DNA of 64,000 nucleotides, taken from positions 1 to 64,000 of the forward strand of contig JAIUPD010000001.1 of assembly GCA_020161615.1 (NCBI GenBank). The letters run 5' to 3'. Below, one piece after another: positions 1 through 64,000 of this stretch. Numbering within the stretch: position 1 is the stretch's first letter; each line of letters begins with the position of its first letter. The position numbers and the translations under genes were made by a program. Source of the DNA: Pseudomonadota bacterium. GTDB lineage: Bacteria; Pseudomonadota; Alphaproteobacteria; Rhodobacterales; Rhodobacteraceae. Under the pieces are notes generated by a model. The model did not search any database and was not told the DNA's origin. It saw only the letters and a program-made list of their open reading frames with translations.

Positions 1-126
1 GCGATCTACGAGCATTGCCTGCCCTTCAACGTCGCCCGCGCCTATGACGAAGCCCGCGGCCTCGACACCCCCCGCATCTGGACCGCCGAACGCGACCAGA
101 AGATGTGGGCCGATCTCCAGGGGTGA
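1..126 (+). CDS. C-terminal end of an unidentified protein (5' partial)
   Basis: An open frame enters from the left edge and ends in TGA at 124-126. It gives about 41 residues that include LPFNVARAYDEARG and end in MWADLQG. Codon use is typical of the high-GC neighbours. I do not recognise the family from this fragment and assign no function. The imuA region begins after it. Confidence 0.6.
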   Translation, partial: AIYEHCLPFNVARAYDEARGLDTPRIWTAERDQKMWADLQG

Positions 127-128
127 GG

Positions 129-143
129 GTTCAAGACTGCTTC
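129..143. promoter_or_regulatory. Possible imperfect LexA (SOS) box upstream of imuA
   Basis: GTTC, 7 bases, then CTTC follows directly after the upstream stop codon. This is one base off the alphaproteobacterial direct repeat GTTC-N7-GTTC. It lies about 110 bp before the imuA start, so it could serve imuA, but the mismatch and distance leave this weak. Confidence 0.25.
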
Positions 144-252
144 CGGCGAGGGCCCCGGTGTTGGTGCGCCGGGGCTTTTGCATGGGCGCGGATCCGGCGC
201 GGGTAGGGGGGCTCGACTTCGGCCTTTCGCGCGCTTCATGTAAGCTCGTCCA

Positions 253-825
253 TTGACCCAGCCGGAGCCGCCTGTGCCCTCGTCCAGCCTGATCGCCTAT
301 CCCCTCCGTCCCGGGCGCGTGCATGAGGCCTGTGGTCCCTCGGCCGCGAGTTTCGCGCTCTGGACAGCGGCGTTGATCGGCGGCGACGTGATCTGGGTGC
401 GCGAGGCCTGGCGGGCCGAACAGCTTAATCCCTTGGGCTTTCAGGGGCTCGATCCGGCCCGGGTGATCCTGGCGCAGACCATGGACCAGAACGACACTCT
501 CGCAGTGGCCGAAGAGGCGCTGCGCGACGGTGCCGTCCCCTTCGTGATTCTCGAGACGACCGCGCCGATCGGCCTGACCGCCGGGCGGCGGTTGCAGCTT
601 GCGGCGCAGGCTGGGGGCACGACCGGGCTCTGCCTCATTCCCGAGGGAATGGGCTCGAACGCGGCCGAGACGCGCTGGCACTGTGCTCCGGTCTTCGATG
701 CACAGGACTCGACTCGTCAGCGCTGGAGCCTTATTAAGAACAAATTAGGAACATGTGAGGCCTGGAATGTTCGATGGAACCCAGAGGCGCATCGTGTCGC
801 TGTGGTTTCCCCGGTTCGCGAGTGA
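253..825 (+). CDS. imuA: ImuA-like SOS mutagenesis protein
   Basis: This is a 190-aa RecA/SulA-related accessory protein of the ImuA-ImuB-DnaE2 translesion mutasome, which copies damaged DNA during the SOS response. Family-like segments are GLDPARVILAQ, the basic stretch GRRLQLAAQAGGTTGL and the C-terminal ETRWHCAPVF...RWSLIKNKLG. The only early start in frame is TTG at 253, because a stop lies at 241-243; this start is provisional. There is no Walker A motif, as is usual for ImuA. The 3' end overlaps imuB by about 60 bp. The last 90 bp contain an AT-rich patch with a perfect LexA box, so part of this coding sequence also serves as imuB control DNA. Identification rests on motif resemblance and on the position before imuB and dnaE2. 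Confidence 0.75.
   Translation: MTQPEPPVPSSSLIAYPLRPGRVHEACGPSAASFALWTAALIGGDVIWVREAWRAEQLNPLGFQGLDPARVILAQTMDQNDTLAVAEEALRDGAVPFVILETTAPIGLTAGRRLQLAAQAGGTTGLCLIPEGMGSNAAETRWHCAPVFDAQDSTRQRWSLIKNKLGTCEAWNVRWNPEAHRVAVVSPVRE
738..752. promoter_or_regulatory. LexA (SOS) box inside the end of imuA, before imuB
   Basis: GAACAAATTAGGAAC is a perfect GAAC-N7-GAAC direct repeat, the known alphaproteobacterial LexA site. It lies 14 bp before the preferred imuB ATG at 767. The surrounding codons of imuA are unusually AT-rich (ttattaagaacaaattagg), as expected for an embedded promoter. It would repress transcription of imuB-dnaE2 until DNA damage. Confidence 0.75.
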
Positions 826-2221
826 CCGGGCACTGCGCGCGCACCCGCTTGAGGGTCCGTTCGTTCTGACCCTGAAGCAGGGCAATGCCAACCGGGTCCA
901 TTGCCTGAACGCGGCCGCCGAGGCGCGCGGCCTGTATCGCGGCATGGCCGTTGCCGATGCCCGGGCCTTCTGTCCTGAGCTGTCGAGCCGCCCGGCTGCC
1001 CCTGGCGAGGATGCGCGCTTTCTGGCCCTTTTGCGCCGCTGGGCCACGCGCTGGTGCCCCTGGGTCGGCTTCGAGGGGCCGGACGGGCTGGTCCTCGACA
1101 TCACCGGCTCGGCGCATCTGTTCGGCGGCGAGACGGCGATGGTCGAGAGCCTCTGCCAGCGGCTGATCCGGTCGGGGCTCACGGTGCAGGCCGGGACCGG
1201 TGCAACCCGGGGCGCCGCCTGGGCGCGGGCGCATTATGGCGAGGGCCGCCCGCTGGCCGATCTGCCGGTGGCCGCGCTGCGGCTGGAGCCGGACACCGTC
1301 ACCAGATTGCAGCGCATGGGGCTGCGCCTGATCGGCCAGCTTGCCGACAGCCCGCGCGCGCCCCTGGTTCGTCGGTTCGGGGCGGGGCTGCTGCTGCGGC
1401 TGGATCAGGCGCTTGGGGCGCAGCCGGAACAAATCAGCCCCGAGGCAGAGCCGCCCCATTACGGCCTGCGCATGACCTTGCCCGAGCCGATCGGCCTGGA
1501 AGGGGATGTGATCGGCATCACCGCGCGGCTGCTGGACTGGCTCTGCGCCAAGCTGAAGGACCATCAGTCCGGCGCGCGGGTGCTGCGCCTGACGCTGCGC
1601 CGTGTGGATGCGAGTACGCAGGATGTGGAATTGCGCCTGGCGCGTCCTCTGAGGGATCCGGCGCGGATATTGCCGCTGTTTCAGCGCGGCGTGGCCGAGG
1701 TGGATGCGGGCTTCGGCATTGACCAGATGCGGCTTGAGGCCGTGCAGGTGGAAACGCTTCCGGCCGAGCAGATCGCCCATATCCAGACCCGCGACCGGGG
1801 GCGGCTTGATGATCTGATAACCCGCCTCGGAACCCGCATCGGGCTGGAAAACATCCAGCGATACCTACCCGCGGACAGCCATATACCCGAGCGCAGCTTC
1901 ATCATCGCGCCGGCTGCTTATTGCGAACCGCAGGGAAGCTGGGTCGCGGTGCGTCCCCGTCCGGTCGTCCTGTTCCCGCCCGAGCCGCTTGCGGCCACAG
2001 GCGACCGCCCGCCTGCGACTTTCCGCTGGCGGGGCATGGCGCTAACTGCCGGGCGTATCACGGGGCCAGAGCGGATTGCCCCGGAATGGTGGCTGGACGA
2101 TCCGAACTGGCATCGGGGTCTGCGCGATTATTGGCGGGTCGAGACCCGGCAGGGGCGGCGGCTGTGGATGTTCTATACGCCACAGAACCCCGGCTGGTTC
2201 GTGCAGGGAGAATTCGCATGA
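767..2221 (+). CDS. imuB: ImuB, Y-family polymerase-like mutasome scaffold
   Basis: This is a 484-aa DinB/UmuC-fold protein of the SOS mutasome. In known systems ImuB is catalytically dead and bridges ImuA, the beta clamp and DnaE2. The N-terminus RRIVSLWFPRFASDRAL is typical of ImuB, followed by palm/fingers-like sequence (GLVLDITGSAHLFGGE near residue 110) and a little-finger region. ATG 767 is preferred because GAGG lies six bases before it; GTG 755 would add four residues. The stop TGA overlaps the dnaE2 ATG as ATGA, so the two are translationally coupled. Expression is probably governed by the LexA box at 738-752. Confidence 0.88.
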   Translation: MFDGTQRRIVSLWFPRFASDRALRAHPLEGPFVLTLKQGNANRVHCLNAAAEARGLYRGMAVADARAFCPELSSRPAAPGEDARFLALLRRWATRWCPWVGFEGPDGLVLDITGSAHLFGGETAMVESLCQRLIRSGLTVQAGTGATRGAAWARAHYGEGRPLADLPVAALRLEPDTVTRLQRMGLRLIGQLADSPRAPLVRRFGAGLLLRLDQALGAQPEQISPEAEPPHYGLRMTLPEPIGLEGDVIGITARLLDWLCAKLKDHQSGARVLRLTLRRVDASTQDVELRLARPLRDPARILPLFQRGVAEVDAGFGIDQMRLEAVQVETLPAEQIAHIQTRDRGRLDDLITRLGTRIGLENIQRYLPADSHIPERSFIIAPAAYCEPQGSWVAVRPRPVVLFPPEPLAATGDRPPATFRWRGMALTAGRITGPERIAPEWWLDDPNWHRGLRDYWRVETRQGRRLWMFYTPQNPGWFVQGEFA

Positions 2222-5200
2222 GCCCCGCTTCCGGCTATGCCGAATTGTGCGTGACTTCGAATTTCACCTTCCTCACCGGGGCCTCGCATCCCGAGGAGCT
2301 GGTGACGCGCGCTGCAGAACTGGGGCTCGAGGCCATCGCCATCACCGACCGCAATTCGCTGGCGGGGGTAGTGCGGGCTTACCGCGCGCTGCAGATCCTC
2401 AGGGAAGAGACCGCCAAGAATGTGCAGATCCGCTCGCAGCACCGGGTGGATTCCTGCTCGCGACAAGAGATCGGCGACCCGCAGGACATCCCCCGCCCCA
2501 AGGGGCCGCATCTGCCCAGGCTGATCGTCGGCGCCCGGCTGGTGCTGCGCGACAGCCCGGTCGAATGGATCGCCCTGCCGACCGATCTGACCGCCTATCA
2601 GCGGCTGACGCAGCTGTTGACGCTGGGCAAGCGGCGGGCGGCGAAGGGGGAGTGCCACCTCGACCGTGCCGATCTGCTGGTCGGGGGCGAGGGGCTGATC
2701 CTGATTGCGCTGGCCCGGGATCTGGAGGCGGCGGCGCCCGAGATGCAGGCCCTGCGGCGCCGCTTTCCGGGGCAGGTCTTTCTGGGGGTGGCGCCCCGCT
2801 ACGACGGTTCGGATCAGGCTTGGTTCGCGGCCTGCGCCAAGCTGGCGCTGCGCTGCGCGACGCCCTTGGTGGCGGTGGGCGACGTGCTGATGCATCGCGC
2901 GGCGCGGAGGCAACTGGCCGATGTGCTGACTTGTCTTCGTCTGGGCTGCACCATCGACCAGATCGGCACCAATGCCCTGCCCAATGCCGAACGCCGCCTG
3001 AAGGGGGGCGAGGATATGGCTCGGTTGTTTTATGACCATCCCGCCGCGCTGAAACGCACCTTGGAGATCGCCGGGCGCTGTACCTTTGATCTGGGTCAGC
3101 TCAGCCACACCTATCCCGATGAGATCACCTCGGGAACGGAAACGCCGATGCAACGTCTGACCCGGCTGGTCGAGAAAGGAATTGCTCGCCGCTACCCGGA
3201 CGGCCCGGATAACCGGGCGCGAGAATTGATCGCCAAGGAACTCGCTGTCGTCGAGGAGCTGGATTTTCCGGCATATTTCCTCACCGTGCACGACATCGTT
3301 CAGTTCGCCCGGTCGGAAGGCATCCTCTGCCAAGGGCGCGGATCGGCGGCCAATTCGATCCTGTGCTATCTGTTGGGGATCACGGATGTGAAACCCGATA
3401 GGATCGGGATGGTCTTTGAAAGATTCGTTTCCCGCCACCGCAAGGAACCGCCGGATATCGACGTCGATTTCGAACATGAGCGACGGGAAGAGGTCATCCA
3501 GTGGATTTACCGGAAATACGGTCGTCACCGGGCCGGGCTTTGCGCCACGGTGATCCATTTCCGCTCGCGCGCGGCGATCCGCGAGGTGGGCAAGGTCATG
3601 GGGCTCAGCCAGGATGTGACGGCCAGTCTGTCGGGGCAGATCTGGGGCTATTCCAGCGAAGAGCCCAAGCTGGAATGCATCCGAGAACTGGGGCTTGACC
3701 CCCAGGACCGCCGCCTGGCCCAGACGATCCGCCTGATCGGCGAACTCATCGGCTTTCCCCGGCACCTGTCCCAACATGTCGGCGGTTTCGTCATCACCAA
3801 GGGACGGCTGGACGAATTGGCGCCCATCGAGAATGCGGCGATGGAGGACCGGACCGTCATCGAATGGGACAAGGACGATATCGACACGCTGCGCATCCTC
3901 AAGGTCGATGTGCTGGGGCTGGGCATGCTGACCTGCATCCGCAAGGCCTTTGGCTTGCTGGAGGATCATCAACACCTCTCCCTGAGCCTGGACACTGTTC
4001 CGCAGGAAGACACCGCCACCTATGACATGCTTTGCGTCGCCGATGCGGTGGGGGTGTTTCAGGTCGAAAGCCGGGCGCAGATGAATTTCCTGCCCCGGAT
4101 GCGACCGCGCAAATTCTACGATCTGGTGATCGAGGTCGCCATCGTCCGCCCCGGCCCGATCCAGGGCGGCATGGTTCAGCCCTATATCCGCCGCCGCCAG
4201 GGGTTGGAGGCGCCCGAACCCTTCGGTCCCGCGCTGGAGGCCGTGACGCACCGGACGCTGGGCGTGCCGCTCTTTCAGGAACAGGCCCTGCAAATCGCCG
4301 AGGTGGGCGCAGGCTATACGGCGGAAGAGGCCGACAAGCTACGGCGCTCACTAGCCTCGTTTCGACGCATGGGCACTATTGGCGAGCACCGGAACACATT
4401 CATCGCCGGAATGGTGGCCAATGGCTATTCGGAGGAAATCGCGGCCCGCTGTTTCGGCCAGATCGAAGGCTTTGCCGAATACGGTTTCCCCGAAAGCCAT
4501 GCGGCGGCCTTTGCCATGCTGGTCTATGTCTCGGCCTGGCTGAAATGCCATCACCCGGCGGTCTTTGCCTGTGCCCTGCTGAATTCCCAGCCCATGGGAT
4601 TTTACGCGCCTGCTCAGATTATCCGCGATGTCCGCGACCATCACGTGGAGGTGCGGCCCATATGCGTGAATGCCAGCCTGTGGGACAACAGACTGGAACG
4701 CCGGTCCGACGGGGCCCTGGCGCTGCGGCTGGGCTTCCGCCAGATCAAGGGGTTCAAGGAGGAGGATGCGGACTGGATCGCGGCCGCGCGCGGCAATGGC
4801 TACCGCGATCCCGAAAGCCTCTGGCTGCGGGCCGGGGTGACGCCCGCGGTGCTGGAACGGCTGGCCGAGGCAGATGCCTTCGCCGGCATGGGGCTGACGC
4901 GACGCGACGCGCTCTGGCAGGTCCGGGCGATCCGTGGGCCGTCACAATTGCCGCTGTTCAATGATCCGGTTGACGGCGAGGTTATTCGCGAACCCCAGGT
5001 GACCCTGCCCCAGATGTCGATGGGTGAAGAAGTGGTGGAGGATTACGTTGCCACCCGCTTGACGCTGCGTGCCCATCCGATGGAACTTCTGCGGCCGTCG
5101 ATGCCGGGCCTTACCCGTCATGACGTTCTGCTCACCGCGCCTTTGACAGGCATCACCGTCTGCGGCCTGGTGATCACCCGCCAGCGTCCGGGCACCGCAT

Positions 5201-5535
5201 CCGGCGTGATCTTTCTGACATTGGAGGATGAAACCGGCGTGTCGAATGTTGTGGTCTGGAAGACAGTCTTCAGGCGCTTTCGTCGCGCCGTCATGGGCGG
5301 TCGCCTGCTGCGTGTGAGCGGTACCTTGCAGCGCGAAGGCATCGTCGTCCACCTGATCGCTCAGCAGATCGAGGATGTCTCGCATCGGCTCTCTTATCTG
5401 GGGCATCCGATGGACGACGCCATCGGTCGGACCACGCCACAAACCGACAACGCCCCGCGGCCACGTCCGGCGCCGCGCGCCATGCATCCGCGCGATCAGG
5501 CCAAACGGCTGTTTCCTAGCCGGGATTTTCATTGA
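2218..5535 (+). CDS. dnaE2: Error-prone DNA polymerase III alpha subunit DnaE2
   Basis: This is a 1105-aa C-family DNA polymerase, the catalytic member of the ImuA/ImuB/DnaE2 translesion complex. The N-terminal PHP domain begins YAELCVTSNFTFLTGASHPEEL. The palm carries PPDIDVDFEHERREEVIQ, with the acidic residues expected for metal binding, and later FPESHAAAFAMLVY and the C-terminal OB-fold region follow. A beta-clamp-like motif QLPLF is at about residues 910-914. The frame is open from 1921, but ATG 2218 overlaps the imuB stop and starts exactly where the PHP domain should. Length matches the DnaE2 rather than the DnaE1 family. Confidence 0.95.
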   Translation: MSPASGYAELCVTSNFTFLTGASHPEELVTRAAELGLEAIAITDRNSLAGVVRAYRALQILREETAKNVQIRSQHRVDSCSRQEIGDPQDIPRPKGPHLPRLIVGARLVLRDSPVEWIALPTDLTAYQRLTQLLTLGKRRAAKGECHLDRADLLVGGEGLILIALARDLEAAAPEMQALRRRFPGQVFLGVAPRYDGSDQAWFAACAKLALRCATPLVAVGDVLMHRAARRQLADVLTCLRLGCTIDQIGTNALPNAERRLKGGEDMARLFYDHPAALKRTLEIAGRCTFDLGQLSHTYPDEITSGTETPMQRLTRLVEKGIARRYPDGPDNRARELIAKELAVVEELDFPAYFLTVHDIVQFARSEGILCQGRGSAANSILCYLLGITDVKPDRIGMVFERFVSRHRKEPPDIDVDFEHERREEVIQWIYRKYGRHRAGLCATVIHFRSRAAIREVGKVMGLSQDVTASLSGQIWGYSSEEPKLECIRELGLDPQDRRLAQTIRLIGELIGFPRHLSQHVGGFVITKGRLDELAPIENAAMEDRTVIEWDKDDIDTLRILKVDVLGLGMLTCIRKAFGLLEDHQHLSLSLDTVPQEDTATYDMLCVADAVGVFQVESRAQMNFLPRMRPRKFYDLVIEVAIVRPGPIQGGMVQPYIRRRQGLEAPEPFGPALEAVTHRTLGVPLFQEQALQIAEVGAGYTAEEADKLRRSLASFRRMGTIGEHRNTFIAGMVANGYSEEIAARCFGQIEGFAEYGFPESHAAAFAMLVYVSAWLKCHHPAVFACALLNSQPMGFYAPAQIIRDVRDHHVEVRPICVNASLWDNRLERRSDGALALRLGFRQIKGFKEEDADWIAAARGNGYRDPESLWLRAGVTPAVLERLAEADAFAGMGLTRRDALWQVRAIRGPSQLPLFNDPVDGEVIREPQVTLPQMSMGEEVVEDYVATRLTLRAHPMELLRPSMPGLTRHDVLLTAPLTGITVCGLVITRQRPGTASGVIFLTLEDETGVSNVVVWKTVFRRFRRAVMGGRLLRVSGTLQREGIVVHLIAQQIEDVSHRLSYLGHPMDDAIGRTTPQTDNAPRPRPAPRAMHPRDQAKRLFPSRDFH

Positions 5536-5571
5536 AGGCTGCTCGCCCGGGCGATCAGGCCCCGGCGGGGA

Positions 5572-5647
5572 TGGTAGGCCCGGAGGGACTCGAACCCCCA
5601 ACCAAGGCGTTATGAGCGCCCTGCTCTGACCATTGAGCTACAGGCCC
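5572..5647 (-). tRNA. tRNA with anticodon CAT, probably tRNA-Ile2
   Basis: The minus strand folds as a full 76-nt cloverleaf with encoded CCA. The acceptor stem GGGCCTG pairs with CGGGCCT (first pair G-U). The D arm is TAGCTCAATGGTCAGAGCA, the anticodon loop CTCATAA and the T arm GGGGG TTCGAGT CCCTC. The stretch AGCAGGGCGCTCATAACGCC resembles the isoleucine acceptor whose C34 is changed to lysidine more than elongator tRNA-Met. It sits tail to tail with dnaE2. Confidence 0.9.
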
Positions 5648-5806
5648 GGCCGCGTCCTGATTAGCAGGGTGAGCGCCCGGGTCAAGAAGCCGCGCCGGGC
5701 TCCGCTTGGCGCAACCGTGATCGGCCGCCGCGCCGATCTGCTTGACCCCCCTGCCACCCGCTTCCTAAACTGGCGGTTATTTCGTGTTTTTTGGAACCGT
5801 CCCCTT

Positions 5807-7180
5807 ATGGTTATCGCCCGTGCCGCGATCCTTGTCGCCCTGACCCTCGGCAGCGGGGCCCGTGCCGATGAGGCGGGCGAGGGCGGTGTCGACCGGGTCC
5901 TCTACCGCTATACCGGCGATCCGGCGGGCGAGCCCTCGGGCGTGCTAGTCGATGGCGCGACGGGGCAGATCGCCCGGCTTCAGCATGCCGTGAACCTGGC
6001 GCTTCTGGCCTGCGGCGACGAGGCCGGGATCGAGACGGACGGCATGTTCGGCCGCCAGACCCAGCAGGCGCTCGCCCGGGTCGCCGCCTGCCCGCCGATC
6101 GCCGCCCGCCTGCCCGACGGGTCCGAAGCTGCGCAGGGCGCCGTGACCGAGGCGCTGTGGACGGTCCTGCTGCCCGCCTTGCCCTTGCCCGATGCGCGGG
6201 TGCGGATGCGGGCGCTGCTGCTCGCGTTCGAGGGGACCGACATCACCCGGGGCGCCGCCTGGAATTTCTGCCAGAACAACCGCGAGGTCTATGATGCCTC
6301 GACCCTCGATCAGCCCTGTTTCACCAATGATCCGGCCTCGTATCTGACCTGGGGGCCGAATGGCGCGACGGCGGGCCATGGGCACGAGATCCTGTCGATC
6401 CTGGCCCGGATCGAGGCGCTGGATCCCAGGCTGATCGACAGCGCCTTCGGCGCCGAGGCGGGGCCGGTGCGGCGCCTGTTCGACCTGCGTTTCGGAAATG
6501 CCGAGGAGGGCGCCGAACCCGGAGAGGCCGGCCGCTGGGGCCGGGACGGCGAACTCAGGCGCTATCTCTGCGGCATCTATCTGGATCTGCCGCGGCGCGA
6601 GGCCTGGTCGCAGGGATTTGCGGCTCTGGGCCAGAGCCCGGCGGTGCAGGCGATCTACGAGGCGGTTTACGATTCCGTCAGTTTCGACGGCGGCAAGATC
6701 CGCGTCTTCCTCAACGCCTGGCGCGACGCGGGGCTGGAGCCGACCGAGATCGACTTCGCCTTTTTCGCCGATCGCGCCGCCCATACCCGCGTGCGCAATC
6801 TCGAGGTCCGCCGCATCCTGCGCCGGGTGCTGGCCGCGCTGCCCGAGGGGGCGAGCCCGGCGCAGGTGCGGCGCGGCTATGCCAGGGTCGCGCGGGTCAC
6901 CAATGCCAGCCAGCGCTCGGCCCGGCTGGGCCGCGACGTGGCCTATTACATCGACGCGCTGGAGGATCGGCTGACCAGGGCCGAGCGCCACGCCTGGGAG
7001 GCGCGGGGCGCCCGGCGGGCCTCGGCCGTGGGATTGAGCGACGCGCGCCCGGCGCTCGAGTTGCGGCTGGGGCCGCCCGACGGCTGGCGGGCCACCGGCC
7101 TCAGACCCCTGACCGAGGCGGAGGCCGCGCTCTGCCCGGCGCCGGTGCTGAACCCGCGCCGCCCCGCCGCGCGGATCTGA
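5807..7180 (+). CDS. Secreted protein of unknown function with peptidoglycan-binding-like segment
   Basis: A 457-aa protein that I do not recognise. Its start gives a clear signal peptide (MVIARAAILVALTLGSGARA, cleavage near residue 21); the frame is open further upstream but would run through the tRNA. Residues about 45-90 (RLQHAVNLALLACGDEAG...DGMFGRQTQQALARV) resemble a peptidoglycan-binding repeat, in which a short helix pair precedes DGxFGxxTxxAL. The middle has RGAAWNFCQNNREVYDAS and LTWGPNGATAGHGHEILSILARI, which suggests a lysozyme- or chitosanase-like fold, though no catalytic residue can be assigned. Three base pairs separate its stop from that of the convergent MmcQ gene. Confidence 0.7.
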   Translation: MVIARAAILVALTLGSGARADEAGEGGVDRVLYRYTGDPAGEPSGVLVDGATGQIARLQHAVNLALLACGDEAGIETDGMFGRQTQQALARVAACPPIAARLPDGSEAAQGAVTEALWTVLLPALPLPDARVRMRALLLAFEGTDITRGAAWNFCQNNREVYDASTLDQPCFTNDPASYLTWGPNGATAGHGHEILSILARIEALDPRLIDSAFGAEAGPVRRLFDLRFGNAEEGAEPGEAGRWGRDGELRRYLCGIYLDLPRREAWSQGFAALGQSPAVQAIYEAVYDSVSFDGGKIRVFLNAWRDAGLEPTEIDFAFFADRAAHTRVRNLEVRRILRRVLAALPEGASPAQVRRGYARVARVTNASQRSARLGRDVAYYIDALEDRLTRAERHAWEARGARRASAVGLSDARPALELRLGPPDGWRATGLRPLTEAEAALCPAPVLNPRRPAARI

Positions 7181-7183
7181 GGC

Positions 7184-7525
7184 TTACTCCAGCGCCGCCT
7201 GTACCTTTTTCGGCAGCGCACCCCGGACCAGCCGGTAGGAGGCGAGCAGCCGGTGGTGCAACTCCTCGACCGGGGCATCGAGGGGGAGGGTGATCCAGCT
7301 GGCGTGGAAATAACGAGCCTTGCTGCCGACGCCCGCCTCGATCAGCATCGCCGCGGTCTCGGCACTGTCGGTCTTGACGCTGACCCCGGCGGTCACCGCG
7401 CCGATGGCGGCGAACATCTTGCCGCCGACTTTCCAGACATCGTGCCCGCCGCCCCAGGGGTCGGACAGGGTGGCACCCGGCAGGGCGGCGCAGAAATCGT
7501 TCACGGGGCTGCGGTCATGGCTCAT
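7184..7525 (-). CDS. MmcQ/YjbR family protein
   Basis: A 113-aa protein of the MmcQ/YjbR family, a small fold resembling DNA-binding double-wing domains; members have no settled function. Family features are VNDFCAALPGATLSDPWGGGHDVWKVGGKMFAAI near the N-terminus, then GVSVKTD and ARYFHASWITLPLD. The frame continues upstream to 8626, but ATG 7525 begins where the family begins. It is convergent with the secreted protein and divergent from purM. The identification comes from sequence resemblance only. Confidence 0.8.
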   Translation of the reverse strand: MSHDRSPVNDFCAALPGATLSDPWGGGHDVWKVGGKMFAAIGAVTAGVSVKTDSAETAAMLIEAGVGSKARYFHASWITLPLDAPVEELHHRLLASYRLVRGALPKKVQAALE

Positions 7526-7571
7526 GGGGCGATGATGGCATCCTTTCGCCCCGGGGGAAACCTCAGCCGCA

Positions 7572-7600
7572 TTGAAGACCGCACGCGGATAGGGTAACGC
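7572..7600 (+). promoter_or_regulatory. Candidate promoter of purMN
   Basis: TTGAAG (7572-7577) and TAACGC (7595-7600) are separated by 17 bp and end 27 bp before the purM ATG in the only intergenic gap available. The -10 match is weak. No purine-regulator palindrome was noticed. Confidence 0.3.
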
Positions 7601-7627
7601 GGCGCCAAACCAGCGCGAGGGAACGCG

Positions 7628-8667
<1,040 letters not shown>

Positions 8668-8671
<4 letters not shown>

Positions 8672-9255
8672 AACGGATCGCGATCCTGATTTCGGGCGGC
8701 GGCTCGAACATGATCGCGCTGGCCCGTTCGATGGAAGGGGATCATCCGGCGCGGCCGGTGCTGGTCCTGTCGAATGATCCCGCCGCCCCGGGGCTCGACC
8801 GCGCGGCGGCCCTGGGCATCCCGGTTGCCGCCGTCGATCACCGCCCGTTCAAGGGCGACCGCTCGGCCTTCGAGGCGGCGCTGGTGAAGAAACTCGAGGC
8901 GGCCGCGCCGGACGTGATCTGCCTTGCCGGCTTCATGCGCATCCTGACTGCCGGTTTCACCGGCCGCTACGCGGGGCGGATGCTGAACATCCATCCCTCG
9001 CTTCTGCCGAAGTACCCCGGCCTGCACACCCATCAGCGCGCGCTCGACGCGCGCGATGCCGAGGCCGGTTGCACGGTGCATGAAGTGACTTCGGTGCTGG
9101 ATGACGGGCCGATCCTGGGCCAGGCTCGGGTGCCGATCCTGCCGGGCGACGATGCCGAAAGCCTCGCCGCGCGGGTGCTGGTGCAGGAACATGCGCTCTA
9201 TCCGGCGGTCCTCAGGCGCTATGTCAGCGGGGATCGGACCCCGGTTCTGCTGTAA
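8668..9255 (+). CDS. purN: Phosphoribosylglycinamide formyltransferase
   Basis: A 195-aa GAR transformylase using 10-formyl-tetrahydrofolate, the third step of purine synthesis. [11 protein letters not shown] is the GAR-binding loop; [38 protein letters not shown] contains the catalytic N-H pair and LP-F/YPG folate region; [18 protein letters not shown] holds the active-site Asp. GTG 8668 is the start and overlaps the purM stop. The 3' 32 bp are shared with the convergent MFS gene. Confidence 0.96.
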
Positions 9256-10462
9256 CCCGCCAGGGCACAGCCGCCAGCAACAGCATCGACACCAGCGCCA
9301 GCGCCGCGGCCAGCCACAGCGTCGGGCCGGGACCGAGCGTGGCCAGCGATCCGGCCATGGCGAAGGGCGAGAGGGCGGCAACCAGCGAGCGCAGGCTGGC
9401 CAGTTTGCCCAGCCGCGCGGCGTAGCCCGTGAGCCCGAAAAGCGCCAGCGGCACCGTGCCGCGCACCATCGTCGCCAGCCCCTGACCGGCGCCGAAGAGC
9501 ACGGCAAAGACCGCGGCCGAGGCAAAGCCTACCGGTGCCAGCACCAGCACCACGATGGACACCGCCAGGCAAAGCATGGCGAAAAGCGCCGTGCTCATCG
9601 GGTGGCGGTGGCTCATGAAGATCATCTCCAGCACCCGCGCGCCGACCTGCGCCGGTCCCATCAGCGCCCCCGCGCTGACCGCCAGCCCCTGCGACAGCCC
9701 GACCGCCGCCATCACCGGCACCCATTGCGCGCTGAAGGCGGACATCATTGCCCAGCTCATCGACAGTCCCAGCGCCAGCAGCACCATGGCCCGGCTTTGC
9801 AGGTGGCGGGGCAGGGGCGGGAAGGCGGGTTTCGTGGGGGCGGCGGCGGCGCCACCCCGGTTCAGCCGGGGCAGCGACAGATGCAGCGGCAGGCAGAGAC
9901 AAAGATGCATCGCGGCGAAAGCCAGGAAGGTGCCGCGCCAGCCGAAACCTTCGGACAGAAGCAGCGTCAGCGGCCAGAACACGGTCGAGGCGAAGCCGCC
10001 CAGCAGCGTGGTCAGCGTGATGGCCCGCCGCGCCCGCGCCTCACCCACCGCCTGGGCCACGGCAGCAAAGGCCGCGTCGTAAAGCACCAGCGGCGCCATC
10101 AGTTCCATGAGGATCAAGGCGGCGCCCAGGCTCCAGGGCCCTCCGACGAAGGCCAGCAGCACGAAGGCCAGCGCCACGGCGAGCGATCCCACCGCCATGG
10201 CCCCGCGGGCGCCCCGCGCGTCAATCGCCCGCCCGGCGATGGGGGCGGTGATCGCCCCCGTCAGCAGCCCCAGCGACAAGAGGCCATAGGCCAGCGTCAC
10301 GCTGATCCCCAACTCGGCCGAAAGCGGCGCGACCAGCACCCCGAACGCATAGTAGATCGTGCCGAAACCGACGATCTGGGTGATCCCCAGGGTCAGCACC
10401 GGGCGCAGCATGACCGGACCTGGGGCGGGGGATGTGAAGGGCGCGGGCGGTGTCGTCGTCAT
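9224..10462 (-). CDS. MFS transporter
   Basis: A 412-aa membrane protein with about 12 hydrophobic helices. It starts MTTTPPAPFTSPAPGPVMLRP and then ITQIVGFGTIYYAFGVLVAPLSAELG, with GAITAPIAGRAIDARGARGAM as the MFS loop 2-3 signature. Substrate cannot be assigned. The coding end overlaps the tail of convergent purN by 32 bp. The 219 bp between its start and sucC hold the sucC control region. Confidence 0.88.
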   Translation of the reverse strand: MTTTPPAPFTSPAPGPVMLRPVLTLGITQIVGFGTIYYAFGVLVAPLSAELGISVTLAYGLLSLGLLTGAITAPIAGRAIDARGARGAMAVGSLAVALAFVLLAFVGGPWSLGAALILMELMAPLVLYDAAFAAVAQAVGEARARRAITLTTLLGGFASTVFWPLTLLLSEGFGWRGTFLAFAAMHLCLCLPLHLSLPRLNRGGAAAAPTKPAFPPLPRHLQSRAMVLLALGLSMSWAMMSAFSAQWVPVMAAVGLSQGLAVSAGALMGPAQVGARVLEMIFMSHRHPMSTALFAMLCLAVSIVVLVLAPVGFASAAVFAVLFGAGQGLATMVRGTVPLALFGLTGYAARLGKLASLRSLVAALSPFAMAGSLATLGPGPTLWLAAALALVSMLLLAAVPWRVTAEPGSDPR

Positions 10463-10540
10463 CGGGTGTCACAGGGTGATGCCCCCGGACGGCCGAGTCT
10501 CGGGGCGGGTCTCGAATTGGGGCGATCACGTCCCGGCTAC

Positions 10541-10573
10541 TTGTGATCACGCGATTTCTGGCCGTGATCACAA
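10541..10573. promoter_or_regulatory. Paired GTGATCAC operator-like dyad upstream of sucC
   Basis: TTGTGATCACG (10541-10551) and CGTGATCACAA (10563-10573) are exact inverted copies. Each contains the palindrome GTGATCAC, with centres 22 bp apart, about two helical turns. They lie about 110 bp before the sucC start and 80 bp before the MFS start, so they may control either or both. The word resembles GntR-family operators; the regulator is not identified. Confidence 0.5.
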
Positions 10574-10680
10574 ACCGAAGAAAAACCCCCGGTCGCGCAG
10601 TTTTGCACGAAATACCCGTTTGTGCCACGCTGCCTTTGTGGCATGACACGCCCAAATTCGCAGCAGACGGGGGCAGTTCC

Positions 10681-11874
10681 GTGAACATCCATGAATACCA
10701 GGCGAAGGCCCTGCTTCGCAGCTACGGCGTGCCGGTGTCGGACGGCCGTGTGGTCCTTCGCGCCGAAGACGCCAAGACGGCGGCGGGCGAGCTGGACGGA
10801 CCGCTCTGGGTCGTGAAGGCGCAGATCCATGCCGGCGGCCGCGGCAAGGGCAAGTTCAAGGAAGCTGAAGCGGGCGAAAAGGGCGGTGTCCGCCTCGCCA
10901 AATCGGTGGAAGAGGCCGAGGCCATGGCCAAGCAGATGCTGGGCCGCACCCTCGTGACCCACCAGACCGGCCCGGCCGGCAAGCAGGTCAACCGCATCTA
11001 TATCGAGGACGGCTCGGACATCGAGCGCGAACTCTATCTGGCGCTGCTGGTCGACCGCGGCTCGTCGCGCGTGTCCTTCGTCTGCTCGACCGAGGGCGGC
11101 ATGGATATCGAGGAAGTCGCGGCCCACACGCCCGAGAAGATCCTCTCGTTCAGCGTCGACCCGGCGACCGGGCTTTCCGATTTCCACGGCCGCCGCGTGG
11201 CCTTCGCGCTGGGGCTGACCGGTTCTCAGGTCAAGCAATGCGTGGCCCTTGTAAAGAACCTCTACCGTGCCTTCATCGAGAAGGACATGGAGATGCTGGA
11301 AATCAACCCGCTGATCGTCATGACCGACGGCAACCTCAAGGCGCTGGACGCCAAGGTGGGCTTCGACGGCAACGCGATCTACCGCCATTCGGACATCGCC
11401 GCGCTGCGTGACGAGACGGAAGAGGACCCCAAGGAACTCGCCGCCTCGAAGTTCGACCTGAACTATATCGCGCTGGACGGCGAGATCGGCTGCATGGTGA
11501 ACGGCGCGGGCCTGGCCATGGCCACCATGGACATCATCAAGCTCTATGGCGCCGAACCCGCCAACTTCCTCGACGTCGGCGGCGGCGCCACGAAAGAGAA
11601 AGTGACCGAAGCCTTCAAGATCATCACCTCGGACCCGAACGTCAAAGGGATCCTCGTGAACATCTTCGGCGGCATCATGCGCTGCGACATCATCGCCGAG
11701 GGCACCATCGCCGCGGTGAAGGAAGTCGGCCTGAAGGTTCCGCTGGTCGTGCGTCTGGAAGGCACGAACGTGGAACTCGGCAAGAAGATCATCAATGAAA
11801 GCGGCCTGAACGTGATCGCCGCCGACAACCTGTCGGACGCCGCGCAGAAGATCGTGAAAGCGGTGAAGGGGTAA
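10681..11874 (+). CDS. sucC: Succinate-CoA ligase (ADP-forming) beta subunit
   Basis: A 397-aa ATP-grasp subunit of succinyl-CoA synthetase, making ATP from succinyl-CoA in the TCA cycle with SucD. It starts [36 protein letters not shown] is the nucleotide-binding part and [22 protein letters not shown]-like sequence marks the C-terminal half. GTG 10681 matches the family N-terminus and length, while an upstream in-frame start at 10543 would overlap the operator-like dyad. A foreign-looking lipoprotein gene separates it from sucD. Confidence 0.96.
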
Positions 11875-11880
11875 GTTGAG

Positions 11881-12378
11881 ATGTGGGGCCGTCGCTTGGT
11901 CATTCTGTTCAGCGCTTTCGCACTGCTTGGCGGCTGCGTTGCGGTAGGACCGAATAGGGCGACCGCCCCAAATCGCAGCATCGGCGGTTTCGCTCAACAA
12001 CTAGGTGTTTTCGAGGATGCTTGCATCGCTCAAGCGCCAACATTTTCGGGAAGCCGCGACAGATTTCGGGCCGCTGGAATCACCGCCGATTTGCTTTGGG
12101 GCGGGCTGAACAACGGTTCCAATGGAATGCGCGCGGGCGTTCGAAGTGCAGGAGACATCTTGGTTTGTTGGGTTTCGATGCCGACCGCGGGTCAACGCGC
12201 AGAACGACTGTCAGTGTTCGCACATGTAATTGCACGGCACGACGCGAACGCGCAGGTTTTGAACCCTGCGGAGTTCGCGTCACATGTCCAAGGCTTGTTC
12301 ACGACTTACGCGTTAGAGGACAACGTTGCTGATGGCGTTACAACGCTGACGATTAGGAACGCTTACAGAAACTTCTAG
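11881..12378 (+). CDS. Small putative lipoprotein inserted between sucC and sucD
   Basis: A 165-aa protein of unknown function. [19 protein letters not shown] forms a lipoprotein signal with the lipid-anchored Cys at residue 19 (G at -2 is unusual but allowed). The rest is soluble and shows no family I know. GC content is visibly lower than the flanking genes, roughly the mid-50s percent, and codons such as ttg, tta and aga-type triplets appear, suggesting later acquisition. It begins 6 bp after the sucC stop and ends 16 bp before sucD, so it is probably cotranscribed. Confidence 0.7.
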
Positions 12379-12394
12379 GAATTGAGGGGCGCCA

Positions 12395-13279
12395 ATGGCC
12401 ATTCTCGTCAACGAAAACACCAAGGTCATCTGCCAGGGCTTCACCGGCTCGCAGGGCACCTTCCACTCTGAACAGGCCATCGCCTATGGCACCAAGATGG
12501 TCGGCGGCGTCACGCCCGGCAAAGGCGGCGGCACGCATCTGGACCTGCCGATCTTCAACTCGGTGCATGAGGCCAAGCATGTGACCGGCGCCAATGCCTC
12601 GGTCATCTATGTGCCGCCGCCCTTCGCGGCCGATTCGATCCTCGAGGCCATCGACGCCGAGATGGAGCTGATCATCTGCATCACCGAGGGGATCCCGGTC
12701 CTCGACATGATGAAGGTGAAGCGCGCGCTGATCGATTCCAAGTCGCGCCTGATCGGACCGAACTGCCCCGGCGTCATCACCCCCGACGCCTGCAAGATCG
12801 GCATCATGCCCGGCCATATCCACAAGCGCGGTTCGGTCGGTGTTGTGTCGCGCTCGGGCACGCTGACCTATGAAGCCGTCAAGCAGACCTCGGATCTGGG
12901 CCTGGGCCAGTCGACGGCCGTGGGCATCGGCGGCGACCCGATCAAGGGGACCGAGCATATCGACGTCCTCGACATGTTCCTGTCGGATCCCGAAACCCAG
13001 TCGATCATCATGATCGGCGAGATCGGCGGTTCGGCCGAGGAAGAAGCGGCGGAATTCCTGGCTGCCCAGAAGAAAAAGGGCCGCTGGAAGCCGACCGCCG
13101 GCTTCATCGCCGGGCGGACCGCTCCTCCCGGCCGCCGCATGGGCCATGCCGGCGCCATCGTCTCGGGCGGCAAGGGCGACGCGGAATCGAAGATCGAGGC
13201 CATGAAATCGGCCGGGATCATCGTTGCCGACAGTCCGGCCTCGCTGGGCGAAGCGGTGATGAAGGCCATCAAGGGCTGA
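12395..13279 (+). CDS. sucD: Succinate-CoA ligase alpha subunit
   Basis: A 294-aa CoA-binding and phosphohistidine subunit of succinyl-CoA synthetase. [29 protein letters not shown] is the Rossmann CoA-binding start, [10 protein letters not shown] follows, and [21 protein letters not shown] contains the catalytic histidine that carries phosphate. It partners with SucC. The start is ATG 12395, preceded by a GAGGGG ribosome site. A secreted protein gene starts 4 bp after its stop. Confidence 0.97.
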
Positions 13280-13283
13280 GCCG

Positions 13284-13904
13284 ATGCTGAAGCCGTTCGC
13301 CGCTCTGCTTCTGTCTGCCGTTCTCGCCGGGCCTGCCCTGGCGGGGGCGCTGGAGGATGCCTCGGCGCTCTGTTCCGACCCGATGACCACCGGGCCGGAA
13401 AAGCGCGAGCAGATGCTGCGTTACGGCTTCACCCCGGCCCAGGCCGATCCGCAGGGGGCGCTGGGCGATCTGGCGATGGCGCATATCCTGCCCTTCACCA
13501 GCGACCTGCCGGATCTGGAGGCGCGGTTCGCCGCGGCCCCGGTTCTGGCGGGGAACATCGCCCGGATGATCGCCGAGGGCACCATCTCGCTCTGGCAGCG
13601 GGAGGGCGCGCTTCTGGCCTTTTCCATTGGCCAGACGCCCGAGGGGACCGAGCATGTCACCTGCCTCTTCGCCGGTCCGCCGAGCGACGATTTGCAGACC
13701 ATGTTCGACCGCTATGGCGAGCCCGAGGATCTGCCCCATCTGGAAACCCTGGCGCTTCGGTTCGACGAGACGGCGATCAACATGCAGACCGAGACCCGTT
13801 ACCGGATGATCTCCATCTGGTCGCGGCTGACCTCGGACCCGCCGCGCACGCCTTTGGCCGACGCCTATCGGTTGGAGCGGATCGAGGAGCCAGCGGACGG
13901 ATGA
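13284..13904 (+). CDS. Secreted protein of unknown function
   Basis: A 206-aa protein with a signal peptide (MLKPFAALLLSAVLAGPALAGA, cleavage near residue 20). The mature part has two cysteines (ALCSDP and HVTCLFAG) that could pair, no membrane segment, and an acidic C-terminus. I recognise no family. It starts four bases after the sucD stop, so it is likely read from the suc transcript. Confidence 0.65.
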   Translation: MLKPFAALLLSAVLAGPALAGALEDASALCSDPMTTGPEKREQMLRYGFTPAQADPQGALGDLAMAHILPFTSDLPDLEARFAAAPVLAGNIARMIAEGTISLWQREGALLAFSIGQTPEGTEHVTCLFAGPPSDDLQTMFDRYGEPEDLPHLETLALRFDETAINMQTETRYRMISIWSRLTSDPPRTPLADAYRLERIEEPADG

Positions 13905-14004
13905 CCCTGCCCCTGCTCTCCCCGACCCTTTCGACCCAGGCCCGCGGCGCACAGACGCCCCGGGCGTTCTCTGTTCTCGCCGCCGCCGATCAGGGAGGCC
14001 GGGC

Positions 14005-14820
14005 ATGACCGATGTGTCCTCGCTGCCGCTCGGCCTGCGGCTGAAGCATCGCGTCGGGACCTCAGCCCTGGCCGGACCCGCCAACTGGCTGCGCCACGCG
14101 GCGGCGCGGGTCAGGGGCGCGGGGCATCCCGAACTGGGGCTGCTGCGCCAGGAAGACGCGATGATCGACGCGGTTCTGACCCGTCTGGTGAAGCCGGATT
14201 GGCATTGCCTCGATGTCGGCGGGCACCTGGGCTCGGTCAGCTACCGGTTGCAGCAACTGGCCCCACGCGGGCATCTGACGATTGTCGAGGCCAGCCCGGG
14301 CAAGGCCGCGCAGCTGGCCCGCCGCTTCGTCGGCGCGACGGTGCATGCGGTGGCGGTCAGCGATGCGCCGGGCGAGGTCAGCTTTTACGAGAACCTGGCC
14401 CAGCCCGGTTTCTCGTCGCTGGCCGACCGCGCCGACCGGGGTGTCACGCGCGAAATCCGCGTGCCCGCTCGGCGGATCGACGATCTGATGGGCGAGGCCC
14501 GGGTCGATTTCCTCAAGATCGACGTCGAGGGCTTCGAATACCCCGCGCTGCGCGGCGCCGAGGCGCTGCTCAGCCGCGAGCGGCCGGTCATCCTGTTCGA
14601 GGCGGGCGCCTTGGGCGATGCCGCCATCGACGCGGGGCTTGCCGACCGGCTCTTCGACTATCTGACCGCAGGCCATGGCTACCGCATCCACGCGGCCTTC
14701 GACCTCTATTATGACCGACCGGCGATCAGCCCCGAACTGTTCACCGCGTACCGCCGCTACCCCTATCTCGCCTTCAACTACTTCGCCCTGCCGCAGGCCG
14801 GCAACGGCGCAGACCTCTGA
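14005..14820 (+). CDS. FkbM family methyltransferase
   Basis: A 271-aa SAM-dependent methyltransferase. HCLDVGGHLGSVSYRLQQL is the SAM-binding motif I, LTIVEASPGKAAQLARR motif II, and VDFLKIDVEGFEYPALRGAEALL with RPVILFEAG is the FkbM signature. Members commonly O-methylate sugars or other small molecules; the substrate here is unknown. It sits between sucD and sucA, which have no evident functional link to it, 100 bp after the preceding gene and 28 bp before sucA. Confidence 0.88.
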   Translation: MTDVSSLPLGLRLKHRVGTSALAGPANWLRHAAARVRGAGHPELGLLRQEDAMIDAVLTRLVKPDWHCLDVGGHLGSVSYRLQQLAPRGHLTIVEASPGKAAQLARRFVGATVHAVAVSDAPGEVSFYENLAQPGFSSLADRADRGVTREIRVPARRIDDLMGEARVDFLKIDVEGFEYPALRGAEALLSRERPVILFEAGALGDAAIDAGLADRLFDYLTAGHGYRIHAAFDLYYDRPAISPELFTAYRRYPYLAFNYFALPQAGNGADL

Positions 14821-14848
14821 TCCCCATCCTGACCCCCAGGAGGACATA

Positions 14849-17827
14849 ATGACCGAGCAAAGCCCCACTTCCCAATTCCAGGCGACCAGCTTCCTCGATG
14901 GTGCGAACGCGGCCTACATCGACCAGATGCAGGCCCGCTACGCGCAGGACCCCAGCAGCGTTGACGCGGCCTGGGCGCAGTTCTTCGAGGCGAACGGCGA
15001 CGATTTCGTCACCGCCACCCGTCAGGCGCAGGGGCCGAGCTGGGCGCGCAACGACTGGCCGCCGCAGCCCGCCGACGACCTCACCGCAGCGCTGACCGGC
15101 ATGTGGCCGGCCGCCGCCGCCGCCAAGGAAGGCAAGGCCGCGGGCGACAAGATCAAGGCGGTTGCCGCCGAGAAGGGCGTCGAGATCACCGATGCCCAGG
15201 TGCAGCGCGCTGTCCTCGACAGTCTGCGCGCGCTGATGATCATCCGCGCCTACCGCATCCGCGGCCACCTGATTGCCGATCTCGACCCGCTGAACATGCG
15301 CGACGAGTCGATGCACCCGGAACTGGATCCCTCGTCCTATGGCTTCACCGAGGCCGACATGGACCGCCCGATCTTCATCGACAACGTGCTGGGGCTGCAG
15401 GTCGCCTCGATGCGGCAGATCATGGAGATCTTGAAGCGCACCTATTGCGGCACCTTCGCGCTGCAGTTCATGCATATCTCGAACCCCGCCGAGGCCGCCT
15501 GGCTGAAAGAGCGGATCGAGGGCTACGGCAAGGAAATCACCTTCACCAAGATGGGTCGCCGGGCGATCCTGAACAAACTGGTGGAAGCCGAGGGTTTCGA
15601 GAAATTCTGCCACGTGAAGTTCATGGGCACCAAGCGCTTCGGCCTTGACGGCGGCGAGGCGCTGATCCCGGCGATGGAGCAGATCATCAAGCGCGGCGGC
15701 GCGCTGGGGGTGCAGGAGATCGTCATCGGCATGCCGCACCGCGGGCGCCTGTCGGTGCTGGCCAATGTGCTGTCGAAACCCTACCGCGCGATCTTCAACG
15801 AATTCCAGGGCGGCAGCTACAAGCCCGAGGATGTCGACGGCTCGGGCGACGTGAAATACCACCTCGGCGCCTCGTCGGACCGGGAGTTCGACGGCAATGT
15901 CGTGCACCTCAGCCTGACCGCCAACCCCTCGCATCTGGAGGCGGTGAACCCCGTCGTGCTGGGCAAGGTCCGCGCCAAGCAGGACCAGAAGAACGACGCC
16001 GAGCGCCGCTCGGTCCTGCCGATCCTCTTGCACGGCGACGCGGCCTTTGCCGGTCAGGGCGTGGTGGCGGAATGCCTGCAGCTTTCCGGCATCAAGGGGC
16101 ACCGCACCGGCGGCTGCATCCATATCATCGTCAACAACCAGATCGGTTTCACCACCGCGCCGCATTTCAGCCGCACGTCGCCCTATCCGACCGACATCGC
16201 CCTGATGGTCGAGGCGCCGATCTTCCACGTCAACGGCGATGACCCCGAGGCCGTGGTCCACGCCGCCCGCGTCGCGACCGAGTTCCGCCAGCAATTCGGC
16301 AAGGATGTCGTGATCGACATCTTCTGCTACCGCCGCTTCGGTCACAACGAGGGCGACGAGCCCATGTTCACCAACCCGGCGATGTACAAGAACATCAAGC
16401 GGCACAAGACCACGCTGCAGCTTTACACCGAGCGTCTGGTCGCCGACGGCCTCATCCCCGAGGGCGAGATCGACGACATGAAGGCCGCATTCCAGGCGCA
16501 TCTGAACGGCGAGTTCGAGATCGCCAAGGAATACCGCCCGAACAAGGCCGACTGGCTGGACGGGCGCTGGAAGGCGCTGAAGCCGAAGGACGTCGAGAAT
16601 TACCAGCGCGGTCAGACCGCCATCTCGTCCGAGACGCTGGCCGAGATCGGCAAGGCGCTGACCACGGCCCCGGCCGATTTCGACCTGCACAAGACCGTCG
16701 CCCGCCAGTTGGACGCCAAGAAGGCGATGTTCGAGAGCGGCAAGGGCTTCGACTGGGCCACGGCCGAGGCGCTGGCCTTCGGCTCGCTGGTGGTCGAGGG
16801 CTTCCCGGTCCGCCTGGCCGGTCAGGATTGCACGCGCGGCACCTTCTCGCAGCGGCATTCGGCCTTCGTCGATCAGACGACCGAAGAGCGGTACTACCCG
16901 CTGAACCACATCCGGGCGGGTCAGGCGCGCTACGAGGTCATCGATTCGATGCTCTCGGAATACGCGGTGCTGGGTTTCGAATACGGCTATTCTCTGTCCG
17001 AGCCCAACGCGCTGACGCTCTGGGAAGCGCAGTTCGGCGATTTCGCCAATGGCGCGCAGATCATGTTCGACCAGTTCATCAACTCGAGCGAATCGAAATG
17101 GCTGCGCATGTCCGGGCTTGTCGTCCTGCTGCCGCATGGGTTCGAAGGGCAGGGGCCCGAACACTCTTCGGCCCGGATGGAACGCTTCCTGCAGATGTCG
17201 GCCGAGGAAAACTGGATCGTCGCCAATTGCTCGACCCCGGCGAACTATTTCCACATCCTGCGCCGCCAGCTGCATCGCGACTTCCGCAAGCCGCTGATCC
17301 TGATGACGCCGAAATCGCTGCTGCGCCATCCGCTCTGCGTGTCGCAGGCCGAGGATTTTGTCGAAGGCTCGACCTTCCACCGCGTGCTGTGGGACGATGC
17401 CGAACGCGGCACCGCCTCGACGCTGACGCTGAAACCCGACGCCGAGATCCGGCGCGTGGTGATGTGTTCGGGCAAGGTCTATTTCGACCTGCTGGCCGAG
17501 CGCGACGCGCGCGGGCTGGATGATGTGTATCTGCTGCGTGTGGAACAGCTCTATCCGGTGCCGACGCAATCGCTGCGTCAGGAACTGGCGCGCTTCCCGC
17601 AGGCCGAGATGGTCTGGTGCCAGGAAGAGCCGAAGAACCAGGGCGCCTGGTCCTTCATGGAGCCCAACCTCGAATGGGTGCTGACGCAGATCGGCGCCAA
17701 ACAGACCCGCGCCCGGTACGCCGGCCGCGCCGCCTCGGCCTCGCCCGCCACGGGCCTCGCGTCGAAGCACAAGTCGCAACAAGAAGCGCTGGTCAACGAA
17801 GCGCTGACCTCGTCGGAAGGAAACTGA
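14849..17827 (+). CDS. sucA: 2-oxoglutarate dehydrogenase E1 component
   Basis: A 992-aa thiamine diphosphate enzyme that decarboxylates 2-oxoglutarate and passes succinyl to SucB lipoyl groups. N-terminal features are [26 protein letters not shown] and [27 protein letters not shown] and HLGASSDRE are core motifs; [13 protein letters not shown] binds Th[23 protein letters not shown] and the C-terminal CSGKVYFDL complete the transketolase-like fold. ATG 14849 follows a strong AGGAGG (14839-14844 region); the frame is open further upstream but only over fkbM. Four bases separate it from sucB. Confidence 0.98.
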
Positions 17828-17831
17828 AGTC

Positions 17832-19061
17832 ATGAGCATCGAAGTCCGCGTGCCCACGCTGGGGGAAAGCGTCTCGGAAGCGACCATCGCCACCTGGTTC
17901 AAGAAACCGGGTGATGCCGTCGCGGCCGACGAGATGCTGTGCGAGCTGGAAACCGACAAGGTGACGGTCGAAGTGCCCGCACCCTCGGCGGGCGTCCTGT
18001 CCGAGATCATCGCGCAAGAGGGTGAGACGGTCGGCGTGAACGCCCTGCTGGCGATCCTGACCGAAGGCGGCGCTGCTGCCGCCCCGGCCAAGGCTGCCGA
18101 GGCGCCGAAAGAGTCCGCCAAGGAAGCCCCGAAAGAGGCCGAAGCCGCGCCCGCCGCCAAGGCGGGCGAGGATGCGCCCTCGGCCAAGAAGGCGATGGCC
18201 GAGGCCGGCCTCACCGCCGATCAGGTCACCGGCACCGGCCGCGATGGCCGGATCATGAAGGAAGACGTGCAGAAAGCCGTCGCCGCGGGCACCACGGCGG
18301 CCCCGGCCGCTGCGCCGGCCCCTGTCTCGGTCCCGCGCGGTCCGGTCCCGGCCGATGACGCGGCCCGCGAAGAACGCGTGCGCATGACCCGCCTGCGGGC
18401 CACCATCGCCCGGCGCCTCAAGGACGCGCAGAATACCGCCGCCATGCTGACCACCTATAACGAGGTGGATATGTCCGGCATCATGGCGCTGCGCGACGAG
18501 TACAAGACGCAGTTCGAGAAGAAGCACGGCGTGAAGCTGGGCTTCATGTCCTTCTTCGTGAAGGCCTGCTGCCACGCGCTGAAAGAGGTTCCCGAGGTCA
18601 ACGCCGAGATCGACGGCCAGGACATCGTCTACAAGAACTACGTCCATATGGGCGTGGCGGTGGGCACGCCCTCGGGCCTGGTGGTGCCGGTGGTGCGCGA
18701 CGCCGACCAGATGGGCTTTGCGGCGATCGAGAAGAAGATCGGCGAGCTGGGCCTGCGCGCGCGCGACGGGAAACTGTCGATGGCCGAGATGCAGGGCGGG
18801 TCGTTCACCATCTCGAACGGCGGCGTCTATGGCTCGCTCATGTCCTCGCCGATCCTGAACCCGCCGCAATCGGGGATCCTGGGCATGCACAAGATCCAGG
18901 ACCGCCCGGTGGTGGTGAACGGTCAGATCGTCATCCGGCCGATGATGTATCTGGCGCTGAGCTACGATCACCGCATCGTCGACGGCAAGGGCGCCGTGAC
19001 CTTCCTGGTGCGCGTCAAGGAAGCGCTGGAAGATCCCCGCCGCCTGCTGATGGACCTGTGA
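17832..19061 (+). CDS. sucB: Dihydrolipoyl succinyltransferase (E2 of 2-oxoglutarate dehydrogenase)
   Basis: A 409-aa E2 core protein. Residues 1-75 form a lipoyl domain ([21 protein letters not shown], lipoyl-lysine in [11 protein letters not shown]). An Ala/Lys/Glu-rich linker, a peripheral subunit-binding domain ([30 protein letters not shown]) and a catalytic domain ending [27 protein letters not shown] with the active-site His/Asp follow. Start ATG 17832. The last codons and stop are duplicated just downstream (see repeat at 19048-19085). Confidence 0.97.
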
Positions 19062-19085
19062 TCTCGCCTTGATGGACCTGTGATC
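19048..19085 (+). repeat. 16-bp direct duplication of the sucB end
   Basis: TGATGGACCTGTGATC occurs at 19048-19063 and again at 19070-19085, 22 bp apart. The first copy encodes the last residues MDL and the stop of sucB, so the second is a non-coding copy of the gene end. It looks like a short tandem duplication event. Confidence 0.85.
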
Positions 19086-19093
19086 CTGACCCT

Positions 19094-19121
19094 GTAGGAT
19101 GGGCAATATTGCCCATCCTAC
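19094..19121. repeat. Dispersed 28-bp perfect palindrome (copy 1)
   Basis: The half GTAGGATGGGCAAT is followed by its exact complement, centred at 19107/19108. The identical 28 bp recur at 59034-59061 and a two-mismatch copy at 45993-46020. It sits in the sucB to L,D-transpeptidase gap and could act as a transcript-end hairpin, though it lacks a T-run. Confidence 0.85.
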
Positions 19122-19134
19122 GCCCGGTGCCCCG

Positions 19135-19698
19135 ATGAAACCCTCGTACTCCCCCCTTTCCCGCCGTGCCCTGCTACGCCTTTGCGTGGCGCTGCCCGCC
19201 GCGGCGCTGCTCGGCGCCCCGGCCGAGGCGCAATCCCGCCGCGCGCCGCCCGCCATGGCCCCGGCGCATGAGCAGGCCGATTTCATCCTGGTGCTGAAGG
19301 CGGCGCGGCGGCTGATCCTCTATCGGGGCGGCCAGCCGCTGCGCGAATACCGCATCTCGCTGGGCGACGGGGCCAACGACGGGCCGAAACGCTTCGAGGG
19401 CGACGGCCGCACGCCCGAGGGGCTCTATGTCATCGACTGGCGCAACGCCAATTCGGTGTCTTATCTGAGCCTGCATATCTCGTATCCCAACGAACAGGAC
19501 GTGGCCTATGCCGCCGCCCATGGCCGCAGTGCGGGGGGCGACATCATGATCCACGGCATCAACAACGGCTGGGGTTTCCTGGGCGCGCTGCAGCGCAGCC
19601 GCGACTGGACGGCGGGCTGCATCGCCGTCACCAACCGCGAGATGCGGCAGATCTGGTCGCTGGTGCCCGACGGCACCCCCATCGAGTTGCGGGCATGA
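19135..19698 (+). CDS. L,D-transpeptidase (YkuD domain) family protein
   Basis: A 187-aa exported protein. The N-terminus SRRALLRLCVALPAAALLGAPAEAQ is a twin-arginine-like signal. The YkuD domain spans roughly residues 45-185, with the catalytic signature MIHGINNGWG...DWTAGCIAVTNREM, where His and Cys are the expected active-site residues. Such enzymes form 3-3 cross-links or attach proteins in peptidoglycan. ATG 19135 is preferred because the upstream in-frame ATG at 19099 lies in the palindromic repeat. Its stop overlaps the next start as ATGA. Confidence 0.85.
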   Translation: MKPSYSPLSRRALLRLCVALPAAALLGAPAEAQSRRAPPAMAPAHEQADFILVLKAARRLILYRGGQPLREYRISLGDGANDGPKRFEGDGRTPEGLYVIDWRNANSVSYLSLHISYPNEQDVAYAAAHGRSAGGDIMIHGINNGWGFLGALQRSRDWTAGCIAVTNREMRQIWSLVPDGTPIELRA

Positions 19699-20087
19699 GT
19701 GCCGAACTCGCCGCCCTTTCGGCCGTCGCGCTGGTGCATTTCGCCACGATCTTCGTGGCGCAACGCTTTCTCACGCGCGACATCGGCCGCGACGGCAACG
19801 CCGGCACGCGCGAGAATCTCGACGACCGGCTTTCGCCGATCAGCCTGCGCCTGCGCCGGGCGAACGCCAATTTCACCGAGAATGTCGGCCCCTTCATCAT
19901 CGCCGTGCTGGTCGTGGTGCTGGCGGGCAAGACCTCGACCCTGACTGCCGCCTTGGCCTGGGTCTATGTGGCGGTGCGGATCCTCTATGTGCCGGCCTAT
20001 GCCCTGGCCTGGGTGCCCTGGCGCTCGGTCATCTGGTTCGCGGGGTTCCTCGCCACGCTGGCGCTGCTGGTCCTGGGGCTGATCTGA
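19695..20087 (+). CDS. MAPEG family membrane protein (first of tandem pair)
   Basis: A 130-aa protein with about four hydrophobic helices and the MAPEG-type pattern RLRRANANFTENVGPFIIAVLVVVLAG...RILYVPAYALAWVPWRSVIW. The superfamily covers membrane-associated glutathione- and eicosanoid-related proteins, but bacterial members are mostly uncharacterised. It overlaps both neighbours by a few bases and is plainly paralogous to the next gene (shared ANANFTEN/MNNHFEG region and VPAYxxxWxPWRS motif). Confidence 0.85.
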   Translation: MSAELAALSAVALVHFATIFVAQRFLTRDIGRDGNAGTRENLDDRLSPISLRLRRANANFTENVGPFIIAVLVVVLAGKTSTLTAALAWVYVAVRILYVPAYALAWVPWRSVIWFAGFLATLALLVLGLI

Positions 20088-20479
20088 TGATGACGCCCGA
20101 ACTCACCGCGCTGGCGCTGGCGATCCTGTTGCAGGGCCTGCAATTCGCCGTCTTCTCGGTCACCGCGCAACGGCAGGTCGGCCGGCGCTACGCCGCTTCC
20201 CCTCGCGACGAGCCACGGCAGTTGACCGGCCTTGCCGGCCGTGCGCAGCGGGCGATGAACAACCATTTCGAGGGGCTCGTCATGTTCTCTGCCGCCGTGC
20301 TGGTGGTGGTGGCGGGCGGCCAGTCCTCGGACGTGACGCAGGCCGCGGCCTGGACCTATCTCGGCGCGCGCGTGCTCTACGTGCCTGCCTATCTGTTCGG
20401 CTGGACGCCCTGGCGTTCCGCCATCTGGTTCGTGGGGTTCCTCGCCACGATGCTGATGCTGATCGCGGCGCTGCTTTAG
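20087..20479 (+). CDS. MAPEG family membrane protein (second of tandem pair)
   Basis: A 130-aa, four-helix MAPEG paralogue of the preceding gene and of equal length. RAQRAMNNHFEGLVMFSAAVLVVV and RVLYVPAYLFGWTPWRSAIWFVGFLATM align with it. Its ATG uses the last A of the upstream stop. lpdA begins 45 bp after it, so the pair lies inside the suc-lpd transcription path. Confidence 0.85.
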   Translation: MMTPELTALALAILLQGLQFAVFSVTAQRQVGRRYAASPRDEPRQLTGLAGRAQRAMNNHFEGLVMFSAAVLVVVAGGQSSDVTQAAAWTYLGARVLYVPAYLFGWTPWRSAIWFVGFLATMLMLIAALL

Positions 20480-20524
20480 GCCGCCGCACCAAGGCCCCGC
20501 GGGGGCATACGGAAGGACGACATT

Positions 20525-21913
20525 ATGGCTGACTTCGACCTCATCGTTATCGGCGCGGGCCCCGGCGGCTATGTCTGCGCGATCCACGCGGCGCAGCTGG
20601 GCCTCAAGGTCGCCTGCGTCGAAGGGCGCGAGACGCTGGGCGGCACCTGCCTGAACGTCGGCTGCATCCCGTCGAAGGCGCTGCTGAACGCGACGCATCA
20701 GCTGCACGAGGTGCACGAGAATTTCGAGAAGATGGGCCTGATGGGCGGCGCGCCCAAGGTCGACTGGAAGAAGATGCAGGCCTACAAGCAGGATGTGGTG
20801 AACGGCAACACCAAGGGCATCGAATTCCTGTTCAAGAAGAACAAGGTGACCTGGCTGAAAGGCTGGGGCTCGATCCCCGGGGCCGGCAAGGTCAAGGTCG
20901 GCGACGAGGTGCATGGCGCGAAGAATATCGTCATCGCCACCGGCTCGGAAGCCGCCTCGCTGCCGGGCGTCGAGGTCGATGAGGAGGTGATCGTCACCTC
21001 GACCGGCGCGCTGGCGCTGGGCAAGATCCCGAAATCCGTGGTGGTGATCGGCGCGGGCGTCATCGGGCTGGAGATGGGCTCGGTCTACAAGCGCCTTGGC
21101 GCCGAGGTGACGGTGGTCGAATACCTCGACGCCATCACCCCCGGCATGGACGGCGAGGTCGCCAAGTCCTTCCAGAAGATCCTGACCAAACAGGGATTCA
21201 AGTTCATTCTCGGCGCCGCCGTGCAGAAGGCCGAGAAGGGCAAGGGCGGCGCCAAGGTCACCTACAAGCTGAAGAAGGACGACAGCGAGCATACGCTCGA
21301 GGCCGAGGTCGTGCTGGTCGCCACCGGACGCAAACCCTATACCGAAGGGCTGGGCCTGGCCGAGCTGGGCGTCGAGCTGGAAAAGCGCGGTCAGGTGAAG
21401 ATCGACGCGCATTGGGCGACCAATGTGAAGGGCATCTACGCCATCGGTGACGCCGTGGTCGGCCCGATGCTGGCCCACAAGGCCGAGGATGAGGGCATGG
21501 CCGTGGCCGAGGTGATCGCCGGCAAGCATGGGCATGTGAATTACGGCGTCATCCCGGGCGTGATCTACACCACGCCCGAGGTCGCCTCGGTCGGCCAGAC
21601 CGAAGAGCAGCTGAAAGAGGCAGGCCGCGCCTACAAGGTCGGCAAATTCCCCTTCATGGGCAACGCCCGGGCCAAGGCGGTGTTCCAAGCTGAGGGCTTC
21701 GTCAAGCTGCTGGCCGACAAGGAAACTGACCGGGTGCTGGGCTGCCACATCATCGGCCCGGGCGCGGGCGACCTGATCCACGAGATCTGCGTGGCGATGG
21801 AATTCGGCGCCTCGGCCCAGGATGTGGCGCTCACCTGCCACGCCCATCCGACCTATTCGGAAGCGGTGCGTGAGGCGGCATTGGCCTGCGGCGACGGCGC
21901 GATCCACGCCTGA
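20525..21913 (+). CDS. lpdA: Dihydrolipoyl dehydrogenase (E3)
   Basis: A 462-aa FAD/NAD flavoprotein reoxidising dihydrolipoyl groups of 2-oxoacid dehydrogenase complexes. [23 protein letters not shown] is the FAD motif, [16 protein letters not shown] the redox disulfide, [15 protein letters not shown] the NAD motif, and the C-terminal [15 protein letters not shown] carries the His-Glu pair. It is the only E3 in the window; pdhABC has none, so it may serve both complexes. AAGGACGACATT before the start supplies a weak ribosome site. Confidence 0.98.
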
Positions 21914-22009
21914 CGGGGGGTGCGGGGGGCCAAGGTCCGGCCGCGCCACGGGCGCGGCGTTCGCGGCTGAAACGCGCCACTGGCGCGTTTCCGAGACGCC
22001 GCTCACCCC

Positions 22010-22080
22010 CGCACCCCTTGCTCAAGGGGGTTTTCCACCCCCTTGAGGAACCCCCGAGGATATTTCTGGAACAAAGATAA
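22010..22080. repeat. Intergenic mosaic repeat with hairpin and CCGAGGATATTT word
   Basis: After lpdA the sequence CTCAAGGGGG-TTTTCCA-CCCCCTTGAG (about 22021-22047) forms a hairpin of about 10 bp. CCCCCGAGGATATTT and an AACAAAGAT box follow at 22049-22077. Related blocks occur at 44895-44970 and 49455-49585, always between genes. The hairpin may end lpdA transcription; no gene is seen from 21914 to 22110. Confidence 0.65.
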
Positions 22081-22110
22081 AGGCGTGGCCCGTGGGTTGC
22101 GCCTTTCCCC

Positions 22111-23028
22111 TTACCAGGGCGTCGGATGGTCCGGGTGGCTTTGGCCGAAGACATTCTCCCGGTGCCAGCGCAGGTTGGCGGGATGGGGCCAGCATTGCGG
22201 ATCGGCGGGCAGGCGGAGTTTGCCGCCGGGCTGGATCAGGCGGTCGGCGACCTCGGACGGGACCTTGTTGCGCGACACCAGGATCGTCAGATCCTCGGCA
22301 ACGGACACGAGGCCCCGGTCGAACATCCAATGGAGGGTTCCCGACAGGGCCAGGCCGTTGCGAACGGAATCGCTGCCCTGGTGCTCGACCGGGCGGATAT
22401 GCGCCGCCTGCACCTCGGGGCGGCCACCACCGTTCCGCAGGCGCAGGCCTGAAACGGCGCAGCGGTAATCATAGGCCTCCCTCACCTTGCGGCGGAACGC
22501 GACCTCGCGATAGGGACGACGGGTCAGGCGTTCGAGCACCGGGCGCTGGAAAGCCAGGGCGGGTTCGGCCAGGGCGACCTGCAAGGGGTCCCAGCGTTGG
22601 GCTTCGATCATCTCCAGATCCTCGGGCAGGCCGAGATCGACGATACGCGCAAAGTCGGCGTCGGATAGGCGGCGGACAGCAAGCTGGGTGGCGCCGCCGC
22701 GCCGGGGCGAGCCGTCGGTATCGGTCAGCGCGGTTTCGAGGGGACGGCCGTCGATGAGCCGGGGAACCTCGCGATCAAAGGGCAGGAAACTTCCCGGGGC
22801 GATCAGGGCGAGATAGCGACCCTCGGCGCCGGGCTTCGGGATGACCTGCTGAAGGCGTGCGGTCGCGAAATAGCCGCGGGGCCCGGCCTTGACGGGTTCG
22901 TAATAGATCACCCAATCGCCGACAGCCTCCTGCACCGCCTTCAGATAGGGGCGGGGGAAGTCATAGACGGAATCGGGCTCGTCGTCATAGATCGAGTCCG
23001 CCTTGTGCATCAGAACCAGCTTGACCAT
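22111..23028 (-). CDS. HNH endonuclease with PUA/EVE-like N-terminal region
   Basis: A 305-aa protein. The C-terminal half is an HNH_2-type nuclease: VREAYDYRCAVSGLRLRNGG, then VQAAHIRPVEHQGSDSVRNGLALSGTLHWMFDRGLVSV, giving the expected His, Asn and His. The N-terminal half (VGDWVIYYEPVKAGPRGYFATARLQQV, YLALIAPGSFLPFD) looks like a PUA/EVE/SRA-type barrel, the kind of module that reads modified bases; this is inferred from pattern only. Together they suggest a type IV-like nuclease cutting modified DNA. ATG 23028 lies in a 32-bp palindrome; an in-frame ATG at 23046 is also inside it. No methyltransferase neighbours it. Confidence 0.75.
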   Translation of the reverse strand: MVKLVLMHKADSIYDDEPDSVYDFPRPYLKAVQEAVGDWVIYYEPVKAGPRGYFATARLQQVIPKPGAEGRYLALIAPGSFLPFDREVPRLIDGRPLETALTDTDGSPRRGGATQLAVRRLSDADFARIVDLGLPEDLEMIEAQRWDPLQVALAEPALAFQRPVLERLTRRPYREVAFRRKVREAYDYRCAVSGLRLRNGGGRPEVQAAHIRPVEHQGSDSVRNGLALSGTLHWMFDRGLVSVAEDLTILVSRNKVPSEVADRLIQPGGKLRLPADPQCWPHPANLRWHRENVFGQSHPDHPTPW

Positions 23029-23056
23029 GGGCGAAGGGAATTCCATTCGCCCATGG
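23025..23056. promoter_or_regulatory. 32-bp near-perfect palindrome over the HNH gene start
   Basis: CCATGGGCGAAGGGAA pairs with TTCCATTCGCCCATGG in 15 of 16 positions about the centre 23040/23041. Both candidate starts of the HNH gene (23046 and 23028) fall within it. There is no T-run after it, so it is more likely an operator or a translation-blocking hairpin than a terminator. Confidence 0.7.
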
Positions 23057-23077
23057 CTGGCAAGTCCTAAGTCAGCC

Positions 23078-24433
23078 TCAGAGCGCGCGGAAACCGGCGT
23101 CGAGGGCGGAGAGGATCACCTGCGCGTCGGCCGAGGTCAGGACCAGCGGCGGGGAGAGGATGATGTTCGCGCCCGAGACGCGGACCATTGCCCCCGCCTG
23201 GTAGGCGGCGGTCTGGATCTTGCCCGCCACCGCCTTGTCGGGCGCGGCCTTGGTCGCGCGGTCCGAGACCAGCTCCAGCGCCAGCATCAGACCGTGCCCG
23301 CCCCGCACATCGCCGATCACCTCGTATGTCTCCTGCAGCGCCTTCAGCCCGGCGTAAAGTTCCTGCCCCCGCGCGGCGGCATTCTCGGCCACGTTCAGGC
23401 GCCGGGTCTCGGCCAGGCACGCCAGCGCGGCGGCGGCGCCGACCGGGTGGCCGGAATAGGTATAGCCATGGCCGATGGCGGCGCGGCCGGTCTCGTCCTT
23501 CTCGAAGACCTCGGCCACGTGGTCGGCGATCATCACCGCGCCGAAGGGGAAGTACCCGTTGGTGATGGCCTTGGCGGTGGCCATGAAATCGGGCTTCACC
23601 CCCCAGAGGCGCGAGCCGGACCAGGCGCCGGTGCGGCCGAAGGCGGTGATGACCTCGTCGGCAATGAGCAGGATGCCGTTCCGCCGGCAGATATCGGCCA
23701 CGCCGGGCATGAAGCTCTCATGCGGCGGGATCACGCCCCCCGCACCGAGGATCGGCTCCATGATGAAGGCGGCGATGGTGGCGGCGCCCTGGAAGGCGAT
23801 CTCGTCCTCGAGTTCCGCCAGGATCAGCTGCGCCAGCCGTGCCGGGTCGGTTTCGTTGAACGGGTTGCGATAGGGATAGGGGGCGGTGATGTGGTAGCAG
23901 CCGGGCAGCAGCGGCTCGTACATGGTGCGGAAATTGGCATTGCCATTGACCGAGGCGCCGCCGAAATGCGTCCCGTGATAGCCCTTCTTCAGGGACAGGA
24001 ATTTCACCCGCCCGGGCTCGCCCTTGATCTTGTGGTACTGGCGGGCGAGGCGCAGCGCGGTCTCCACGCTGTCGCCGCCGCCTGAGGTGTAGAAGGCGCG
24101 GCTCAGCCCGTCGGGCGCGAAGAAATCCTTCAGCTCCTCGGCCAGTTCGATGACCTTGTCGTTCGAGGTGCCGCGGAAGATCGAGTAATAGGGCAGGGTA
24201 TCGAGCTGCGCGGAAATCGCGTCCTTCACCGGCTGGCAGGAATAGCCGAGGTTGACGTTCCACAGGCCGCCCACGCCGTCCACGACCTGATGGCCGTCGA
24301 TGTCGGTGATCCTGACGCCCTCGGCCGCGGTGACGATGGTCGGCGGGTTCTTGTGGTGATCGGCCGGATGGGTCATCGGATGCCACAGGTGGCGCGCGTT
24401 GTTGGCCTTGAGGAAATTCTCGTCCTTGGGCAT
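23078..24433 (-). CDS. Class III aminotransferase (omega-amino acid:pyruvate type)
   Basis: A 451-aa PLP enzyme. NNARHLWHPMTHPADHHKNPP is the N-terminal stretch of the omega-transaminase group. SGGGDSVETALRLARQYHK binds PLP phosphate, LIADEVITAFGRTG contains the PLP-binding Asp, and FMATAKAITNGYFPFGAV holds the Schiff-base lysine at residue 288. Likely reaction: moving a terminal amino group to pyruvate; the substrate is not determinable. It follows the IclR gene, whose stop codon overlaps the AGGAG ribosome site of this gene, so they form an operon divergent from the transporter locus. Confidence 0.9.
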   Translation of the reverse strand: MPKDENFLKANNARHLWHPMTHPADHHKNPPTIVTAAEGVRITDIDGHQVVDGVGGLWNVNLGYSCQPVKDAISAQLDTLPYYSIFRGTSNDKVIELAEELKDFFAPDGLSRAFYTSGGGDSVETALRLARQYHKIKGEPGRVKFLSLKKGYHGTHFGGASVNGNANFRTMYEPLLPGCYHITAPYPYRNPFNETDPARLAQLILAELEDEIAFQGAATIAAFIMEPILGAGGVIPPHESFMPGVADICRRNGILLIADEVITAFGRTGAWSGSRLWGVKPDFMATAKAITNGYFPFGAVMIADHVAEVFEKDETGRAAIGHGYTYSGHPVGAAAALACLAETRRLNVAENAAARGQELYAGLKALQETYEVIGDVRGGHGLMLALELVSDRATKAAPDKAVAGKIQTAAYQAGAMVRVSGANIILSPPLVLTSADAQVILSALDAGFRAL

Positions 24434-24442
24434 CGGAAGCTC

Positions 24443-25213
24443 CTAATAGATGATGCGGTGATGGGCGGGAACCCGGCCGCCCAGACCCCGCGTCGCCTCG
24501 GCGGCGGCGGGGGCGAGGGCGGCGAGGATGCCGCGTTCATGGGGCTCGCTCACGCGCGAGGCGGGGGTGGCCACGGCCAGCGCCCCGCAGGCGAAACCGT
24601 CCGGGCCGAAGAGCGGCACGGCCAGGCCATAGACTTCGTCCTCGTAGGTCTGGTCGGCGACGGCAAAGCCGCGCGCGGCGGTGCGGGTCAGCATCGCGGC
24701 AAGGCTGTCGCGGGTCACGGGCGTGGTGCCGGTGATCGCGGACAGCTTGCGCCCCAGCACCCGGTCGCGCTGTTCGGGCCGGGCGAAGGCGGTGAAGGCG
24801 AGGCCCGAGGCGGTGGCATGGAGCGGCAGGGCCAGTCCCGGCTCGATATAGACGCGGTTGGCGCGGGTGGGCTCGACCACGCCGATATTGGCCAGATCCC
24901 GCCCCGACAACAGCGAGGCATGCGCGGTCTCGCCCGTGTCGCCCGCCAGCCGCTCCAGAATCGGGGTCAGCACGCGGGTGACCGGTTGCGCCGCCTCGCG
25001 CAGGCGGGCGAGGCGCAGGATTCCGGCGCCCAGACGCCAGCGCCGGTTCTCGGGGTTCTGCTCGACAAAGCCGCTTTCCGCCATGTCCTGCAGCATTCTG
25101 AGAACCGTCGCCTTGTCGATTCCCGAGAGCCGCGCGAGGTCGGACAGGCCGATCTCCGTCACCTTGTCGGTGAAGAAGTCCAGCAGTTTCAACGCTTTCT
25201 CGACTGTTCTCAT
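24443..25213 (-). CDS. IclR family transcriptional regulator
   Basis: A 256-aa regulator. The winged helix is at residues 1-65 (TVEKALKLLDFF, LSDLARLSGIDKATVLRMLQDMAESGFV), with an effector-binding IclR domain after it (GETAHASLLSGRDLANIG, ALPLHATASGLAFTAF, VADQTYEDEVYGLAVPLFG). ATG 25213 gives the normal family start; an in-frame ATG at 25246 adds 11 residues. It is transcribed away from tctC across a 129-bp gap and is the natural candidate to sense the catabolic substrate of this locus. Confidence 0.9.
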   Translation of the reverse strand: MRTVEKALKLLDFFTDKVTEIGLSDLARLSGIDKATVLRMLQDMAESGFVEQNPENRRWRLGAGILRLARLREAAQPVTRVLTPILERLAGDTGETAHASLLSGRDLANIGVVEPTRANRVYIEPGLALPLHATASGLAFTAFARPEQRDRVLGRKLSAITGTTPVTRDSLAAMLTRTAARGFAVADQTYEDEVYGLAVPLFGPDGFACGALAVATPASRVSEPHERGILAALAPAAAEATRGLGGRVPAHHRIIY

Positions 25214-25342
25214 GCAGGCCCCGCAAAGGGATCGGAAATCATTCATTGCGCTTGCAAGAAAAGTCTTGACCGAATCCACCCCGTCGCGCAAGCTAATTTT
25301 TGAAACGTCGGTGTAAATAATGAACCAACAAGGAGGCCAAGA
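25214..25342. promoter_or_regulatory. Divergent control region of the iclR and tct genes
   Basis: This 129-bp gap is AT-richer than its surroundings. TTGACC (25266-25271) followed after 18 bp by AAGCTA is a possible rightward promoter. A strong AAGGAGG lies 9 bp before the tctC ATG. No clean IclR palindrome was recognised. Confidence 0.35.
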
Positions 25343-26281
25343 ATGAAAATGCGCGTTTCCCTTGCCCTTGCGGCAGTTCTGGCGGTGCAAGCCGGTGCGG
25401 CGCTTGCCGAGTATCCCGAGGGTCCGGTGACCTTCCTGGTGCCCTGGCCGCCCGGGGATCTGGAGGACGTGCTGACCCGCATGATCGCCGAGGATTTCCA
25501 GGCGGCCTATGGCCAGCCCGCGGCGGTGCTGAACCGGCCCGGCGGTGGCGGCGGTCCCTTCCCGGGCGCGGTCGAAGTCGCGACCTCGTCCGCCGACGGC
25601 TCGGTCATCGGCTCCTTCGTGATCGGTGTGCCGGTGGTGGGTCCGCAGATCGGCATTCCCGAGCTGAACCCGAACCCCTTCACCCCGGTCGGGATCTTCC
25701 TCACCTATCCCTTCGTGCTGGCGACCTCGGGCGATGCCGAGTTCCAGACCATGCAGGAACTGGCGGCCTATGCGCAGGATAACGAGGTGCTGCTGGGCCA
25801 TTTCGGCGCCCAGCTGACGCCGACGCAGGTCAGCTTCGCCCTGGCGCATGAGATGGGTTTCGCCTGGGGCGCCGATGCCGCCTATGATGCGCTCGATTGC
25901 AACACGCTGGCCTCGGGCGACGTGGATGTGATCAACACCACCATCCAGCTGATCATGCCCTGCCTCGAGGATGTGACGATCCTGGCCGCGGTCACCGGCG
26001 AGCGTCTCCCGCTGGCGCCCGACGCGCCCACCGTGGGCGAACTCGCGCCCGATCTGGCAATCTCGCTCTGGAACGGGCTTTTCGTCCCGAACGGCACCCC
26101 GCAGGAGGTGATCGACCGCATCGCCGAGGTGGCACAAGCGACCATCGCCAGCGAGCGCGCCCAGACCTTCGCCGCCGAGACCGGGGCGCAGATCTATTGG
26201 CAGGACACCGCCGCCGCCACCGCCCAGATCGACGGTGATATCGCCACCATGGGGCGGATCGCCGAGATCACCGGCCAGTGA
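25343..26281 (+). CDS. Tripartite tricarboxylate transporter substrate-binding protein (TctC-like)
   Basis: A 312-aa periplasmic binding protein with signal peptide MKMRVSLALAAVLAVQAGAALA. YPEGPVTFLVPWPPGDLEDVLTRMIAEDFQ and AVLNRPGGGGGPFPGAVEVATSSADG match the Bug/TctC family, and SLWNGLFVPNGTPQEVIDRIAEV is the typical C-terminal motif. It captures a small anionic or zwitterionic solute for TctAB. It carries two cysteines (DALDCNTL and IMPCLED) that may pair. Ribosome site AAGGAGG. A terminator-like hairpin follows its stop, suggesting it is made in excess over TctAB. Confidence 0.9.
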   Translation: MKMRVSLALAAVLAVQAGAALAEYPEGPVTFLVPWPPGDLEDVLTRMIAEDFQAAYGQPAAVLNRPGGGGGPFPGAVEVATSSADGSVIGSFVIGVPVVGPQIGIPELNPNPFTPVGIFLTYPFVLATSGDAEFQTMQELAAYAQDNEVLLGHFGAQLTPTQVSFALAHEMGFAWGADAAYDALDCNTLASGDVDVINTTIQLIMPCLEDVTILAAVTGERLPLAPDAPTVGELAPDLAISLWNGLFVPNGTPQEVIDRIAEVAQATIASERAQTFAAETGAQIYWQDTAAATAQIDGDIATMGRIAEITGQ

Positions 26282-26287
26282 CCCGAT

Positions 26288-26316
26288 GGCCCCGGCGCAA
26301 TCCGCCGGGGCCTTTT
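26288..26316 (+). terminator. Stem-loop with T-run between tctC and tctB
   Basis: GGCCCCGGCG (26288-26297), loop CAATC, CGCCGGGGCC (26303-26312), then TTTT. The 10-bp stem is perfect. The T-run is short, so partial read-through into tctB is expected. Confidence 0.7.
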
Positions 26317-26330
26317 CCTGCGAGGGGCCC

Positions 26331-26882
26331 ATGAGCGACGACAACGCGCACGACCTGTCCGACCTGACCCATCCGCCGCACCATCGCGCCGAAATCGTCT
26401 TTGCCGTGGCCTCGTTCCTGGTGGCGCTGCTGCTGGCCGCGCTCTGGTCGACCGAGACGCGATGGATCGACGGCCAGCCCTGGAGCCGCCAGCCCGGCCT
26501 CTGGCCGCTGATCGCCGTGGTGGGGATGCTGGTTTTCGGCGCGGGCGAATTGATCGCCTGCCTGATCCGCAACCTGCGCCGGGGCGGGGGCGATGTGGCG
26601 GCCGAACTGGGGCTCTGGCTCAGGGCCGGGGAATACGTCCTTTGGTTCATGGCCTATGTGCTGATCACGCCGCGGCTGGGCTATCTGCCGACGACGCTGG
26701 TCTTCACCACGCTTCTTGCGTTCCGGCTGGGCTATCGCGGCCACGTTCTGGCGCTGGCACCGCTGATGGGCCTGTTGATCGTCGTCGCCTTCAAGGCCTT
26801 TCTGGCCGTGCGTATCCCAGGGGGCGCGGTCTATGACCTGCTGCCGCAGGGCCTGCGCAACTTCCTTGTCCTCTATCTCTGA
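26331..26882 (+). CDS. Tripartite tricarboxylate transporter small membrane subunit (TctB-like)
   Basis: A 183-aa protein with about four membrane helices (AEIVFAVASFLVALLLAALW, PLIAVVGMLVFGAGELIACL, YVLWFMAYVLITPRLGYLPTTLVFTTLLAFRLG, LAPLMGLLIVVAFKAFL). LGYLPTTLVFTTLLAFRLGYR is typical of TctB. ATG 26331 follows GAGGGGCCC and the hairpin, which rules out the in-frame upstream start at 26235 inside tctC. It works with TctA as the membrane part of a cation-driven importer. Confidence 0.88.
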   Translation: MSDDNAHDLSDLTHPPHHRAEIVFAVASFLVALLLAALWSTETRWIDGQPWSRQPGLWPLIAVVGMLVFGAGELIACLIRNLRRGGGDVAAELGLWLRAGEYVLWFMAYVLITPRLGYLPTTLVFTTLLAFRLGYRGHVLALAPLMGLLIVVAFKAFLAVRIPGGAVYDLLPQGLRNFLVLYL

Positions 26883-26894
26883 GGGGCTTCCGCC

Positions 26895-28391
26895 TTGGAT
26901 ACTTTCCTCTCTGCGCTGACCATCGTCTCGCGCTGGGACGTGATCGCGGCGCTGATCGCGGGGTCGGTCGGCGGCGTCATCATCGGCGCCATCCCGGGCG
27001 TCGGCCCGGCCGTCGCCATCGCCATCCTCCTGCCCGCGACCTTCGGCATGGAGCCGATCGTCGGCCTGACGCTGCTGCTGGGTATCTACGGATCGGCGCT
27101 GTTCGGCGGCTCGATCCCGTCGATCCTGATCAACACCCCCGGCACGCCGGTCAATGCGCTGACCACCTATGACGGCTTCCCGATGACCAAGCAGGGGCAG
27201 GCGCCGCGCGCGCTGGGCCTGAGCTTCGGCGCGTCCTTCTTCGGCGGGATCTTCGCGGTCATCGCCCTGGTGTTGCTGTCGCCGGTGCTGGCCCGGGTCG
27301 CGCCGATGTTCGGCTCGCGCGAGATCTTCCTCGCGGCCTTCCTGGGCTGCGTGCTGGTGGTCGTGGCGCATCGCGGGCAATCGCTGGCGGCGGGCGCGCT
27401 GTTGATGTTCGGCCTTTTCCTGAACACGATCGGGATGGAGGCCAACAATTACACCCGCCGCTTCACCCTCGACCTCAACTTCCTCGATCAGGGGGTCAAT
27501 CTGATCGTCGTGGTGCTGGGCCTCTTCGCCGTGTCACAGGCCTTTGTCCTGCTGGCCGGCAAGGACGACATGGAGGCCGCGCCCGACATCAAGGGCAATG
27601 TCCTGGGCGGCGTGCTGGAGGTCTTCCGCCACAAGCGGGTCGCCACGGCGGGGTCCCTGTCGGGGACGATCATGGGGATCATCCCGGGGGTGGGCGAATT
27701 CACCTCGCAATTCCTCAGCTATTCCTACGCGCGGGCCACGTCGAAGGCCCCGGGGCTTTTCGGCAAGGGCAGCCCGGAGGGGCTGGTCGCCTCCGAATCC
27801 GCGAACAATTCCGTCCCGCCCGCCGCCATGGTGCCGCTGCTGGCGCTGGGTATCCCGGGCGAGGCGCTGACGGCGATGATGCTGTCCGTTTTCTACGTCC
27901 ATAACGTCATCCCCGGTCCAACGCTGTTCCGCGACCATATGGATTTCGTGATGGCGCTCTATATCTGCCTGGCGCTGCTGAACATCCTGGCGCTGGCCTT
28001 CCTGCTGGTGGCGACCCGGCCCCTGCTGCGGGTGCTGGTGATCCCGAACCGGTTCCTGGGCATGATGATCCTGACGCTCAGCTTCGTCGGGATCTATTCG
28101 CTCAGGAATTCGGCCATCGACTGCATGCTGGCGGCGGCGTTCGGGCTGTTGGGCGTGGTGCTGAAGCGGCTGAACCTGCCGTTGGTGCCGATCATCCTGG
28201 GCATGGTGCTGGGCGGGATCATGGAAGAGAAGTTCCGCACCTCGCTTCCCCGCATCCGCTCGCTTTACAACTGGATCGACCGGCCGGTGGCGATGGTCAT
28301 CTTCTGTCTCATCTGTATCGTATTGGCGCTGCACCTCTGGGGGCTGTGGCGGGACTGGAAAGGAAAACGCGATGGATCAGTCGAGCATTGA
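26895..28391 (+). CDS. Tripartite tricarboxylate transporter large permease (TctA-like)
   Basis: A 498-aa permease with about 12 helices. Two family signatures are clear: GSVGGVIIGAIPGVGPAVAIAILLP with LFGGSIPSILINTPGTP, and GTIMGIIPGVGEFTSQFLSY with VPLLALGIPGEALTAMML. Start is TTG 26895, 12 bp after the tctB stop with GAGG upstream. Its last 20 bp overlap the aldehyde dehydrogenase gene, showing operon structure. Confidence 0.92.
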   Translation: MDTFLSALTIVSRWDVIAALIAGSVGGVIIGAIPGVGPAVAIAILLPATFGMEPIVGLTLLLGIYGSALFGGSIPSILINTPGTPVNALTTYDGFPMTKQGQAPRALGLSFGASFFGGIFAVIALVLLSPVLARVAPMFGSREIFLAAFLGCVLVVVAHRGQSLAAGALLMFGLFLNTIGMEANNYTRRFTLDLNFLDQGVNLIVVVLGLFAVSQAFVLLAGKDDMEAAPDIKGNVLGGVLEVFRHKRVATAGSLSGTIMGIIPGVGEFTSQFLSYSYARATSKAPGLFGKGSPEGLVASESANNSVPPAAMVPLLALGIPGEALTAMMLSVFYVHNVIPGPTLFRDHMDFVMALYICLALLNILALAFLLVATRPLLRVLVIPNRFLGMMILTLSFVGIYSLRNSAIDCMLAAAFGLLGVVLKRLNLPLVPIILGMVLGGIMEEKFRTSLPRIRSLYNWIDRPVAMVIFCLICIVLALHLWGLWRDWKGKRDGSVEH

Positions 28392-29856
28392 CGCGCTGGC
28401 GGCGCAAAAGGTTGCGCCGCAAGGCCTGTTCATCGGGGGGCAGCGCATCGCGGCGACGGGCGGCGCGGTGATGGAGGTCACCTCGCCCATCGACGGGCGC
28501 AGGCTGACCGAGATCGCCGATGCCTCGGCCGCCGATGTGGACGCGGCGGTGCGGGCGGCGCGGCGGGCCTATGCCTCGGGCGTGTGGTCCCGCGCGGCGC
28601 CGGCCGAGCGCAAGAAGGTCCTGTTCCGCATCGCCGAGGCCATCGAGCGCGAGGCGCTGTCGCTGGCCGTCCTGGGCGTGAGGGACAACGGCACCGAGAT
28701 TTCCATGGCGCTCAAGGCCGAACCGGGCAGCGCCGCCGGTACCTTCCGCTATTACGCCGAGGCGCTGGACAAGATCGGCGGCGAGATCGCGCCCACGGCG
28801 GGGAACGTGCTGGGCCTTGTCCATCGTGAGCCGGTGGGCGTGGTCGGCGCCATCGTGCCCTGGAACTTCCCGCTGATGATCGGCGCCTGGAAGATCGCGC
28901 CGGCTTTGGCGATGGGCAATTCGGTGGTGCTGAAACCCTCGGAAGTGGCCTCGCTGACCCTGCTGCGGCTGGCCGAGATCTGCGCGGAGTGCGGCTTGCC
29001 CGAAGGGGTGCTGAACGTCGTCACCGGCGCGGGGGCTGTCTCGGGCGAGGCGCTGGGCCTGCACCCCGATGTGGATGTGCTGGTCTTCACCGGCTCGGGC
29101 GGCGTCGGCCGCAGGCTTCTGGAATACAGCGCCCGCTCGAACCTCAAGCGGGTTTATCTCGAACTCGGCGGCAAATCCCCGAACGTGGTCTTTGCCGATG
29201 CACCGGACCTGCGCCAGGCGGCGAGGGTCAGCGCGGCAGGGATCTTCCGCAACTCGGGTCAGGTCTGCGTCGCGGGCTCGCGCATCCTCGTCGAACGCTC
29301 GGTGCATGAGGAATTCGCGGCGATGCTGGCCGAGGAAGCCCGGGCCATGAAGATCGGCAACCCTCTGAAGCTGGATACGCAGGCCGGGGCCATCGCCTCG
29401 GAAGCGCAACTCGCCCGGGTCCAGCATTACGTCGAGAAGGCGCATGAGGAAGGCGGCGCGCTGCGCACCGGCGGCGAACGGATCCTGACCGAGACCGGCG
29501 GCAGCTATTACGCGCCCACGGTCTTTGACAACGTGACCCCGGAGATGACGCTGGCCCGGGAAGAGGTCTTCGGTCCCGTCGCGGCGGTAACCCCCTTCGG
29601 TACCGAGGACGAGGCGGTGCGCATGGCCAATGGCACCGATTTCGGCCTCGCTTCGGCCGTATGGACCGGCAACCTCAGCCGCGCGCATCGCATGGTGCGG
29701 GCCATCGACGCGGGCGTGGTCCACGTCAACACCTATGGCGGTGCGGACAATACCGTGCCGCTGGGCGGGCATCGCCAATCCGGCAACGGGCATGACAAGT
29801 CCCTGCACGCGCTGGAGAAATATGTGAACCTCAAGACCGCCTGGATCCAGCTGTGA
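28372..29856 (+). CDS. NAD(P)-dependent aldehyde dehydrogenase
   Basis: A 494-aa ALDH-superfamily enzyme. PVGVVGAIVPWNFPLMIGAWKIAPALAMGNSVVLKPSE is the cofactor-binding part; the catalytic general base is Glu264 (LELGGKSPN) and the nucleophile Cys299 (NSGQVCVAGSR). EEVFGPVAAVTPF and the terminal GHDKSLHALEKYVNLKTAWIQL resemble gamma-glutamyl-gamma-aminobutyraldehyde and betaine aldehyde dehydrogenase relatives. In this operon it most likely oxidises the aldehyde released by the next enzyme. It overlaps tctA by 20 bp and the next gene by 4 bp. Confidence 0.92.
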   Translation: MDQSSIDALAAQKVAPQGLFIGGQRIAATGGAVMEVTSPIDGRRLTEIADASAADVDAAVRAARRAYASGVWSRAAPAERKKVLFRIAEAIEREALSLAVLGVRDNGTEISMALKAEPGSAAGTFRYYAEALDKIGGEIAPTAGNVLGLVHREPVGVVGAIVPWNFPLMIGAWKIAPALAMGNSVVLKPSEVASLTLLRLAEICAECGLPEGVLNVVTGAGAVSGEALGLHPDVDVLVFTGSGGVGRRLLEYSARSNLKRVYLELGGKSPNVVFADAPDLRQAARVSAAGIFRNSGQVCVAGSRILVERSVHEEFAAMLAEEARAMKIGNPLKLDTQAGAIASEAQLARVQHYVEKAHEEGGALRTGGERILTETGGSYYAPTVFDNVTPEMTLAREEVFGPVAAVTPFGTEDEAVRMANGTDFGLASAVWTGNLSRAHRMVRAIDAGVVHVNTYGGADNTVPLGGHRQSGNGHDKSLHALEKYVNLKTAWIQL

Positions 29857-31139
29857 CCGAAAGCCTGATCGAACGCCGCGCCCGCCTGCTGGGCCCCAAC
29901 ATGAGCACCTTCTACGACGAACCCGTGCATCTGGTGCGCGGGCAGGGGGTGCATCTGTGGGATTCCGAGGGGCGGCAATACCTCGATTGCTACAACAACG
30001 TGCCGCATGTCGGGCATTGCCATCCCAAGGTGGTCGAGGCGATCTGCCAGCAGGCCGGGACGCTGAACACGCACACGCGCTATCTGCACGAGGGGATTCT
30101 GGATTACGTCGAGGCGCTGGTCGCGACCTTCGACGCGTCCTTCGACACGGCGCTGATGTGCTGCACCGGGTCCGAGGCGAATGATGTGGCGCTGCGCATG
30201 GCGCAGGCGCTGACCGGCAAGACCGGGGTGATTGCCACCGACCACACCTATCACGGCAACACGACCGCCGTGCACCAGCTCAGCCAGACCAACCCGCCGC
30301 CCGGTGGCTATTGGGACTCGGTCCGCTTCGTCCCGGCGCCGGACAGCTACCGGCCGCTCGGCGGTGTCCCGGGCATGGCCCATGCCCAGGCCTTCGCCGC
30401 CAAGGTGCAGGAGCAGATCGACGCCTTGGAGGCCGCGGGGCATGGCTTCTCCTCGCTGATCCTCTGCCCCTTCTTCGCCAATGAGGGCTTCCCCGACCTG
30501 CCGCAGGGCTGGCTCGACCCGGTGCAGGCGGTCGTCCGCAAGGCTGGGGGTGTCATCATCGCCGACGAGGTGCAGCCGGGCTTCGGCCGGGTCGGGACGC
30601 ATTTCTGGGGGCACCAGAAGATCGGCCTCAAGCCCGACATCGTGACCATGGGCAAGCCGATGGCCAACGGCCACCCGGTCGCCGCCGTGGTCGCGCCCGC
30701 GGCCACGATGAAGGCCTTCCGTGAGCGATTCCGCTATTTCAACACCTTCGGCGGCAACCCGGTCAGCGCCGCTGCCGCGCTCGCCACCCTGCGCGTCGTG
30801 CAGGAGGAGGGGTTGCAGGAAAACGCCCGCCTGGTCGGCGAGTATGCCCGTGACGGGCTGCGGGAGCTTGCCACGCGGCATGAGTGCATTGGCGATGTGC
30901 GGGGCTCGGGCCTGTTCTTCGGGGCCGAGATGGTGCTCGACCGGGGCACCAAGGAACCCGCCACCGCCTTCACCAAACGCGTCGCCAACGCGATGCGGCA
31001 GCAGGGCATCCTGCTGAATTTCCTCGGCATTCATTACAACGTGCTGAAGATCCGCCCGCCGCTGCCCTTCTCGCGCGACAATGCCGACCAGCTGATCGAG
31101 ACGCTGGACCGGGTGCTGGCCGAGACGCCGCTGGCATGA
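29853..31139 (+). CDS. PLP-dependent phospholyase of the AGXT2L/ETNPPL type (class III aminotransferase fold)
   Basis: A 428-aa class III aminotransferase-fold protein. YLDCYNNVPHVGHCHPKVVEAI and the Schiff-base region TMGKPMANGHPVAAVV (Lys268) match the human AGXT2L subgroup, which removes phosphate and ammonia from phosphoethanolamine or 5-phosphohydroxylysine rather than transaminating. IIADEVQPGFGRVGTHFWGHQ supplies the PLP Asp. The GTG start at 29853 overlaps the ALDH stop, and its stop overlaps the kinase start as ATGA. A following APH-type kinase is the known companion of such lyases. A transaminase role cannot be excluded. Confidence 0.82.
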   Translation: MTESLIERRARLLGPNMSTFYDEPVHLVRGQGVHLWDSEGRQYLDCYNNVPHVGHCHPKVVEAICQQAGTLNTHTRYLHEGILDYVEALVATFDASFDTALMCCTGSEANDVALRMAQALTGKTGVIATDHTYHGNTTAVHQLSQTNPPPGGYWDSVRFVPAPDSYRPLGGVPGMAHAQAFAAKVQEQIDALEAAGHGFSSLILCPFFANEGFPDLPQGWLDPVQAVVRKAGGVIIADEVQPGFGRVGTHFWGHQKIGLKPDIVTMGKPMANGHPVAAVVAPAATMKAFRERFRYFNTFGGNPVSAAAALATLRVVQEEGLQENARLVGEYARDGLRELATRHECIGDVRGSGLFFGAEMVLDRGTKEPATAFTKRVANAMRQQGILLNFLGIHYNVLKIRPPLPFSRDNADQLIETLDRVLAETPLA

Positions 31140-32080
31140 GCGGCCCCGCCCAACAAGCTGCCGCCCTCTGGGGGCTGAACCCGGCACAGGTCACTCTGGT
31201 TGCCAGGCGCGAGAACGAGGTCTGGCGCGCCGAGGGGCCGGGCGGGCCCTATGCGCTCCGCCTGCACCGCCCCGGCTACCGCACGCAAGCCGAGCTGCAA
31301 TCGGAACTCGACTGGATGGCGATGCTGGCCGCGGGCGGGCTGACCGTCCCGCGCCCGACCCCCTCGCGGTCCGGGCGGCTGGTCGAGGTCATCGGCGATA
31401 CGGCCGTCGATCTGCTGACCTGGATGCCCGGCCGGATGGTCGGCGCCCAGGGCGCGCTGGACGGGATCGCCGACCGCGAGGGGCATATGCGCCGCCTCGG
31501 CGCGCTGCTGGCCCGGCTGCATGACCTCTCCGACGCCTGGACGCCGCCCGAGGGCTTCACACGCCCGCGCTGGGACCGGCCCGGGCTGCTGGGTCAGGCG
31601 CCGCTCTGGGGGCCGTTCTGGGAGAACCCCGACCTGACCCAGACCCAGCGCGAGACCCTGCTGCGAGTGCAGGCGACGGCCGACCGCGACCTTGCGGCGC
31701 GGGAGGCCGGGCTGGATTACGGCCTGATCCACGCCGATGCGATCACCGAGAATGTCATGGTCGATGGCGACAGGCTGGTGCTGATCGATTTCGACGATGG
31801 CGGCTGGGGGTTTCGGGATTTCGACCTCGCCACTGTGCTAATGCGCCAGCTTTCCGCGCCCGATTACCCCGCGCTGAGGGCCGCCCTGCTGGAAGGCTAC
31901 GCCTCCCGCCGCCCGGTCGATCCGCAGGCGCTGGACCTGCTGCTGCTGTGCCGGGCGCTGACCTATCTGGGCTGGATCATCCCGCGACGCGGCGAACCGG
32001 GGGGCGAGGAACGCTCGCGCCGGGCCGTCGCCACGGCGATGCCGCTGGCCGAAACCTATCTGGAGGAGAAACATGGCTGA
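31136..32080 (+). CDS. APH-fold small-molecule kinase (homoserine/hydroxylysine kinase-like)
   Basis: A 314-aa phosphotransferase of the APH/choline-kinase family. ALRLHRPGYRTQAELQSELDWMAML gives the N-lobe with the Lys/Glu region. GLIHADAITENVMVDGDRLVLIDFDDGGWGFRDFDLA contains the catalytic HxDxxxxN and the metal-binding Asp of IDFDD. Fusions or neighbours of this family with AGXT2L-like lyases phosphorylate amino alcohols before elimination. It starts within the preceding stop (ATGA) and overlaps the next gene by 8 bp. Confidence 0.82.
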   Translation: MSGPAQQAAALWGLNPAQVTLVARRENEVWRAEGPGGPYALRLHRPGYRTQAELQSELDWMAMLAAGGLTVPRPTPSRSGRLVEVIGDTAVDLLTWMPGRMVGAQGALDGIADREGHMRRLGALLARLHDLSDAWTPPEGFTRPRWDRPGLLGQAPLWGPFWENPDLTQTQRETLLRVQATADRDLAAREAGLDYGLIHADAITENVMVDGDRLVLIDFDDGGWGFRDFDLATVLMRQLSAPDYPALRAALLEGYASRRPVDPQALDLLLLCRALTYLGWIIPRRGEPGGEERSRRAVATAMPLAETYLEEKHG

Positions 32081-33308
32081 CCGCACCATCCTGATCGTTG
32101 GCACCTATGACACCAAGCAGGACGAGCTGGGCTATCTGGCGCAGGTGATCCGGGCGCAGGGCGGCGGCGTGCTGACCATGGATGTGAGCGTGCTGGGCGA
32201 TCCCGCCCTGCCCACCGATTACTCCAAGCATCAGGTGGCCGAGGCCGGCGGATCCTCCATCGCCGAGGCCATCGCCGGCGAGGACGAGAACCTCGCCATG
32301 CAGATCATGGCCCGGGGCTCGGCGGCGCTGGCCAAGCGCTTGCAGGCCGAGGGGGCCTTTGACGGGGTGATCGTGCTGGGCGGCTCGATGGGGACCGATC
32401 TGGCGCTCGACCTCTGCGCGGCGCTGCCCCTGGGGGTGCCGAAATACATCGTCTCGACGGTCAGCTTCTCGCCGATGATCCCGACCGAGCGGTTGGCGGC
32501 GGATGTGCAGATGATCCTCTGGGCCGGCGGACTCTATGGGCTGAACTCGGTCTGCAAGGCGTCCCTGTCCCAAGCCGCGGGCGCCGTGCTGGGCGCGGCG
32601 CGGGCGGTGGAGAAGCCGGTCAGGGACCGGCCGCTGATTGGCATGACCTCCTTCGGCAAGACCGTGCTCAGGTACATGGTGACGCTGAAACCGGCGCTGG
32701 AGGCGCGGGGCTACGAGGTCGCGGTATTCCACGCCACCGGCATGGGTGGCCGGGCCTTCGAAGCGCTGGCCGCCGAGGGCGCTTTCGCCGCGGTCCTCGA
32801 TTTCGCCCCGCAGGAGGTGGCGAACCATCTGCACGGTTCGGCCATCTCGGCGGGACCGGACCGGCTGACGGCTGCGGGCAGGGCAGGCGTGCCGCAACTG
32901 GTGTCCATCGGCTGCTATGACCTGATCGACCTGGTGGGCTGGCACGACCGGCCCGAGGCCCTGCGCGACCGCCCGGCCCATGCCCACAACCGGCTCATCA
33001 CCTCTGTCGTCATGACGGCCGAGGAGCGGCGGGGCATGGCCAAGGCGCTGTGCGACCGGCTGGCCCAGGCCAAGGGGCCGGTCGTCTTCCTGCTGCCCCT
33101 CAAAGGCGGCAACGAATGGGACCGCGAGGGCGGGCCGCTGAGCGATCCCGAGGCGCTGGCGGCCTTCATCGACGCCATGCGCGCCGAATGCCCGGGCAAT
33201 GTCACGCTGGTGGAACTCGACGCGCATATCAACGACCCGGAATTTTCCGAGGCCGCCTTGCAGGTGGTCGATGGCTGGATCGCGGCGGGGCTGCTGCCCG
33301 CCGCTTAA
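32073..33308 (+). CDS. Tm-1-like ATP-binding domain protein (UPF0261)
   Basis: A 411-aa protein of the UPF0261/Tm-1-like family, named for the tomato virus-resistance protein. RTILIVGTYDTKQDELGYLAQVIRAQG is the N-terminal nucleotide-binding lobe; VIVLGGSMGTDLAL and PLIGMTSFGKTVLRYM, VAVFHATGMGGRAFEALAAEGAF continue the family pattern; VVFLLPLKGGNEWDREGGPL is near the end. Bacterial function is unknown. It is the last gene of the transporter-kinase-lyase operon; its TAA overlaps the stop of convergent hisD. Confidence 0.88.
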   Translation: MADRTILIVGTYDTKQDELGYLAQVIRAQGGGVLTMDVSVLGDPALPTDYSKHQVAEAGGSSIAEAIAGEDENLAMQIMARGSAALAKRLQAEGAFDGVIVLGGSMGTDLALDLCAALPLGVPKYIVSTVSFSPMIPTERLAADVQMILWAGGLYGLNSVCKASLSQAAGAVLGAARAVEKPVRDRPLIGMTSFGKTVLRYMVTLKPALEARGYEVAVFHATGMGGRAFEALAAEGAFAAVLDFAPQEVANHLHGSAISAGPDRLTAAGRAGVPQLVSIGCYDLIDLVGWHDRPEALRDRPAHAHNRLITSVVMTAEERRGMAKALCDRLAQAKGPVVFLLPLKGGNEWDREGGPLSDPEALAAFIDAMRAECPGNVTLVELDAHINDPEFSEAALQVVDGWIAAGLLPAA

Positions 33309-34606
33309 TCGTTCAGCTTGTCGAGCCGCGCGCGGACGCTGAGCCCGTGCGCCTGCAGGCTCTCGCTGGTGGCCAGCGTCTCGGCGGCGGGGCCGATGGC
33401 GCGCAGGGCCTCGGGCGTCATTTTGGCCAGCGTCGTGCGCTTCATGAAATCGAGAACGCTGAGGCCGGACGAGAAGCGCGCCGAACGGGCCGTCGGCAGG
33501 ACGTGGTTCGGGCCGCCGACGTAATCGCCGATCGCCTCGGGCGTCCAATGGCCGAGGAACACGGCGCCGGCGTGGCGGATGCTGTCCAGCAGCGCCTCGG
33601 GGTCGTCGACGCAAAGCTCCAGATGCTCGGGCGCGACGCGGTTCGACAGGTCCGCCGCCTGCTCCAGCGTCTCGCAGACCACCACCGCGCCGTAATCGCG
33701 CCACGAGGCCCCGGCGATCTCGCGCCGCTCCAGCACCGCGAGGTGACGGTCCACCGCCGCCATCACCGCCTCGGCCTCGGCCTGCGAGGTGGTGATGAGG
33801 ATGGATTGCGCGACCTGATCGTGTTCCGCCTGGCTGAGTAGATCGAGCGCGATCCAGTCAGGGTCGCCCGTACCGTCGCCGATCACCAGAATCTCGGACG
33901 GGCCCGCGATCATGTCGATGCCGACCTTGCCGAAGACCCGGCGCTTGGCCGCCGCCACGAAGGCATTGCCCGGGCCGGTGATCTTGTCCACCGGCGCGAT
34001 GGTCGCCGTGCCATAGGCCAGCGCCGCAATCGCCTGCGCCCCACCAATGCGATAGATCGTGTCGACGCCCGAAATCGCCGCCGCCAGCACCACCAGTGGG
34101 TTGACCGCGCCGCCCGGGGTCGGGCAGGCGATGACCAGCCGTTCCACCCCCGCCACCTTGGCCGGAATCGCGTTCATCAGGACCGAGGACGGGTAGGAGG
34201 CCAGGCCCCCCGGCACATAGAGCCCGGCAGCCGCGACCGCCGACCAGCGCCAGCCCAGCGAGGCGCCCGAGGCATCCTGCCACCGCGCATCCTCGGGCTT
34301 CTGGCGCTCGTGATAGGCGCGGATGCGGTCGGCCGCGAGTTCCAGCGCCTCGCGTTCGGCGGGCGGGACCTGGGCGCAATAGGCCGCGATCTCGGCGGGG
34401 GAAAAGGCCAGCGTCTCGGGCGTCAGGTCCAGCCGGTCGAAGCGCTGGGTCAGCTCGATCACCGCCGCGTCGCCCCGGGCGCGCACCTCGGCGATGATCC
34501 CGGCGACAATGGCGTCAACGTCCGGGGAATCCTCGCGCTTCATGCCCAGAAGATGGATGAATTCCGCCTCGAAACCGGCGTCTCGGGTGTTCAGAACCTG
34601 CGGCAT
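33305..34606 (-). CDS. hisD: Histidinol dehydrogenase
   Basis: A 433-aa zinc enzyme oxidising histidinol to histidine in two NAD steps. GLYVPGGLASYPSSVLMNAIPAKVAGV, DTIYRIGGAQAIAALAYGT, KITGPGNAFVAAAKRRVFGKVGIDMIAGPSEI, EHDQVAQSILIT and GDYVGGPNHVLPT are family signatures. The frame begins at 34624, but ATG 34606 is preceded by GGAGAACGCC and is preferred. No other his genes are nearby. A nested pair of alternative hairpins lies just upstream. Some HisD paralogues act on other amino alcohols, a possibility given the neighbouring locus, but the two are convergent. Confidence 0.93.
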   Translation of the reverse strand: MPQVLNTRDAGFEAEFIHLLGMKREDSPDVDAIVAGIIAEVRARGDAAVIELTQRFDRLDLTPETLAFSPAEIAAYCAQVPPAEREALELAADRIRAYHERQKPEDARWQDASGASLGWRWSAVAAAGLYVPGGLASYPSSVLMNAIPAKVAGVERLVIACPTPGGAVNPLVVLAAAISGVDTIYRIGGAQAIAALAYGTATIAPVDKITGPGNAFVAAAKRRVFGKVGIDMIAGPSEILVIGDGTGDPDWIALDLLSQAEHDQVAQSILITTSQAEAEAVMAAVDRHLAVLERREIAGASWRDYGAVVVCETLEQAADLSNRVAPEHLELCVDDPEALLDSIRHAGAVFLGHWTPEAIGDYVGGPNHVLPTARSARFSSGLSVLDFMKRTTLAKMTPEALRAIGPAAETLATSESLQAHGLSVRARLDKLND

Positions 34607-34625
34607 GGCGTTCTCCTGCGTCATG

Positions 34626-34675
34626 CCGCGGGATAGGCGAAGCCGGCCGCGGGGTAAAGTGCCTATCCCCGCGGC
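34626..34675 (-). promoter_or_regulatory. Mutually exclusive hairpins in the hisD leader
   Basis: On the minus strand GCCGCGGGGATAGGC (34675-34661) can pair with CCCCGCGGC (34654-34646) or, more extensively with one bulge, with GCCTATCCCGCGG (34638-34626). The second partner runs up to the first in-frame ATG of hisD. This is attenuator- or terminator-like geometry, without a T-run. It may instead simply end the upstream gene. Confidence 0.4.
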
Positions 34676-34683
34676 GCTTTCGC

Positions 34684-37600
34684 TCAGCCGCCGATGCGCA
34701 GGACCTCGTTGCGGCCGTTCTTGACGTAGCGCACTTCGCTGTCGCCGATGGCCGCGACCTGCCCGCCGTCCAGCCGGTCGCCGACCTGCACCCGGACGAC
34801 GCGGCCCGAGGACAGGCGCACCAAGGCGCGGCGGGAATTCGGCGTGCCGAAGACGCCGATCAGGTTGATCCGGTTGAGGCGGATCGCGTTCTCTTCCGTC
34901 GCCTGGCGCGAGACCGAGGCCGAGGTCGGGATCGAGGGTTCGGCGCGGGCGACGGCCGGCGCCGGTTCACCGGCCTGATCCTCGGCATCGGTGTTGTTGT
35001 TGGCCACCGGGGCGGCGGCAGCGCGGGCGGCCGCGGCGGCGGCGAGGATGGCGCGGGCGCGTTCGGCCAGATCGTTCGGGCGGGCGCCGGGTACCGGCGA
35101 TTCGGCCACGGCCTCGGGCGTGGCGCCCGTCAGGTCGATTTCCGGTGCGGATTCGGGCGGCGGGACCAGATCGGTCGGACGGCGCTGCGGGCGCAGCGAG
35201 GCCAGCGCCACGCCGCCGGGCGTCACGGCTTCCAGCGCCGCCAGTTCGACCGCGGCGCCGCCGGCGTCACCGCCGCGGGTGGCGGCCGCGTCATCGACCA
35301 GCCCGGTGGTCGAGGCGGCACCGGCCAGAACCGCCGGATCGGCGCTTGCGGCGGCAATCGCGGTCGGGCTGGCGGCGGCCGGGTCGAGCAGCTGCGTCTG
35401 GTCGCCCTCGGTCGCCTGACGCTCGGCTTCAAGCTGCTCGCCGATCTGGCGCACGCGGTCGGGGCGCGGCAGGGGGCGGGCACCGGCCAGCGCCGGATCG
35501 GCGCGGGGCGTGTCATCGGCCACGACCGGGGCCTCGGCCGCCGGATCCTCGCCCACCGCTTCGGCAATGGCGCTTTCGATGGCGGCGGCAACGGGCGGGG
35601 TCGCTTCGACCGGCGCCGGGGGGGCTTCGGCGGCGGCTTCGGGCGCGGCCTCAGGGGCGGGCGGCGGCGCGATGGAAGCCGGGCGTGGGGCCGGCACCGC
35701 ATCGGGCCGGCGGGCGAAGACGGTCACGCCCGAGGGCGTCAGCGCCCCTTCCGGCGTCGCCTCAACCAGCCCGCGGCTGTCGAAGGTGAATTCCGTCCCG
35801 AAGGGCGGCGGCGGCGGCGGCGCGGCGAAGCTGACCTCGGCGCCCGCGGGCACCTGGAAGCCGCTGGGCAGGCTCAGGCGGGTGGCGGCGGATTCGGCCG
35901 GGGCGACCTGCGGCGAGTCGCTGGTTCCGGCCAGCTGCGCCTCGTTGCCCGAGGTTGCGGCCTCGGGGCTCGCGGCTGGGGCCTCGGCGGTTTCGGCGGC
36001 GACGGCGGGCGTCTCGGCCGGTGTCTCGGCGGGCAGCGCCTGGGTCGGCAGCGTCTCGTTCAGCGCTTCCTGGACCAGGGTTTCCAGCATCTGATCGGGG
36101 TCGGGTGCCGGGGCGCTGGCGGTTTCCTGCGGCGCGCTGTCGGGCTCGGGCTCGACGGCGGCGGTTTCGGGCGCTGCCGCCTCGGGCGCGGCGGGGGCGG
36201 GGGCGGTCAGGGCCGCCGGGGCCTCGGCCGTGCCGGTGGTGGTGGCCAGTTCGGTCGGGGCCTCGATCGCGGGCAGGGCACCCGTTTCGACCGCGGTGCT
36301 GCCGGTGCCGGCCAGCTGAACGTCGTCGTCCGAACCGTTGAAATAGAGCGCCCAGACACCGACCGCGACCGCCAGCAGAAGCGCGCCACCCGCAGCCATC
36401 AGGCCGCGGCGGGCCAGGCTGGGTTCGCTGCGCTGCATGCCGCGCGCGCCGAAGATGGTCATTGCCTCGGCTTCGCGTTCCTTGTCGCGGTCATTGACCG
36501 GCGGGCGCGAGGCGGCGGCGAGGGGGTCCGCCCCCAGCCCGCCACGTGGCGCGGCACGATCAAGCGGCGGCGTGGGCGGGGTGGGTGCGGTCGGCGGCGG
36601 GGTCAGGGGCGCGGCCGGGGCGGCGGGATCGCGGCGCAGGGTCGTCGCCTTGCTGCGGGCGGTCTGCGCGGCGGCGCTGGCCCCGGCGAAAGCGGTCTTG
36701 GCCCCGGCGCGGGCCCGTTCCAGCATGCGCTGCGCCGCACCCGGCGCGGGCTCGCCTCGGGCGCCAGGCAGCACGGCGATCCGGCCCCCGGGATTGGCGC
36801 CGGCGCTGCCGGCATCGGTCTTGGGTCCGGCCGAGGGTACGACGGCCACGGGCGGCGCGGCCTTGCGGCGCGAGGAGAAGGACGGCGCTTCGGCGTCCGG
36901 CTTGGCCTCGGCCTCGGGTTTGGCGGCCGGGGGCGTCGTCGCCGCCGTCTTGGGCGCGGGGACCGTCACCGGCGGGACCGGCGCGGGGCCTGCAGCCGCG
37001 GGACGCAGCGGAGGAATGGCGGCAACGGCCTTCTCGGCGAGCGGTTCGGCTGGCGAGATGGCGGGCGGCGCCGTCTGGGCGTCAGCCTTGGCCGAAGCGG
37101 CCTGTTCGCGGCGCAGGCGGTTGCCCATGCGCCGCACCAGATTGCCAACGCGCGACGTCCCCTCGGAGGCGCCCGGATCGACCGGGAAACCCTGCGGGAT
37201 CGGCGGCACAGCCCCGGTGCGCAGCACCGGGGCGGGCGCGCGCGATTCAGGCGTCATCGGCGCGACGCGCGGATTGAGCGCCCGGGCCGAGGCCGCCTCG
37301 GCGCCGATATCGCCCGCGGGAACCGGTGCCGGTCGCGGGGCGGCGGGTTTCGGGGCTTCGACCTTGGGCGGCTCGACCTTGGGCGGTTCTGCCTTGGGGG
37401 CCGGGGCCTTTGCTGCCTCGACTTTGGGGGCCTCGACCTTCGGTGCTTCCGCCTTGGGCGCAGGCGCCGGTTTCGGCGGCTCGGCCCGGCGCGGGGCGAC
37501 GATGCGCATCGCCTCGGCATCGGGCTGCACGTGATCGCCCGCGCGCAAGAGCGTCGGCGCCACCATGGTTTCGCCGAAGAAGGGTTCGCCCAGGAATTGC

Positions 37601-38037
37601 CCGGTCTCGGGATGGGCCACGAAACTCACCGGGTTGAAGCCATAGCCTTCGGCAAAGGTCTCGGCCTCGATCAGCGTCTCGCGGGCGCAGATCACGACCA
37701 GCGCGTGATCCTCCTCGACCGACCAGTCATAGGCCAGCTCGTCGATGCCGTAAGGCGTGAGGCGCTCGACCTCGGCCTCGATCTGGTAGCGGCGCGCCTC
37801 GTCCGTCGGCCCGGGGGCCGAGACGGTGGCATAGCGCAATTCGCTTTCGGGCAGCACGAGCTTGGTGCGGATCCCCTCAGGCTCCAGCGTCCGGGCCTGT
37901 TGGACCAGCGCGGCGCAGGCGGAGGCGATATCGTCCCCGTCAAAGGAGACAGACCCGACAGGCGCCCAGCCAGCCGGGACCCGGTGCAACAGCTCGGCGC
38001 CGTCGTTCGACAGTTTCAGGGCAAAATTCGGTTTCAT
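34684..38037 (-). CDS. Large Ala/Pro-rich single-pass membrane protein with GspL/PilM-like and PilP/GspC-like ends
   Basis: A 1117-aa protein with no full-length family that I recognise. Residues 1-165 resemble the actin-like GspL/PilM half (RTKLVLPESELRYATVSAP, EAEVERLTPYGIDELAYDW). Residues about 185-240 are short PKVE/PKAE/APK repeats. One membrane helix (LMAAGGALLLAVAVGVWALYF) is near residue 550, then a long Ala/Pro/Glu-rich stretch. The last 65 residues (INLIGVFGTPNSRRALVRLSSGRVVRVQVGDRLDGGQVAAIGDSEVRYVKNG) look like a PilP/GspC periplasmic domain. Such a layout would join cytoplasm to outer envelope. No secretion or pilus genes are adjacent; automatic tools may misname it IF-2-like from composition. 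Confidence 0.8.
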   Translation of the reverse strand: MKPNFALKLSNDGAELLHRVPAGWAPVGSVSFDGDDIASACAALVQQARTLEPEGIRTKLVLPESELRYATVSAPGPTDEARRYQIEAEVERLTPYGIDELAYDWSVEEDHALVVICARETLIEAETFAEGYGFNPVSFVAHPETGQFLGEPFFGETMVAPTLLRAGDHVQPDAEAMRIVAPRRAEPPKPAPAPKAEAPKVEAPKVEAAKAPAPKAEPPKVEPPKVEAPKPAAPRPAPVPAGDIGAEAASARALNPRVAPMTPESRAPAPVLRTGAVPPIPQGFPVDPGASEGTSRVGNLVRRMGNRLRREQAASAKADAQTAPPAISPAEPLAEKAVAAIPPLRPAAAGPAPVPPVTVPAPKTAATTPPAAKPEAEAKPDAEAPSFSSRRKAAPPVAVVPSAGPKTDAGSAGANPGGRIAVLPGARGEPAPGAAQRMLERARAGAKTAFAGASAAAQTARSKATTLRRDPAAPAAPLTPPPTAPTPPTPPLDRAAPRGGLGADPLAAASRPPVNDRDKEREAEAMTIFGARGMQRSEPSLARRGLMAAGGALLLAVAVGVWALYFNGSDDDVQLAGTGSTAVETGALPAIEAPTELATTTGTAEAPAALTAPAPAAPEAAAPETAAVEPEPDSAPQETASAPAPDPDQMLETLVQEALNETLPTQALPAETPAETPAVAAETAEAPAASPEAATSGNEAQLAGTSDSPQVAPAESAATRLSLPSGFQVPAGAEVSFAAPPPPPPFGTEFTFDSRGLVEATPEGALTPSGVTVFARRPDAVPAPRPASIAPPPAPEAAPEAAAEAPPAPVEATPPVAAAIESAIAEAVGEDPAAEAPVVADDTPRADPALAGARPLPRPDRVRQIGEQLEAERQATEGDQTQLLDPAAASPTAIAAASADPAVLAGAASTTGLVDDAAATRGGDAGGAAVELAALEAVTPGGVALASLRPQRRPTDLVPPPESAPEIDLTGATPEAVAESPVPGARPNDLAERARAILAAAAAARAAAAPVANNNTDAEDQAGEPAPAVARAEPSIPTSASVSRQATEENAIRLNRINLIGVFGTPNSRRALVRLSSGRVVRVQVGDRLDGGQVAAIGDSEVRYVKNGRNEVLRIGG

Positions 38038-38124
38038 GCCGCGCGTTTATCACAGCCAACGGGGATCAGCCGAGTCACCGACTCGTGCATCTTCCTCCGT
38101 ATAGCAGGATTCCGCCGAATGAAA

Positions 38125-38153
38125 GAAAAAGCCCGGCGGTGGTGCCGCCGAGC
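38125..38153 (-). terminator. Intrinsic terminator of metY
   Basis: On the minus strand GCTCGGCGG, a loop CACCA, CCGCCGGGC (one G-U pair) and TTTTTC lie about 35 bp after the metY stop. It is the clearest terminator for that gene. Confidence 0.75.
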
Positions 38154-38186
38154 CACAGAAAGTCAAGGAATTGTGTGCGCGAGGGG

Positions 38187-39467
38187 TCAGGCCGAGGCCT
38201 TGGCCAGCGCCTGATCGAGGTCGGCGATGATGTCATCCGCGTTCTCGATCCCGATCGACAGCCGCACCAGATTGGGCGCCGCCCCCGCCGCTTTCTGCTG
38301 CTCGGGCGTCAGCTGGCGGTGGGTGGTCGAGGCCGAATGGATGACCAGACTGCGCGCATCGCCCAGGTTCGCCACATGGCTGAAGAGCTCAAGCGAGTCG
38401 ACCAGCTTGACGCAGGCCTCGTAGCCGCCCTTCAGTGCCACGGTGAAGAGGGCACCCGCGCCCTTGGGCAGCAGCCGCTGGGCCCGTTCCTTGTAGGGCG
38501 AGCTGTCGAGACCGGGATAGGTCACGGCCTCGACCGCCGGGTGCTTCTCCAGCCAGGCGGCGACCTTCTGCGCGTTGGCGACATGCTTGTCCATGCGCAG
38601 GCTCAGCGTCTCGATCCCCATCAGCGTGTAATGCGCCGCCTGCGGGTTCATCGTCATCCCGAGGTCACGCAGGCCGATGGCAATGCCGAAGAACGTATAG
38701 GCCAGCGCGCCGAAGGTCTCGTGGAACTTCAGGCCGTGATAGGCGGGTTCGGGTTCCGACAGCGACGGGAACTTGCCGTTCGACCAGTTGAACTTGCCCG
38801 AATCGATGATCGCGCCGCCCGTGACCGTGCCGTTGCCGGTCAGGTATTTGGTGGTCGAATGGACGACCAGCGTGGCCCCCATCTCGATGGGCTTCGCCAG
38901 ATAGGGCGTCGCGGTGGTGTTGTCGACGACCAGCGGGATCCCGTGCTTGTCGGCGATCTTGGCCAGCGCCGGGATGTCGGTGACATAGCCGCCGGGGTTG
39001 GCGATCGTCTCGCAGAAGATGGCGCGGGTGTTTTCGTCAATCGCGGCCTCGACCGCGGCCAGGTCATCGGTGTCGACGAAATTGGTGGACCAGCCGAAGC
39101 GTTTGAAGACCTGCGTGAACTGGGTGATCGTGCCGCCATAGAGGCGGGTGGACGACACGATGTTCTTGCCCGGCCCCATCAGCGGATAAAGCGCCATGAT
39201 CTGCGCCGCATGGCCCGAGGAGGTGCAGATCGCGCCGACACCCCCCTCCAGCGCCGCCAGCCGCTCGCCCAGCGCGGCGACGGTCGGGTTGGTCAGGCGG
39301 GAATAGATGTAGCCGACCTCTTGCAGGTTGAAGAGGGCGGCGGCGTGGTCGGCATCGCGGAACACATAGGCGGTGGTCTGGTAGATCGGCACCTGCCGCG
39401 CGCCGGTCGCCGGATCGGGGCGGGCACCTGCGTGGATCTGGAGCGTGTCGAAGCCGAATTCGGTCAT
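38187..39467 (-). CDS. metY: O-acetylhomoserine sulfhydrylase (OAH aminocarboxypropyltransferase)
   Basis: A 426-aa PLP enzyme of the Cys/Met metabolism family, making homocysteine from O-acetylhomoserine and sulfide. FDTLQIHAGARPDPATGARQVPIYQTTAYVF, YIYSRLTNPTVAALGERLAALEGG, LVVDNTTATPYLAKPIEMGA and VVHSTTKYLTGNGTVTGG (Schiff-base Lys207) are diagnostic, and the length is typical of MetY. It has its own terminator and a direct repeat just before its start. I looked for a SAM-II riboswitch upstream and did not see one. Confidence 0.94.
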   Translation of the reverse strand: MTEFGFDTLQIHAGARPDPATGARQVPIYQTTAYVFRDADHAAALFNLQEVGYIYSRLTNPTVAALGERLAALEGGVGAICTSSGHAAQIMALYPLMGPGKNIVSSTRLYGGTITQFTQVFKRFGWSTNFVDTDDLAAVEAAIDENTRAIFCETIANPGGYVTDIPALAKIADKHGIPLVVDNTTATPYLAKPIEMGATLVVHSTTKYLTGNGTVTGGAIIDSGKFNWSNGKFPSLSEPEPAYHGLKFHETFGALAYTFFGIAIGLRDLGMTMNPQAAHYTLMGIETLSLRMDKHVANAQKVAAWLEKHPAVEAVTYPGLDSSPYKERAQRLLPKGAGALFTVALKGGYEACVKLVDSLELFSHVANLGDARSLVIHSASTTHRQLTPEQQKAAGAAPNLVRLSIGIENADDIIADLDQALAKASA

Positions 39468-39476
39468 GGAATCCCC

Positions 39477-39501
39477 CCTGAGGAACTGTCCTGAGAAACT
39501 G
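39477..39501. repeat. Tandem 12-bp direct repeat before metY
   Basis: CCTGAGGAACTG (39477-39488) and CCTGAGAAACTG (39490-39501) are in tandem with a 13-bp period, differing at one base, 10 to 34 bp upstream of the metY start. The arrangement could be a regulator site in the mRNA leader or promoter; the factor is unknown. Confidence 0.45.
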
Positions 39502-40074
39502 GCGCGACGCTAGAGGATCGCAGGACGGCAGGCAACAGCGCGGCGGCGCGCGGTCCGGGCGCAGGGGCGGAAAGCGTTCCGCCTCCGGCCGTTCTGCGGC
39601 GGCTTCCGGCGGGCGGGGCCGCCGCCTGGCGGGAAAGCGTTCCACGGGCGGCCATGCTGTCGGGCGGCGGTTTTTTCGTCGGTCCTGGGCGGACGAGGAA
39701 AAACGCCCCGGAGCGAACTCCGGGGCGCGGTGAGACTGAAAAGGGATAGAATAAGTTTAGGTGATGAAAGCCGGGAGGCTCGGGTCTGAAAGTGGCTCTT
39801 GCAAAGGCGGTGCGGGCGGGCCGCTTGAATGCCCGTAGGTCGTGGACCACAGGCAAGCGGTTCAAAGATTTTCGCGGTCTCGGCGATTTTTCTTCCGGGG
39901 TGGTCACGGGGGGCCTTCCGACCGTCCGCTCAGGGCCACCTGGCCCGTTGTGGTAGGGTCTTGCCGAGGGCGCCAAGTTGGCAGCTGCCGTGCCGCAGCA
40001 TCTCGCTCGCAGCCCCGCGCCGCCGTGGGAACCATCCTTCAGGCTTGTCGGTTCTTGCCCGAAAGGAGGACGTC
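39502..40074. other. Long non-coding stretch between metY and the NTF2-like gene
   Basis: No convincing protein gene is seen in 573 bp. Open frames cross it on both strands, but with AT-rich, unbiased codons. It holds the first predicted leftward small RNA with its terminator (39699-39866) and, at the right end, the ribosome site GAAAGGAGG of the NTF2-like gene. Confidence 0.6.
39699..39829 (-). ncRNA. Predicted small RNA, copy 1
   Basis: On the minus strand TTTGAACCG (39866-39858), 15 bases, then CGACCTA (39842-39836) form a promoter-like pair that could suit a heat-shock-type sigma factor. About 130 nt downstream is a 10-bp hairpin CGCCCCGGAG-TTCG-CTCCGGGGCG (39727-39704) followed by TTTTT. 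The transcript start near 39829 is estimated. The body holds CCTCCC, a possible anti-Shine-Dalgarno sequence, and a pyrimidine-rich TATCCCT segment before the hairpin. No minus-strand protein gene lies upstream to need this terminator. Copy 2 at 40490-40617 has the same plan. Confidence 0.5.
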
Positions 40075-40431
40075 ATGGAACTGGAACAAGAGCTTTTCAC
40101 GATTGAGGAAGGCTTCTGGCTGTCAGGGCGGGCGCATTTTTTGGCGCACCTCGATGCCAGTTGCCTCCTTGCCTTTCCTCAGGCCGGAGAAATGCAGGGT
40201 GTTCAGACGCGTGAGAACGTCGCAAGAACAGCAACGTCAGAGAACAGGTGGAAAGATCTGCGAATGACGGATCGCAGTCTTCTTCGGCCCTCCGCGGAAT
40301 TGGCAATAATCAGCTACCGTGCCGATGTGATCAGAGCTGATGGCGAACCCTATGCAGCATTGATCGGGTCAGCGTACATCCGGCGGGATGAGGGGTGGAA
40401 GCTGGCGTTCCATCAACATTCGCCGCTGTGA
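40075..40431 (+). CDS. Small NTF2-fold protein (DUF4440/SnoaL-like)
   Basis: A 118-aa protein. LEQELFTIEEGFWLSGRAHFLAHLDASCLLAFP, then LRMTDRSLLRPSAELAIISYRADVIRADGEPYAALIGSAYIRRDEGWKLAFHQHSP, follow the DUF4440/NTF2-like pattern ending in a W-x-L-x-F-H-Q-x-T/S-P motif. Function is unknown; relatives are isomerases or binding proteins. ATG 40075 follows the strong GAAAGGAGG. GC is lower than in the surroundings, hinting at transfer. It lies alone between the two predicted small RNAs. Confidence 0.8.
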   Translation: MELEQELFTIEEGFWLSGRAHFLAHLDASCLLAFPQAGEMQGVQTRENVARTATSENRWKDLRMTDRSLLRPSAELAIISYRADVIRADGEPYAALIGSAYIRRDEGWKLAFHQHSPL

Positions 40432-40758
40432 CGACAACGCCGGATTGTCCGGCAACTGACCGGCCTGCGTCAGGCCTCGGCCCGACCTGAAAAAAGCCCC
40501 GGAGCGAACTCCGGGGCAGGGTTGGGACAGGGACGAGGGATACAGAGGTCAGAGCGGAACGAGGGAAATCGGGCTGGCGGGCAGCGGGCTTCCGACCTCG
40601 GGGACAGTATCGCATCGTGACCATGGGTCGGATCGGCCCGGGGAACGGTTCAAACGTTTCACCGAATTTTTCGCAAAAACGCCGGACAGGGGGCGGAAAA
40701 AGCTGGGGCCGCGCGGGATTGCCCCGGCGCGGCCCCTGATCTGCGGGCAAAGGCTGCC
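40432..40758. other. Non-coding stretch holding the second small RNA
   Basis: In these 327 bp I see no protein gene. From left to right come the terminator at 40490-40517, the predicted small RNA body, its promoter-like words (40624-40654) and about 100 bp of 3' flank of the protease gene. Confidence 0.55.
40490..40617 (-). ncRNA. Predicted small RNA, copy 2
   Basis: On the minus strand TTTGAACCG (40654-40646), 15 bases, then CGACCCA (40630-40624) match the promoter words and spacing of copy 1. About 129 nt on is GCCCCGGAG-TTCG-CTCCGGGGC (40517-40496) followed by TTTTTT, the same stem-loop as copy 1. The body contains two TCCCTCGT words and TATCCCT close to the hairpin. The start near 40617 is estimated. 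Alternatively the hairpin is the terminator of the protease gene, about 240 bp upstream. Confidence 0.5.
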
Positions 40759-42012
40759 TCAGCAGCCGTTCGAACACACCAGCCCGTAGCCGAAATCCGT
40801 GTTGCGGCTGCCCGGCCCCAGGGGCTCGACCCCTTGACGAAGGGCGGCGCGCACCGCTTCGGCCGACCCGCGCCCCTGCGCCATGAGGCGGGCGGCCAGC
40901 GCGGTGACGATGGGCGCGGCAAATGAGGTGCCGCTGACATAGCGCGCGCCCCGGGCCTGCGCCGCGTAGATGTCGACGCCGGGTGCCGCGAATTCCAGCT
41001 CGGCCCCGGTATTGGCCATGCGGAAACGGTGCCGCGCGGCATCGACGGCGGTGACGGCGATCACCTCGGGCGCGGCGGCGGGCCAGGCCACGACCGGGCG
41101 ACGCTCGTTGCCCGAGGCGCCGACCATCACCACGCCCCGCGCCGCGGCGGCGGCGATGGCCCGGCCCAGCGCCTCGTTCGGCGGGCCGGCCAGCGAGAAG
41201 TTGATCAGCCGCACGCCATTGGCCACCAGCCGGTCGATGGCGGCGGCGATGCGCTCGACATTGGCCTCGGGCTCTTCCTCGGTCTCGGCAAAGACCGAGA
41301 TCGCGTGCAGCCTCGCGCCCCGCGCGAAGCCCGACAGCAGGCCCGAGGGATCCTCGCCGACCAAGAGCACCGCCACGGCGGTTCCGTGGTTGGAAGCCGG
41401 CACGCGGTTGCTCTGGGCTATGGTCTCATAGGTGACGTTGACGCCGCGCAGCGCCGGATGCTCGGTGTTCACGGGGCCGTCGATCATGCCGATGGTAATG
41501 CCGCCAGCGACGCTGCAGCGCCCGGGTCCGGCATCGCCGATCAGCTGCGGCGCATAGACCCGCGGGCCGCTGGCCGATTGCGCCATGTAATAGATGTGAT
41601 TCCAGGACAGCGAGGAATTGGGCGCGAGGGCCGCGATGGCCTCGGTCGCCCGCTGGCGCGCTGCCTCGGTGGGGAAATAGGCGATCTGCTGCACCGCGCC
41701 GAGGGCGCCCAGATCGCCGCGCCGGTCGATCGTGCCGCCGTTCTCGACGATGATCCGGCGCACGGCCTCTTCCTCGCCGGGCGGGCCGATGACGATCCAT
41801 TCGTAACGCCCGCCATCGCCGGTCTGGACACGCGGCGCGCGGCCTTGGCCGGGGGTGAGGAAGGGCTGGGTTTCCGGGCCCGAAGGATCGTCATGATAAT
41901 AGCCGTTGCCCGGCGGATAGCCGGTTTCCTGCGCCAGAGCCGCCGGCGCTGCAAAAAGCGCGGCGGCGGTCAAAATGGACCTGGCAACAATCTTGAAATC
42001 AGTTTTCGGCAT
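40759..42012 (-). CDS. Secreted subtilisin-like serine protease (S8 family)
   Basis: A 417-aa protease with a signal peptide (SILTAAALFAAPAALAQ). The S8 catalytic triad is Asp178 (GMIDGPVN), His209 (NHGTAVAVLL) and Ser363 (SGTSFAAPIVTALAA), with oxyanion Asn near VGASGNERRP. Residues 25-130 resemble an inhibitor-like propeptide (YEWIVIGPPGEEEAVRRIIVENGGTI). It ends FGYGLVCSNGC. ATG 42012 is used; GTG 42021 is possible. The start overlaps the anti-sigma stop by 14 bp, so it is co-translated with the sigma regulators. Confidence 0.88.
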   Translation of the reverse strand: MPKTDFKIVARSILTAAALFAAPAALAQETGYPPGNGYYHDDPSGPETQPFLTPGQGRAPRVQTGDGGRYEWIVIGPPGEEEAVRRIIVENGGTIDRRGDLGALGAVQQIAYFPTEAARQRATEAIAALAPNSSLSWNHIYYMAQSASGPRVYAPQLIGDAGPGRCSVAGGITIGMIDGPVNTEHPALRGVNVTYETIAQSNRVPASNHGTAVAVLLVGEDPSGLLSGFARGARLHAISVFAETEEEPEANVERIAAAIDRLVANGVRLINFSLAGPPNEALGRAIAAAAARGVVMVGASGNERRPVVAWPAAAPEVIAVTAVDAARHRFRMANTGAELEFAAPGVDIYAAQARGARYVSGTSFAAPIVTALAARLMAQGRGSAEAVRAALRQGVEPLGPGSRNTDFGYGLVCSNGC

Positions 42013-42607
42013 TCTCCACACTTTCTACGATGGTCCGCGCCGCACGCAGCGCCGCGGTCGCGGTGTCCAGATCGCCCCCGTCGAGGACGTCCAGCCGGTA
42101 AAGGCCCAGCGCCGAGGGGCCGGACACGATTTCCAGATCGGCGCCGACCAGCAGGTCGCGGATCTGCACCTCGGGTGTGTCGGGGGCGAAGCTGACGACC
42201 AGCGCGCCCGGCGCGCTGGCCCCGGCCAGCACATAGCCCTCGCCCTGCGGCGCGCCGCCGGTGGTTGGCAGGTAGGTCTGCACCACCAGCGCCAGCACGG
42301 CCACGGCGGCGGCGGCCTGCCACATCCAGGTCCGCGAGCGCAGCGTCACCACCTTGGTCTCGGCGCTGGCCGGGGCGGCGGTATCGCGGTTCACGTCGCG
42401 CATCAGCCGGGCCAGCCCGAACTCGCCGGGGGTGCGGAACTCCTCGGCCTGCATCTCGGCGCGGATCACGGCCAGCGCATCGCGCTCGGCGGCCAGCAGG
42501 TCGTCCTCGGCCAGCAGCGCCTCCATCTCGGCCATTTCGGCCGGCGACAGGGTGCCGTTCACCAGGAAGGCCAGGTCCAGTTCCATCTCGTCGCGGGAAC
42601 GGGTCAT
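41999..42607 (-). CDS. Putative transmembrane anti-sigma factor
   Basis: A 202-aa protein. Residues 1-75 are a cytoplasmic, acidic helical part (MELDLAFLVNGTLSPAEMAEMEALLAEDD) of the kind that binds ECF sigma factors. One membrane helix is at about residues 93-112 (TWMWQAAAAVAVLALVVQTYL), followed by a periplasmic domain of about 90 residues (VVSFAPDTPEVQIRDLLVGADLEIVSGPSALGLYRLDVL). No zinc-binding HxxxCxxC motif is seen. The ATG overlaps the sigma gene stop (ATGA), which supports a sigma/anti-sigma pair. Confidence 0.82.
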   Translation of the reverse strand: MTRSRDEMELDLAFLVNGTLSPAEMAEMEALLAEDDLLAAERDALAVIRAEMQAEEFRTPGEFGLARLMRDVNRDTAAPASAETKVVTLRSRTWMWQAAAAVAVLALVVQTYLPTTGGAPQGEGYVLAGASAPGALVVSFAPDTPEVQIRDLLVGADLEIVSGPSALGLYRLDVLDGGDLDTATAALRAARTIVESVENAEN

Positions 42608-43158
42608 GCCACAGCCCTCCCCTTGATGCGGCCCGAGAGGCAATGCAGCAGCAGTTTCTTGGCGTGGTGCAGGCGCGACTTGATCGTGCCCTCGGGGACA
42701 CCCGCGATCTCGGCGATCTCGGCGCAGGTCATGTCCTCGTAGAAGGCCAGCGAGACGGCGCTGCGATGGTCGTCGGACAGCGTGCCCATGCAAAAGCGCA
42801 GATGCTCCGCTTCCTGCTTGGCCGCATAGCCCGCATCCGCCGCCTCGGCGACATCGCCGGTTTCGGGCACTTCATCCGTGACGGTCACGCGGCTGCGCTT
42901 GCGATGCGCGTCGATGACCTTGCGATAGGCGATTCCGAAAATCCAGGTTCGCACTTGGCTTCTCCCCTCGAAGCTGGCGGCAACGCGCCAGATGTCCATG
43001 AAGACTTCGTGGAGTATGTCGGCCGCCTCGTGCGGATCGTTCAATCGCGAGACAATGAATTTGTAGACCGGCCGCTCATAGGCGCGATAGAGCGCGGCAA
43101 GGGCCTGCTTGTCCCCCTTGCCCACCTGCTGAACCAGAAAATGATGGTTCTCCGTCAT
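42604..43158 (-). CDS. ECF-type RNA polymerase sigma factor
   Basis: A 184-aa sigma-70-family factor with region 2 (ALYRAYERPVYKFIVSRLNDPHEAADILHEVFMDIWRVAASFEGRSQVRTWIFGIAYRKVIDAHRK) and region 4 (LSDDHRSAVSLAFYEDMTCAEIAEIAGVPEGTIKSRLHHAKKLL), lacking regions 1 and 3. It heads a three-gene operon with a membrane anti-sigma factor and an exported protease, suggesting an envelope or extracellular cue. A direct repeat lies in its leader. Confidence 0.93.
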   Translation of the reverse strand: MTENHHFLVQQVGKGDKQALAALYRAYERPVYKFIVSRLNDPHEAADILHEVFMDIWRVAASFEGRSQVRTWIFGIAYRKVIDAHRKRSRVTVTDEVPETGDVAEAADAGYAAKQEAEHLRFCMGTLSDDHRSAVSLAFYEDMTCAEIAEIAGVPEGTIKSRLHHAKKLLLHCLSGRIKGRAVA

Positions 43159-43162
43159 TGTC

Positions 43163-43186
43163 CAACGCGCCTTGAGTCAACGCGCC
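43163..43186. repeat. 9-bp direct repeat just upstream of the ECF sigma gene
   Basis: CAACGCGCC occurs at 43163-43171 and 43178-43186, spaced 15 bp, immediately before the sigma start. It could be part of an autoregulated promoter. No typical ECF -35 (GGAAC) was recognised. Confidence 0.35.
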
Positions 43187-43230
43187 GGACGCTACACCAT
43201 CACCCGCCCTGAGGGAAGCGGCTCGGCCGC

Positions 43231-44037
43231 TCACCCCTGCGCGAAGGTTGTGCGAACGCGGCCGAAACTGCCGAAGTCGGCATCGAAAACGCTGCCCGGC
43301 GGCGCTTCGACCGGCCGGATGAACGAGCCCGAGAGAACCACCTCGCCCGCCGCCAGCCCCTGCCCGTACCGCGCGAGTCGCTCGACCAGCCAGACGATGC
43401 CGGTGACCGGATCGTCCAGCACTCCGGCGCCGAGGCCGGTTTCCTCGACCACCCCGTCGCGCTTGAGGATGGCACCCGCCCAGCGCAGGTCCAGCGCGTC
43501 CGGCGCGTGGCGCTGGGCGCCCAGCACGATGCCCGCATTCGCCGCATTGTCGCTGATCGTGTCGGTGACGACCCGCGGCTTGCCGCTGGCGGGGTCCGCG
43601 CGCAGGATGCGGGTATCGAGGATCTCGAGCGCGGGCGCCACGGCCTCGGTCGCGGCCAGCACCTGCGCGCGGGTGATGCCCTCACCCCGAAGCGGCGATT
43701 TCAGCAGAAAAGCGATCTCGGCCTCGATCCGGGGCTGGATGAAGCGCCCGGCGGGGATTTCGGCGCCGTCCTCGAACAGCATGTCGTCGAACAGGACGCC
43801 CGAATCCGGCGTGTCGATCTTCAGCGCATCCTGCATGGCGCGGCTGGTCAGGCCGATCTTCCAGCCGATCACCCGCCGCCCGGCGGCCTTCTTGCGCTGA
43901 ACGAGCGCGGCCTGCACGGCATAGGCATCGTCCAACGTCATCCCGGGATGGGCGAGCGACAGAAGGCCGATCTGCCGCCCCGTCGCTTCGGCCTGAAAGA
44001 GCGCCTCGGCGGCGGCCTCGTGGTCTTGCGGTGTCAT
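43231..44037 (-). CDS. hpaH: 2-oxo-hept-3-ene-1,7-dioate hydratase
   Basis: A 268-aa hydratase of the homoprotocatechuate pathway, adding water to the dienoate before aldol cleavage. AYAVQAALVQRKKAAGRRVIGWKIGLTSRAMQDALKIDTPDSGVLFDDML and RIEAEIAFLLKSPLRGEGIT, with ISDNAANAGIVLG and a C-terminal SGSFIRPVEAPPGSVFDADFGSFG, place it with HpaH/MhpD-type enzymes. It overlaps hpaG by 4 bp. It is the last hpa gene before the unrelated ECF operon; the HpaI aldolase that normally follows is not here. Confidence 0.93.
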   Translation of the reverse strand: MTPQDHEAAAEALFQAEATGRQIGLLSLAHPGMTLDDAYAVQAALVQRKKAAGRRVIGWKIGLTSRAMQDALKIDTPDSGVLFDDMLFEDGAEIPAGRFIQPRIEAEIAFLLKSPLRGEGITRAQVLAATEAVAPALEILDTRILRADPASGKPRVVTDTISDNAANAGIVLGAQRHAPDALDLRWAGAILKRDGVVEETGLGAGVLDDPVTGIVWLVERLARYGQGLAAGEVVLSGSFIRPVEAPPGSVFDADFGSFGRVRTTFAQG

Positions 44038-44894
44038 TCGTCGGCCACCCCGTTCCTGAGGATGCCGATGCCCTCGACCTCCACCTCGACCACATCGCCC
44101 GGCACCAGGTATTTCGGCGGATCGAATCGCGCGCCCGCCCCGGTCGGCGTGCCGGTGACGATGATGTCGCCGGGGGCCAGGGTGGTGAAGGTCGAGATAT
44201 AGGCGATCTCTTCGCGGATGGGGAACATCATGCGCGCCAGCACATCGTCCTGCCGCACCTCGCCATTGACCCGGGTGACGATCCGCGCCTGATCCAGCTG
44301 CGCCGGATCCTCGAACGCCACCATCCAGGGCCCGATGGCGCCCGAGCGGTCCCAGTTCTTGCCCTGCGTCACGTTGAATTTCGCATGCCGCACCCAGTCG
44401 CGGATCGTGCCCTCGTTGCAGAGCGTGAGCCCGGCGATATGGTCATAGGCGTCCTCGGCCCGGATCCGCCGACCGCCCTTGCCGATCACCACCGCCACCT
44501 CGCCCTCGTAATCGAGCGTCTGGTTCTCGGGCGGGCGGATCAGCGGCTGGCCGTGGCCGGTGAAAGAGCGGGCGAAGCGGGGGAAGAGCGACATGTACTT
44601 CGGCTGCGCCGTGCCATCCTTGTATTCGGCGTTCCGGTCGGGAAAGTTCACGCCGACGCAGAGGATCTTCTCCGCATCGGGCACCGGGATTGAAAAAGTG
44701 AAACTCCCCTCGGGATGCGTCACCGCCCGCCCCTCGGCCGCCCGGGCCAGATCGCCCAGCCCCCCGGCAGCGATGACCGCCCTCAGCGTCGGCCAATGCG
44801 GGAAGTCATCCGACAGCGCGATGACGCCGCCCTCCACGACCACGCCGTAAACTTGCCGCCCCCCGGCCTCGATGGTCGCGAACCGTGTTTTCAT
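44034..44894 (-). CDS. hpaG: FAH-family isomerase/decarboxylase of homoprotocatechuate degradation
   Basis: A 286-aa fumarylacetoacetate hydrolase-fold enzyme, expected to decarboxylate and isomerise 5-oxopent-3-ene-1,2,5-tricarboxylate. ILCVGVNFPDRNAEY, PPENQTLDYEGEVAVVIG (metal-binding Glu residues), GLTLCNEGTIRDWVRHAKFNVTQGKNWDRSGAIGPWMV and LAPGDIIVTGTPTGAGARFDPPKYLVPGDVVEVEVEGIG are family motifs. E. coli HpaG is a two-domain fusion, whereas this is a single domain, so a homodimer is likely. Assignment to this step rests on neighbours. Confidence 0.85.
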   Translation of the reverse strand: MKTRFATIEAGGRQVYGVVVEGGVIALSDDFPHWPTLRAVIAAGGLGDLARAAEGRAVTHPEGSFTFSIPVPDAEKILCVGVNFPDRNAEYKDGTAQPKYMSLFPRFARSFTGHGQPLIRPPENQTLDYEGEVAVVIGKGGRRIRAEDAYDHIAGLTLCNEGTIRDWVRHAKFNVTQGKNWDRSGAIGPWMVAFEDPAQLDQARIVTRVNGEVRQDDVLARMMFPIREEIAYISTFTTLAPGDIIVTGTPTGAGARFDPPKYLVPGDVVEVEVEGIGILRNGVADE

Positions 44895-44987
44895 CTTTGC
44901 GCTCCAAATATCCTCGGGTGGATTTTCAAGGAGGGTGGAAAACCCTCCTTGAAGCAGGGGGTGCGGGGGGCGGCAGCCCCCCGCCTC
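44895..44987. repeat. Mosaic repeat between the VOC dioxygenase gene and hpaG
   Basis: TTTGCGCTCCAAATATCCTCGGG (44897-44920 region) is the reverse form of the CCGAGGATATTT word. A hairpin CAAGGAGGG-TGGAAAA-CCCTCCTTG and a G-rich block ending in GGGGGGCGGCAGCCCCCCG follow it. The same parts occur at 22010-22080 and 49455-49585. It separates two genes of one operon. Confidence 0.65.
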
Positions 44988-45968
44988 TCACGGGGCGATG
45001 ATCGGCTGCGCCGTCAACAGCGACTCCACCATCTCCGCCCCCTCGAACACCGACCCTTCCTCGAACCAGGATTTCGGCGCCGGCGCGCCCCAGAGGGTCT
45101 GGCGCTGCGGGTCCTTCAGGTCCCAGCGGATCGGCTCCAGATCGGGATCGACCGTCTGGTAATCCGAGCAATAGATCTCGATCCGGTGCCCGTCCGGGTC
45201 GCGGATATAGAGGAAGAAGGCGTTGGAAATCCCGTGCCGCCCCGGCCCGCGCTCGATATTCGCGACATAGCCGGTGGTCGCCATCAGATCGAGCAGGTCG
45301 ATGATGTTCAGCGGTGTCGGCACCCAGAAGGCGGTGTGATGTAGCCGCGGCCCGCGACCATTGGTGAAGGCCACGTCATGGACACCGCCCTTGCGGTGCA
45401 TCCAGGCGGCCCAGCAGCGGCCGCTTTCCGCATCCTCGGTATATTCCGTCACCCGGAAGCCGATCGAATTATAGAAGGCGACCGAGGCATCCACGTCCGA
45501 GGCGAACATGTTGAAATGGTCGATGCGGAGCGGCTTCACCCCCCGGTAAAGCGCGTATTTCTGGTGGATTGGCGCCAGCCGCTCCATCCGCGCGTAGAAT
45601 TCGAGCGGGATCCCGAACGGGTCCCGGGTACGGAAGGCGCGGGCGATGAAGGAGCTGTCCACCCACTCGACCGGCAGGCCCTGACGGGTGAACCAGGCGG
45701 CGGCCTTGTCGAGTTCCCCCTCGTCGAAGACCTTGAACCCCAGCACCCCCACCGAGGGCGCCTCCGCCTCGACCAGCGTCACGCAATGATGCCCGCGCTC
45801 CTCCATCGCCCGCAGATAGAGGCGCCCGGGTTCCTCGCCCGTGATCTGCAGACCCAGCGTGTCCACCCAGAAGGCGCGCGAGCGGGCGAGGTCGGTCACC
45901 CGGTATTCGACATGCGAAAGCCGCAGGATGTTGAAGGGCGGGTAAAGGGTCGGCGCGGGAATCGGCAT
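44988..45968 (-). CDS. VOC-family extradiol 3,4-dihydroxyphenylacetate 2,3-dioxygenase
   Basis: A 326-aa type I (vicinal oxygen chelate) extradiol dioxygenase. It has two repeated glyoxalase-like modules: ILRLSHVEYRVTDLARSRAFWVDTLGLQI and PLRIDHFNMFASDVDASVAFYNSIGFRVTEYTED. The iron ligands fit the His of RIDHFN, the His of LHHTAFWV and the Glu of GHRIEIYCSDY. Relatives are the Arthrobacter and Brevibacterium homoprotocatechuate dioxygenases. It lies next to an unrelated HpaD (class III) proposed for the same reaction. Confidence 0.85.
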   Translation of the reverse strand: MPIPAPTLYPPFNILRLSHVEYRVTDLARSRAFWVDTLGLQITGEEPGRLYLRAMEERGHHCVTLVEAEAPSVGVLGFKVFDEGELDKAAAWFTRQGLPVEWVDSSFIARAFRTRDPFGIPLEFYARMERLAPIHQKYALYRGVKPLRIDHFNMFASDVDASVAFYNSIGFRVTEYTEDAESGRCWAAWMHRKGGVHDVAFTNGRGPRLHHTAFWVPTPLNIIDLLDLMATTGYVANIERGPGRHGISNAFFLYIRDPDGHRIEIYCSDYQTVDPDLEPIRWDLKDPQRQTLWGAPAPKSWFEEGSVFEGAEMVESLLTAQPIIAP

Positions 45969-45992
45969 GGGGCCTCCTGAGAAAGGCGGGGC

Positions 45993-46020
45993 GTAGGAGG
46001 GGCAACATTGCCCATCCTAC
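45993..46020. repeat. Dispersed palindrome (copy 2), supplying the hpaD stop codon
   Basis: This 28-bp element differs from the copies at 19094 and 59034 at two positions (gtaggagggg... and ...caacattg). Its right end TCCTAC provides the TAG stop (46017-46019, minus strand) of the class III hpaD gene. Confidence 0.75.
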
Positions 46021-46868
46021 AGGGGGAATATCACGTTGACCTGCCCGGTCCCGGACGAGGGGAAATAGGGCGTCACCACCTCGCATTTGCCGGTATAGGC
46101 GTCCCAGCCCAAGGCACCGTAAAGCATGGCGGTGTCGTGCATCGAGCCCTCGCCCGAACAATGCTGCGCGTAATCGCCCAGCATCTTCAGGAAGGTGGCG
46201 TGATCGCCGCGCTGCCACATCTCCAGCACCATCAGATCCACCTGCCGGTTGAACTCGCTGGAGATGGTGAAGGTGCCGTTGTTCGGCGCATACTCCTTGT
46301 TCGACCAGATCCTGTGGCTGAGCGAGCCCGAGGCGACCAGCAGCACCCGGCTGTCCGAGGCCTCGATCGCCTTGCGGATCGCCGCGCCCAGCACCCGGCT
46401 TTCATCGTGCCCGTGCACGGTGCAGAAGGCGGCGACGCTCACCACCTTCATGTCATGGACACGGCTCATGAAGCTCATCGGCACCAGCGTGCCATATTCC
46501 AGGTCCAGCGAGTCCAGGTGATGGGCCAGCGTATAGACCCCCATCTCGGTGGCCGTCTCGGCGATCAGATCGCCCAGCGCCGGGTTCCCGCGATGGGAAT
46601 ACGGCATGTCGCGGATGAATTGCGGGAACTCGCTGGAGGTCAGCAGCCCCTCGAAGCGGTCGTTGGCATTCACATGGAAGCCCGCGTTCACCAGCCAATG
46701 CGTGTCGCAGATCACCACGGTGTCGACGCCCAGCGCCTTGGCCCGGCGGGCGATCTCCAGATGGCCGTCGATGGCGGGCTGGCGCGTGCCCTTGAGGCGC
46801 CCCTCCTGTTCCGACATCTGCAGCGTCGGCACATGCGTCATCTTGGCGGCGAGAAGCAGCTCTCCCAT
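46017..46868 (-). CDS. hpaD: Class III extradiol homoprotocatechuate 2,3-dioxygenase (LigB superfamily)
   Basis: A 283-aa enzyme of exactly the E. coli HpaD length. AAKMTHVPTLQMSEQEG, TVVICDTHWLVNAGFHVNAND, YSHRGNPALGDLIAE, LAHHLDSLDLEYGTLVPM and VASGSLSHRIW are class III signatures with metal-binding histidines and glutamate. It opens the ring of 3,4-dihydroxyphenylacetate to 5-carboxymethyl-2-hydroxymuconic semialdehyde. ATG 46868 has GAGGGAGGGATC before it, and longer frames to 46961 overlap hpaE. It starts 12 bp after the hpaE stop. Confidence 0.92.
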   Translation of the reverse strand: MGELLLAAKMTHVPTLQMSEQEGRLKGTRQPAIDGHLEIARRAKALGVDTVVICDTHWLVNAGFHVNANDRFEGLLTSSEFPQFIRDMPYSHRGNPALGDLIAETATEMGVYTLAHHLDSLDLEYGTLVPMSFMSRVHDMKVVSVAAFCTVHGHDESRVLGAAIRKAIEASDSRVLLVASGSLSHRIWSNKEYAPNNGTFTISSEFNRQVDLMVLEMWQRGDHATFLKMLGDYAQHCSGEGSMHDTAMLYGALGWDAYTGKCEVVTPYFPSSGTGQVNVIFPL

Positions 46869-46879
46869 GATCCCCTCCC

Positions 46880-48384
<1,505 letters not shown>

Positions 48385-48388
<4 letters not shown>

Positions 48389-48780
48389 GCTTGCATGTCC
48401 TTGGGCAGGAAACGGCGGATCGAGCTGGTCTTCGGGCTCAGCTCCGGGTCGATGTCGCGCATCTCCAGCGAGAGCATCAGGGAATTCGTGGCGAGGTCAT
48501 GGGCGCAGAAGGCCTCGGCCGCGGCAAAGATCGCCGCCGTGGCGCGCGCCTTGTCCTCGGAACTGCGGCCGCCACGCAGGCGGATGGCGATGTCGATGAA
48601 GGCATGGCCCGGGTCGCCGTCGGCGATGAGCACATGGTCGGCGGCAAAGGCGCGGACCCGGATGCCGGCGGGCGGAAAAACCCCGGTCGCCACCGCCGCA
48701 TCGCGCAACGCGCGCAGGAAGGCGGGCATGTCGAGCCGCGCCTCGAGGTTGCGCGAATACTCGATCGACAGATGCGGCAC
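48385..48780 (-). CDS. hpaF: 5-carboxymethyl-2-hydroxymuconate delta-isomerase
   Basis: A 131-aa member of the CHMI family in the tautomerase superfamily. MPHLSIEYSRNLE provides the N-terminal proline that acts as catalytic base after Met removal; GIRVRAFAADHVLIADGDPGHAFIDIAIRLRGGRSSEDK follows the family pattern. Start is GTG 48780 (gtgccgcatctgtcg) because the proline must be residue 2. The longer frame extends across the regulator gene and is not coding. It is the first gene of the leftward hpa operon. Confidence 0.9.
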
Positions 48781-48798
48781 GGCTCCCTCCCTCGGCGT

Positions 48799-48820
48799 GA
48801 TACTTGCTTTGTTAAGTGAT
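48799..48820. promoter_or_regulatory. Candidate HpaR operator in the hpaF-hpaR gap
   Basis: GATACTTGCTTTGTTAAGTGAT contains an imperfect dyad (ATACTT and AAGTGAT) in an otherwise GC-rich gap. The inner word CTTGCTTTGT (48803-48812) is repeated exactly at 48901-48910, near the hpaR start. Both suit MarR-type autoregulation of the divergent promoters. Confidence 0.45.
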
Positions 48821-48936
48821 TGCGCGCGCCCTGTCAATTGCAAAGATCCGCCGCGGCCCCGGGCGGGCGCCAGACAGGCACGGGGCGGCGGCGCAAATCC
48901 CTTGCTTTGTGCGGAAGCTTCGGCCAGAGCAACGCC

Positions 48937-49380
48937 ATGAGCAAGACACCGCTTCGCACCACCGCCCGCTCGCTGCCCATCGCGCTGCTGCGCGCGCGTG
49001 AAACCGTCATGGGCCCGGTGCGCGAGATGCTGGCGGAATCGGGGATCAACGAGCAGAAATGGCGGGTGCTCCGCGTGCTCGACGAGGCCGGGTCGCTGGA
49101 TCAGAGCCTGCTGGCCGAACGGGCCTGCCTGCAATTGCCCTCACTGACGCGGATCCTCAGGGCGATGGAGGATCAGGGCCTCGTCACCCGCGCCACCGAT
49201 GCCGAGGATCGCCGCCGGTCCATCGTGACGATCTCCGAGGCGGGGCAGCAGGTGATCGAGGGCCACGCCCAGGCCAACCGCGCGCTCTTCGCCCGGCTCG
49301 AATCCCGCTTCGGCAAGGAGCGGATGGAGGTGCTGCTCGACCTCCTCGAGGATCTCCACCGCACCGATTTCAAGAGCTGA
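48937..49380 (+). CDS. hpaR: MarR-family regulator of homoprotocatechuate degradation
   Basis: A 147-aa MarR protein with the HpaR subgroup look: RTTARSLPIALLRARETVMGPVREMLAESGINEQKWRVLRVLDEAG, then the winged-helix LAERACLQLPSLTRILRAMEDQGLVTRATDAEDRRRSIVTISEAG, whose ATDxxDRRRS wing is typical. ATG 48937 is the family start. It is divergent from hpaF and probably represses the hpa operon until the aromatic substrate is present. Confidence 0.9.
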   Translation: MSKTPLRTTARSLPIALLRARETVMGPVREMLAESGINEQKWRVLRVLDEAGSLDQSLLAERACLQLPSLTRILRAMEDQGLVTRATDAEDRRRSIVTISEAGQQVIEGHAQANRALFARLESRFGKERMEVLLDLLEDLHRTDFKS

Positions 49381-49797
49381 ACCCTGCCCGCCCGGCGGCG
49401 GGAGGCACGCTCCCACCCGCCCACCCCGCGCGCCTTCCGCCGCGGAGAGGGAAGCACCTGTGGCAGCCCCGGGGGGCCAGCCCCCCGGACCCCCCGGCGT
49501 TTTTAGGGCAAAGTGATGGGAAGGGGGGCGCTTCGTCAGGCGGGCTGCTCTTCGACTTCTTTGCGCTCCAAATATCCTCGGGGGGTGAATGCCCGCAGGG
49601 CAGAGGGGGGCAGACGCCCCCCCTTCTTCGGCGCGGCGGCACGCCGCGCCGCTGGTCGCCCGAGGCGCTCGGGCCGAAGGCGCGGGCAACGAGGGCGAAA
49701 CCCCTCTCCCCTTTGGTCCCGCCGGGCGTCGGGCATGAAAAACCCCGGCCGGGCGGTGTGCCGGGCCGGGGGATGTCGTCTCGCGGCAGGGGCCCGG
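49381..49797. other. Gene-free stretch with GC-rich hairpins and mosaic repeat
   Basis: These 417 bp between hpaR and pdhC (convergent genes) hold no gene that I can support. They contain the block CCCCGGGGGGCCAGCCCCCCGG...GTTTTT near 49466-49506, which could end hpaR transcription. A second CTCCAAATATCCTCGGGGGG word is at 49565-49585, and CCCGGCCGGGCGGTGTGCCGGGCCGGG near 49743-49770 is a possible terminator for pdhC. Confidence 0.6.
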
Positions 49798-51105
49798 TCA
49801 GGCCAGCATCGCCAGCGGGTTTTCCAGGTTCTCGATGATGGCGGCCAGGAATTCGGCCCCCAGCGCGCCGTCGATCACCCGGTGATCGACCGAGAGCGTC
49901 ATCGACATGACATTGGCCACGCCGATCGTGCCGTCCTGCTTCACCACCGGCGTCTTGATCCCCGCGCCCACCGCCAGGATCGAGCCATGCGGCGGGTTGA
50001 TCACCGCGTCGAAATTCTCGATCCCGAACATGCCGAGGTTCGAGATCGCGAAAGACCCGCCGACATATTCATGCGGCGCCAGCTTGCGATTGCGGGCGCG
50101 GGTCGCGAGGTCCTTCATCTCGGCCGAGAGGGCGCTCAGCGATTTCAGATGCGCATCCTTGATGACCGGGGTGAAGAGCCCGCCCTCGACCGCCACCGCA
50201 ACCGCCACATCCGAGGGCTTGAGCCGGAGGATCCGGTCACCGGCCCAGACGGCATTGGCGTCCGGCACTTTCTGCAGGGCCATGGCCGAGGCCTTGATGA
50301 TGAAGTCGTTCACGCTGAGCTTCACGCCGCGCGCGGCGAGCTGGCCGTTCAGCTGCTCGCGGAAGGCCATCAGCGCGTCCAACTCCACCGAGCGGCGCAG
50401 GTAGAAATGCGGGATGGTCTGCTTGGCCTCGGTCAGCCGCGCGGCGACCGTCTTGCGCATGCCGTCGAGCTTGACCTCCTCATAGGTCCGCCCCTCGAAC
50501 ATCTTCATGACGGTGTTGGCGTCGGCGCCGGTCGGCATCGCCGGCTTGGCCGGCGCTGCGGCCGGGGCAGCGGCGGGCGACGCGGGCGCCGGAGCGGCAG
50601 CCTTCGGCGCCGCGGTCGCGCCCTCGACATCGGCCTTGACGATCCGCCCGCGCGGGCCCGAGCCGGCGATGGCGCTCAGGTCCAGGCCCTTGTCCTTGGC
50701 GATGCGCCGCGCCAGCGGCGAGGCGAAGACGCGCTGACCCTCGGCCGCCGGGGCGGCTTTCGGCGCTTCGGCCTTGGCGGGCTCGGCCGCGGGTTTGGCC
50801 TCGGCCTTGGCTTCTGTCTTGGCAGGGGCGGCTTTCGGCGTGCCGATGTCGGACGCGCTTTCGCCCTCTTCCAGCAGCACGGCGATCGGGGCGTTGACCT
50901 TCACGCCCTCCGTTCCCTCGGCCACCAGGATCTTGCCCATCGTGCCTTCGTCGACGGCCTCGAATTCCATCGTCGCCTTGTCGGTCTCGATCTCGGCGAT
51001 GACCATGCCGGAGGTGATCGCATCGCCCTCCTTCACCAGCCATTTCGCCAGCGTCCCCTCCTCCATGGTGGGCGAGAGCGCGGGCATCAGGATTTCCACG
51101 GGCAT
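49798..51105 (-). CDS. pdhC: Pyruvate dehydrogenase E2, dihydrolipoyl acetyltransferase
   Basis: A 435-aa E2. One lipoyl domain ([24 protein letters not shown], lipoyl-lysine in [14 protein letters not shown]), an Ala/Lys linker, a binding domain ([35 protein letters not shown]) and a catalytic domain ending [28 protein letters not shown]. The lipoyl domain is nearly identical to the one on PdhB. Ten bp separate it from pdhB. Confidence 0.95.
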
Positions 51106-51115
51106 ATCGGCCTCC

Positions 51116-52495
51116 TCAGCGATAGGTGACTTTTTTGACGGCTTCGATCACCTCGGCGGTGGTGACCAGCGCCAGTTTCTCGAGGTTGGCCGCATAGGGC
51201 ATCGGCACGTCCTTGCCGCAGAGGTTGATGACCGGCGCGTCGAGATAATCGAAGGCCTCCATCATCACCGTCGCGGAAATGAAGTTGCCGACCGAAGATT
51301 GCGGGAAACCTTCCTCGACCGTGACCAGGCGGTTGGTCTTCTGCACCGAGGCAATGATCGTCGCCGTGTCCATCGGGCGGATGGTGCGCAGGTCGATGAC
51401 CTCGGCGTCGATGCCTTCGGCCGCCAGTTTCTCGGCCGCTTCCAGCGCATAGGTCATGCCGATGCCGAAGGAGACGATGGTCACGTCCTTGCCCGGCCGC
51501 GCGATGCGGGCCTTGCCGATCTCGACGGTGAAATCCTCAAGGTCCGGCACCTCGAAGGTGCGGCCGTAGAGGATCTCGTTCTCCAGGAAGATGACCGGGT
51601 TCGGATCGCGGATCGCGGCCTTCAGCAGACCTTTCGCATCGGCCGCCGAATAGGGCATCACCACTTTCAGGCCCGGGACATGGGAATACCAGGCCGCGTA
51701 ATCCTGGCTGTGCTGGGCCGCGACGCGGGCCGCAGCACCATTCGGGCCGCGGAAGACGATAGGGCAGGGGAGTTGCCCGCCCGACATGTAATTGGTCTTG
51801 GCGGCCGAGTTGATGATGTGGTCGATGGCCTGCATGGCGAAGTTGAAGGTCATGAACTCGACAATCGGGTTCAGACCGCCCCAGGCCGCGCCGACGGCGA
51901 GACCGGCGAACCCGGCCTCGGTGATCGGCGTGTCGATCACCCGGCGGGCGCCGAATTCATCCAGCAGGCCCTGGCTGATCTTGTAGGCGCCCTGGTATTC
52001 GCCGACTTCCTCGCCCATCAGGAAGACGTTTTCGTTGCCGCGCATCTCTTCGGCCATGGCCTCGCGCAGGGCTTCCCGCACGGTCATGGATTTCATCTTG
52101 GTGCCCTCGGGCCAGTCGGGCTGCGGAACGGCGGGCAGTTTGGCGGCGGGCTGGGCGGCGACCGGGGCGTCGGCCTTGACCGAGGATTCCGGGGCGGCTT
52201 CGGCCTTCGGTGCCGCGGCCTTGGGCTCGGCGGCCACGTCCTCGGCGCTTTCGCCTTCCTCGACCAGAACGGCGATGGGCGTGTTGACCTTCACGCCCTC
52301 GGTCCCTTCGGCGATCAGGATCTTGCCCATCACGCCTTCATCGACCGCTTCGAACTCCATCGTCGCCTTGTCGGTCTCGATTTCGGCGATGATCATGCCG
52401 GAGGTTACGGTATCGCCTTCCTTCACCAGCCATTTGGCCAGCGTGCCCTCTTCCATGGTGGGCGAGAGGGCGGGCATCAGGATCTGGGTTGCCAT
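51116..52495 (-). CDS. pdhB: Pyruvate dehydrogenase E1 beta subunit with N-terminal lipoyl domain
   Basis: A 459-aa protein. Residues 1-80 form a lipoyl domain ([39 protein letters not shown]), then an Ala-rich linker to about 130, then the E1-beta transketolase-like domain ([65 protein letters not shown]). The lipoyl fusion on E1-beta is a known alphaproteobacterial trait. It pairs with PdhA; spacing to pdhA is 12 bp. Confidence 0.96.
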
Positions 52496-52507
52496 CTGGT
52501 TCCTCCC

Positions 52508-53497
52508 TCAGGCGTAGATATCGGTCCAGAGCTCGGAGACATCCGGCTCGGGGCTGTCCTTGGAGAATTCGGCGGCCTCGTTGACGACGGCCTTGATCTC
52601 CTTGTCGATGGCCTTGAGGTCATCGTCCGAAGCCTGGCCGCTGCCGATCAAGAGCTCGCGCACCCGCTCGATGGCGTCCCGCTCTTCGCGCATCTTCTGC
52701 ACTTCCTCGCGGGTCCGGTATTTGGCCGGGTCCGACATCGAATGCCCGCGGTAGCGGTAGGTCATGACTTCCAGGATATAGGGGCCGTCACCGGCGCGGC
52801 AGGCGGCAATCGCCTTCTCGGCCGCGGCCTTGACCGCCAGCACATCCATGCCGTCCACGGCCTCGCCCTTGATGCCATAGGCGGCGCCGCGTTCCCACAG
52901 GTTCGGGGATTTGGTCGAGCGCTTGGTCGAAGTGCCCATGGCATATTGGTTGTTCTCGATCACATAGACGACCGGCAGGTTCCAGAGTTCCGCCATGTTG
53001 TAGCTCTCGTAGACCTGGCCCTGGTTTGCCGCGCCGTCACCGAAATAGGTGAAGGTGACGTTATCGTTGCCCTTGTACTTGTCCGAGAAGGCAAGGCCCG
53101 TGCCCAGCGGCACTTGGGCGCCGACGATGCCATGGCCGCCGTAGAAATGCTTCTCGCGGCTGAACATGTGCATCGAGCCGCCCTTGCCCTTGGAATAGCC
53201 GCCGATGCGGCCCGTGAGCTCGGCCATGACGCCCTTGGGGTCCATGCCGCAGACCAGCATGTGCCCGTGGTCGCGGTAGCTGGTGATGCGCTTGTCGCCG
53301 TCCTTGGCCGCGGCCTCGATGCCGACCACCACAGCCTCCTGGCCGATGTAGAGGTGGCAGAAACCGCCGATCAGCCCCATCCCGTACAACTGCCCGGCCT
53401 TTTCCTCGAATCGCCGGATCAGCAGCATGTCGCGGTAATACTTGAGCAGTTCCTCGCCCGAGACGTTTGATTTCTCGGTGGTTTTTCTCGCTGCCAT
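52508..53497 (-). CDS. pdhA: Pyruvate dehydrogenase E1 alpha subunit
   Basis: A 329-aa ThDP-binding subunit. YYRDMLLIRRFEEKAGQLYGMGLIGGFCHLYIGQEAVVVG, SYRDHGHMLVCGM, GGSMHMFSREKHFYGGHGIVGAQVPLGTGLAF and the ThDP motif GDGAANQGQVYESYNMAELWNLPVVYVIENN are diagnostic, with TYRYRGHSMSDPAKYR as the phosphorylation-loop equivalent. The start ATG 53497 is preceded by GGGGGAGGCACC. It is first gene of pdhABC; the upstream gap holds two palindromes. Confidence 0.97.
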   Translation of the reverse strand: MAARKTTEKSNVSGEELLKYYRDMLLIRRFEEKAGQLYGMGLIGGFCHLYIGQEAVVVGIEAAAKDGDKRITSYRDHGHMLVCGMDPKGVMAELTGRIGGYSKGKGGSMHMFSREKHFYGGHGIVGAQVPLGTGLAFSDKYKGNDNVTFTYFGDGAANQGQVYESYNMAELWNLPVVYVIENNQYAMGTSTKRSTKSPNLWERGAAYGIKGEAVDGMDVLAVKAAAEKAIAACRAGDGPYILEVMTYRYRGHSMSDPAKYRTREEVQKMREERDAIERVRELLIGSGQASDDDLKAIDKEIKAVVNEAAEFSKDSPEPDVSELWTDIYA

Positions 53498-53527
53498 CGG
53501 TGCCTCCCCCTGGTCGCGTCAGGAATA

Positions 53528-53541
53528 GTTTAACACTAAAC
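53528..53541. promoter_or_regulatory. Dyad overlapping the likely pdhA promoter
   Basis: GTTTAACACTAAAC (GTTTA-N4-TAAAC) lies about 31 bp before the pdhA start. On the minus strand TTGGTG, 17 bp, TTAAAC forms a weak promoter that the dyad overlaps, so it could be a repressor site. Confidence 0.4.
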
Positions 53542-53588
53542 GATCTTTTACACCAAGCCCTGCCCGAAAGCGAGAATGAATTGCCCGC

Positions 53589-53602
53589 TGGTTGCGCAAC
53601 CA
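53589..53602. promoter_or_regulatory. 14-bp perfect palindrome upstream of pdhA
   Basis: TGGTTGCGCAACCA is perfectly symmetric and lies about 90 bp upstream of pdhA. A central GCGC with TGGTT arms is the style of LacI-family operators, such as those of central-carbon regulators in Rhodobacterales. The regulator is not known from the sequence. Confidence 0.4.
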
Positions 53603-53719
53603 CAGGCGCGCGCCCTCGGCAAGACCGGATTCCCCCCTTCGACCGGATCGGTCGGGGTTCAACCTAGCACGGAAAGCGCTGGTGCCCAGAAGGTTCTGAT
53701 GGAAGCGGTACCGCGCCCG

Positions 53720-54016
53720 TCAGCGCAGGACGATCTCGTCCGAGCGGACATAGCCCAGAACCTCGCGCGCCTGCTGATCCAGCAGATCGAGGTCCAGGAA
53801 TTCGTCCGACAACCGCCGCGTGCGGTTCTCGATCACCGCCAGATCCGCCGCCAGCCGGTCGCGCTCGATCCGCAGCTGGGCGGCGTCGGCCTCGACCTGG
53901 ATGCGGCGGAACAGCCCGTATTCCCCCTGCACGGCGGCAAAGGTCAGATAGGCGCCGAAAGTGCCGGTGATAGCATAGAAGATGACGGGCCCGAAGGCGG
54001 GTCGTTTTCTGTTCAT
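53720..54016 (-). CDS. FtsB/DivIC-like septum formation initiator protein
   Basis: A 98-aa bitopic membrane protein. A short cytoplasmic start (MNRKRPAF) is followed by one helix (GPVIFYAITGTFGAYLTFAAVQG) and a coiled coil with heptad-like spacing (LFRRIQVEADAAQLRIERDRLAADLAVIENRTRRLSDEFLDLDLLDQQARE). It ends VLGYVRSDEIVLR, the usual FtsB-family ending. Expected role: divisome assembly. It lies upstream of pdhA in the same direction, as in many alphaproteobacteria. Confidence 0.88.
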   Translation of the reverse strand: MNRKRPAFGPVIFYAITGTFGAYLTFAAVQGEYGLFRRIQVEADAAQLRIERDRLAADLAVIENRTRRLSDEFLDLDLLDQQAREVLGYVRSDEIVLR

Positions 54017-54181
54017 GATCCTGCTCGTGGCCTCTGACCGGGCCTTTGCGCCATCCTGCCACAGCCGCGCGGGAAAAGGAATCCCCCAGGCCCGCGCCCG
54101 GCGCCGGCCCGCCACCGGACGCCGCGTCCGGCTGGACAGCGCAGGGCGGAGGGGCGCAGGCTGGGGCAAAGGGAGGACATC

Positions 54182-55765
54182 ATGACCGCATCCGAGCCCC
54201 GCGCCCATCTTCGCACGCATGAGGTTTTCAACCAGCCCGCCATCCCCGGCCGCGACCCCTGGGCCGAGGACCAGAGCCTGCGCCGCCTTCTGGGCGAGGA
54301 TCCGGGCCTTGCCGCCTTCGGCGCCGCGCTGGCCAGTGACGAGATCCGCGAGGCCGCCCGCGACGCCCAGACACAACTTCCGCAACTGCGCAGCTTCGAC
54401 CGCAACGGAAGGCGCCTCGACGAGGTGCATTTCCACCCCGGCTATCACCGGATGATGGCGCTGGGGCTGGAGGCCGGCTATGCCGCCACGGCCTGGGACG
54501 GCAGCGGCAGCCATCTGCGCCATGCGGCGATCAACTATATGCTCAGCCAGGTCGAGCCCGGCGTCTGCTGCCCGATGACCATGACCTATGCCGGGATCCC
54601 GGCGCTGAATGCCGATCCGGCGCTGGCCGCGCTCTGGCAGCCGAAGCTGGGCGCCGCGGCCTATGATCCGCGGATGATCTCGGTCGAGGGCAAGCGCGCG
54701 GCGACGCTGGGCATGGCGATGACCGAGAAGCAGGGCGGCTCGGATGTGCGGGCCAATGCGACCGTCGCCGTCAGGGATGGCGAGTTCTACCGGCTGACCG
54801 GACACAAATGGTTCTGCTCGGCGCCGATGTGCGACGGCTTCCTGACTTTGGCGCAGCTTGACGGGGCGATCACCTGCTTTCTGGTGCCGCGCTGGCTGCC
54901 GGACGGCACGCGCAACGCCTTCACCATTCTCAGGCTGAAGGACAAGCTGGGCAACAAGGCCAATGCCTCGTCCGAGATCGAATATGACGGCACGTTGGCG
55001 CATCTGCTCGGAGAACCCGGGCGCGGGGTGCAGACGATCATCGAGATGGTGCATCACACCCGGCTCGACACGGCCATCGCCCCGGCCGGGCTGATGCGCG
55101 CCGCGCTGGGCGAGGCCATGGCCTGGGCCCGGGGGCGCTCGGCCTTCCAGAAGCGGCTCATTGACCAGCCTTTGATGCGCTCGGTCCTGGCCGATCTGGG
55201 GTTGGAGGCCGAGGCGGCGCTGCTGCTGGGCCTCGATGTGGCGCGAGCCTTCGACGATCCGGCGCGGCGGCCCTATGCACGGATCGCCGTGGCGCTGGCC
55301 AAATTCGTCTCGAACAAGGCCGCGCCGGGGATGATCTATGAATGCATGGAGGCGCTGGGCGGCATGGGCTATGTCGAGGAGACGCCCCTGCCGATGCTCT
55401 ACCGCGAGGCGCCGCTCAATTCCATCTGGGAAGGGTCGGGGAATGTCATCTGCCTCGACATCCTGCGGACGCTGATGAAGGAGCCCGAGGCGGGGGCGCA
55501 GCTGACGGCGCGGCTGGAGGCGGCGCGGGGCCTGGACCCCCGCTACGACCGGGCGCTGGCCCAGCATCGCGCGCGCTGGCCGGCCCTGCCGACCGAGGCC
55601 GAGGCCCGCTGGTTCGCGGAATCGCTGGGGGTTCTGCTGACCGGGGCGGTGATGCTGGCCGAAAGCCCGCTCGCCGGGGAATGGCTGGCGACGCGGCTGG
55701 AACCTCGCGGCCGGGTGGCGGGGGCCGCCAGCATCGACGCCGAGCGAGTCCTGGCCGCGCTCTGA
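54182..55765 (+). CDS. AidB-like acyl-CoA dehydrogenase family protein
   Basis: A 527-aa flavoprotein-fold protein. THEVFNQPAIPGRDPWAEDQSLRR is the AidB N-terminal region, followed by CCPMTMTYAGIPAL, AMTEKQGGSDVRANAT (FAD contacts), HKWFCSAPMCDGFL, RGVQTIIEMVHHTRLDTAIAP and the near-C-terminal YREAPLNSIWEGSGNVICLDILR. E. coli AidB is induced by alkylation damage and shows weak isovaleryl-CoA dehydrogenase activity; the role here is uncertain. A palindromic repeat begins at its stop. Confidence 0.88.
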   Translation: MTASEPRAHLRTHEVFNQPAIPGRDPWAEDQSLRRLLGEDPGLAAFGAALASDEIREAARDAQTQLPQLRSFDRNGRRLDEVHFHPGYHRMMALGLEAGYAATAWDGSGSHLRHAAINYMLSQVEPGVCCPMTMTYAGIPALNADPALAALWQPKLGAAAYDPRMISVEGKRAATLGMAMTEKQGGSDVRANATVAVRDGEFYRLTGHKWFCSAPMCDGFLTLAQLDGAITCFLVPRWLPDGTRNAFTILRLKDKLGNKANASSEIEYDGTLAHLLGEPGRGVQTIIEMVHHTRLDTAIAPAGLMRAALGEAMAWARGRSAFQKRLIDQPLMRSVLADLGLEAEAALLLGLDVARAFDDPARRPYARIAVALAKFVSNKAAPGMIYECMEALGGMGYVEETPLPMLYREAPLNSIWEGSGNVICLDILRTLMKEPEAGAQLTARLEAARGLDPRYDRALAQHRARWPALPTEAEARWFAESLGVLLTGAVMLAESPLAGEWLATRLEPRGRVAGAASIDAERVLAAL

Positions 55766-55789
55766 GGATGGGCGGCTCGCCCATCCTAC
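55764..55789. repeat. Palindromic repeat at the aidB-like stop
   Basis: GAGGATGGGCG-GCT-CGCCCATCCTAC is a shortened relative of the GTAGGATGGGCAAT palindrome family, starting at the TGA of the aidB-like gene. It may form a transcript-end hairpin. Confidence 0.7.
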
Positions 55790-55825
55790 GGCCGGGCACC
55801 CGTGGGGTTCGCGCTTGCACGCCCC

Positions 55826-55919
55826 GTAGGGTGGGATTTCATCCCACCCCGCGCCTACCTGTAGGGTGGGATTTCATCCCACTTCGCACCAACCTGTAGG
55901 GTGGGATTTCATCCCACCG
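55826..55919. repeat. Three tandem copies of GTAGGGTGGGATTTCATCCCAC
   Basis: Copies begin at 55826, 55861 and 55896, exactly 35 bp apart, each a GTGGGAT/ATCCCAC hairpin preceded by GTAGG. The intervening sequences differ slightly. They lie between the aidB-like gene and a convergent membrane-protein gene. Confidence 0.85.
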
Positions 55920-55930
55920 GGCGGCCTCTC

Positions 55931-56299
55931 TCAGAAATGCGCCTTTTCCTCGTCCGGCCGCCCGGCAGCGATGGCCAGCAGCCCGGCCACGGCGCAAAAG
56001 CCGATCGGGAACATGGTGAAGACGCCGAAACCGAAGGCCGCATACATCAGCCCGGCCGAGGCCAGCAGCATGATCCCGCCCCACAGCGCCCTTGCCCGGG
56101 CCATGGCGCCTCCGGCGATGGCCAAGAGCGGCGCTGCGAAACTCGCCAGCCGCACCAGGCTTGCGTCATCGACCACGCCGAAAGCCTGCGCCACCTCGAC
56201 ATGCGTCTCGGTCAGCACGGTGTAGCCGTAGCCGAAGAAGCCCACCACCATGGCGATCAGCCCGCCGACGATCCCCAGCACCAGAGCCGCGTTGCGCAT
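55931..56299 (-). CDS. Small four-helix membrane protein of unknown function
   Basis: A 122-aa protein with about four hydrophobic segments (ALVLGIVGGLIAMVVGFFGYGYTVL, LVRLASFAAPLLAIAGGAMARA, LWGGIMLLASAGLMYAAFGFGVF, FPIGFCAVAGLLAIAAG) and a charged tail DEEKAHF. The start MRN is at 56299. No family is assigned. It faces the tandem repeats at its 3' end. Confidence 0.7.
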   Translation of the reverse strand: MRNAALVLGIVGGLIAMVVGFFGYGYTVLTETHVEVAQAFGVVDDASLVRLASFAAPLLAIAGGAMARARALWGGIMLLASAGLMYAAFGFGVFTMFPIGFCAVAGLLAIAAGRPDEEKAHF

Positions 56300-56380
56300 A
56301 TTGGTCCTTCCCGGGCGGCCCGATGCCGCAAGCCTTGCAGATAGGGGCGGGGGCGGGCCGCGATCAAGGGCCGGGGCGGC

Positions 56381-57247
56381 TCAGAACCCGATCCGTGCCA
56401 CCACGCCCGCGTGATCCGAGCCCAGTCCCGGCCGGATCTCGGTGCTGCCTTGCCCGCTGGTCAGCACATGGTCGATGGGCCAGCCCAGGCCCCAGACGCG
56501 GATCGTCGGCCGCATCGGCCCGATCCGTCGCGCGCCCGCCGCCGCGCCCAGCGCCCGGATCGCGTAACCCCAGGGGACCATGTTGAAATCGCCGCCGATC
56601 ACCACCCGGCCCTGCATCGGCGCGAGCTGCGGAGCGATGGCGCGTACCGTGGCACCCTGGGCATAGGGCCAGGGCCAGGACAGATGGATCGACGCCGCCC
56701 AGACCGGCCCGAAGGGCGCCGCGACCTGCATCGCGGCCATCCCGCGCATCGGCGAGCATTGCACCGCATCGCCCGGCCAGCGCGACAGGACCGCGATCCC
56801 GCTCCACGAGGAGAAGCGGCACAGATGCTGGTGGGGATAGACCTCGCGCAGCAGGTCAAGGATCCCGGCATTGGTATCGCTCACCTCCTGCAGCAGAACC
56901 ACATCGGCGCCCGAGTTCAGGATATCCGCGGCCAGGGGCGCGGGATCGGCGAGCGAGGCCAGCAGGTTCTTGCTGTAGAGCGTCAGATCGACCCGCGCCG
57001 GGACCTCTGCGCCGCGCATCGCCCCCAGGATCATCGGCGCCGAGGCGCCCAACGCCAGGATCAGCGCCAGCGCGCCGATCCGCCGCGCGCCCGCCAGCCC
57101 GGCGGCCAGCGCGCCCACCACCATCGCCCCGGCCCAGAACGGCCGGAACACCGCCAGCGTATCCCCCGCCGGGTGGAATGGACCAAGGAAACTCGCCGCC
57201 AGCATCAGGCCGGACAGCAGGGTCAGGATCAGGAATAATCGTCTCAC
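56381..57247 (-). CDS. Membrane-anchored endonuclease/exonuclease/phosphatase family protein
   Basis: A 288-aa protein. Residues 1-80 contain about three hydrophobic segments, and the rest is an EEP domain: LTLYSKNLLASLADPAPLAADILNSGADVVLLQEVSD (metal-binding Glu), WAASIHLSWPWP (His), GRVVIGGDFNMVPW (Asp/Asn) and GLGSDHAGVVARIGF (Asp-His pair). Substrates of this family range from DNA to phospholipid headgroups; none can be chosen here. A membrane anchor suggests an extracytoplasmic catalytic domain. Confidence 0.85.
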   Translation of the reverse strand: MRRLFLILTLLSGLMLAASFLGPFHPAGDTLAVFRPFWAGAMVVGALAAGLAGARRIGALALILALGASAPMILGAMRGAEVPARVDLTLYSKNLLASLADPAPLAADILNSGADVVLLQEVSDTNAGILDLLREVYPHQHLCRFSSWSGIAVLSRWPGDAVQCSPMRGMAAMQVAAPFGPVWAASIHLSWPWPYAQGATVRAIAPQLAPMQGRVVIGGDFNMVPWGYAIRALGAAAGARRIGPMRPTIRVWGLGWPIDHVLTSGQGSTEIRPGLGSDHAGVVARIGF

Positions 57248-57337
57248 CGGGGGCTCCCGCAGGCTGCGGCCGGGCTAAACGCCTCGTCCCCCGGGGGCAA
57301 CGCACGAAATTGCGATGCCCCCCGCCATCGGCGGAAA

Positions 57338-57904
57338 TCAGTCCTTGGCGCGCTCGTAATAGCTGTTGTCGGCGGTGTTGATGACGATCCGCGTCTCCAC
57401 CCCGATATGCGGCGGCACCATCACGCGCACACCGATGTTGGTCATCGCCGGCTTGTAGCTGGACGAGGCCGTCTGCCCCTTCACCACCGGCTCGGTCTCG
57501 GTCACCTCGACGGTGATGCGGGCGGGCAGCTCGATGGAGATTGGCACCGACTCGAAGGTCTGCAGATAGACCCGCATCCCCGGCTCCAGGAAGGGCGCGG
57601 CATCGCCCACCACATCGGCGGTCGCGGTGACCTGCTCGAAGCTTTCGGGGTTCATGAAGTGATAGCCCTCGCCATCCTCATAGAGGAAGTCGTATTCCCG
57701 CTCGTCCACATCGGCCTTTTCGACCTGCTCGGTGGTCTTCCAGCGCTCGGTCGTCTTCACCCCGTCCGAGATGCGGCGCATATCGACCGAGGTGGTGGGC
57801 GTGCCCTTGCCGGGGTGGAAGTTCTCGGCCTTGAGCACGACGTAGAGCTGGCCGTTCATGTCGACGACGTTGCCCTTGCGAAGAGAGGAAGCAATGACTT
57901 TCAC
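57338..57904 (-). CDS. efp: Elongation factor P
   Basis: A 188-aa translation factor that relieves ribosome stalling at polyproline. [45 protein letters not shown] carries the modified loop HPGKG with Lys33 at the position of E. coli Lys34. The OB domains follow, and the C-terminus [16 protein letters not shown]-like end is standard. It is divergent from epmA, which would modify Lys33. Confidence 0.97.
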
Positions 57905-58001
57905 GGGTGGTTCCTTGTGGAGGGCCGCAGAGCGGATTATGCGCGGATTGCCCCGGCCCTAGCCGAAACCGAAACGGATTTCCAGTGAAGAGGTGCCCAG
58001 A

Positions 58002-59030
58002 ATGAGCGAAACCCCCTGGTGGCACCCCGCCCGGCACGAGGACCGGCGCCCGATCCTCCTGGCTCGCAACCGCATCCAGGGGGCGATTCGCGGCTTTCTG
58101 GCCGCGCAGGATTTCATCGAGGTCGATCCCGCCGCGTTGGCCGTCAGCCCGGGGAACGAGGCGCATCTGCACGCCTTCGCCACCGAGGCCATCGGCAATG
58201 ATGGCGCGGCGCGGCGGATGTACCTGCACACCTCGCCCGAATTCGCGTTGAAGAAGCTGCTGGCAGCGGGCGAACGGCGCATCGCCTCTTTCGCCCATGT
58301 CTGGCGCAACCGTGAGCGGGGGCCGAGGCACGCACCCGAATTCACCATGCTGGAATGGTATCGCGCGGGCGAGGATTACGCGGTCCTGATGGCGGACGTG
58401 GCCGAGATGGCGCGGCTGGCGTGTCAGGCGGCGGGAACGCCCGTGCTGCGCTTTGGCGATCTGACCTGCGATCCGTTCCAGCCCTTTGAACGGCTTTCCG
58501 TGGCAGAGGCATTCCAGCGTTACGCGGGCGTCGATCTGCTGGCGACACTGGCCGGGGCGGAGCCCGATACGGCGGCTTTGCGCGCGCAAGCCCAAGGCTT
58601 GCAGATGGCGGCGGATGACGGCTGGTCCGACATCTTCTCGCGCCTTCTTTCCGAACGGGTCGAGCCGCATCTGGGGCAGGGGCGGCTCACGGTGCTGGAC
58701 CGCTATCCGTCCTGCGAGGCGGCGCTGGCCCGGACCTGCGCCGATGACCGGCGCGAGGCCGAGCGGTTCGAGGTCTATGCCTGCGGGGTGGAACTGGCCA
58801 ATGGCTTCGGCGAACTCACCGACCCCGCCGAACAGCGCCGCCGCTTCGAGATCGAGATGGACGAGAAAGCCCGTGTCTATGGCGAGCGCTATCCTCTGGA
58901 CGAGGATTTCCTGGCCGCGCTGGCCCTGATGCCCGAGGCGTCCGGCATCGCGCTGGGCTTCGACCGGCTGGTGATGCTGGCCACCGCCGCCCCGCATATC
59001 GACGCGGTGCAATGGGTGCCGGTGGGGTGA
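58002..59030 (+). CDS. epmA: EF-P beta-lysylation ligase EpmA
   Basis: A 342-aa class II lysyl-tRNA-synthetase-like enzyme lacking the anticodon domain; it attaches (R)-beta-lysine to EF-P. ILLARNRIQGAIRGFLAAQDFIEVDPAAL, MYLHTSPEFALKKLLAAGERRIASFAHVWRNRERGPRHAPEFTMLEWYRAGEDY (motif 2) and SGIALGFDRLVMLATAA (motif 3) are diagnostic. ATG 58002 has AGAGG upstream; GTG 57993 is an alternative. The 2,3-aminomutase EpmB is not in the window. It lies head to head with efp. Confidence 0.93.
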   Translation: MSETPWWHPARHEDRRPILLARNRIQGAIRGFLAAQDFIEVDPAALAVSPGNEAHLHAFATEAIGNDGAARRMYLHTSPEFALKKLLAAGERRIASFAHVWRNRERGPRHAPEFTMLEWYRAGEDYAVLMADVAEMARLACQAAGTPVLRFGDLTCDPFQPFERLSVAEAFQRYAGVDLLATLAGAEPDTAALRAQAQGLQMAADDGWSDIFSRLLSERVEPHLGQGRLTVLDRYPSCEAALARTCADDRREAERFEVYACGVELANGFGELTDPAEQRRRFEIEMDEKARVYGERYPLDEDFLAALALMPEASGIALGFDRLVMLATAAPHIDAVQWVPVG

Positions 59031-59033
59031 GGG

Positions 59034-59061
59034 GTAGGATGGGCAATATTGCCCATCCTAC
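59034..59061. repeat. Dispersed 28-bp perfect palindrome (copy 3)
   Basis: The sequence is identical to 19094-19121 (half-site GTAGGATGGGCAAT). It lies between the convergent ends of epmA and a secreted-protein gene, consistent with a bidirectional transcript-end hairpin. Confidence 0.85.
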
Positions 59062-59070
59062 GGGGCCCGC

Positions 59071-59979
59071 TCAGCGTGCGGCGCAGATCGTGGCGCGGGC
59101 GTTCGACCAGCAGCCCCCCGCACCCATCCGGAAATCCTCGCCCAGGGGCGCCTGCGCATGGGTCGCGCCCGGTTCGGCGTTCCAATAGGCCCAGCCGATG
59201 CCATTGCCCTGCGGCTCCAGCGTGGCGAAATAATCGGGCAGCGGGCTTTCGCGGTCGGTGTTGATCCAGAACGTGCCGCTGCCGTCGTTCTGCATCCAGA
59301 TCGGGCAATCGCCGCGGCGGTCGATATAGGTGCGCCCATCCACCACCAGCCGGCAGCTGCCGCGGATCACCGAGGGCGCGTCCGGGCTGGCGTCGGGCGT
59401 GACGGGGTTCTCGACGCTGCCGGGCATGGCGCAGGCCAGCGTTGCCTGCATTGCCCGGCTGGAGCCCCGCAGCGTATGGCTGGCCACCTGCGGGCCATCG
59501 ACCTCATAGGCGAAATGCACGCTCGAGGCATTGGCGAAGAGGTCGAGCATCGGATCCGGCAAGTCGTTCGGCGTGCGGTAATTGCGCCAGCCCAGCCCGC
59601 TCTCATCGCTTTCCAGCGGCAGAACAAAGCTCCGCGCCTCGGCACGGTTGTCGTCGAACCAGATCGTCACCGACAGGGGGGCGTCGCTGGCCGCCGTCGC
59701 ATAGCCGATGAACCCGATGGCGGTCTGGTCGTGCCGCGCCTCGAAGCGCAGGCCCTCTTCTGAACCGCTGAAGCGGTAGGCGGTGCAGGACAAGGGCTGC
59801 GCCTCGGGCCCGGTCCGGTGCAGCGACCACTCGCCGATCTGGCCGAGATCGCTGACGGCCGTCGCGGCGGGCGTGTCTGTCTTGCCGGACTGCTTGCCGG
59901 ACTGGGCGGCCAGCGGCCCTGCGGCAAGGGATGTGATAATCAAGGCAGGGACGAGAAGGGAGCGGCAAGGCAACGGCAT
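59071..59979 (-). CDS. Secreted protein of unknown function
   Basis: A 302-aa protein with signal peptide MPLPCRSLLVPALIITSLAAGPLAAQ. ATG 59979 is chosen to start that peptide although the frame opens at 60051. The mature part has several cysteines (LSCTAYRF, LACAMPG, SCRLVVDG, GDCPIWM, GGCWSN, TICAAR) likely forming disulfides, and two sections resembling exported-protein repeats. I recognise no family. Confidence 0.65.
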   Translation of the reverse strand: MPLPCRSLLVPALIITSLAAGPLAAQSGKQSGKTDTPAATAVSDLGQIGEWSLHRTGPEAQPLSCTAYRFSGSEEGLRFEARHDQTAIGFIGYATAASDAPLSVTIWFDDNRAEARSFVLPLESDESGLGWRNYRTPNDLPDPMLDLFANASSVHFAYEVDGPQVASHTLRGSSRAMQATLACAMPGSVENPVTPDASPDAPSVIRGSCRLVVDGRTYIDRRGDCPIWMQNDGSGTFWINTDRESPLPDYFATLEPQGNGIGWAYWNAEPGATHAQAPLGEDFRMGAGGCWSNARATICAAR

Positions 59980-60113
59980 CGCAAGGTCCTGAAGCGGGGG
60001 CATCCATCGCGCAGGACGCGCGCCCTCCGGCCGATTGTCAATCGGCTCCATACGCCGCAGGGTGCGGAATTATCCTTTTTCATCCGCTGGTTGTGCTGCG
60101 AATCGCCCGCTGC

Positions 60114-60467
60114 CTAAACCTCGCCCAGCCCCGCTTGCGGCAGGAGGGTCGCGATCTTGTAGAGCAGGTTCCGTGCGGCACGCTGGCGGGGATGCGCCGG
60201 GTCGTCGGCGAAGGCGCGCAGCGCCTCGCCCAGCACCGCCGCCTCGTCCGGGGTCAGCGTCGTCGGCGGCAGCACCAGCGGCGTGCGCAGGATGTATCCA
60301 AGGCCCCGCTCGCCCTCGACCGGGATCCCGGTCGCCGCCATCATCGCCATGTCGCGCCAGATGGTGCGGGTCGAAACGCCCATCGCCTGCGCCAGTTCGG
60401 CGGCCGTATGCAGCCGCCCGTCGCGCAGCACCTGCACCAGATCATAGAGCCTTTGGTCGCGGTTCAT
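60114..60467 (-). CDS. Short YafY-type helix-turn-helix regulator lacking a WYL domain
   Basis: A 117-aa regulator. [56 protein letters not shown] is the winged helix common to YafY/WYL-type regulators; the remaining 55 residues ([22 protein letters not shown]...) are only the linker helices, with no WYL ligand domain after them. GGAGG precedes ATG 60467. A dyad just upstream suggests autoregulation. Whether it is naturally short or a truncation cannot be told; the stop is clean. Confidence 0.8.
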
Positions 60468-60479
60468 CCGGGCCTCCAA

Positions 60480-60497
60480 CTGACAAAATACTGTCAG
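60480..60497. promoter_or_regulatory. CTGACA-N6-TGTCAG dyad before the YafY-type regulator
   Basis: CTGACA (60480-60485) and TGTCAG (60492-60497) are exact inverted copies 13 bp before the regulator ATG. TGACA/TGTCA half-sites are typical of YafY-family operators. It may also affect the divergent tat genes 120 bp away. Confidence 0.5.
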
Positions 60498-60619
60498 GAG
60501 ACCGCCTCCGCCACCCCCCGTGGCCCCGGAATCGGTCTATGATCGCCGGACGCGCCGGATTATTTCAGGGGCAAGGGCGCCCCCGGGACAGGATGGCGCC
60601 GGACCTGAAGGAGAGAGCC

Positions 60620-60850
60620 ATGCTCAACAACATCGGCCCCGTGGGCCTTATCCTGATTGCCGCCGTCGTGCTCGTCCTCTTCGGGCGCGGCAAGGTCTCC
60701 AGCCTGATGGGCGAAGTCGGCAAGGGCATCACCGCCTTCCGCCGCGGCGTCAAGGACGGCTCGGAAGAGATCGAGAACCAGCGCAACGCCGAGGCCGCCG
60801 ATCAGGCCCGCGACGTGACGCCCCAGCCGGCCGAGCGCGACCGCGCCTGA
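60620..60850 (+). CDS. tatA: Twin-arginine translocase subunit TatA
   Basis: A 76-aa protein: short N-terminus, one membrane helix ([25 protein letters not shown]) with the FGRGK hinge, an amphipathic helix ([16 protein letters not shown]) and an acidic tail. It forms the size-variable pore part for folded-protein export. ATG 60620 follows GAAGGAGAGAG. tatB follows after 33 bp. Confidence 0.95.
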
Positions 60851-60883
60851 TCTTCCCTAGCGCTCAAAGCCAAGGAGCGGCTC

Positions 60884-61522
60884 ATGTTCGACATCGGCTG
60901 GTCGGAAATGCTGGTCGTCGGCGTCGTGGCGCTGATCGTGGTGGGTCCCAAGGACCTGCCCAAGATGTTCCACACGATCGGCGAGATGACCGGCAAGGCC
61001 CGGGGCATGGCGCGCGAATTCCAGCGCGCGATGGATGCCGCGGCCAAGGAAACCGGCGTCAGCGGGGCGGTGAAGGATTTCAAGCGCGCCGCCTCGGGGC
61101 AGAGCATCCGCGATACCGTCAAGGAAGCCGCCGGTTTCGACGACATCGAAAAGGACTTTCGCGACATCGGCCATGACAAGCCGGCCGTGCGCAGCCCCGG
61201 TACCAAGGCCGGCCCGGCAATGCCGCCCAAGTCGGCCGAAGTTTCGCCGGTCGCCATCGAGGACGAGTTCGACGAGGCCGAGGCCGACGAGATCGCGGCG
61301 CAGGACCTCGCCCGCCGCAATGCCGAAATCTCGCAGACCGAGGCGCAGCGCCTGAAGAAGCAGAAACAGGCCGAGGCCGCGCGCCAGAAGGCCGCCGCGA
61401 TCCGCGCCGCCAAGGAGGCTGAGGCCGCCGAAGCCGAGGCCGAACGCTGGCGCCCCGATCCCCGCGCGGACGAAGGGCGGCCCGCCGCCTCGACCAAGCC
61501 CCAACCCGATCCCGAAGGCTGA
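60884..61522 (+). CDS. tatB: Twin-arginine translocase subunit TatB
   Basis: A 212-aa protein. [51 protein letters not shown] is the TatB membrane helix and amphipathic helix with the VGPKDLP hinge. The tail is long, charged and Ala/Glu-rich. TatB binds signal peptides with TatC. Nine bp separate it from tatC. Confidence 0.95.
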
Positions 61523-61530
61523 GCCCCGTC

Positions 61531-62433
61531 ATGGTCGCCAAACCCAAAGCCGCGGATGCAATCGACGACAGTTCCGCCCCGCTGATCGAACATCTTGCGG
61601 AACTCCGCAACCGGATCATCAAGTCGCTCGCTGCCTTCATCGTGGCGATGACCCTGTGCTTCACGGTCTGGAACCCGATCTTCAACTTCCTGACCCGGCC
61701 GCTTTGCGACGCGCTGGAAAGCCAGGGCCAGGAATGCAACCTGATCCTGATCCAGTTGCAGGAAGGGTTCTTCGTCGCCGTCAACATCGCCATGCTGGGC
61801 GGCTTCGTGTTGGCCTTCCCGGTGATCGGCTATCAGCTCTGGCGCTTTGTCGCCCCGGGCCTCTACAAATCCGAGAAGAACGCGTTTCTACCCTTCCTCA
61901 TCGCCTCGCCAGTGATGTTCTTCCTGGGCGCGGCCTTCGCCTATTACGTCATCATGCCGATGGGCTATACCTTCTTCCTGGGCTTCCAGCAGATCGCCAT
62001 GGACCCGGTGACAGGCGCCGTCACCGGTGCGCCGGGAACCGACGGCTTGCCCGTCACGCCGGAAGGGGCCATCGAATCCCTGCAGCACGCGGGCATCGCC
62101 TTCCAGGGCTCGGTCAACGAATATCTGTCGCTGGCCACGAAGTTCATCATCGCCTTCGGCCTCTGCTTCCAGCTGCCCGTCCTGCTCACGCTGATGGGCA
62201 AGGCCGGGCTCGTCTCGGCCCAGGCGCTGAGGAACGGGCGCAAATGGGCGATCGTCGGCATCCTGGTGCTGGCCGCGCTCGCCACGCCGCCCGATGTCAT
62301 CTCGCAGATCGTGCTCTTCTCGGTGGTCTATTCGCTCTATGAGATTTCGGTGATCCTGGTCGCCCGGGTCGAACGCAAGCGCAACGCCGATCTGATGGCC
62401 GAGGGCCTGTTGGACCCCGAAGACCTGGAATAA
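61531..62433 (+). CDS. tatC: Twin-arginine translocase subunit TatC
   Basis: A 300-aa, six-helix receptor for twin-arginine signals. [20 protein letters not shown] is the N-terminal cytoplasmic motif including the LxELRxR element; [41 protein letters not shown] and [23 protein letters not shown] are TM1-TM4 signatures, with [27 protein letters not shown] at the end. An insertion of about 25 residues ([25 protein letters not shown]) lies in the second periplasmic loop. Confidence 0.96.
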
Positions 62434-62443
62434 CCGCGACCCC

Positions 62444-63286
62444 ATGAGTGACCCGATCCTGACCCGCATCGCCGAGGCGCTGGAGCGCCTCAGCCCGCCC
62501 CCCGCCGAGGCGCCCGATTTCACGGCCGCCGATGCCTTCGTCTGGCATACCGAGCCCGACCGGCTGGAGCCGGTGACCAAAGTGAGCCGCGTGCCGCTGG
62601 CGCTGCTGCAGGGTATTGGCCGGGTGCAGGGGATCCTTCTGGAAAACACCCTGCAATTCGCGCGCGGCTTCGGGGCGAACAACGCGCTCCTCTGGGGCGC
62701 ACGCGGGATGGGCAAGTCGTCGCTGGTCAAGGCGGTGCATGCCGAGGTTCTGGCCCAGGGCCTGCCCTGCACCCTGGTCGAGATCCAGCGCGAGGATCTG
62801 CCCTCGGTCGGGCGGCTGCTGAACCACCTGCGGGCGGCGCCCGAGCGGCGGTTCGTCCTCTTCTGCGACGACCTCAGCTTTTCGCACGACGATACGCATT
62901 ACAAATCGCTGAAGGCGGTGCTGGACGGCGGGATCGAGGGGCGGCCCTCGAACGTCATCCTCTACGCCACCTCGAACCGCCGCCACCTGATGCCCCGCGA
63001 CATGATCGAGAACGAGCGGTCCACGGCCATTTCGCCCTCCGAGGCGGTCGAGGAAAAGGTCTCGCTGTCCGACCGGTTCGGCCTCTGGCTGGGTTTCCAC
63101 CCCTGCACACAGGACGAATATCTGGCGATGATCGACGGCTATGTCGGCGCCTATGGGCTCAACGTGGACCCGGCGGTCCTGCGCGCCGAGGCCATCGAAT
63201 GGCAGGCGACGCGGGGCGGACGCTCGGGCCGGGTGGCCTGGCAGTTCTTCTGCGATCTGGCGGGGCGCATGGGCAAGGCGATCTGA
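62444..63286 (+). CDS. DUF815 family AAA+ ATPase
   Basis: A 280-aa ATPase. NNALLWGARGMGKSSLVKAVHAE is the Walker A loop and RRFVLFCDDLSFSHDDTHYKSLKAVLDGGIEGRPSNVILYATSNRRHL gives Walker B and sensor 1; the family arginine-rich region follows (MIENERSTAISPSEAVEEKVSLSDRFGLWLGF). Its function is not established. It starts 10 bp after tatC and is probably cotranscribed. Confidence 0.9.
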   Translation: MSDPILTRIAEALERLSPPPAEAPDFTAADAFVWHTEPDRLEPVTKVSRVPLALLQGIGRVQGILLENTLQFARGFGANNALLWGARGMGKSSLVKAVHAEVLAQGLPCTLVEIQREDLPSVGRLLNHLRAAPERRFVLFCDDLSFSHDDTHYKSLKAVLDGGIEGRPSNVILYATSNRRHLMPRDMIENERSTAISPSEAVEEKVSLSDRFGLWLGFHPCTQDEYLAMIDGYVGAYGLNVDPAVLRAEAIEWQATRGGRSGRVAWQFFCDLAGRMGKAI

Positions 63287-63293
63287 ACCGCCC

Positions 63294-63355
63294 TGCATGG
63301 TGGGTTGAAAACCCACCCTACGGGGGCTGTCGGGTGGGTTTTCAACCCACCTTGG
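63294..63355. repeat. Pair of GGTGGGTT hairpins between convergent genes
   Basis: ATGGTGGGTTGAAAACCCACC (63295-63316 region) and GGGTGGGTTTTCAACCCACC (63334-63353) are two hairpins related in reverse orientation, joined by CTACGGGGGCTGTC. They belong to the same family of GTGGG-type palindromes as at 55826 and separate the ends of the DUF815 and DUF1499 genes. Confidence 0.8.
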
Positions 63356-63361
63356 CGCCCC

Positions 63362-63790
63362 TCACTCCGGCAACCACCGCGCCAGCCGCGCCTGGTTCAC
63401 CCCCCGGTCGCCATATCCGAACCGCGAGCGCGAAAAGGCGACGATCCGCGTGCCCTCGCCCTCGGGAATGAGCCGGATCGACACGTAATCGGGATAGCGC
63501 ATCAGCGCCGTGCGCGCGATCCAGGTGGTTCCCGCTCCATCCTCGGCCAGCACCACGGCGCCTTCCGCCCGGGCGCGTCGGGCGATGAGGGCTGCGGCCT
63601 CAGCGCTGGGCAGGGCGACCAGCCGGTCGATCCGGGCGAAATTCGGCGATGTCGGATCCGGCGCGGTCAGCGGATCGACATGCCAGCGTCCCGGGTCCGA
63701 AGGCGCCAGGCGGACATAGGCGGCGAAGCCCAGGCCCAGGGCGATCAGACAGACGACAAGCAGCGCTAGAAGGGTCATCGCTCGGGACAT
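63362..63790 (-). CDS. DUF1499 family membrane-anchored protein
   Basis: A 142-aa protein: one N-terminal helix (MTLLALLVVCLIALGLGFAAYVRL), then DPLTAPDPTSPNFARI, VLAEDGAGTTWIARTALMRYPDYVSIRLIPEGEGTRIVAFSRSRFGYGDRGVNQARLARWL, which is the DUF1499 pattern. Function is unknown. Start ATG 63790 (MSRAM) is chosen; the frame opens further upstream at 63880. Confidence 0.82.
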   Translation of the reverse strand: MSRAMTLLALLVVCLIALGLGFAAYVRLAPSDPGRWHVDPLTAPDPTSPNFARIDRLVALPSAEAAALIARRARAEGAVVLAEDGAGTTWIARTALMRYPDYVSIRLIPEGEGTRIVAFSRSRFGYGDRGVNQARLARWLPE

Positions 63791-63910
63791 GCCAACCTCT
63801 GTCGCGCGGTGCGCCAGTGCCCGCTCTCGGGGATATCCTAACACCGGGTAAACGGCCGCTGCCAAGCCCTTGATTCCCAAAGGGCCGAAAACTGTCCCAT
63901 GCGTGGGACA

Positions 63911-64000
63911 TCAGCCCTTTCGCCGGGTCCAGGCCCAGAGGCAGAGGATCTCCATCGCCACATGCGCCCCCGCGATGGCCGTGGCCCCCGTGCTGTCATA
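63911..64000 (-). CDS. C-terminal end of an unidentified protein (5' partial)
   Basis: A minus-strand frame enters from the right edge and ends TGA at 63913-63911, giving 29 residues that include DSTGATAIAGAHVAMEILC and end in WTRRKG. I cannot name the family from this fragment. Confidence 0.5.
   Translation of the reverse strand, partial: YDSTGATAIAGAHVAMEILCLWAWTRRKG

What the first reader, a model, noticed from the sequence alone, without database searches (positions are those of the whole stretch)
25343..33308. Uncharacterised kinase-phospholyase-dehydrogenase pathway fed by a TTT transporter
The operon encodes, in order, TctC, TctB, TctA, an aldehyde dehydrogenase, an AGXT2L-type PLP phospholyase with the GKPMANGHP lysine motif, an APH-fold kinase and a Tm-1-like protein. 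The enzymes fit a route in which an amino alcohol is imported, phosphorylated, stripped of phosphate and ammonia to an aldehyde, then oxidised. Hydroxylysine and ethanolamine routes are the known analogues; the substrate here is open. An IclR regulator and an omega-transaminase are divergent.
Basis: partly seen in the sequence, partly recalled or inferred. Interest (0 to 1): 0.75.

Follow-up and report, generated by a model that had tools for sequence, protein, structure and literature searches.

The report
Arylethanolamine breakdown cassette using phosphorylation
This gene cluster most likely lets marine and soil bacteria eat adrenaline-type and octopamine-type amines by adding a phosphate, knocking it out together with ammonia, and feeding the product into a known aromatic-ring pathway; the substrate is inferred from gene neighbours in many genomes and has not been tested in the laboratory.

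Summary
In detail: TctC-TctB-TctA-ALDH-lyase-kinase-UPF0261 form a tight operon with a divergent IclR and omega-transaminase. The PLP enzyme groups with phospholyases (A1RDF1, human ETNPPL), not transaminases. The substrate can be narrowed. The window carries a homoprotocatechuate (hpa) operon 10 kb away. Lyase and kinase share a same-strand run with hpa genes in at least three settings (L043, L154, Rhizobium). HpaF is present in 26 of 28 genomes of the lyase's clade against 7 of 18 of its sister clade; it is present in 78 of 90 genomes with the cassette's UPF0261 against 11 of 158 without. The R. binae locus adds HpaB/C; in S. fredii homogentisate genes and a folate-type N-demethylase stand in for hpa. 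Best reading: lyase and kinase are an adapter for beta-hydroxylated arylethylamines (octopamine/noradrenaline type), giving an arylacetaldehyde that the ALDH oxidises; the transaminase would serve tyramine/dopamine. Ethanolamine or hydroxylysine is now less likely. No assay exists: the substrate is inferred. This genome lacks HpaB, many cassettes have no hpa genes nearby, and the role of UPF0261 (Tm-1-like) is unknown.

The parts
23078..24433 (-). omega-transaminase (PRK07481 type), proposed to act on the non-hydroxylated amine (tyramine/dopamine type)
   Evidence: NF005683 735 bits, over cut-off; part of the conserved cassette; substrate inferred
24443..25213 (-). IclR-family regulator
   Evidence: PF01614 86 bits, PF09339 54 bits; ATG at 25213; conserved
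25343..26281 (+). TctC-type binding protein with a PPGDLED loop in place of GGxxD
   Evidence: PF03401 66 bits; PPGDxED in 52 of 52 TctC of >=50% identity in the loci held, window included, against GG in the 5 aligned PDB members shown of 11 matched
26331..26882 (+). TctB small membrane subunit
   Evidence: PF07331 38 bits; start
26895..28391 (+). TctA large membrane subunit
   Evidence: PF01970 412 bits
28372..29856 (+). aldehyde dehydrogenase (PuuC/KauB-like; proposed arylacetaldehyde dehydrogenase)
   Evidence: PF00171 537 bits; best PDB 6b4r KauB; the 25 NCBIfam models shown of 45 are all below their cut-offs
29853..31139 (+). PLP-dependent phospholyase (ETNPPL/A1RDF1 type), K268
   Evidence: best PDB by sequence 5g4i 395 bits, 6tor 346 bits, next 210 bits; same order by fold; clade tied to HpaF
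31136..32080 (+). APH-fold small-molecule kinase
   Evidence: PF01636 113 bits; best PDB 6ef6 111 bits; ATG overlaps the lyase stop
32073..33308 (+). Tm-1-like UPF0261 protein, function unknown
   Evidence: PF06792, PF23189; NF002676 over cut-off; co-occurs with HpaF and lies within 20 kb of it in 19 genomes
43231..44037 (-). HpaH, 2-oxo-hept-4-ene-1,7-dioate hydratase
   Evidence: TIGR02312 374 bits, over cut-off
44034..44894 (-). HpaG-like isomerase/decarboxylase
   Evidence: best TIGR02303 163 bits, below cut-off
44988..45968 (-). HpaD, VOC-type homoprotocatechuate 2,3-dioxygenase
   Evidence: TIGR02295 407 bits, over cut-off
46017..46961 (-). second homoprotocatechuate 2,3-dioxygenase, LigB type
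   Evidence: TIGR02298 449 bits, over cut-off; PF02900
46880..48388 (-). HpaE, CHMS dehydrogenase
   Evidence: TIGR02299 773 bits, over cut-off
48385..48780 (-). HpaF, 5-carboxymethyl-2-hydroxymuconate isomerase
   Evidence: PF02962 125 bits, 127 bits at 48412-48777; GTG start read from the frame printed
48820..49380 (+). HpaR-like MarR regulator
   Evidence: 44% identity to the R. binae protein annotated HpaR; ORF bounds

Best explanation
The cassette is a catabolic route for arylethylamines. (1) TctABC imports the amine (inferred). (2) Beta-hydroxylated amines, such as octopamine or noradrenaline and, after N-demethylation in some hosts, synephrine/adrenaline/phenylephrine-type amines, are phosphorylated on the side-chain hydroxyl by the APH-fold kinase (inferred). 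(3) The PLP phospholyase removes phosphate and ammonia, leaving (hydroxy)phenylacetaldehyde (reaction type supported by family and fold; substrate inferred). (4) The ALDH oxidises it to (hydroxy)phenylacetate (inferred). (5) The acid enters the homoprotocatechuate meta-cleavage pathway encoded 10 kb away (genes shown), or the homogentisate pathway in some relatives. The divergent transaminase would deaminate the non-hydroxylated amines (tyramine, dopamine) to the same aldehyde, which would explain why cassettes without lyase and kinase keep the rest. IclR would be the regulator.
For: Lyase: nearest PDB by sequence 5g4i phospholyase (395 bits) and 6tor ETNPPL (346), next 210 bits; same top two by fold. 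Own hpa operon at 43231-48780; HpaI elsewhere in the genome over cut-off. Same-strand runs with hpa genes: L043 lyase-kinase-HpaF-E-D-G-H; L154, another family, HpaF-E-D-G-H-I-lyase-kinase; L073 UPF0261-HpaE-D-G-lyase-kinase; Rhizobium binae, IclR, Tm-1, HAD, transaminase, lyase, kinase, HpaF-E-D, G-H-I, with HpaB/C, ALDH and APC permease upstream; an Agrobacterium plasmid alike. In L178 (Lutimaribacter) and L180 the window's own gene order is followed by HpaF-E-D-G-H with only an HpaR-like gene among the mapped genes between. Of 80 named loci, 28 have >=2 hpa genes in the stretch held. HpaF in 26 of 28 genomes of the lyase clade against 7 of 18 of the sister clade, p 1e-4. UPF0261 with strong HpaF 78 of 90 against 11 of 158, p 7e-39; 19 of those 78 within 20 kb, about 1 expected; outside the family 8 of 8 genomes with UPF0261 of >=54% identity against 5 of the other 306. 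S. fredii: homogentisate genes beside the cassette in place of hpa, with a DAO+GCV_T flavoprotein, PurU, FolD, ETF-QO. A pyridoxal-dependent (PF00282) decarboxylase lies among hpa genes in Shinella and next to HpaD in L060. An APC-type amino acid permease stands where TTT would be in some loci.
Against: No activity or growth data. In the window the hpa operon is 10 kb away on the other strand, and 30 of 80 named loci have a cassette partner but fewer than two hpa genes and no hmg or N-demethylase marker in the stretch held (some stretches are cut by contig ends). G047 (100% complete) and G181 (86%) carry the clade's lyase without HpaF. Two out-of-family genomes with UPF0261 matches of 37-39% (G371, G441) lack HpaF, and 11 in-family genomes with UPF0261 have no HpaF hit at all. 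The own genome has no HpaB, so the 3-hydroxylation needed for octopamine is not explained; catechol amines or the P450 unit would solve this, both unproven. The own PF00282 decarboxylase (61% to the Shinella one) has no other reference gene in the 20 kb around it, and its NCBIfam models are below cut-off. The ALDH gives no specific hint. UPF0261 is not explained. The co-occurrence tests are not corrected for phylogeny beyond sampling about one genome per genus.
Confidence: 0.7

Rival explanations
1. The lyase and kinase act on a small aliphatic amino alcohol (ethanolamine or 1-amino-2-propanol) and only share a locus with arylethylamine genes.
For: A solved relative is an ethanolamine-phosphate phospholyase (6tor) and the kinase's nearest solved relative is 6ef6 (recalled as M. 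smegmatis aminopropanol kinase). The sister clade of lyase-kinase pairs shows no hpa link. The lyase and kinase are absent from many otherwise complete cassettes, e.g. L099 in the window's own genus.
Against: The window's clade, and not its sister, tracks HpaF (26 of 28 against 7 of 18). Lyase-kinase lie in a same-strand run with hpa genes in L043, L154, L073 and Rhizobium. The homogentisate neighbours in S. fredii and L231 keep an arylacetate product.
Confidence: 0.15
2. 5-Hydroxylysine or another amino acid carrying a hydroxyl (GABOB, isoserine) is the substrate, imported through a carboxylate-binding TctC.
For: TctC proteins usually bind carboxylates (recalled); nearest PDB is BugD (recalled as an aspartate binder). 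Hydroxylysine is a known substrate of this enzyme pair (title of reference 31 seen in PMC8154272). A gabD-annotated gene sits in the Rhizobium and Agrobacterium loci, which would fit GABOB.
Against: gabD there lies inside the hpa genes and suits the product of HpaI (recalled: succinate semialdehyde). No lysine or aminoadipate gene was noticed among the neighbours named (not searched for as such). The TctC loop is PPGDxED in 52 of 52, unlike the PDB members shown. The hpa/hmg link would be unexplained.
Confidence: 0.07
3. The PLP enzyme is a second transaminase and the kinase serves something else.
For: Most class III enzymes are taken to be transaminases (passages of PMC8154272); annotators call it aminotransferase.
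Against: Phospholyases are the top matches by sequence and fold. The kinase overlaps it by 4 bases and a kinase of the same cluster is present in 42 of the 59 lyase-bearing stretches mapped, window included; ten others have another APH-like gene upstream (named by eye). The fused PRK06148 model covers the lyase at 519 bits and the kinase weakly at 25 bits.
Confidence: 0.05

Closest known systems
Ethanolamine-phosphate phospho-lyase ETNPPL/AGXT2L1 (6tor) and A. aurescens A1RDF1 (5g4i)
   Same: fold, PLP lysine, nearest sequence and structure matches
   Different: the gene setting points to an aryl side chain, not ethanolamine; bacterial operon with its own kinase and ALDH
1-Amino-2-propanol kinase/phospholyase route (Erwinia, Pseudomonas; mycobacterial microcompartment) - from recall
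   Same: kinase, phospholyase, aldehyde oxidation; kinase 6ef6 is the nearest solved one
   Different: no microcompartment gene was noticed among the neighbours (not searched for); product would be an arylacetaldehyde
Hydroxylysine kinase (AGPHD1) with PHYKPL/AGXT2L2 - reference title seen in PMC8154272, paper itself not held
   Same: kinase plus ammoniophospholyase logic
   Different: substrate; no lysine-pathway neighbours noticed
Homoprotocatechuate (4-hydroxyphenylacetate) meta-cleavage pathway HpaDEFGHI
   Same: the ring-cleavage genes are in the window genome (HpaG only below its cut-off)
   Different: here proposed to be fed by a kinase-phospholyase entry; no HpaB in this genome
Synephrine degradation in Arthrobacter synephrinum through 4-hydroxyphenylacetaldehyde ('synephrinase') - from recall, nothing read
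   Same: net loss of the beta-hydroxyl and the amine to an arylacetaldehyde, then homoprotocatechuate
   Different: recalled as a single enzyme without phosphorylation; its gene is not known to me

Membership tests
ETNPPL/PHYKPL-type phospholyases | fold-type I class III PLP enzyme with conserved Schiff-base lysine | tested here: met
   PF00202 247 bits; K268 invariant in 18 of 18 aligned sequences, aligned with K of 5g4i and 6tor
ETNPPL/PHYKPL-type phospholyases | closer to known phospholyases than to any solved transaminase, decarboxylase or racemase | tested here: met
   395 and 346 bits against <=210; Foldseek ranks 1-4 (model mean pLDDT 79)
ETNPPL/PHYKPL-type phospholyases | releases phosphate and ammonia from an O-phospho amine | not testable with these tools
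   needs an assay
Ethanolamine or hydroxylysine catabolism | neighbouring genes of that pathway | tested here: inconclusive
   neighbours point to arylacetate instead, but no targeted search for lysine or ethanolamine genes was made
Homoprotocatechuate pathway as outlet | HpaD, HpaE, HpaF, HpaG, HpaH, HpaI present | tested here: met
   HpaG only below its cut-off
Homoprotocatechuate pathway as outlet | 4-hydroxyphenylacetate 3-hydroxylase HpaB | tested here: not met
   PF03241 0 matches in the own genome; an HpaB N-terminal-domain gene is annotated in the R. binae locus
Tripartite tricarboxylate transporter (TTT) | TctA, TctB, TctC subunits | tested here: met
   PF01970, PF07331, PF03401 over cut-off
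Tripartite tricarboxylate transporter (TTT) | carboxylate-binding GGxxD loop of TctC | tested here: inconclusive
   GDLED instead of GG..D; ligand not tested, and that this loop binds the carboxylate is recalled

The most novel reading that the evidence does not exclude
An unreported phosphorylation-dependent pathway for phenolic and catechol ethanolamines (octopamine, noradrenaline and, with a folate N-demethylase, synephrine/adrenaline/phenylephrine types), spread among roseobacters and rhizobia and often plasmid-borne, with a TctC that has become an amine receptor and with the UPF0261 (Tm-1-like) protein as an unrecognised part of arylethylamine catabolism.
Probability: 0.35. Interest if true: 0.85.

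Novelty: new variant of a known kind. Interest (0 to 1): 0.72.

Why it matters
It would give genes to bacterial consumption of adrenaline- and octopamine-type amines, compounds that signal in animals and occur in plants, in marine and plant-associated bacteria. It would extend the kinase-phospholyase strategy from small amino alcohols to aromatic ones. It gives a testable metabolic context for UPF0261, the bacterial relative of the tomato virus-resistance protein Tm-1, and suggests that a TTT receptor can bind a cation. It can be tested in Ruegeria pomeroyi DSS-3, which carries the transaminase-ALDH-lyase-kinase-Tm-1 set on its megaplasmid.

Tried and rejected
Ethanolamine, aminopropanol and hydroxylysine readings were set against neighbourhoods and lost ground (see rivals). 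Lyase positions that differ between the window's clade and its sister (N147, Y166, W220, N379 and others) were listed but not used: no coordinates were at hand to place them in the pocket. A Phaeobacter strain difference in tyramine respiration (PMC4148982, one passage) could not be tied to the cassette: neither strain named there appeared among the rows listed from the plasmid collection (60 of 112 records, 60 of 115), and chromosomes were not searched. The beta-oxidation-like cluster beside UPF0261 in eight loci does not fit the arylacetate reading in an obvious way and is left open. Paper searches, of which I saw titles and abstract openings only, listed no paper on a phosphorylated octopamine-type route; searches found 0 papers, and one search listed 40 of 178. 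The library lacks most subscription journals.

Caveats on counts. The 27 'cassette-type' genomes were picked by eye from the maps and nearby UPF0261 positions; G034 and G124 are loose members, so the clade test is the better figure. In one search one of 30 clade rows (L139, R. pomeroyi) and one of 19 sister rows (L143) were left out because HpaF was not searched in those genomes; two clade rows share genome G104, giving 28 genomes. 'Strong' HpaF means E <= about 1e-25; 12 genomes with weaker hits only were counted as lacking it (with all hits the UPF0261 table is 79 of 90 against 22 of 158). UPF0261 of G163 and G009 is interrupted by stop codons and counted as present. The 19 close pairs were collected by eye.
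Full report
What is there. The + strand operon 25343-33308 holds TctC, TctB, TctA, an aldehyde dehydrogenase, a class III PLP enzyme, an APH-fold kinase and a UPF0261 (Tm-1-like) protein; an IclR regulator and an omega-transaminase run the other way. From TctA on, neighbouring genes overlap by 4-20 bases. The genome looks close to Pararhodobacter: the lyase is 96% identical to that of P. aggregans and 88% to P. zhoushanensis.

The PLP enzyme. Its best solved relatives are the A. aurescens phospholyase 5g4i (395 bits) and human ethanolamine-phosphate phospho-lyase 6tor (346 bits); the next, dialkylglycine decarboxylase, scores 210. An AlphaFold model (mean pLDDT 79) gives the same ranking by fold. 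The catalytic lysine K268 is invariant in 18 of 18 aligned sequences. Its overlapping kinase is nearest to 6ef6 among solved chains.

The neighbourhood that names the pathway. At 43231-48780 (-) the window carries HpaH, an HpaG-like protein, two homoprotocatechuate dioxygenases of different families, HpaE and HpaF, with an HpaR-like regulator opposite. HpaI is elsewhere in the genome, over its cut-off. These genes degrade 3,4-dihydroxyphenylacetate (established pathway).

Comparison within the family. In 248 genomes (247 genera) lyase homologues at E <= 1e-60, distant ones included, were found in 117, HpaF in 101 and the cassette's UPF0261 in 90. UPF0261 and strong HpaF coincide: 78 of 90 genomes with UPF0261 have it against 11 of 158 without (p 7e-39); for lyases judged by eye to lie in the cassette, 24 of 27 against 65 of 221; for other lyases of >=56% identity, 17 of 51 against 72 of 197, no link. 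In 19 of the 78 genomes UPF0261 and HpaF lie within 20 kb, about one being expected.

Tree. Of 71 lyases, the window's sits in a clade of 30 (SH-aLRT 95; quick tree, no bootstrap), 26 of them with cassette or hpa genes in the same stretch; the other four belong to genomes with HpaF. HpaF is present in 26 of 28 genomes of this clade against 7 of 18 of the sister clade of lyase-kinase pairs, in which 1 of 19 rows (L062) has cassette partners. The Rhizobium-type lyases (L140, L141, with L142 and L055) form a third group, also with cassette partners; their place relative to the other two is unresolved.

Outside the family. In the class sample (318 genomes, 314 outside the family), 8 of 8 genomes with UPF0261 of >=54% identity have strong HpaF against 5 of the other 306, and 4 of 4 with a lyase of >=66% against 9 of the other 310. 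Two genomes with UPF0261 matches of only 37-39% (G371, G441) have no HpaF.

Shared gene runs. L043: lyase, kinase, HpaF, HpaE, dioxygenase, HpaG, HpaH. L154, another family: HpaF-E-D-G-H-I then lyase, kinase. L073: UPF0261, HpaE, HpaD, HpaG, lyase, kinase. Rhizobium binae: HpaB and flavin reductase; ALDH and APC permease; IclR, Tm-1-like, HAD, transaminase, lyase, kinase, HpaF, HpaE, HpaD, gabD, FAH-family (HpaG), HpaH, HpaI; and HpaR. The Agrobacterium plasmid is alike from ALDH on. Shinella has the hpa genes divergent and a pyridoxal-dependent decarboxylase inside them; L060 has a PF00282 gene next to HpaD. In L178 (Lutimaribacter pacificus) and L180 the window's own gene order is followed by HpaF-E-D-G-H. 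Of 80 named loci from genome contigs, 65 have a cassette partner, 28 have two or more hpa genes in the stretch held, 30 have a partner but fewer than two hpa genes and no hmg or N-demethylase marker, and 14 have neither partner nor two hpa genes (one of them, L221, has HpaF).

Module swaps. In S. fredii NXT3 the cassette lies beside homogentisate genes (hmgA, FAH-family, maiA) and no hpa gene is annotated in the stretches read; with it come a flavoprotein of DAO+GCV_T domains (the make-up of folate-dependent N-demethylases), ETF, ETF-QO, PurU and FolD. Whether hpa lies elsewhere in that genome was not searched. In 6 of 80 named loci the same flavoprotein is present, one more (L231) has PurU with homogentisate genes, and L195 and L240 also have homogentisate genes. 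Both outlets start from a dihydroxyphenylacetate; N-demethylation suits N-methyl amines. An APC-type permease stands in place of TTT in L062, L101, L104, L107 and in rhizobia. Many cassettes lack the lyase and kinase but keep the rest, e.g. L099 from the window's own genus, so this pair looks like an adapter for beta-hydroxylated amines, the transaminase serving the others.

Transporter. 52 of 52 TctC (>=50% identity to the window's, window included, loci held) read PPGDxED where the five PDB members shown, of 11 matched, read GG..D. That this loop holds a ligand carboxylate is recalled; an acidic replacement suits a cation, but this is inference.

What does not fit or is unknown. No HpaB in the own genome. 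A P450, glutamine-synthetase-like enzyme, ferredoxin and amidotransferase unit is on contig C11; the P450 occurs in 16 of the 120 stretches tabled and in 30 of 45 chosen genomes, and is a candidate ring hydroxylation system, unproven. The own PF00282 decarboxylase is 61% identical to the Shinella one but stands apart. Two clade genomes lack HpaF. Relatives at about 50% identity on E. coli, P. aeruginosa and Azospirillum plasmids, and the Gemmobacter and Paracoccus loci, have no gene annotated hpa in the stretches read, though Azospirillum has gentisate-type genes there and the Gemmobacter plasmid has a UPF0261 and a second transaminase some 45-55 kb away. The function of UPF0261 is unknown; a 2016 study (PMC5028733, passages seen) treats its origin and co-evolution with another domain, and the passages shown name no enzyme activity.

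Verdict. A kinase-phospholyase adapter feeding arylacetate catabolism is well supported by context; beta-hydroxy-arylethylamines are the simplest substrates that the chemistry and the outlet allow. It is a new variant of a known strategy. Confidence 0.7 for the substrate class.

Noticed in passing
G000 contig C11 about 150.3-154.0 kb (L169:7364-10975): Ferredoxin, glutamine-synthetase-like gene and cytochrome P450 on one strand with a class I amidotransferase opposite; the same genes lie in the cassette's stretch in some relatives. May be a gamma-glutamyl-amine hydroxylation system.
   Followed up: partly
L042, L072, L100, L135, L138; L176: A sulfatase (PehA/arylsulfatase-like below cut-off; PF00884 shown for L042) in the cassette's stretch in several genera, possibly for sulfated phenolic amines.
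   Followed up: partly
L042, L110, L115, L116, L118, L120, L121, L123: A fatty-acid-oxidation-like cluster (FadB-type and thiolase by Pfam, the rest by eye) directly after UPF0261 in eight loci; role in this setting unknown.
   Followed up: partly
L044, L055, L074, L100, L110, L112, L140, L141: A HAD-IA hydrolase in the cassette's stretch, often next to the transaminase, recurrent in the set but without an assigned step.
   Followed up: partly
window 33305-34624 (-): Histidinol dehydrogenase gene (TIGR00069 526 bits) right after the cassette, convergent; looks unrelated.
   Followed up: no
window 44988-46961 (-): Two homoprotocatechuate 2,3-dioxygenases of different families (VOC and LigB) side by side in one hpa operon.
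   Followed up: no
L049-L053, L065, L068-L071, L075-L078, L097, L098 (sister clade): A second family of lyase-kinase pairs, often next to an ArfB-like gene (named by eye), without the hpa link; its substrate is open.
   Followed up: partly
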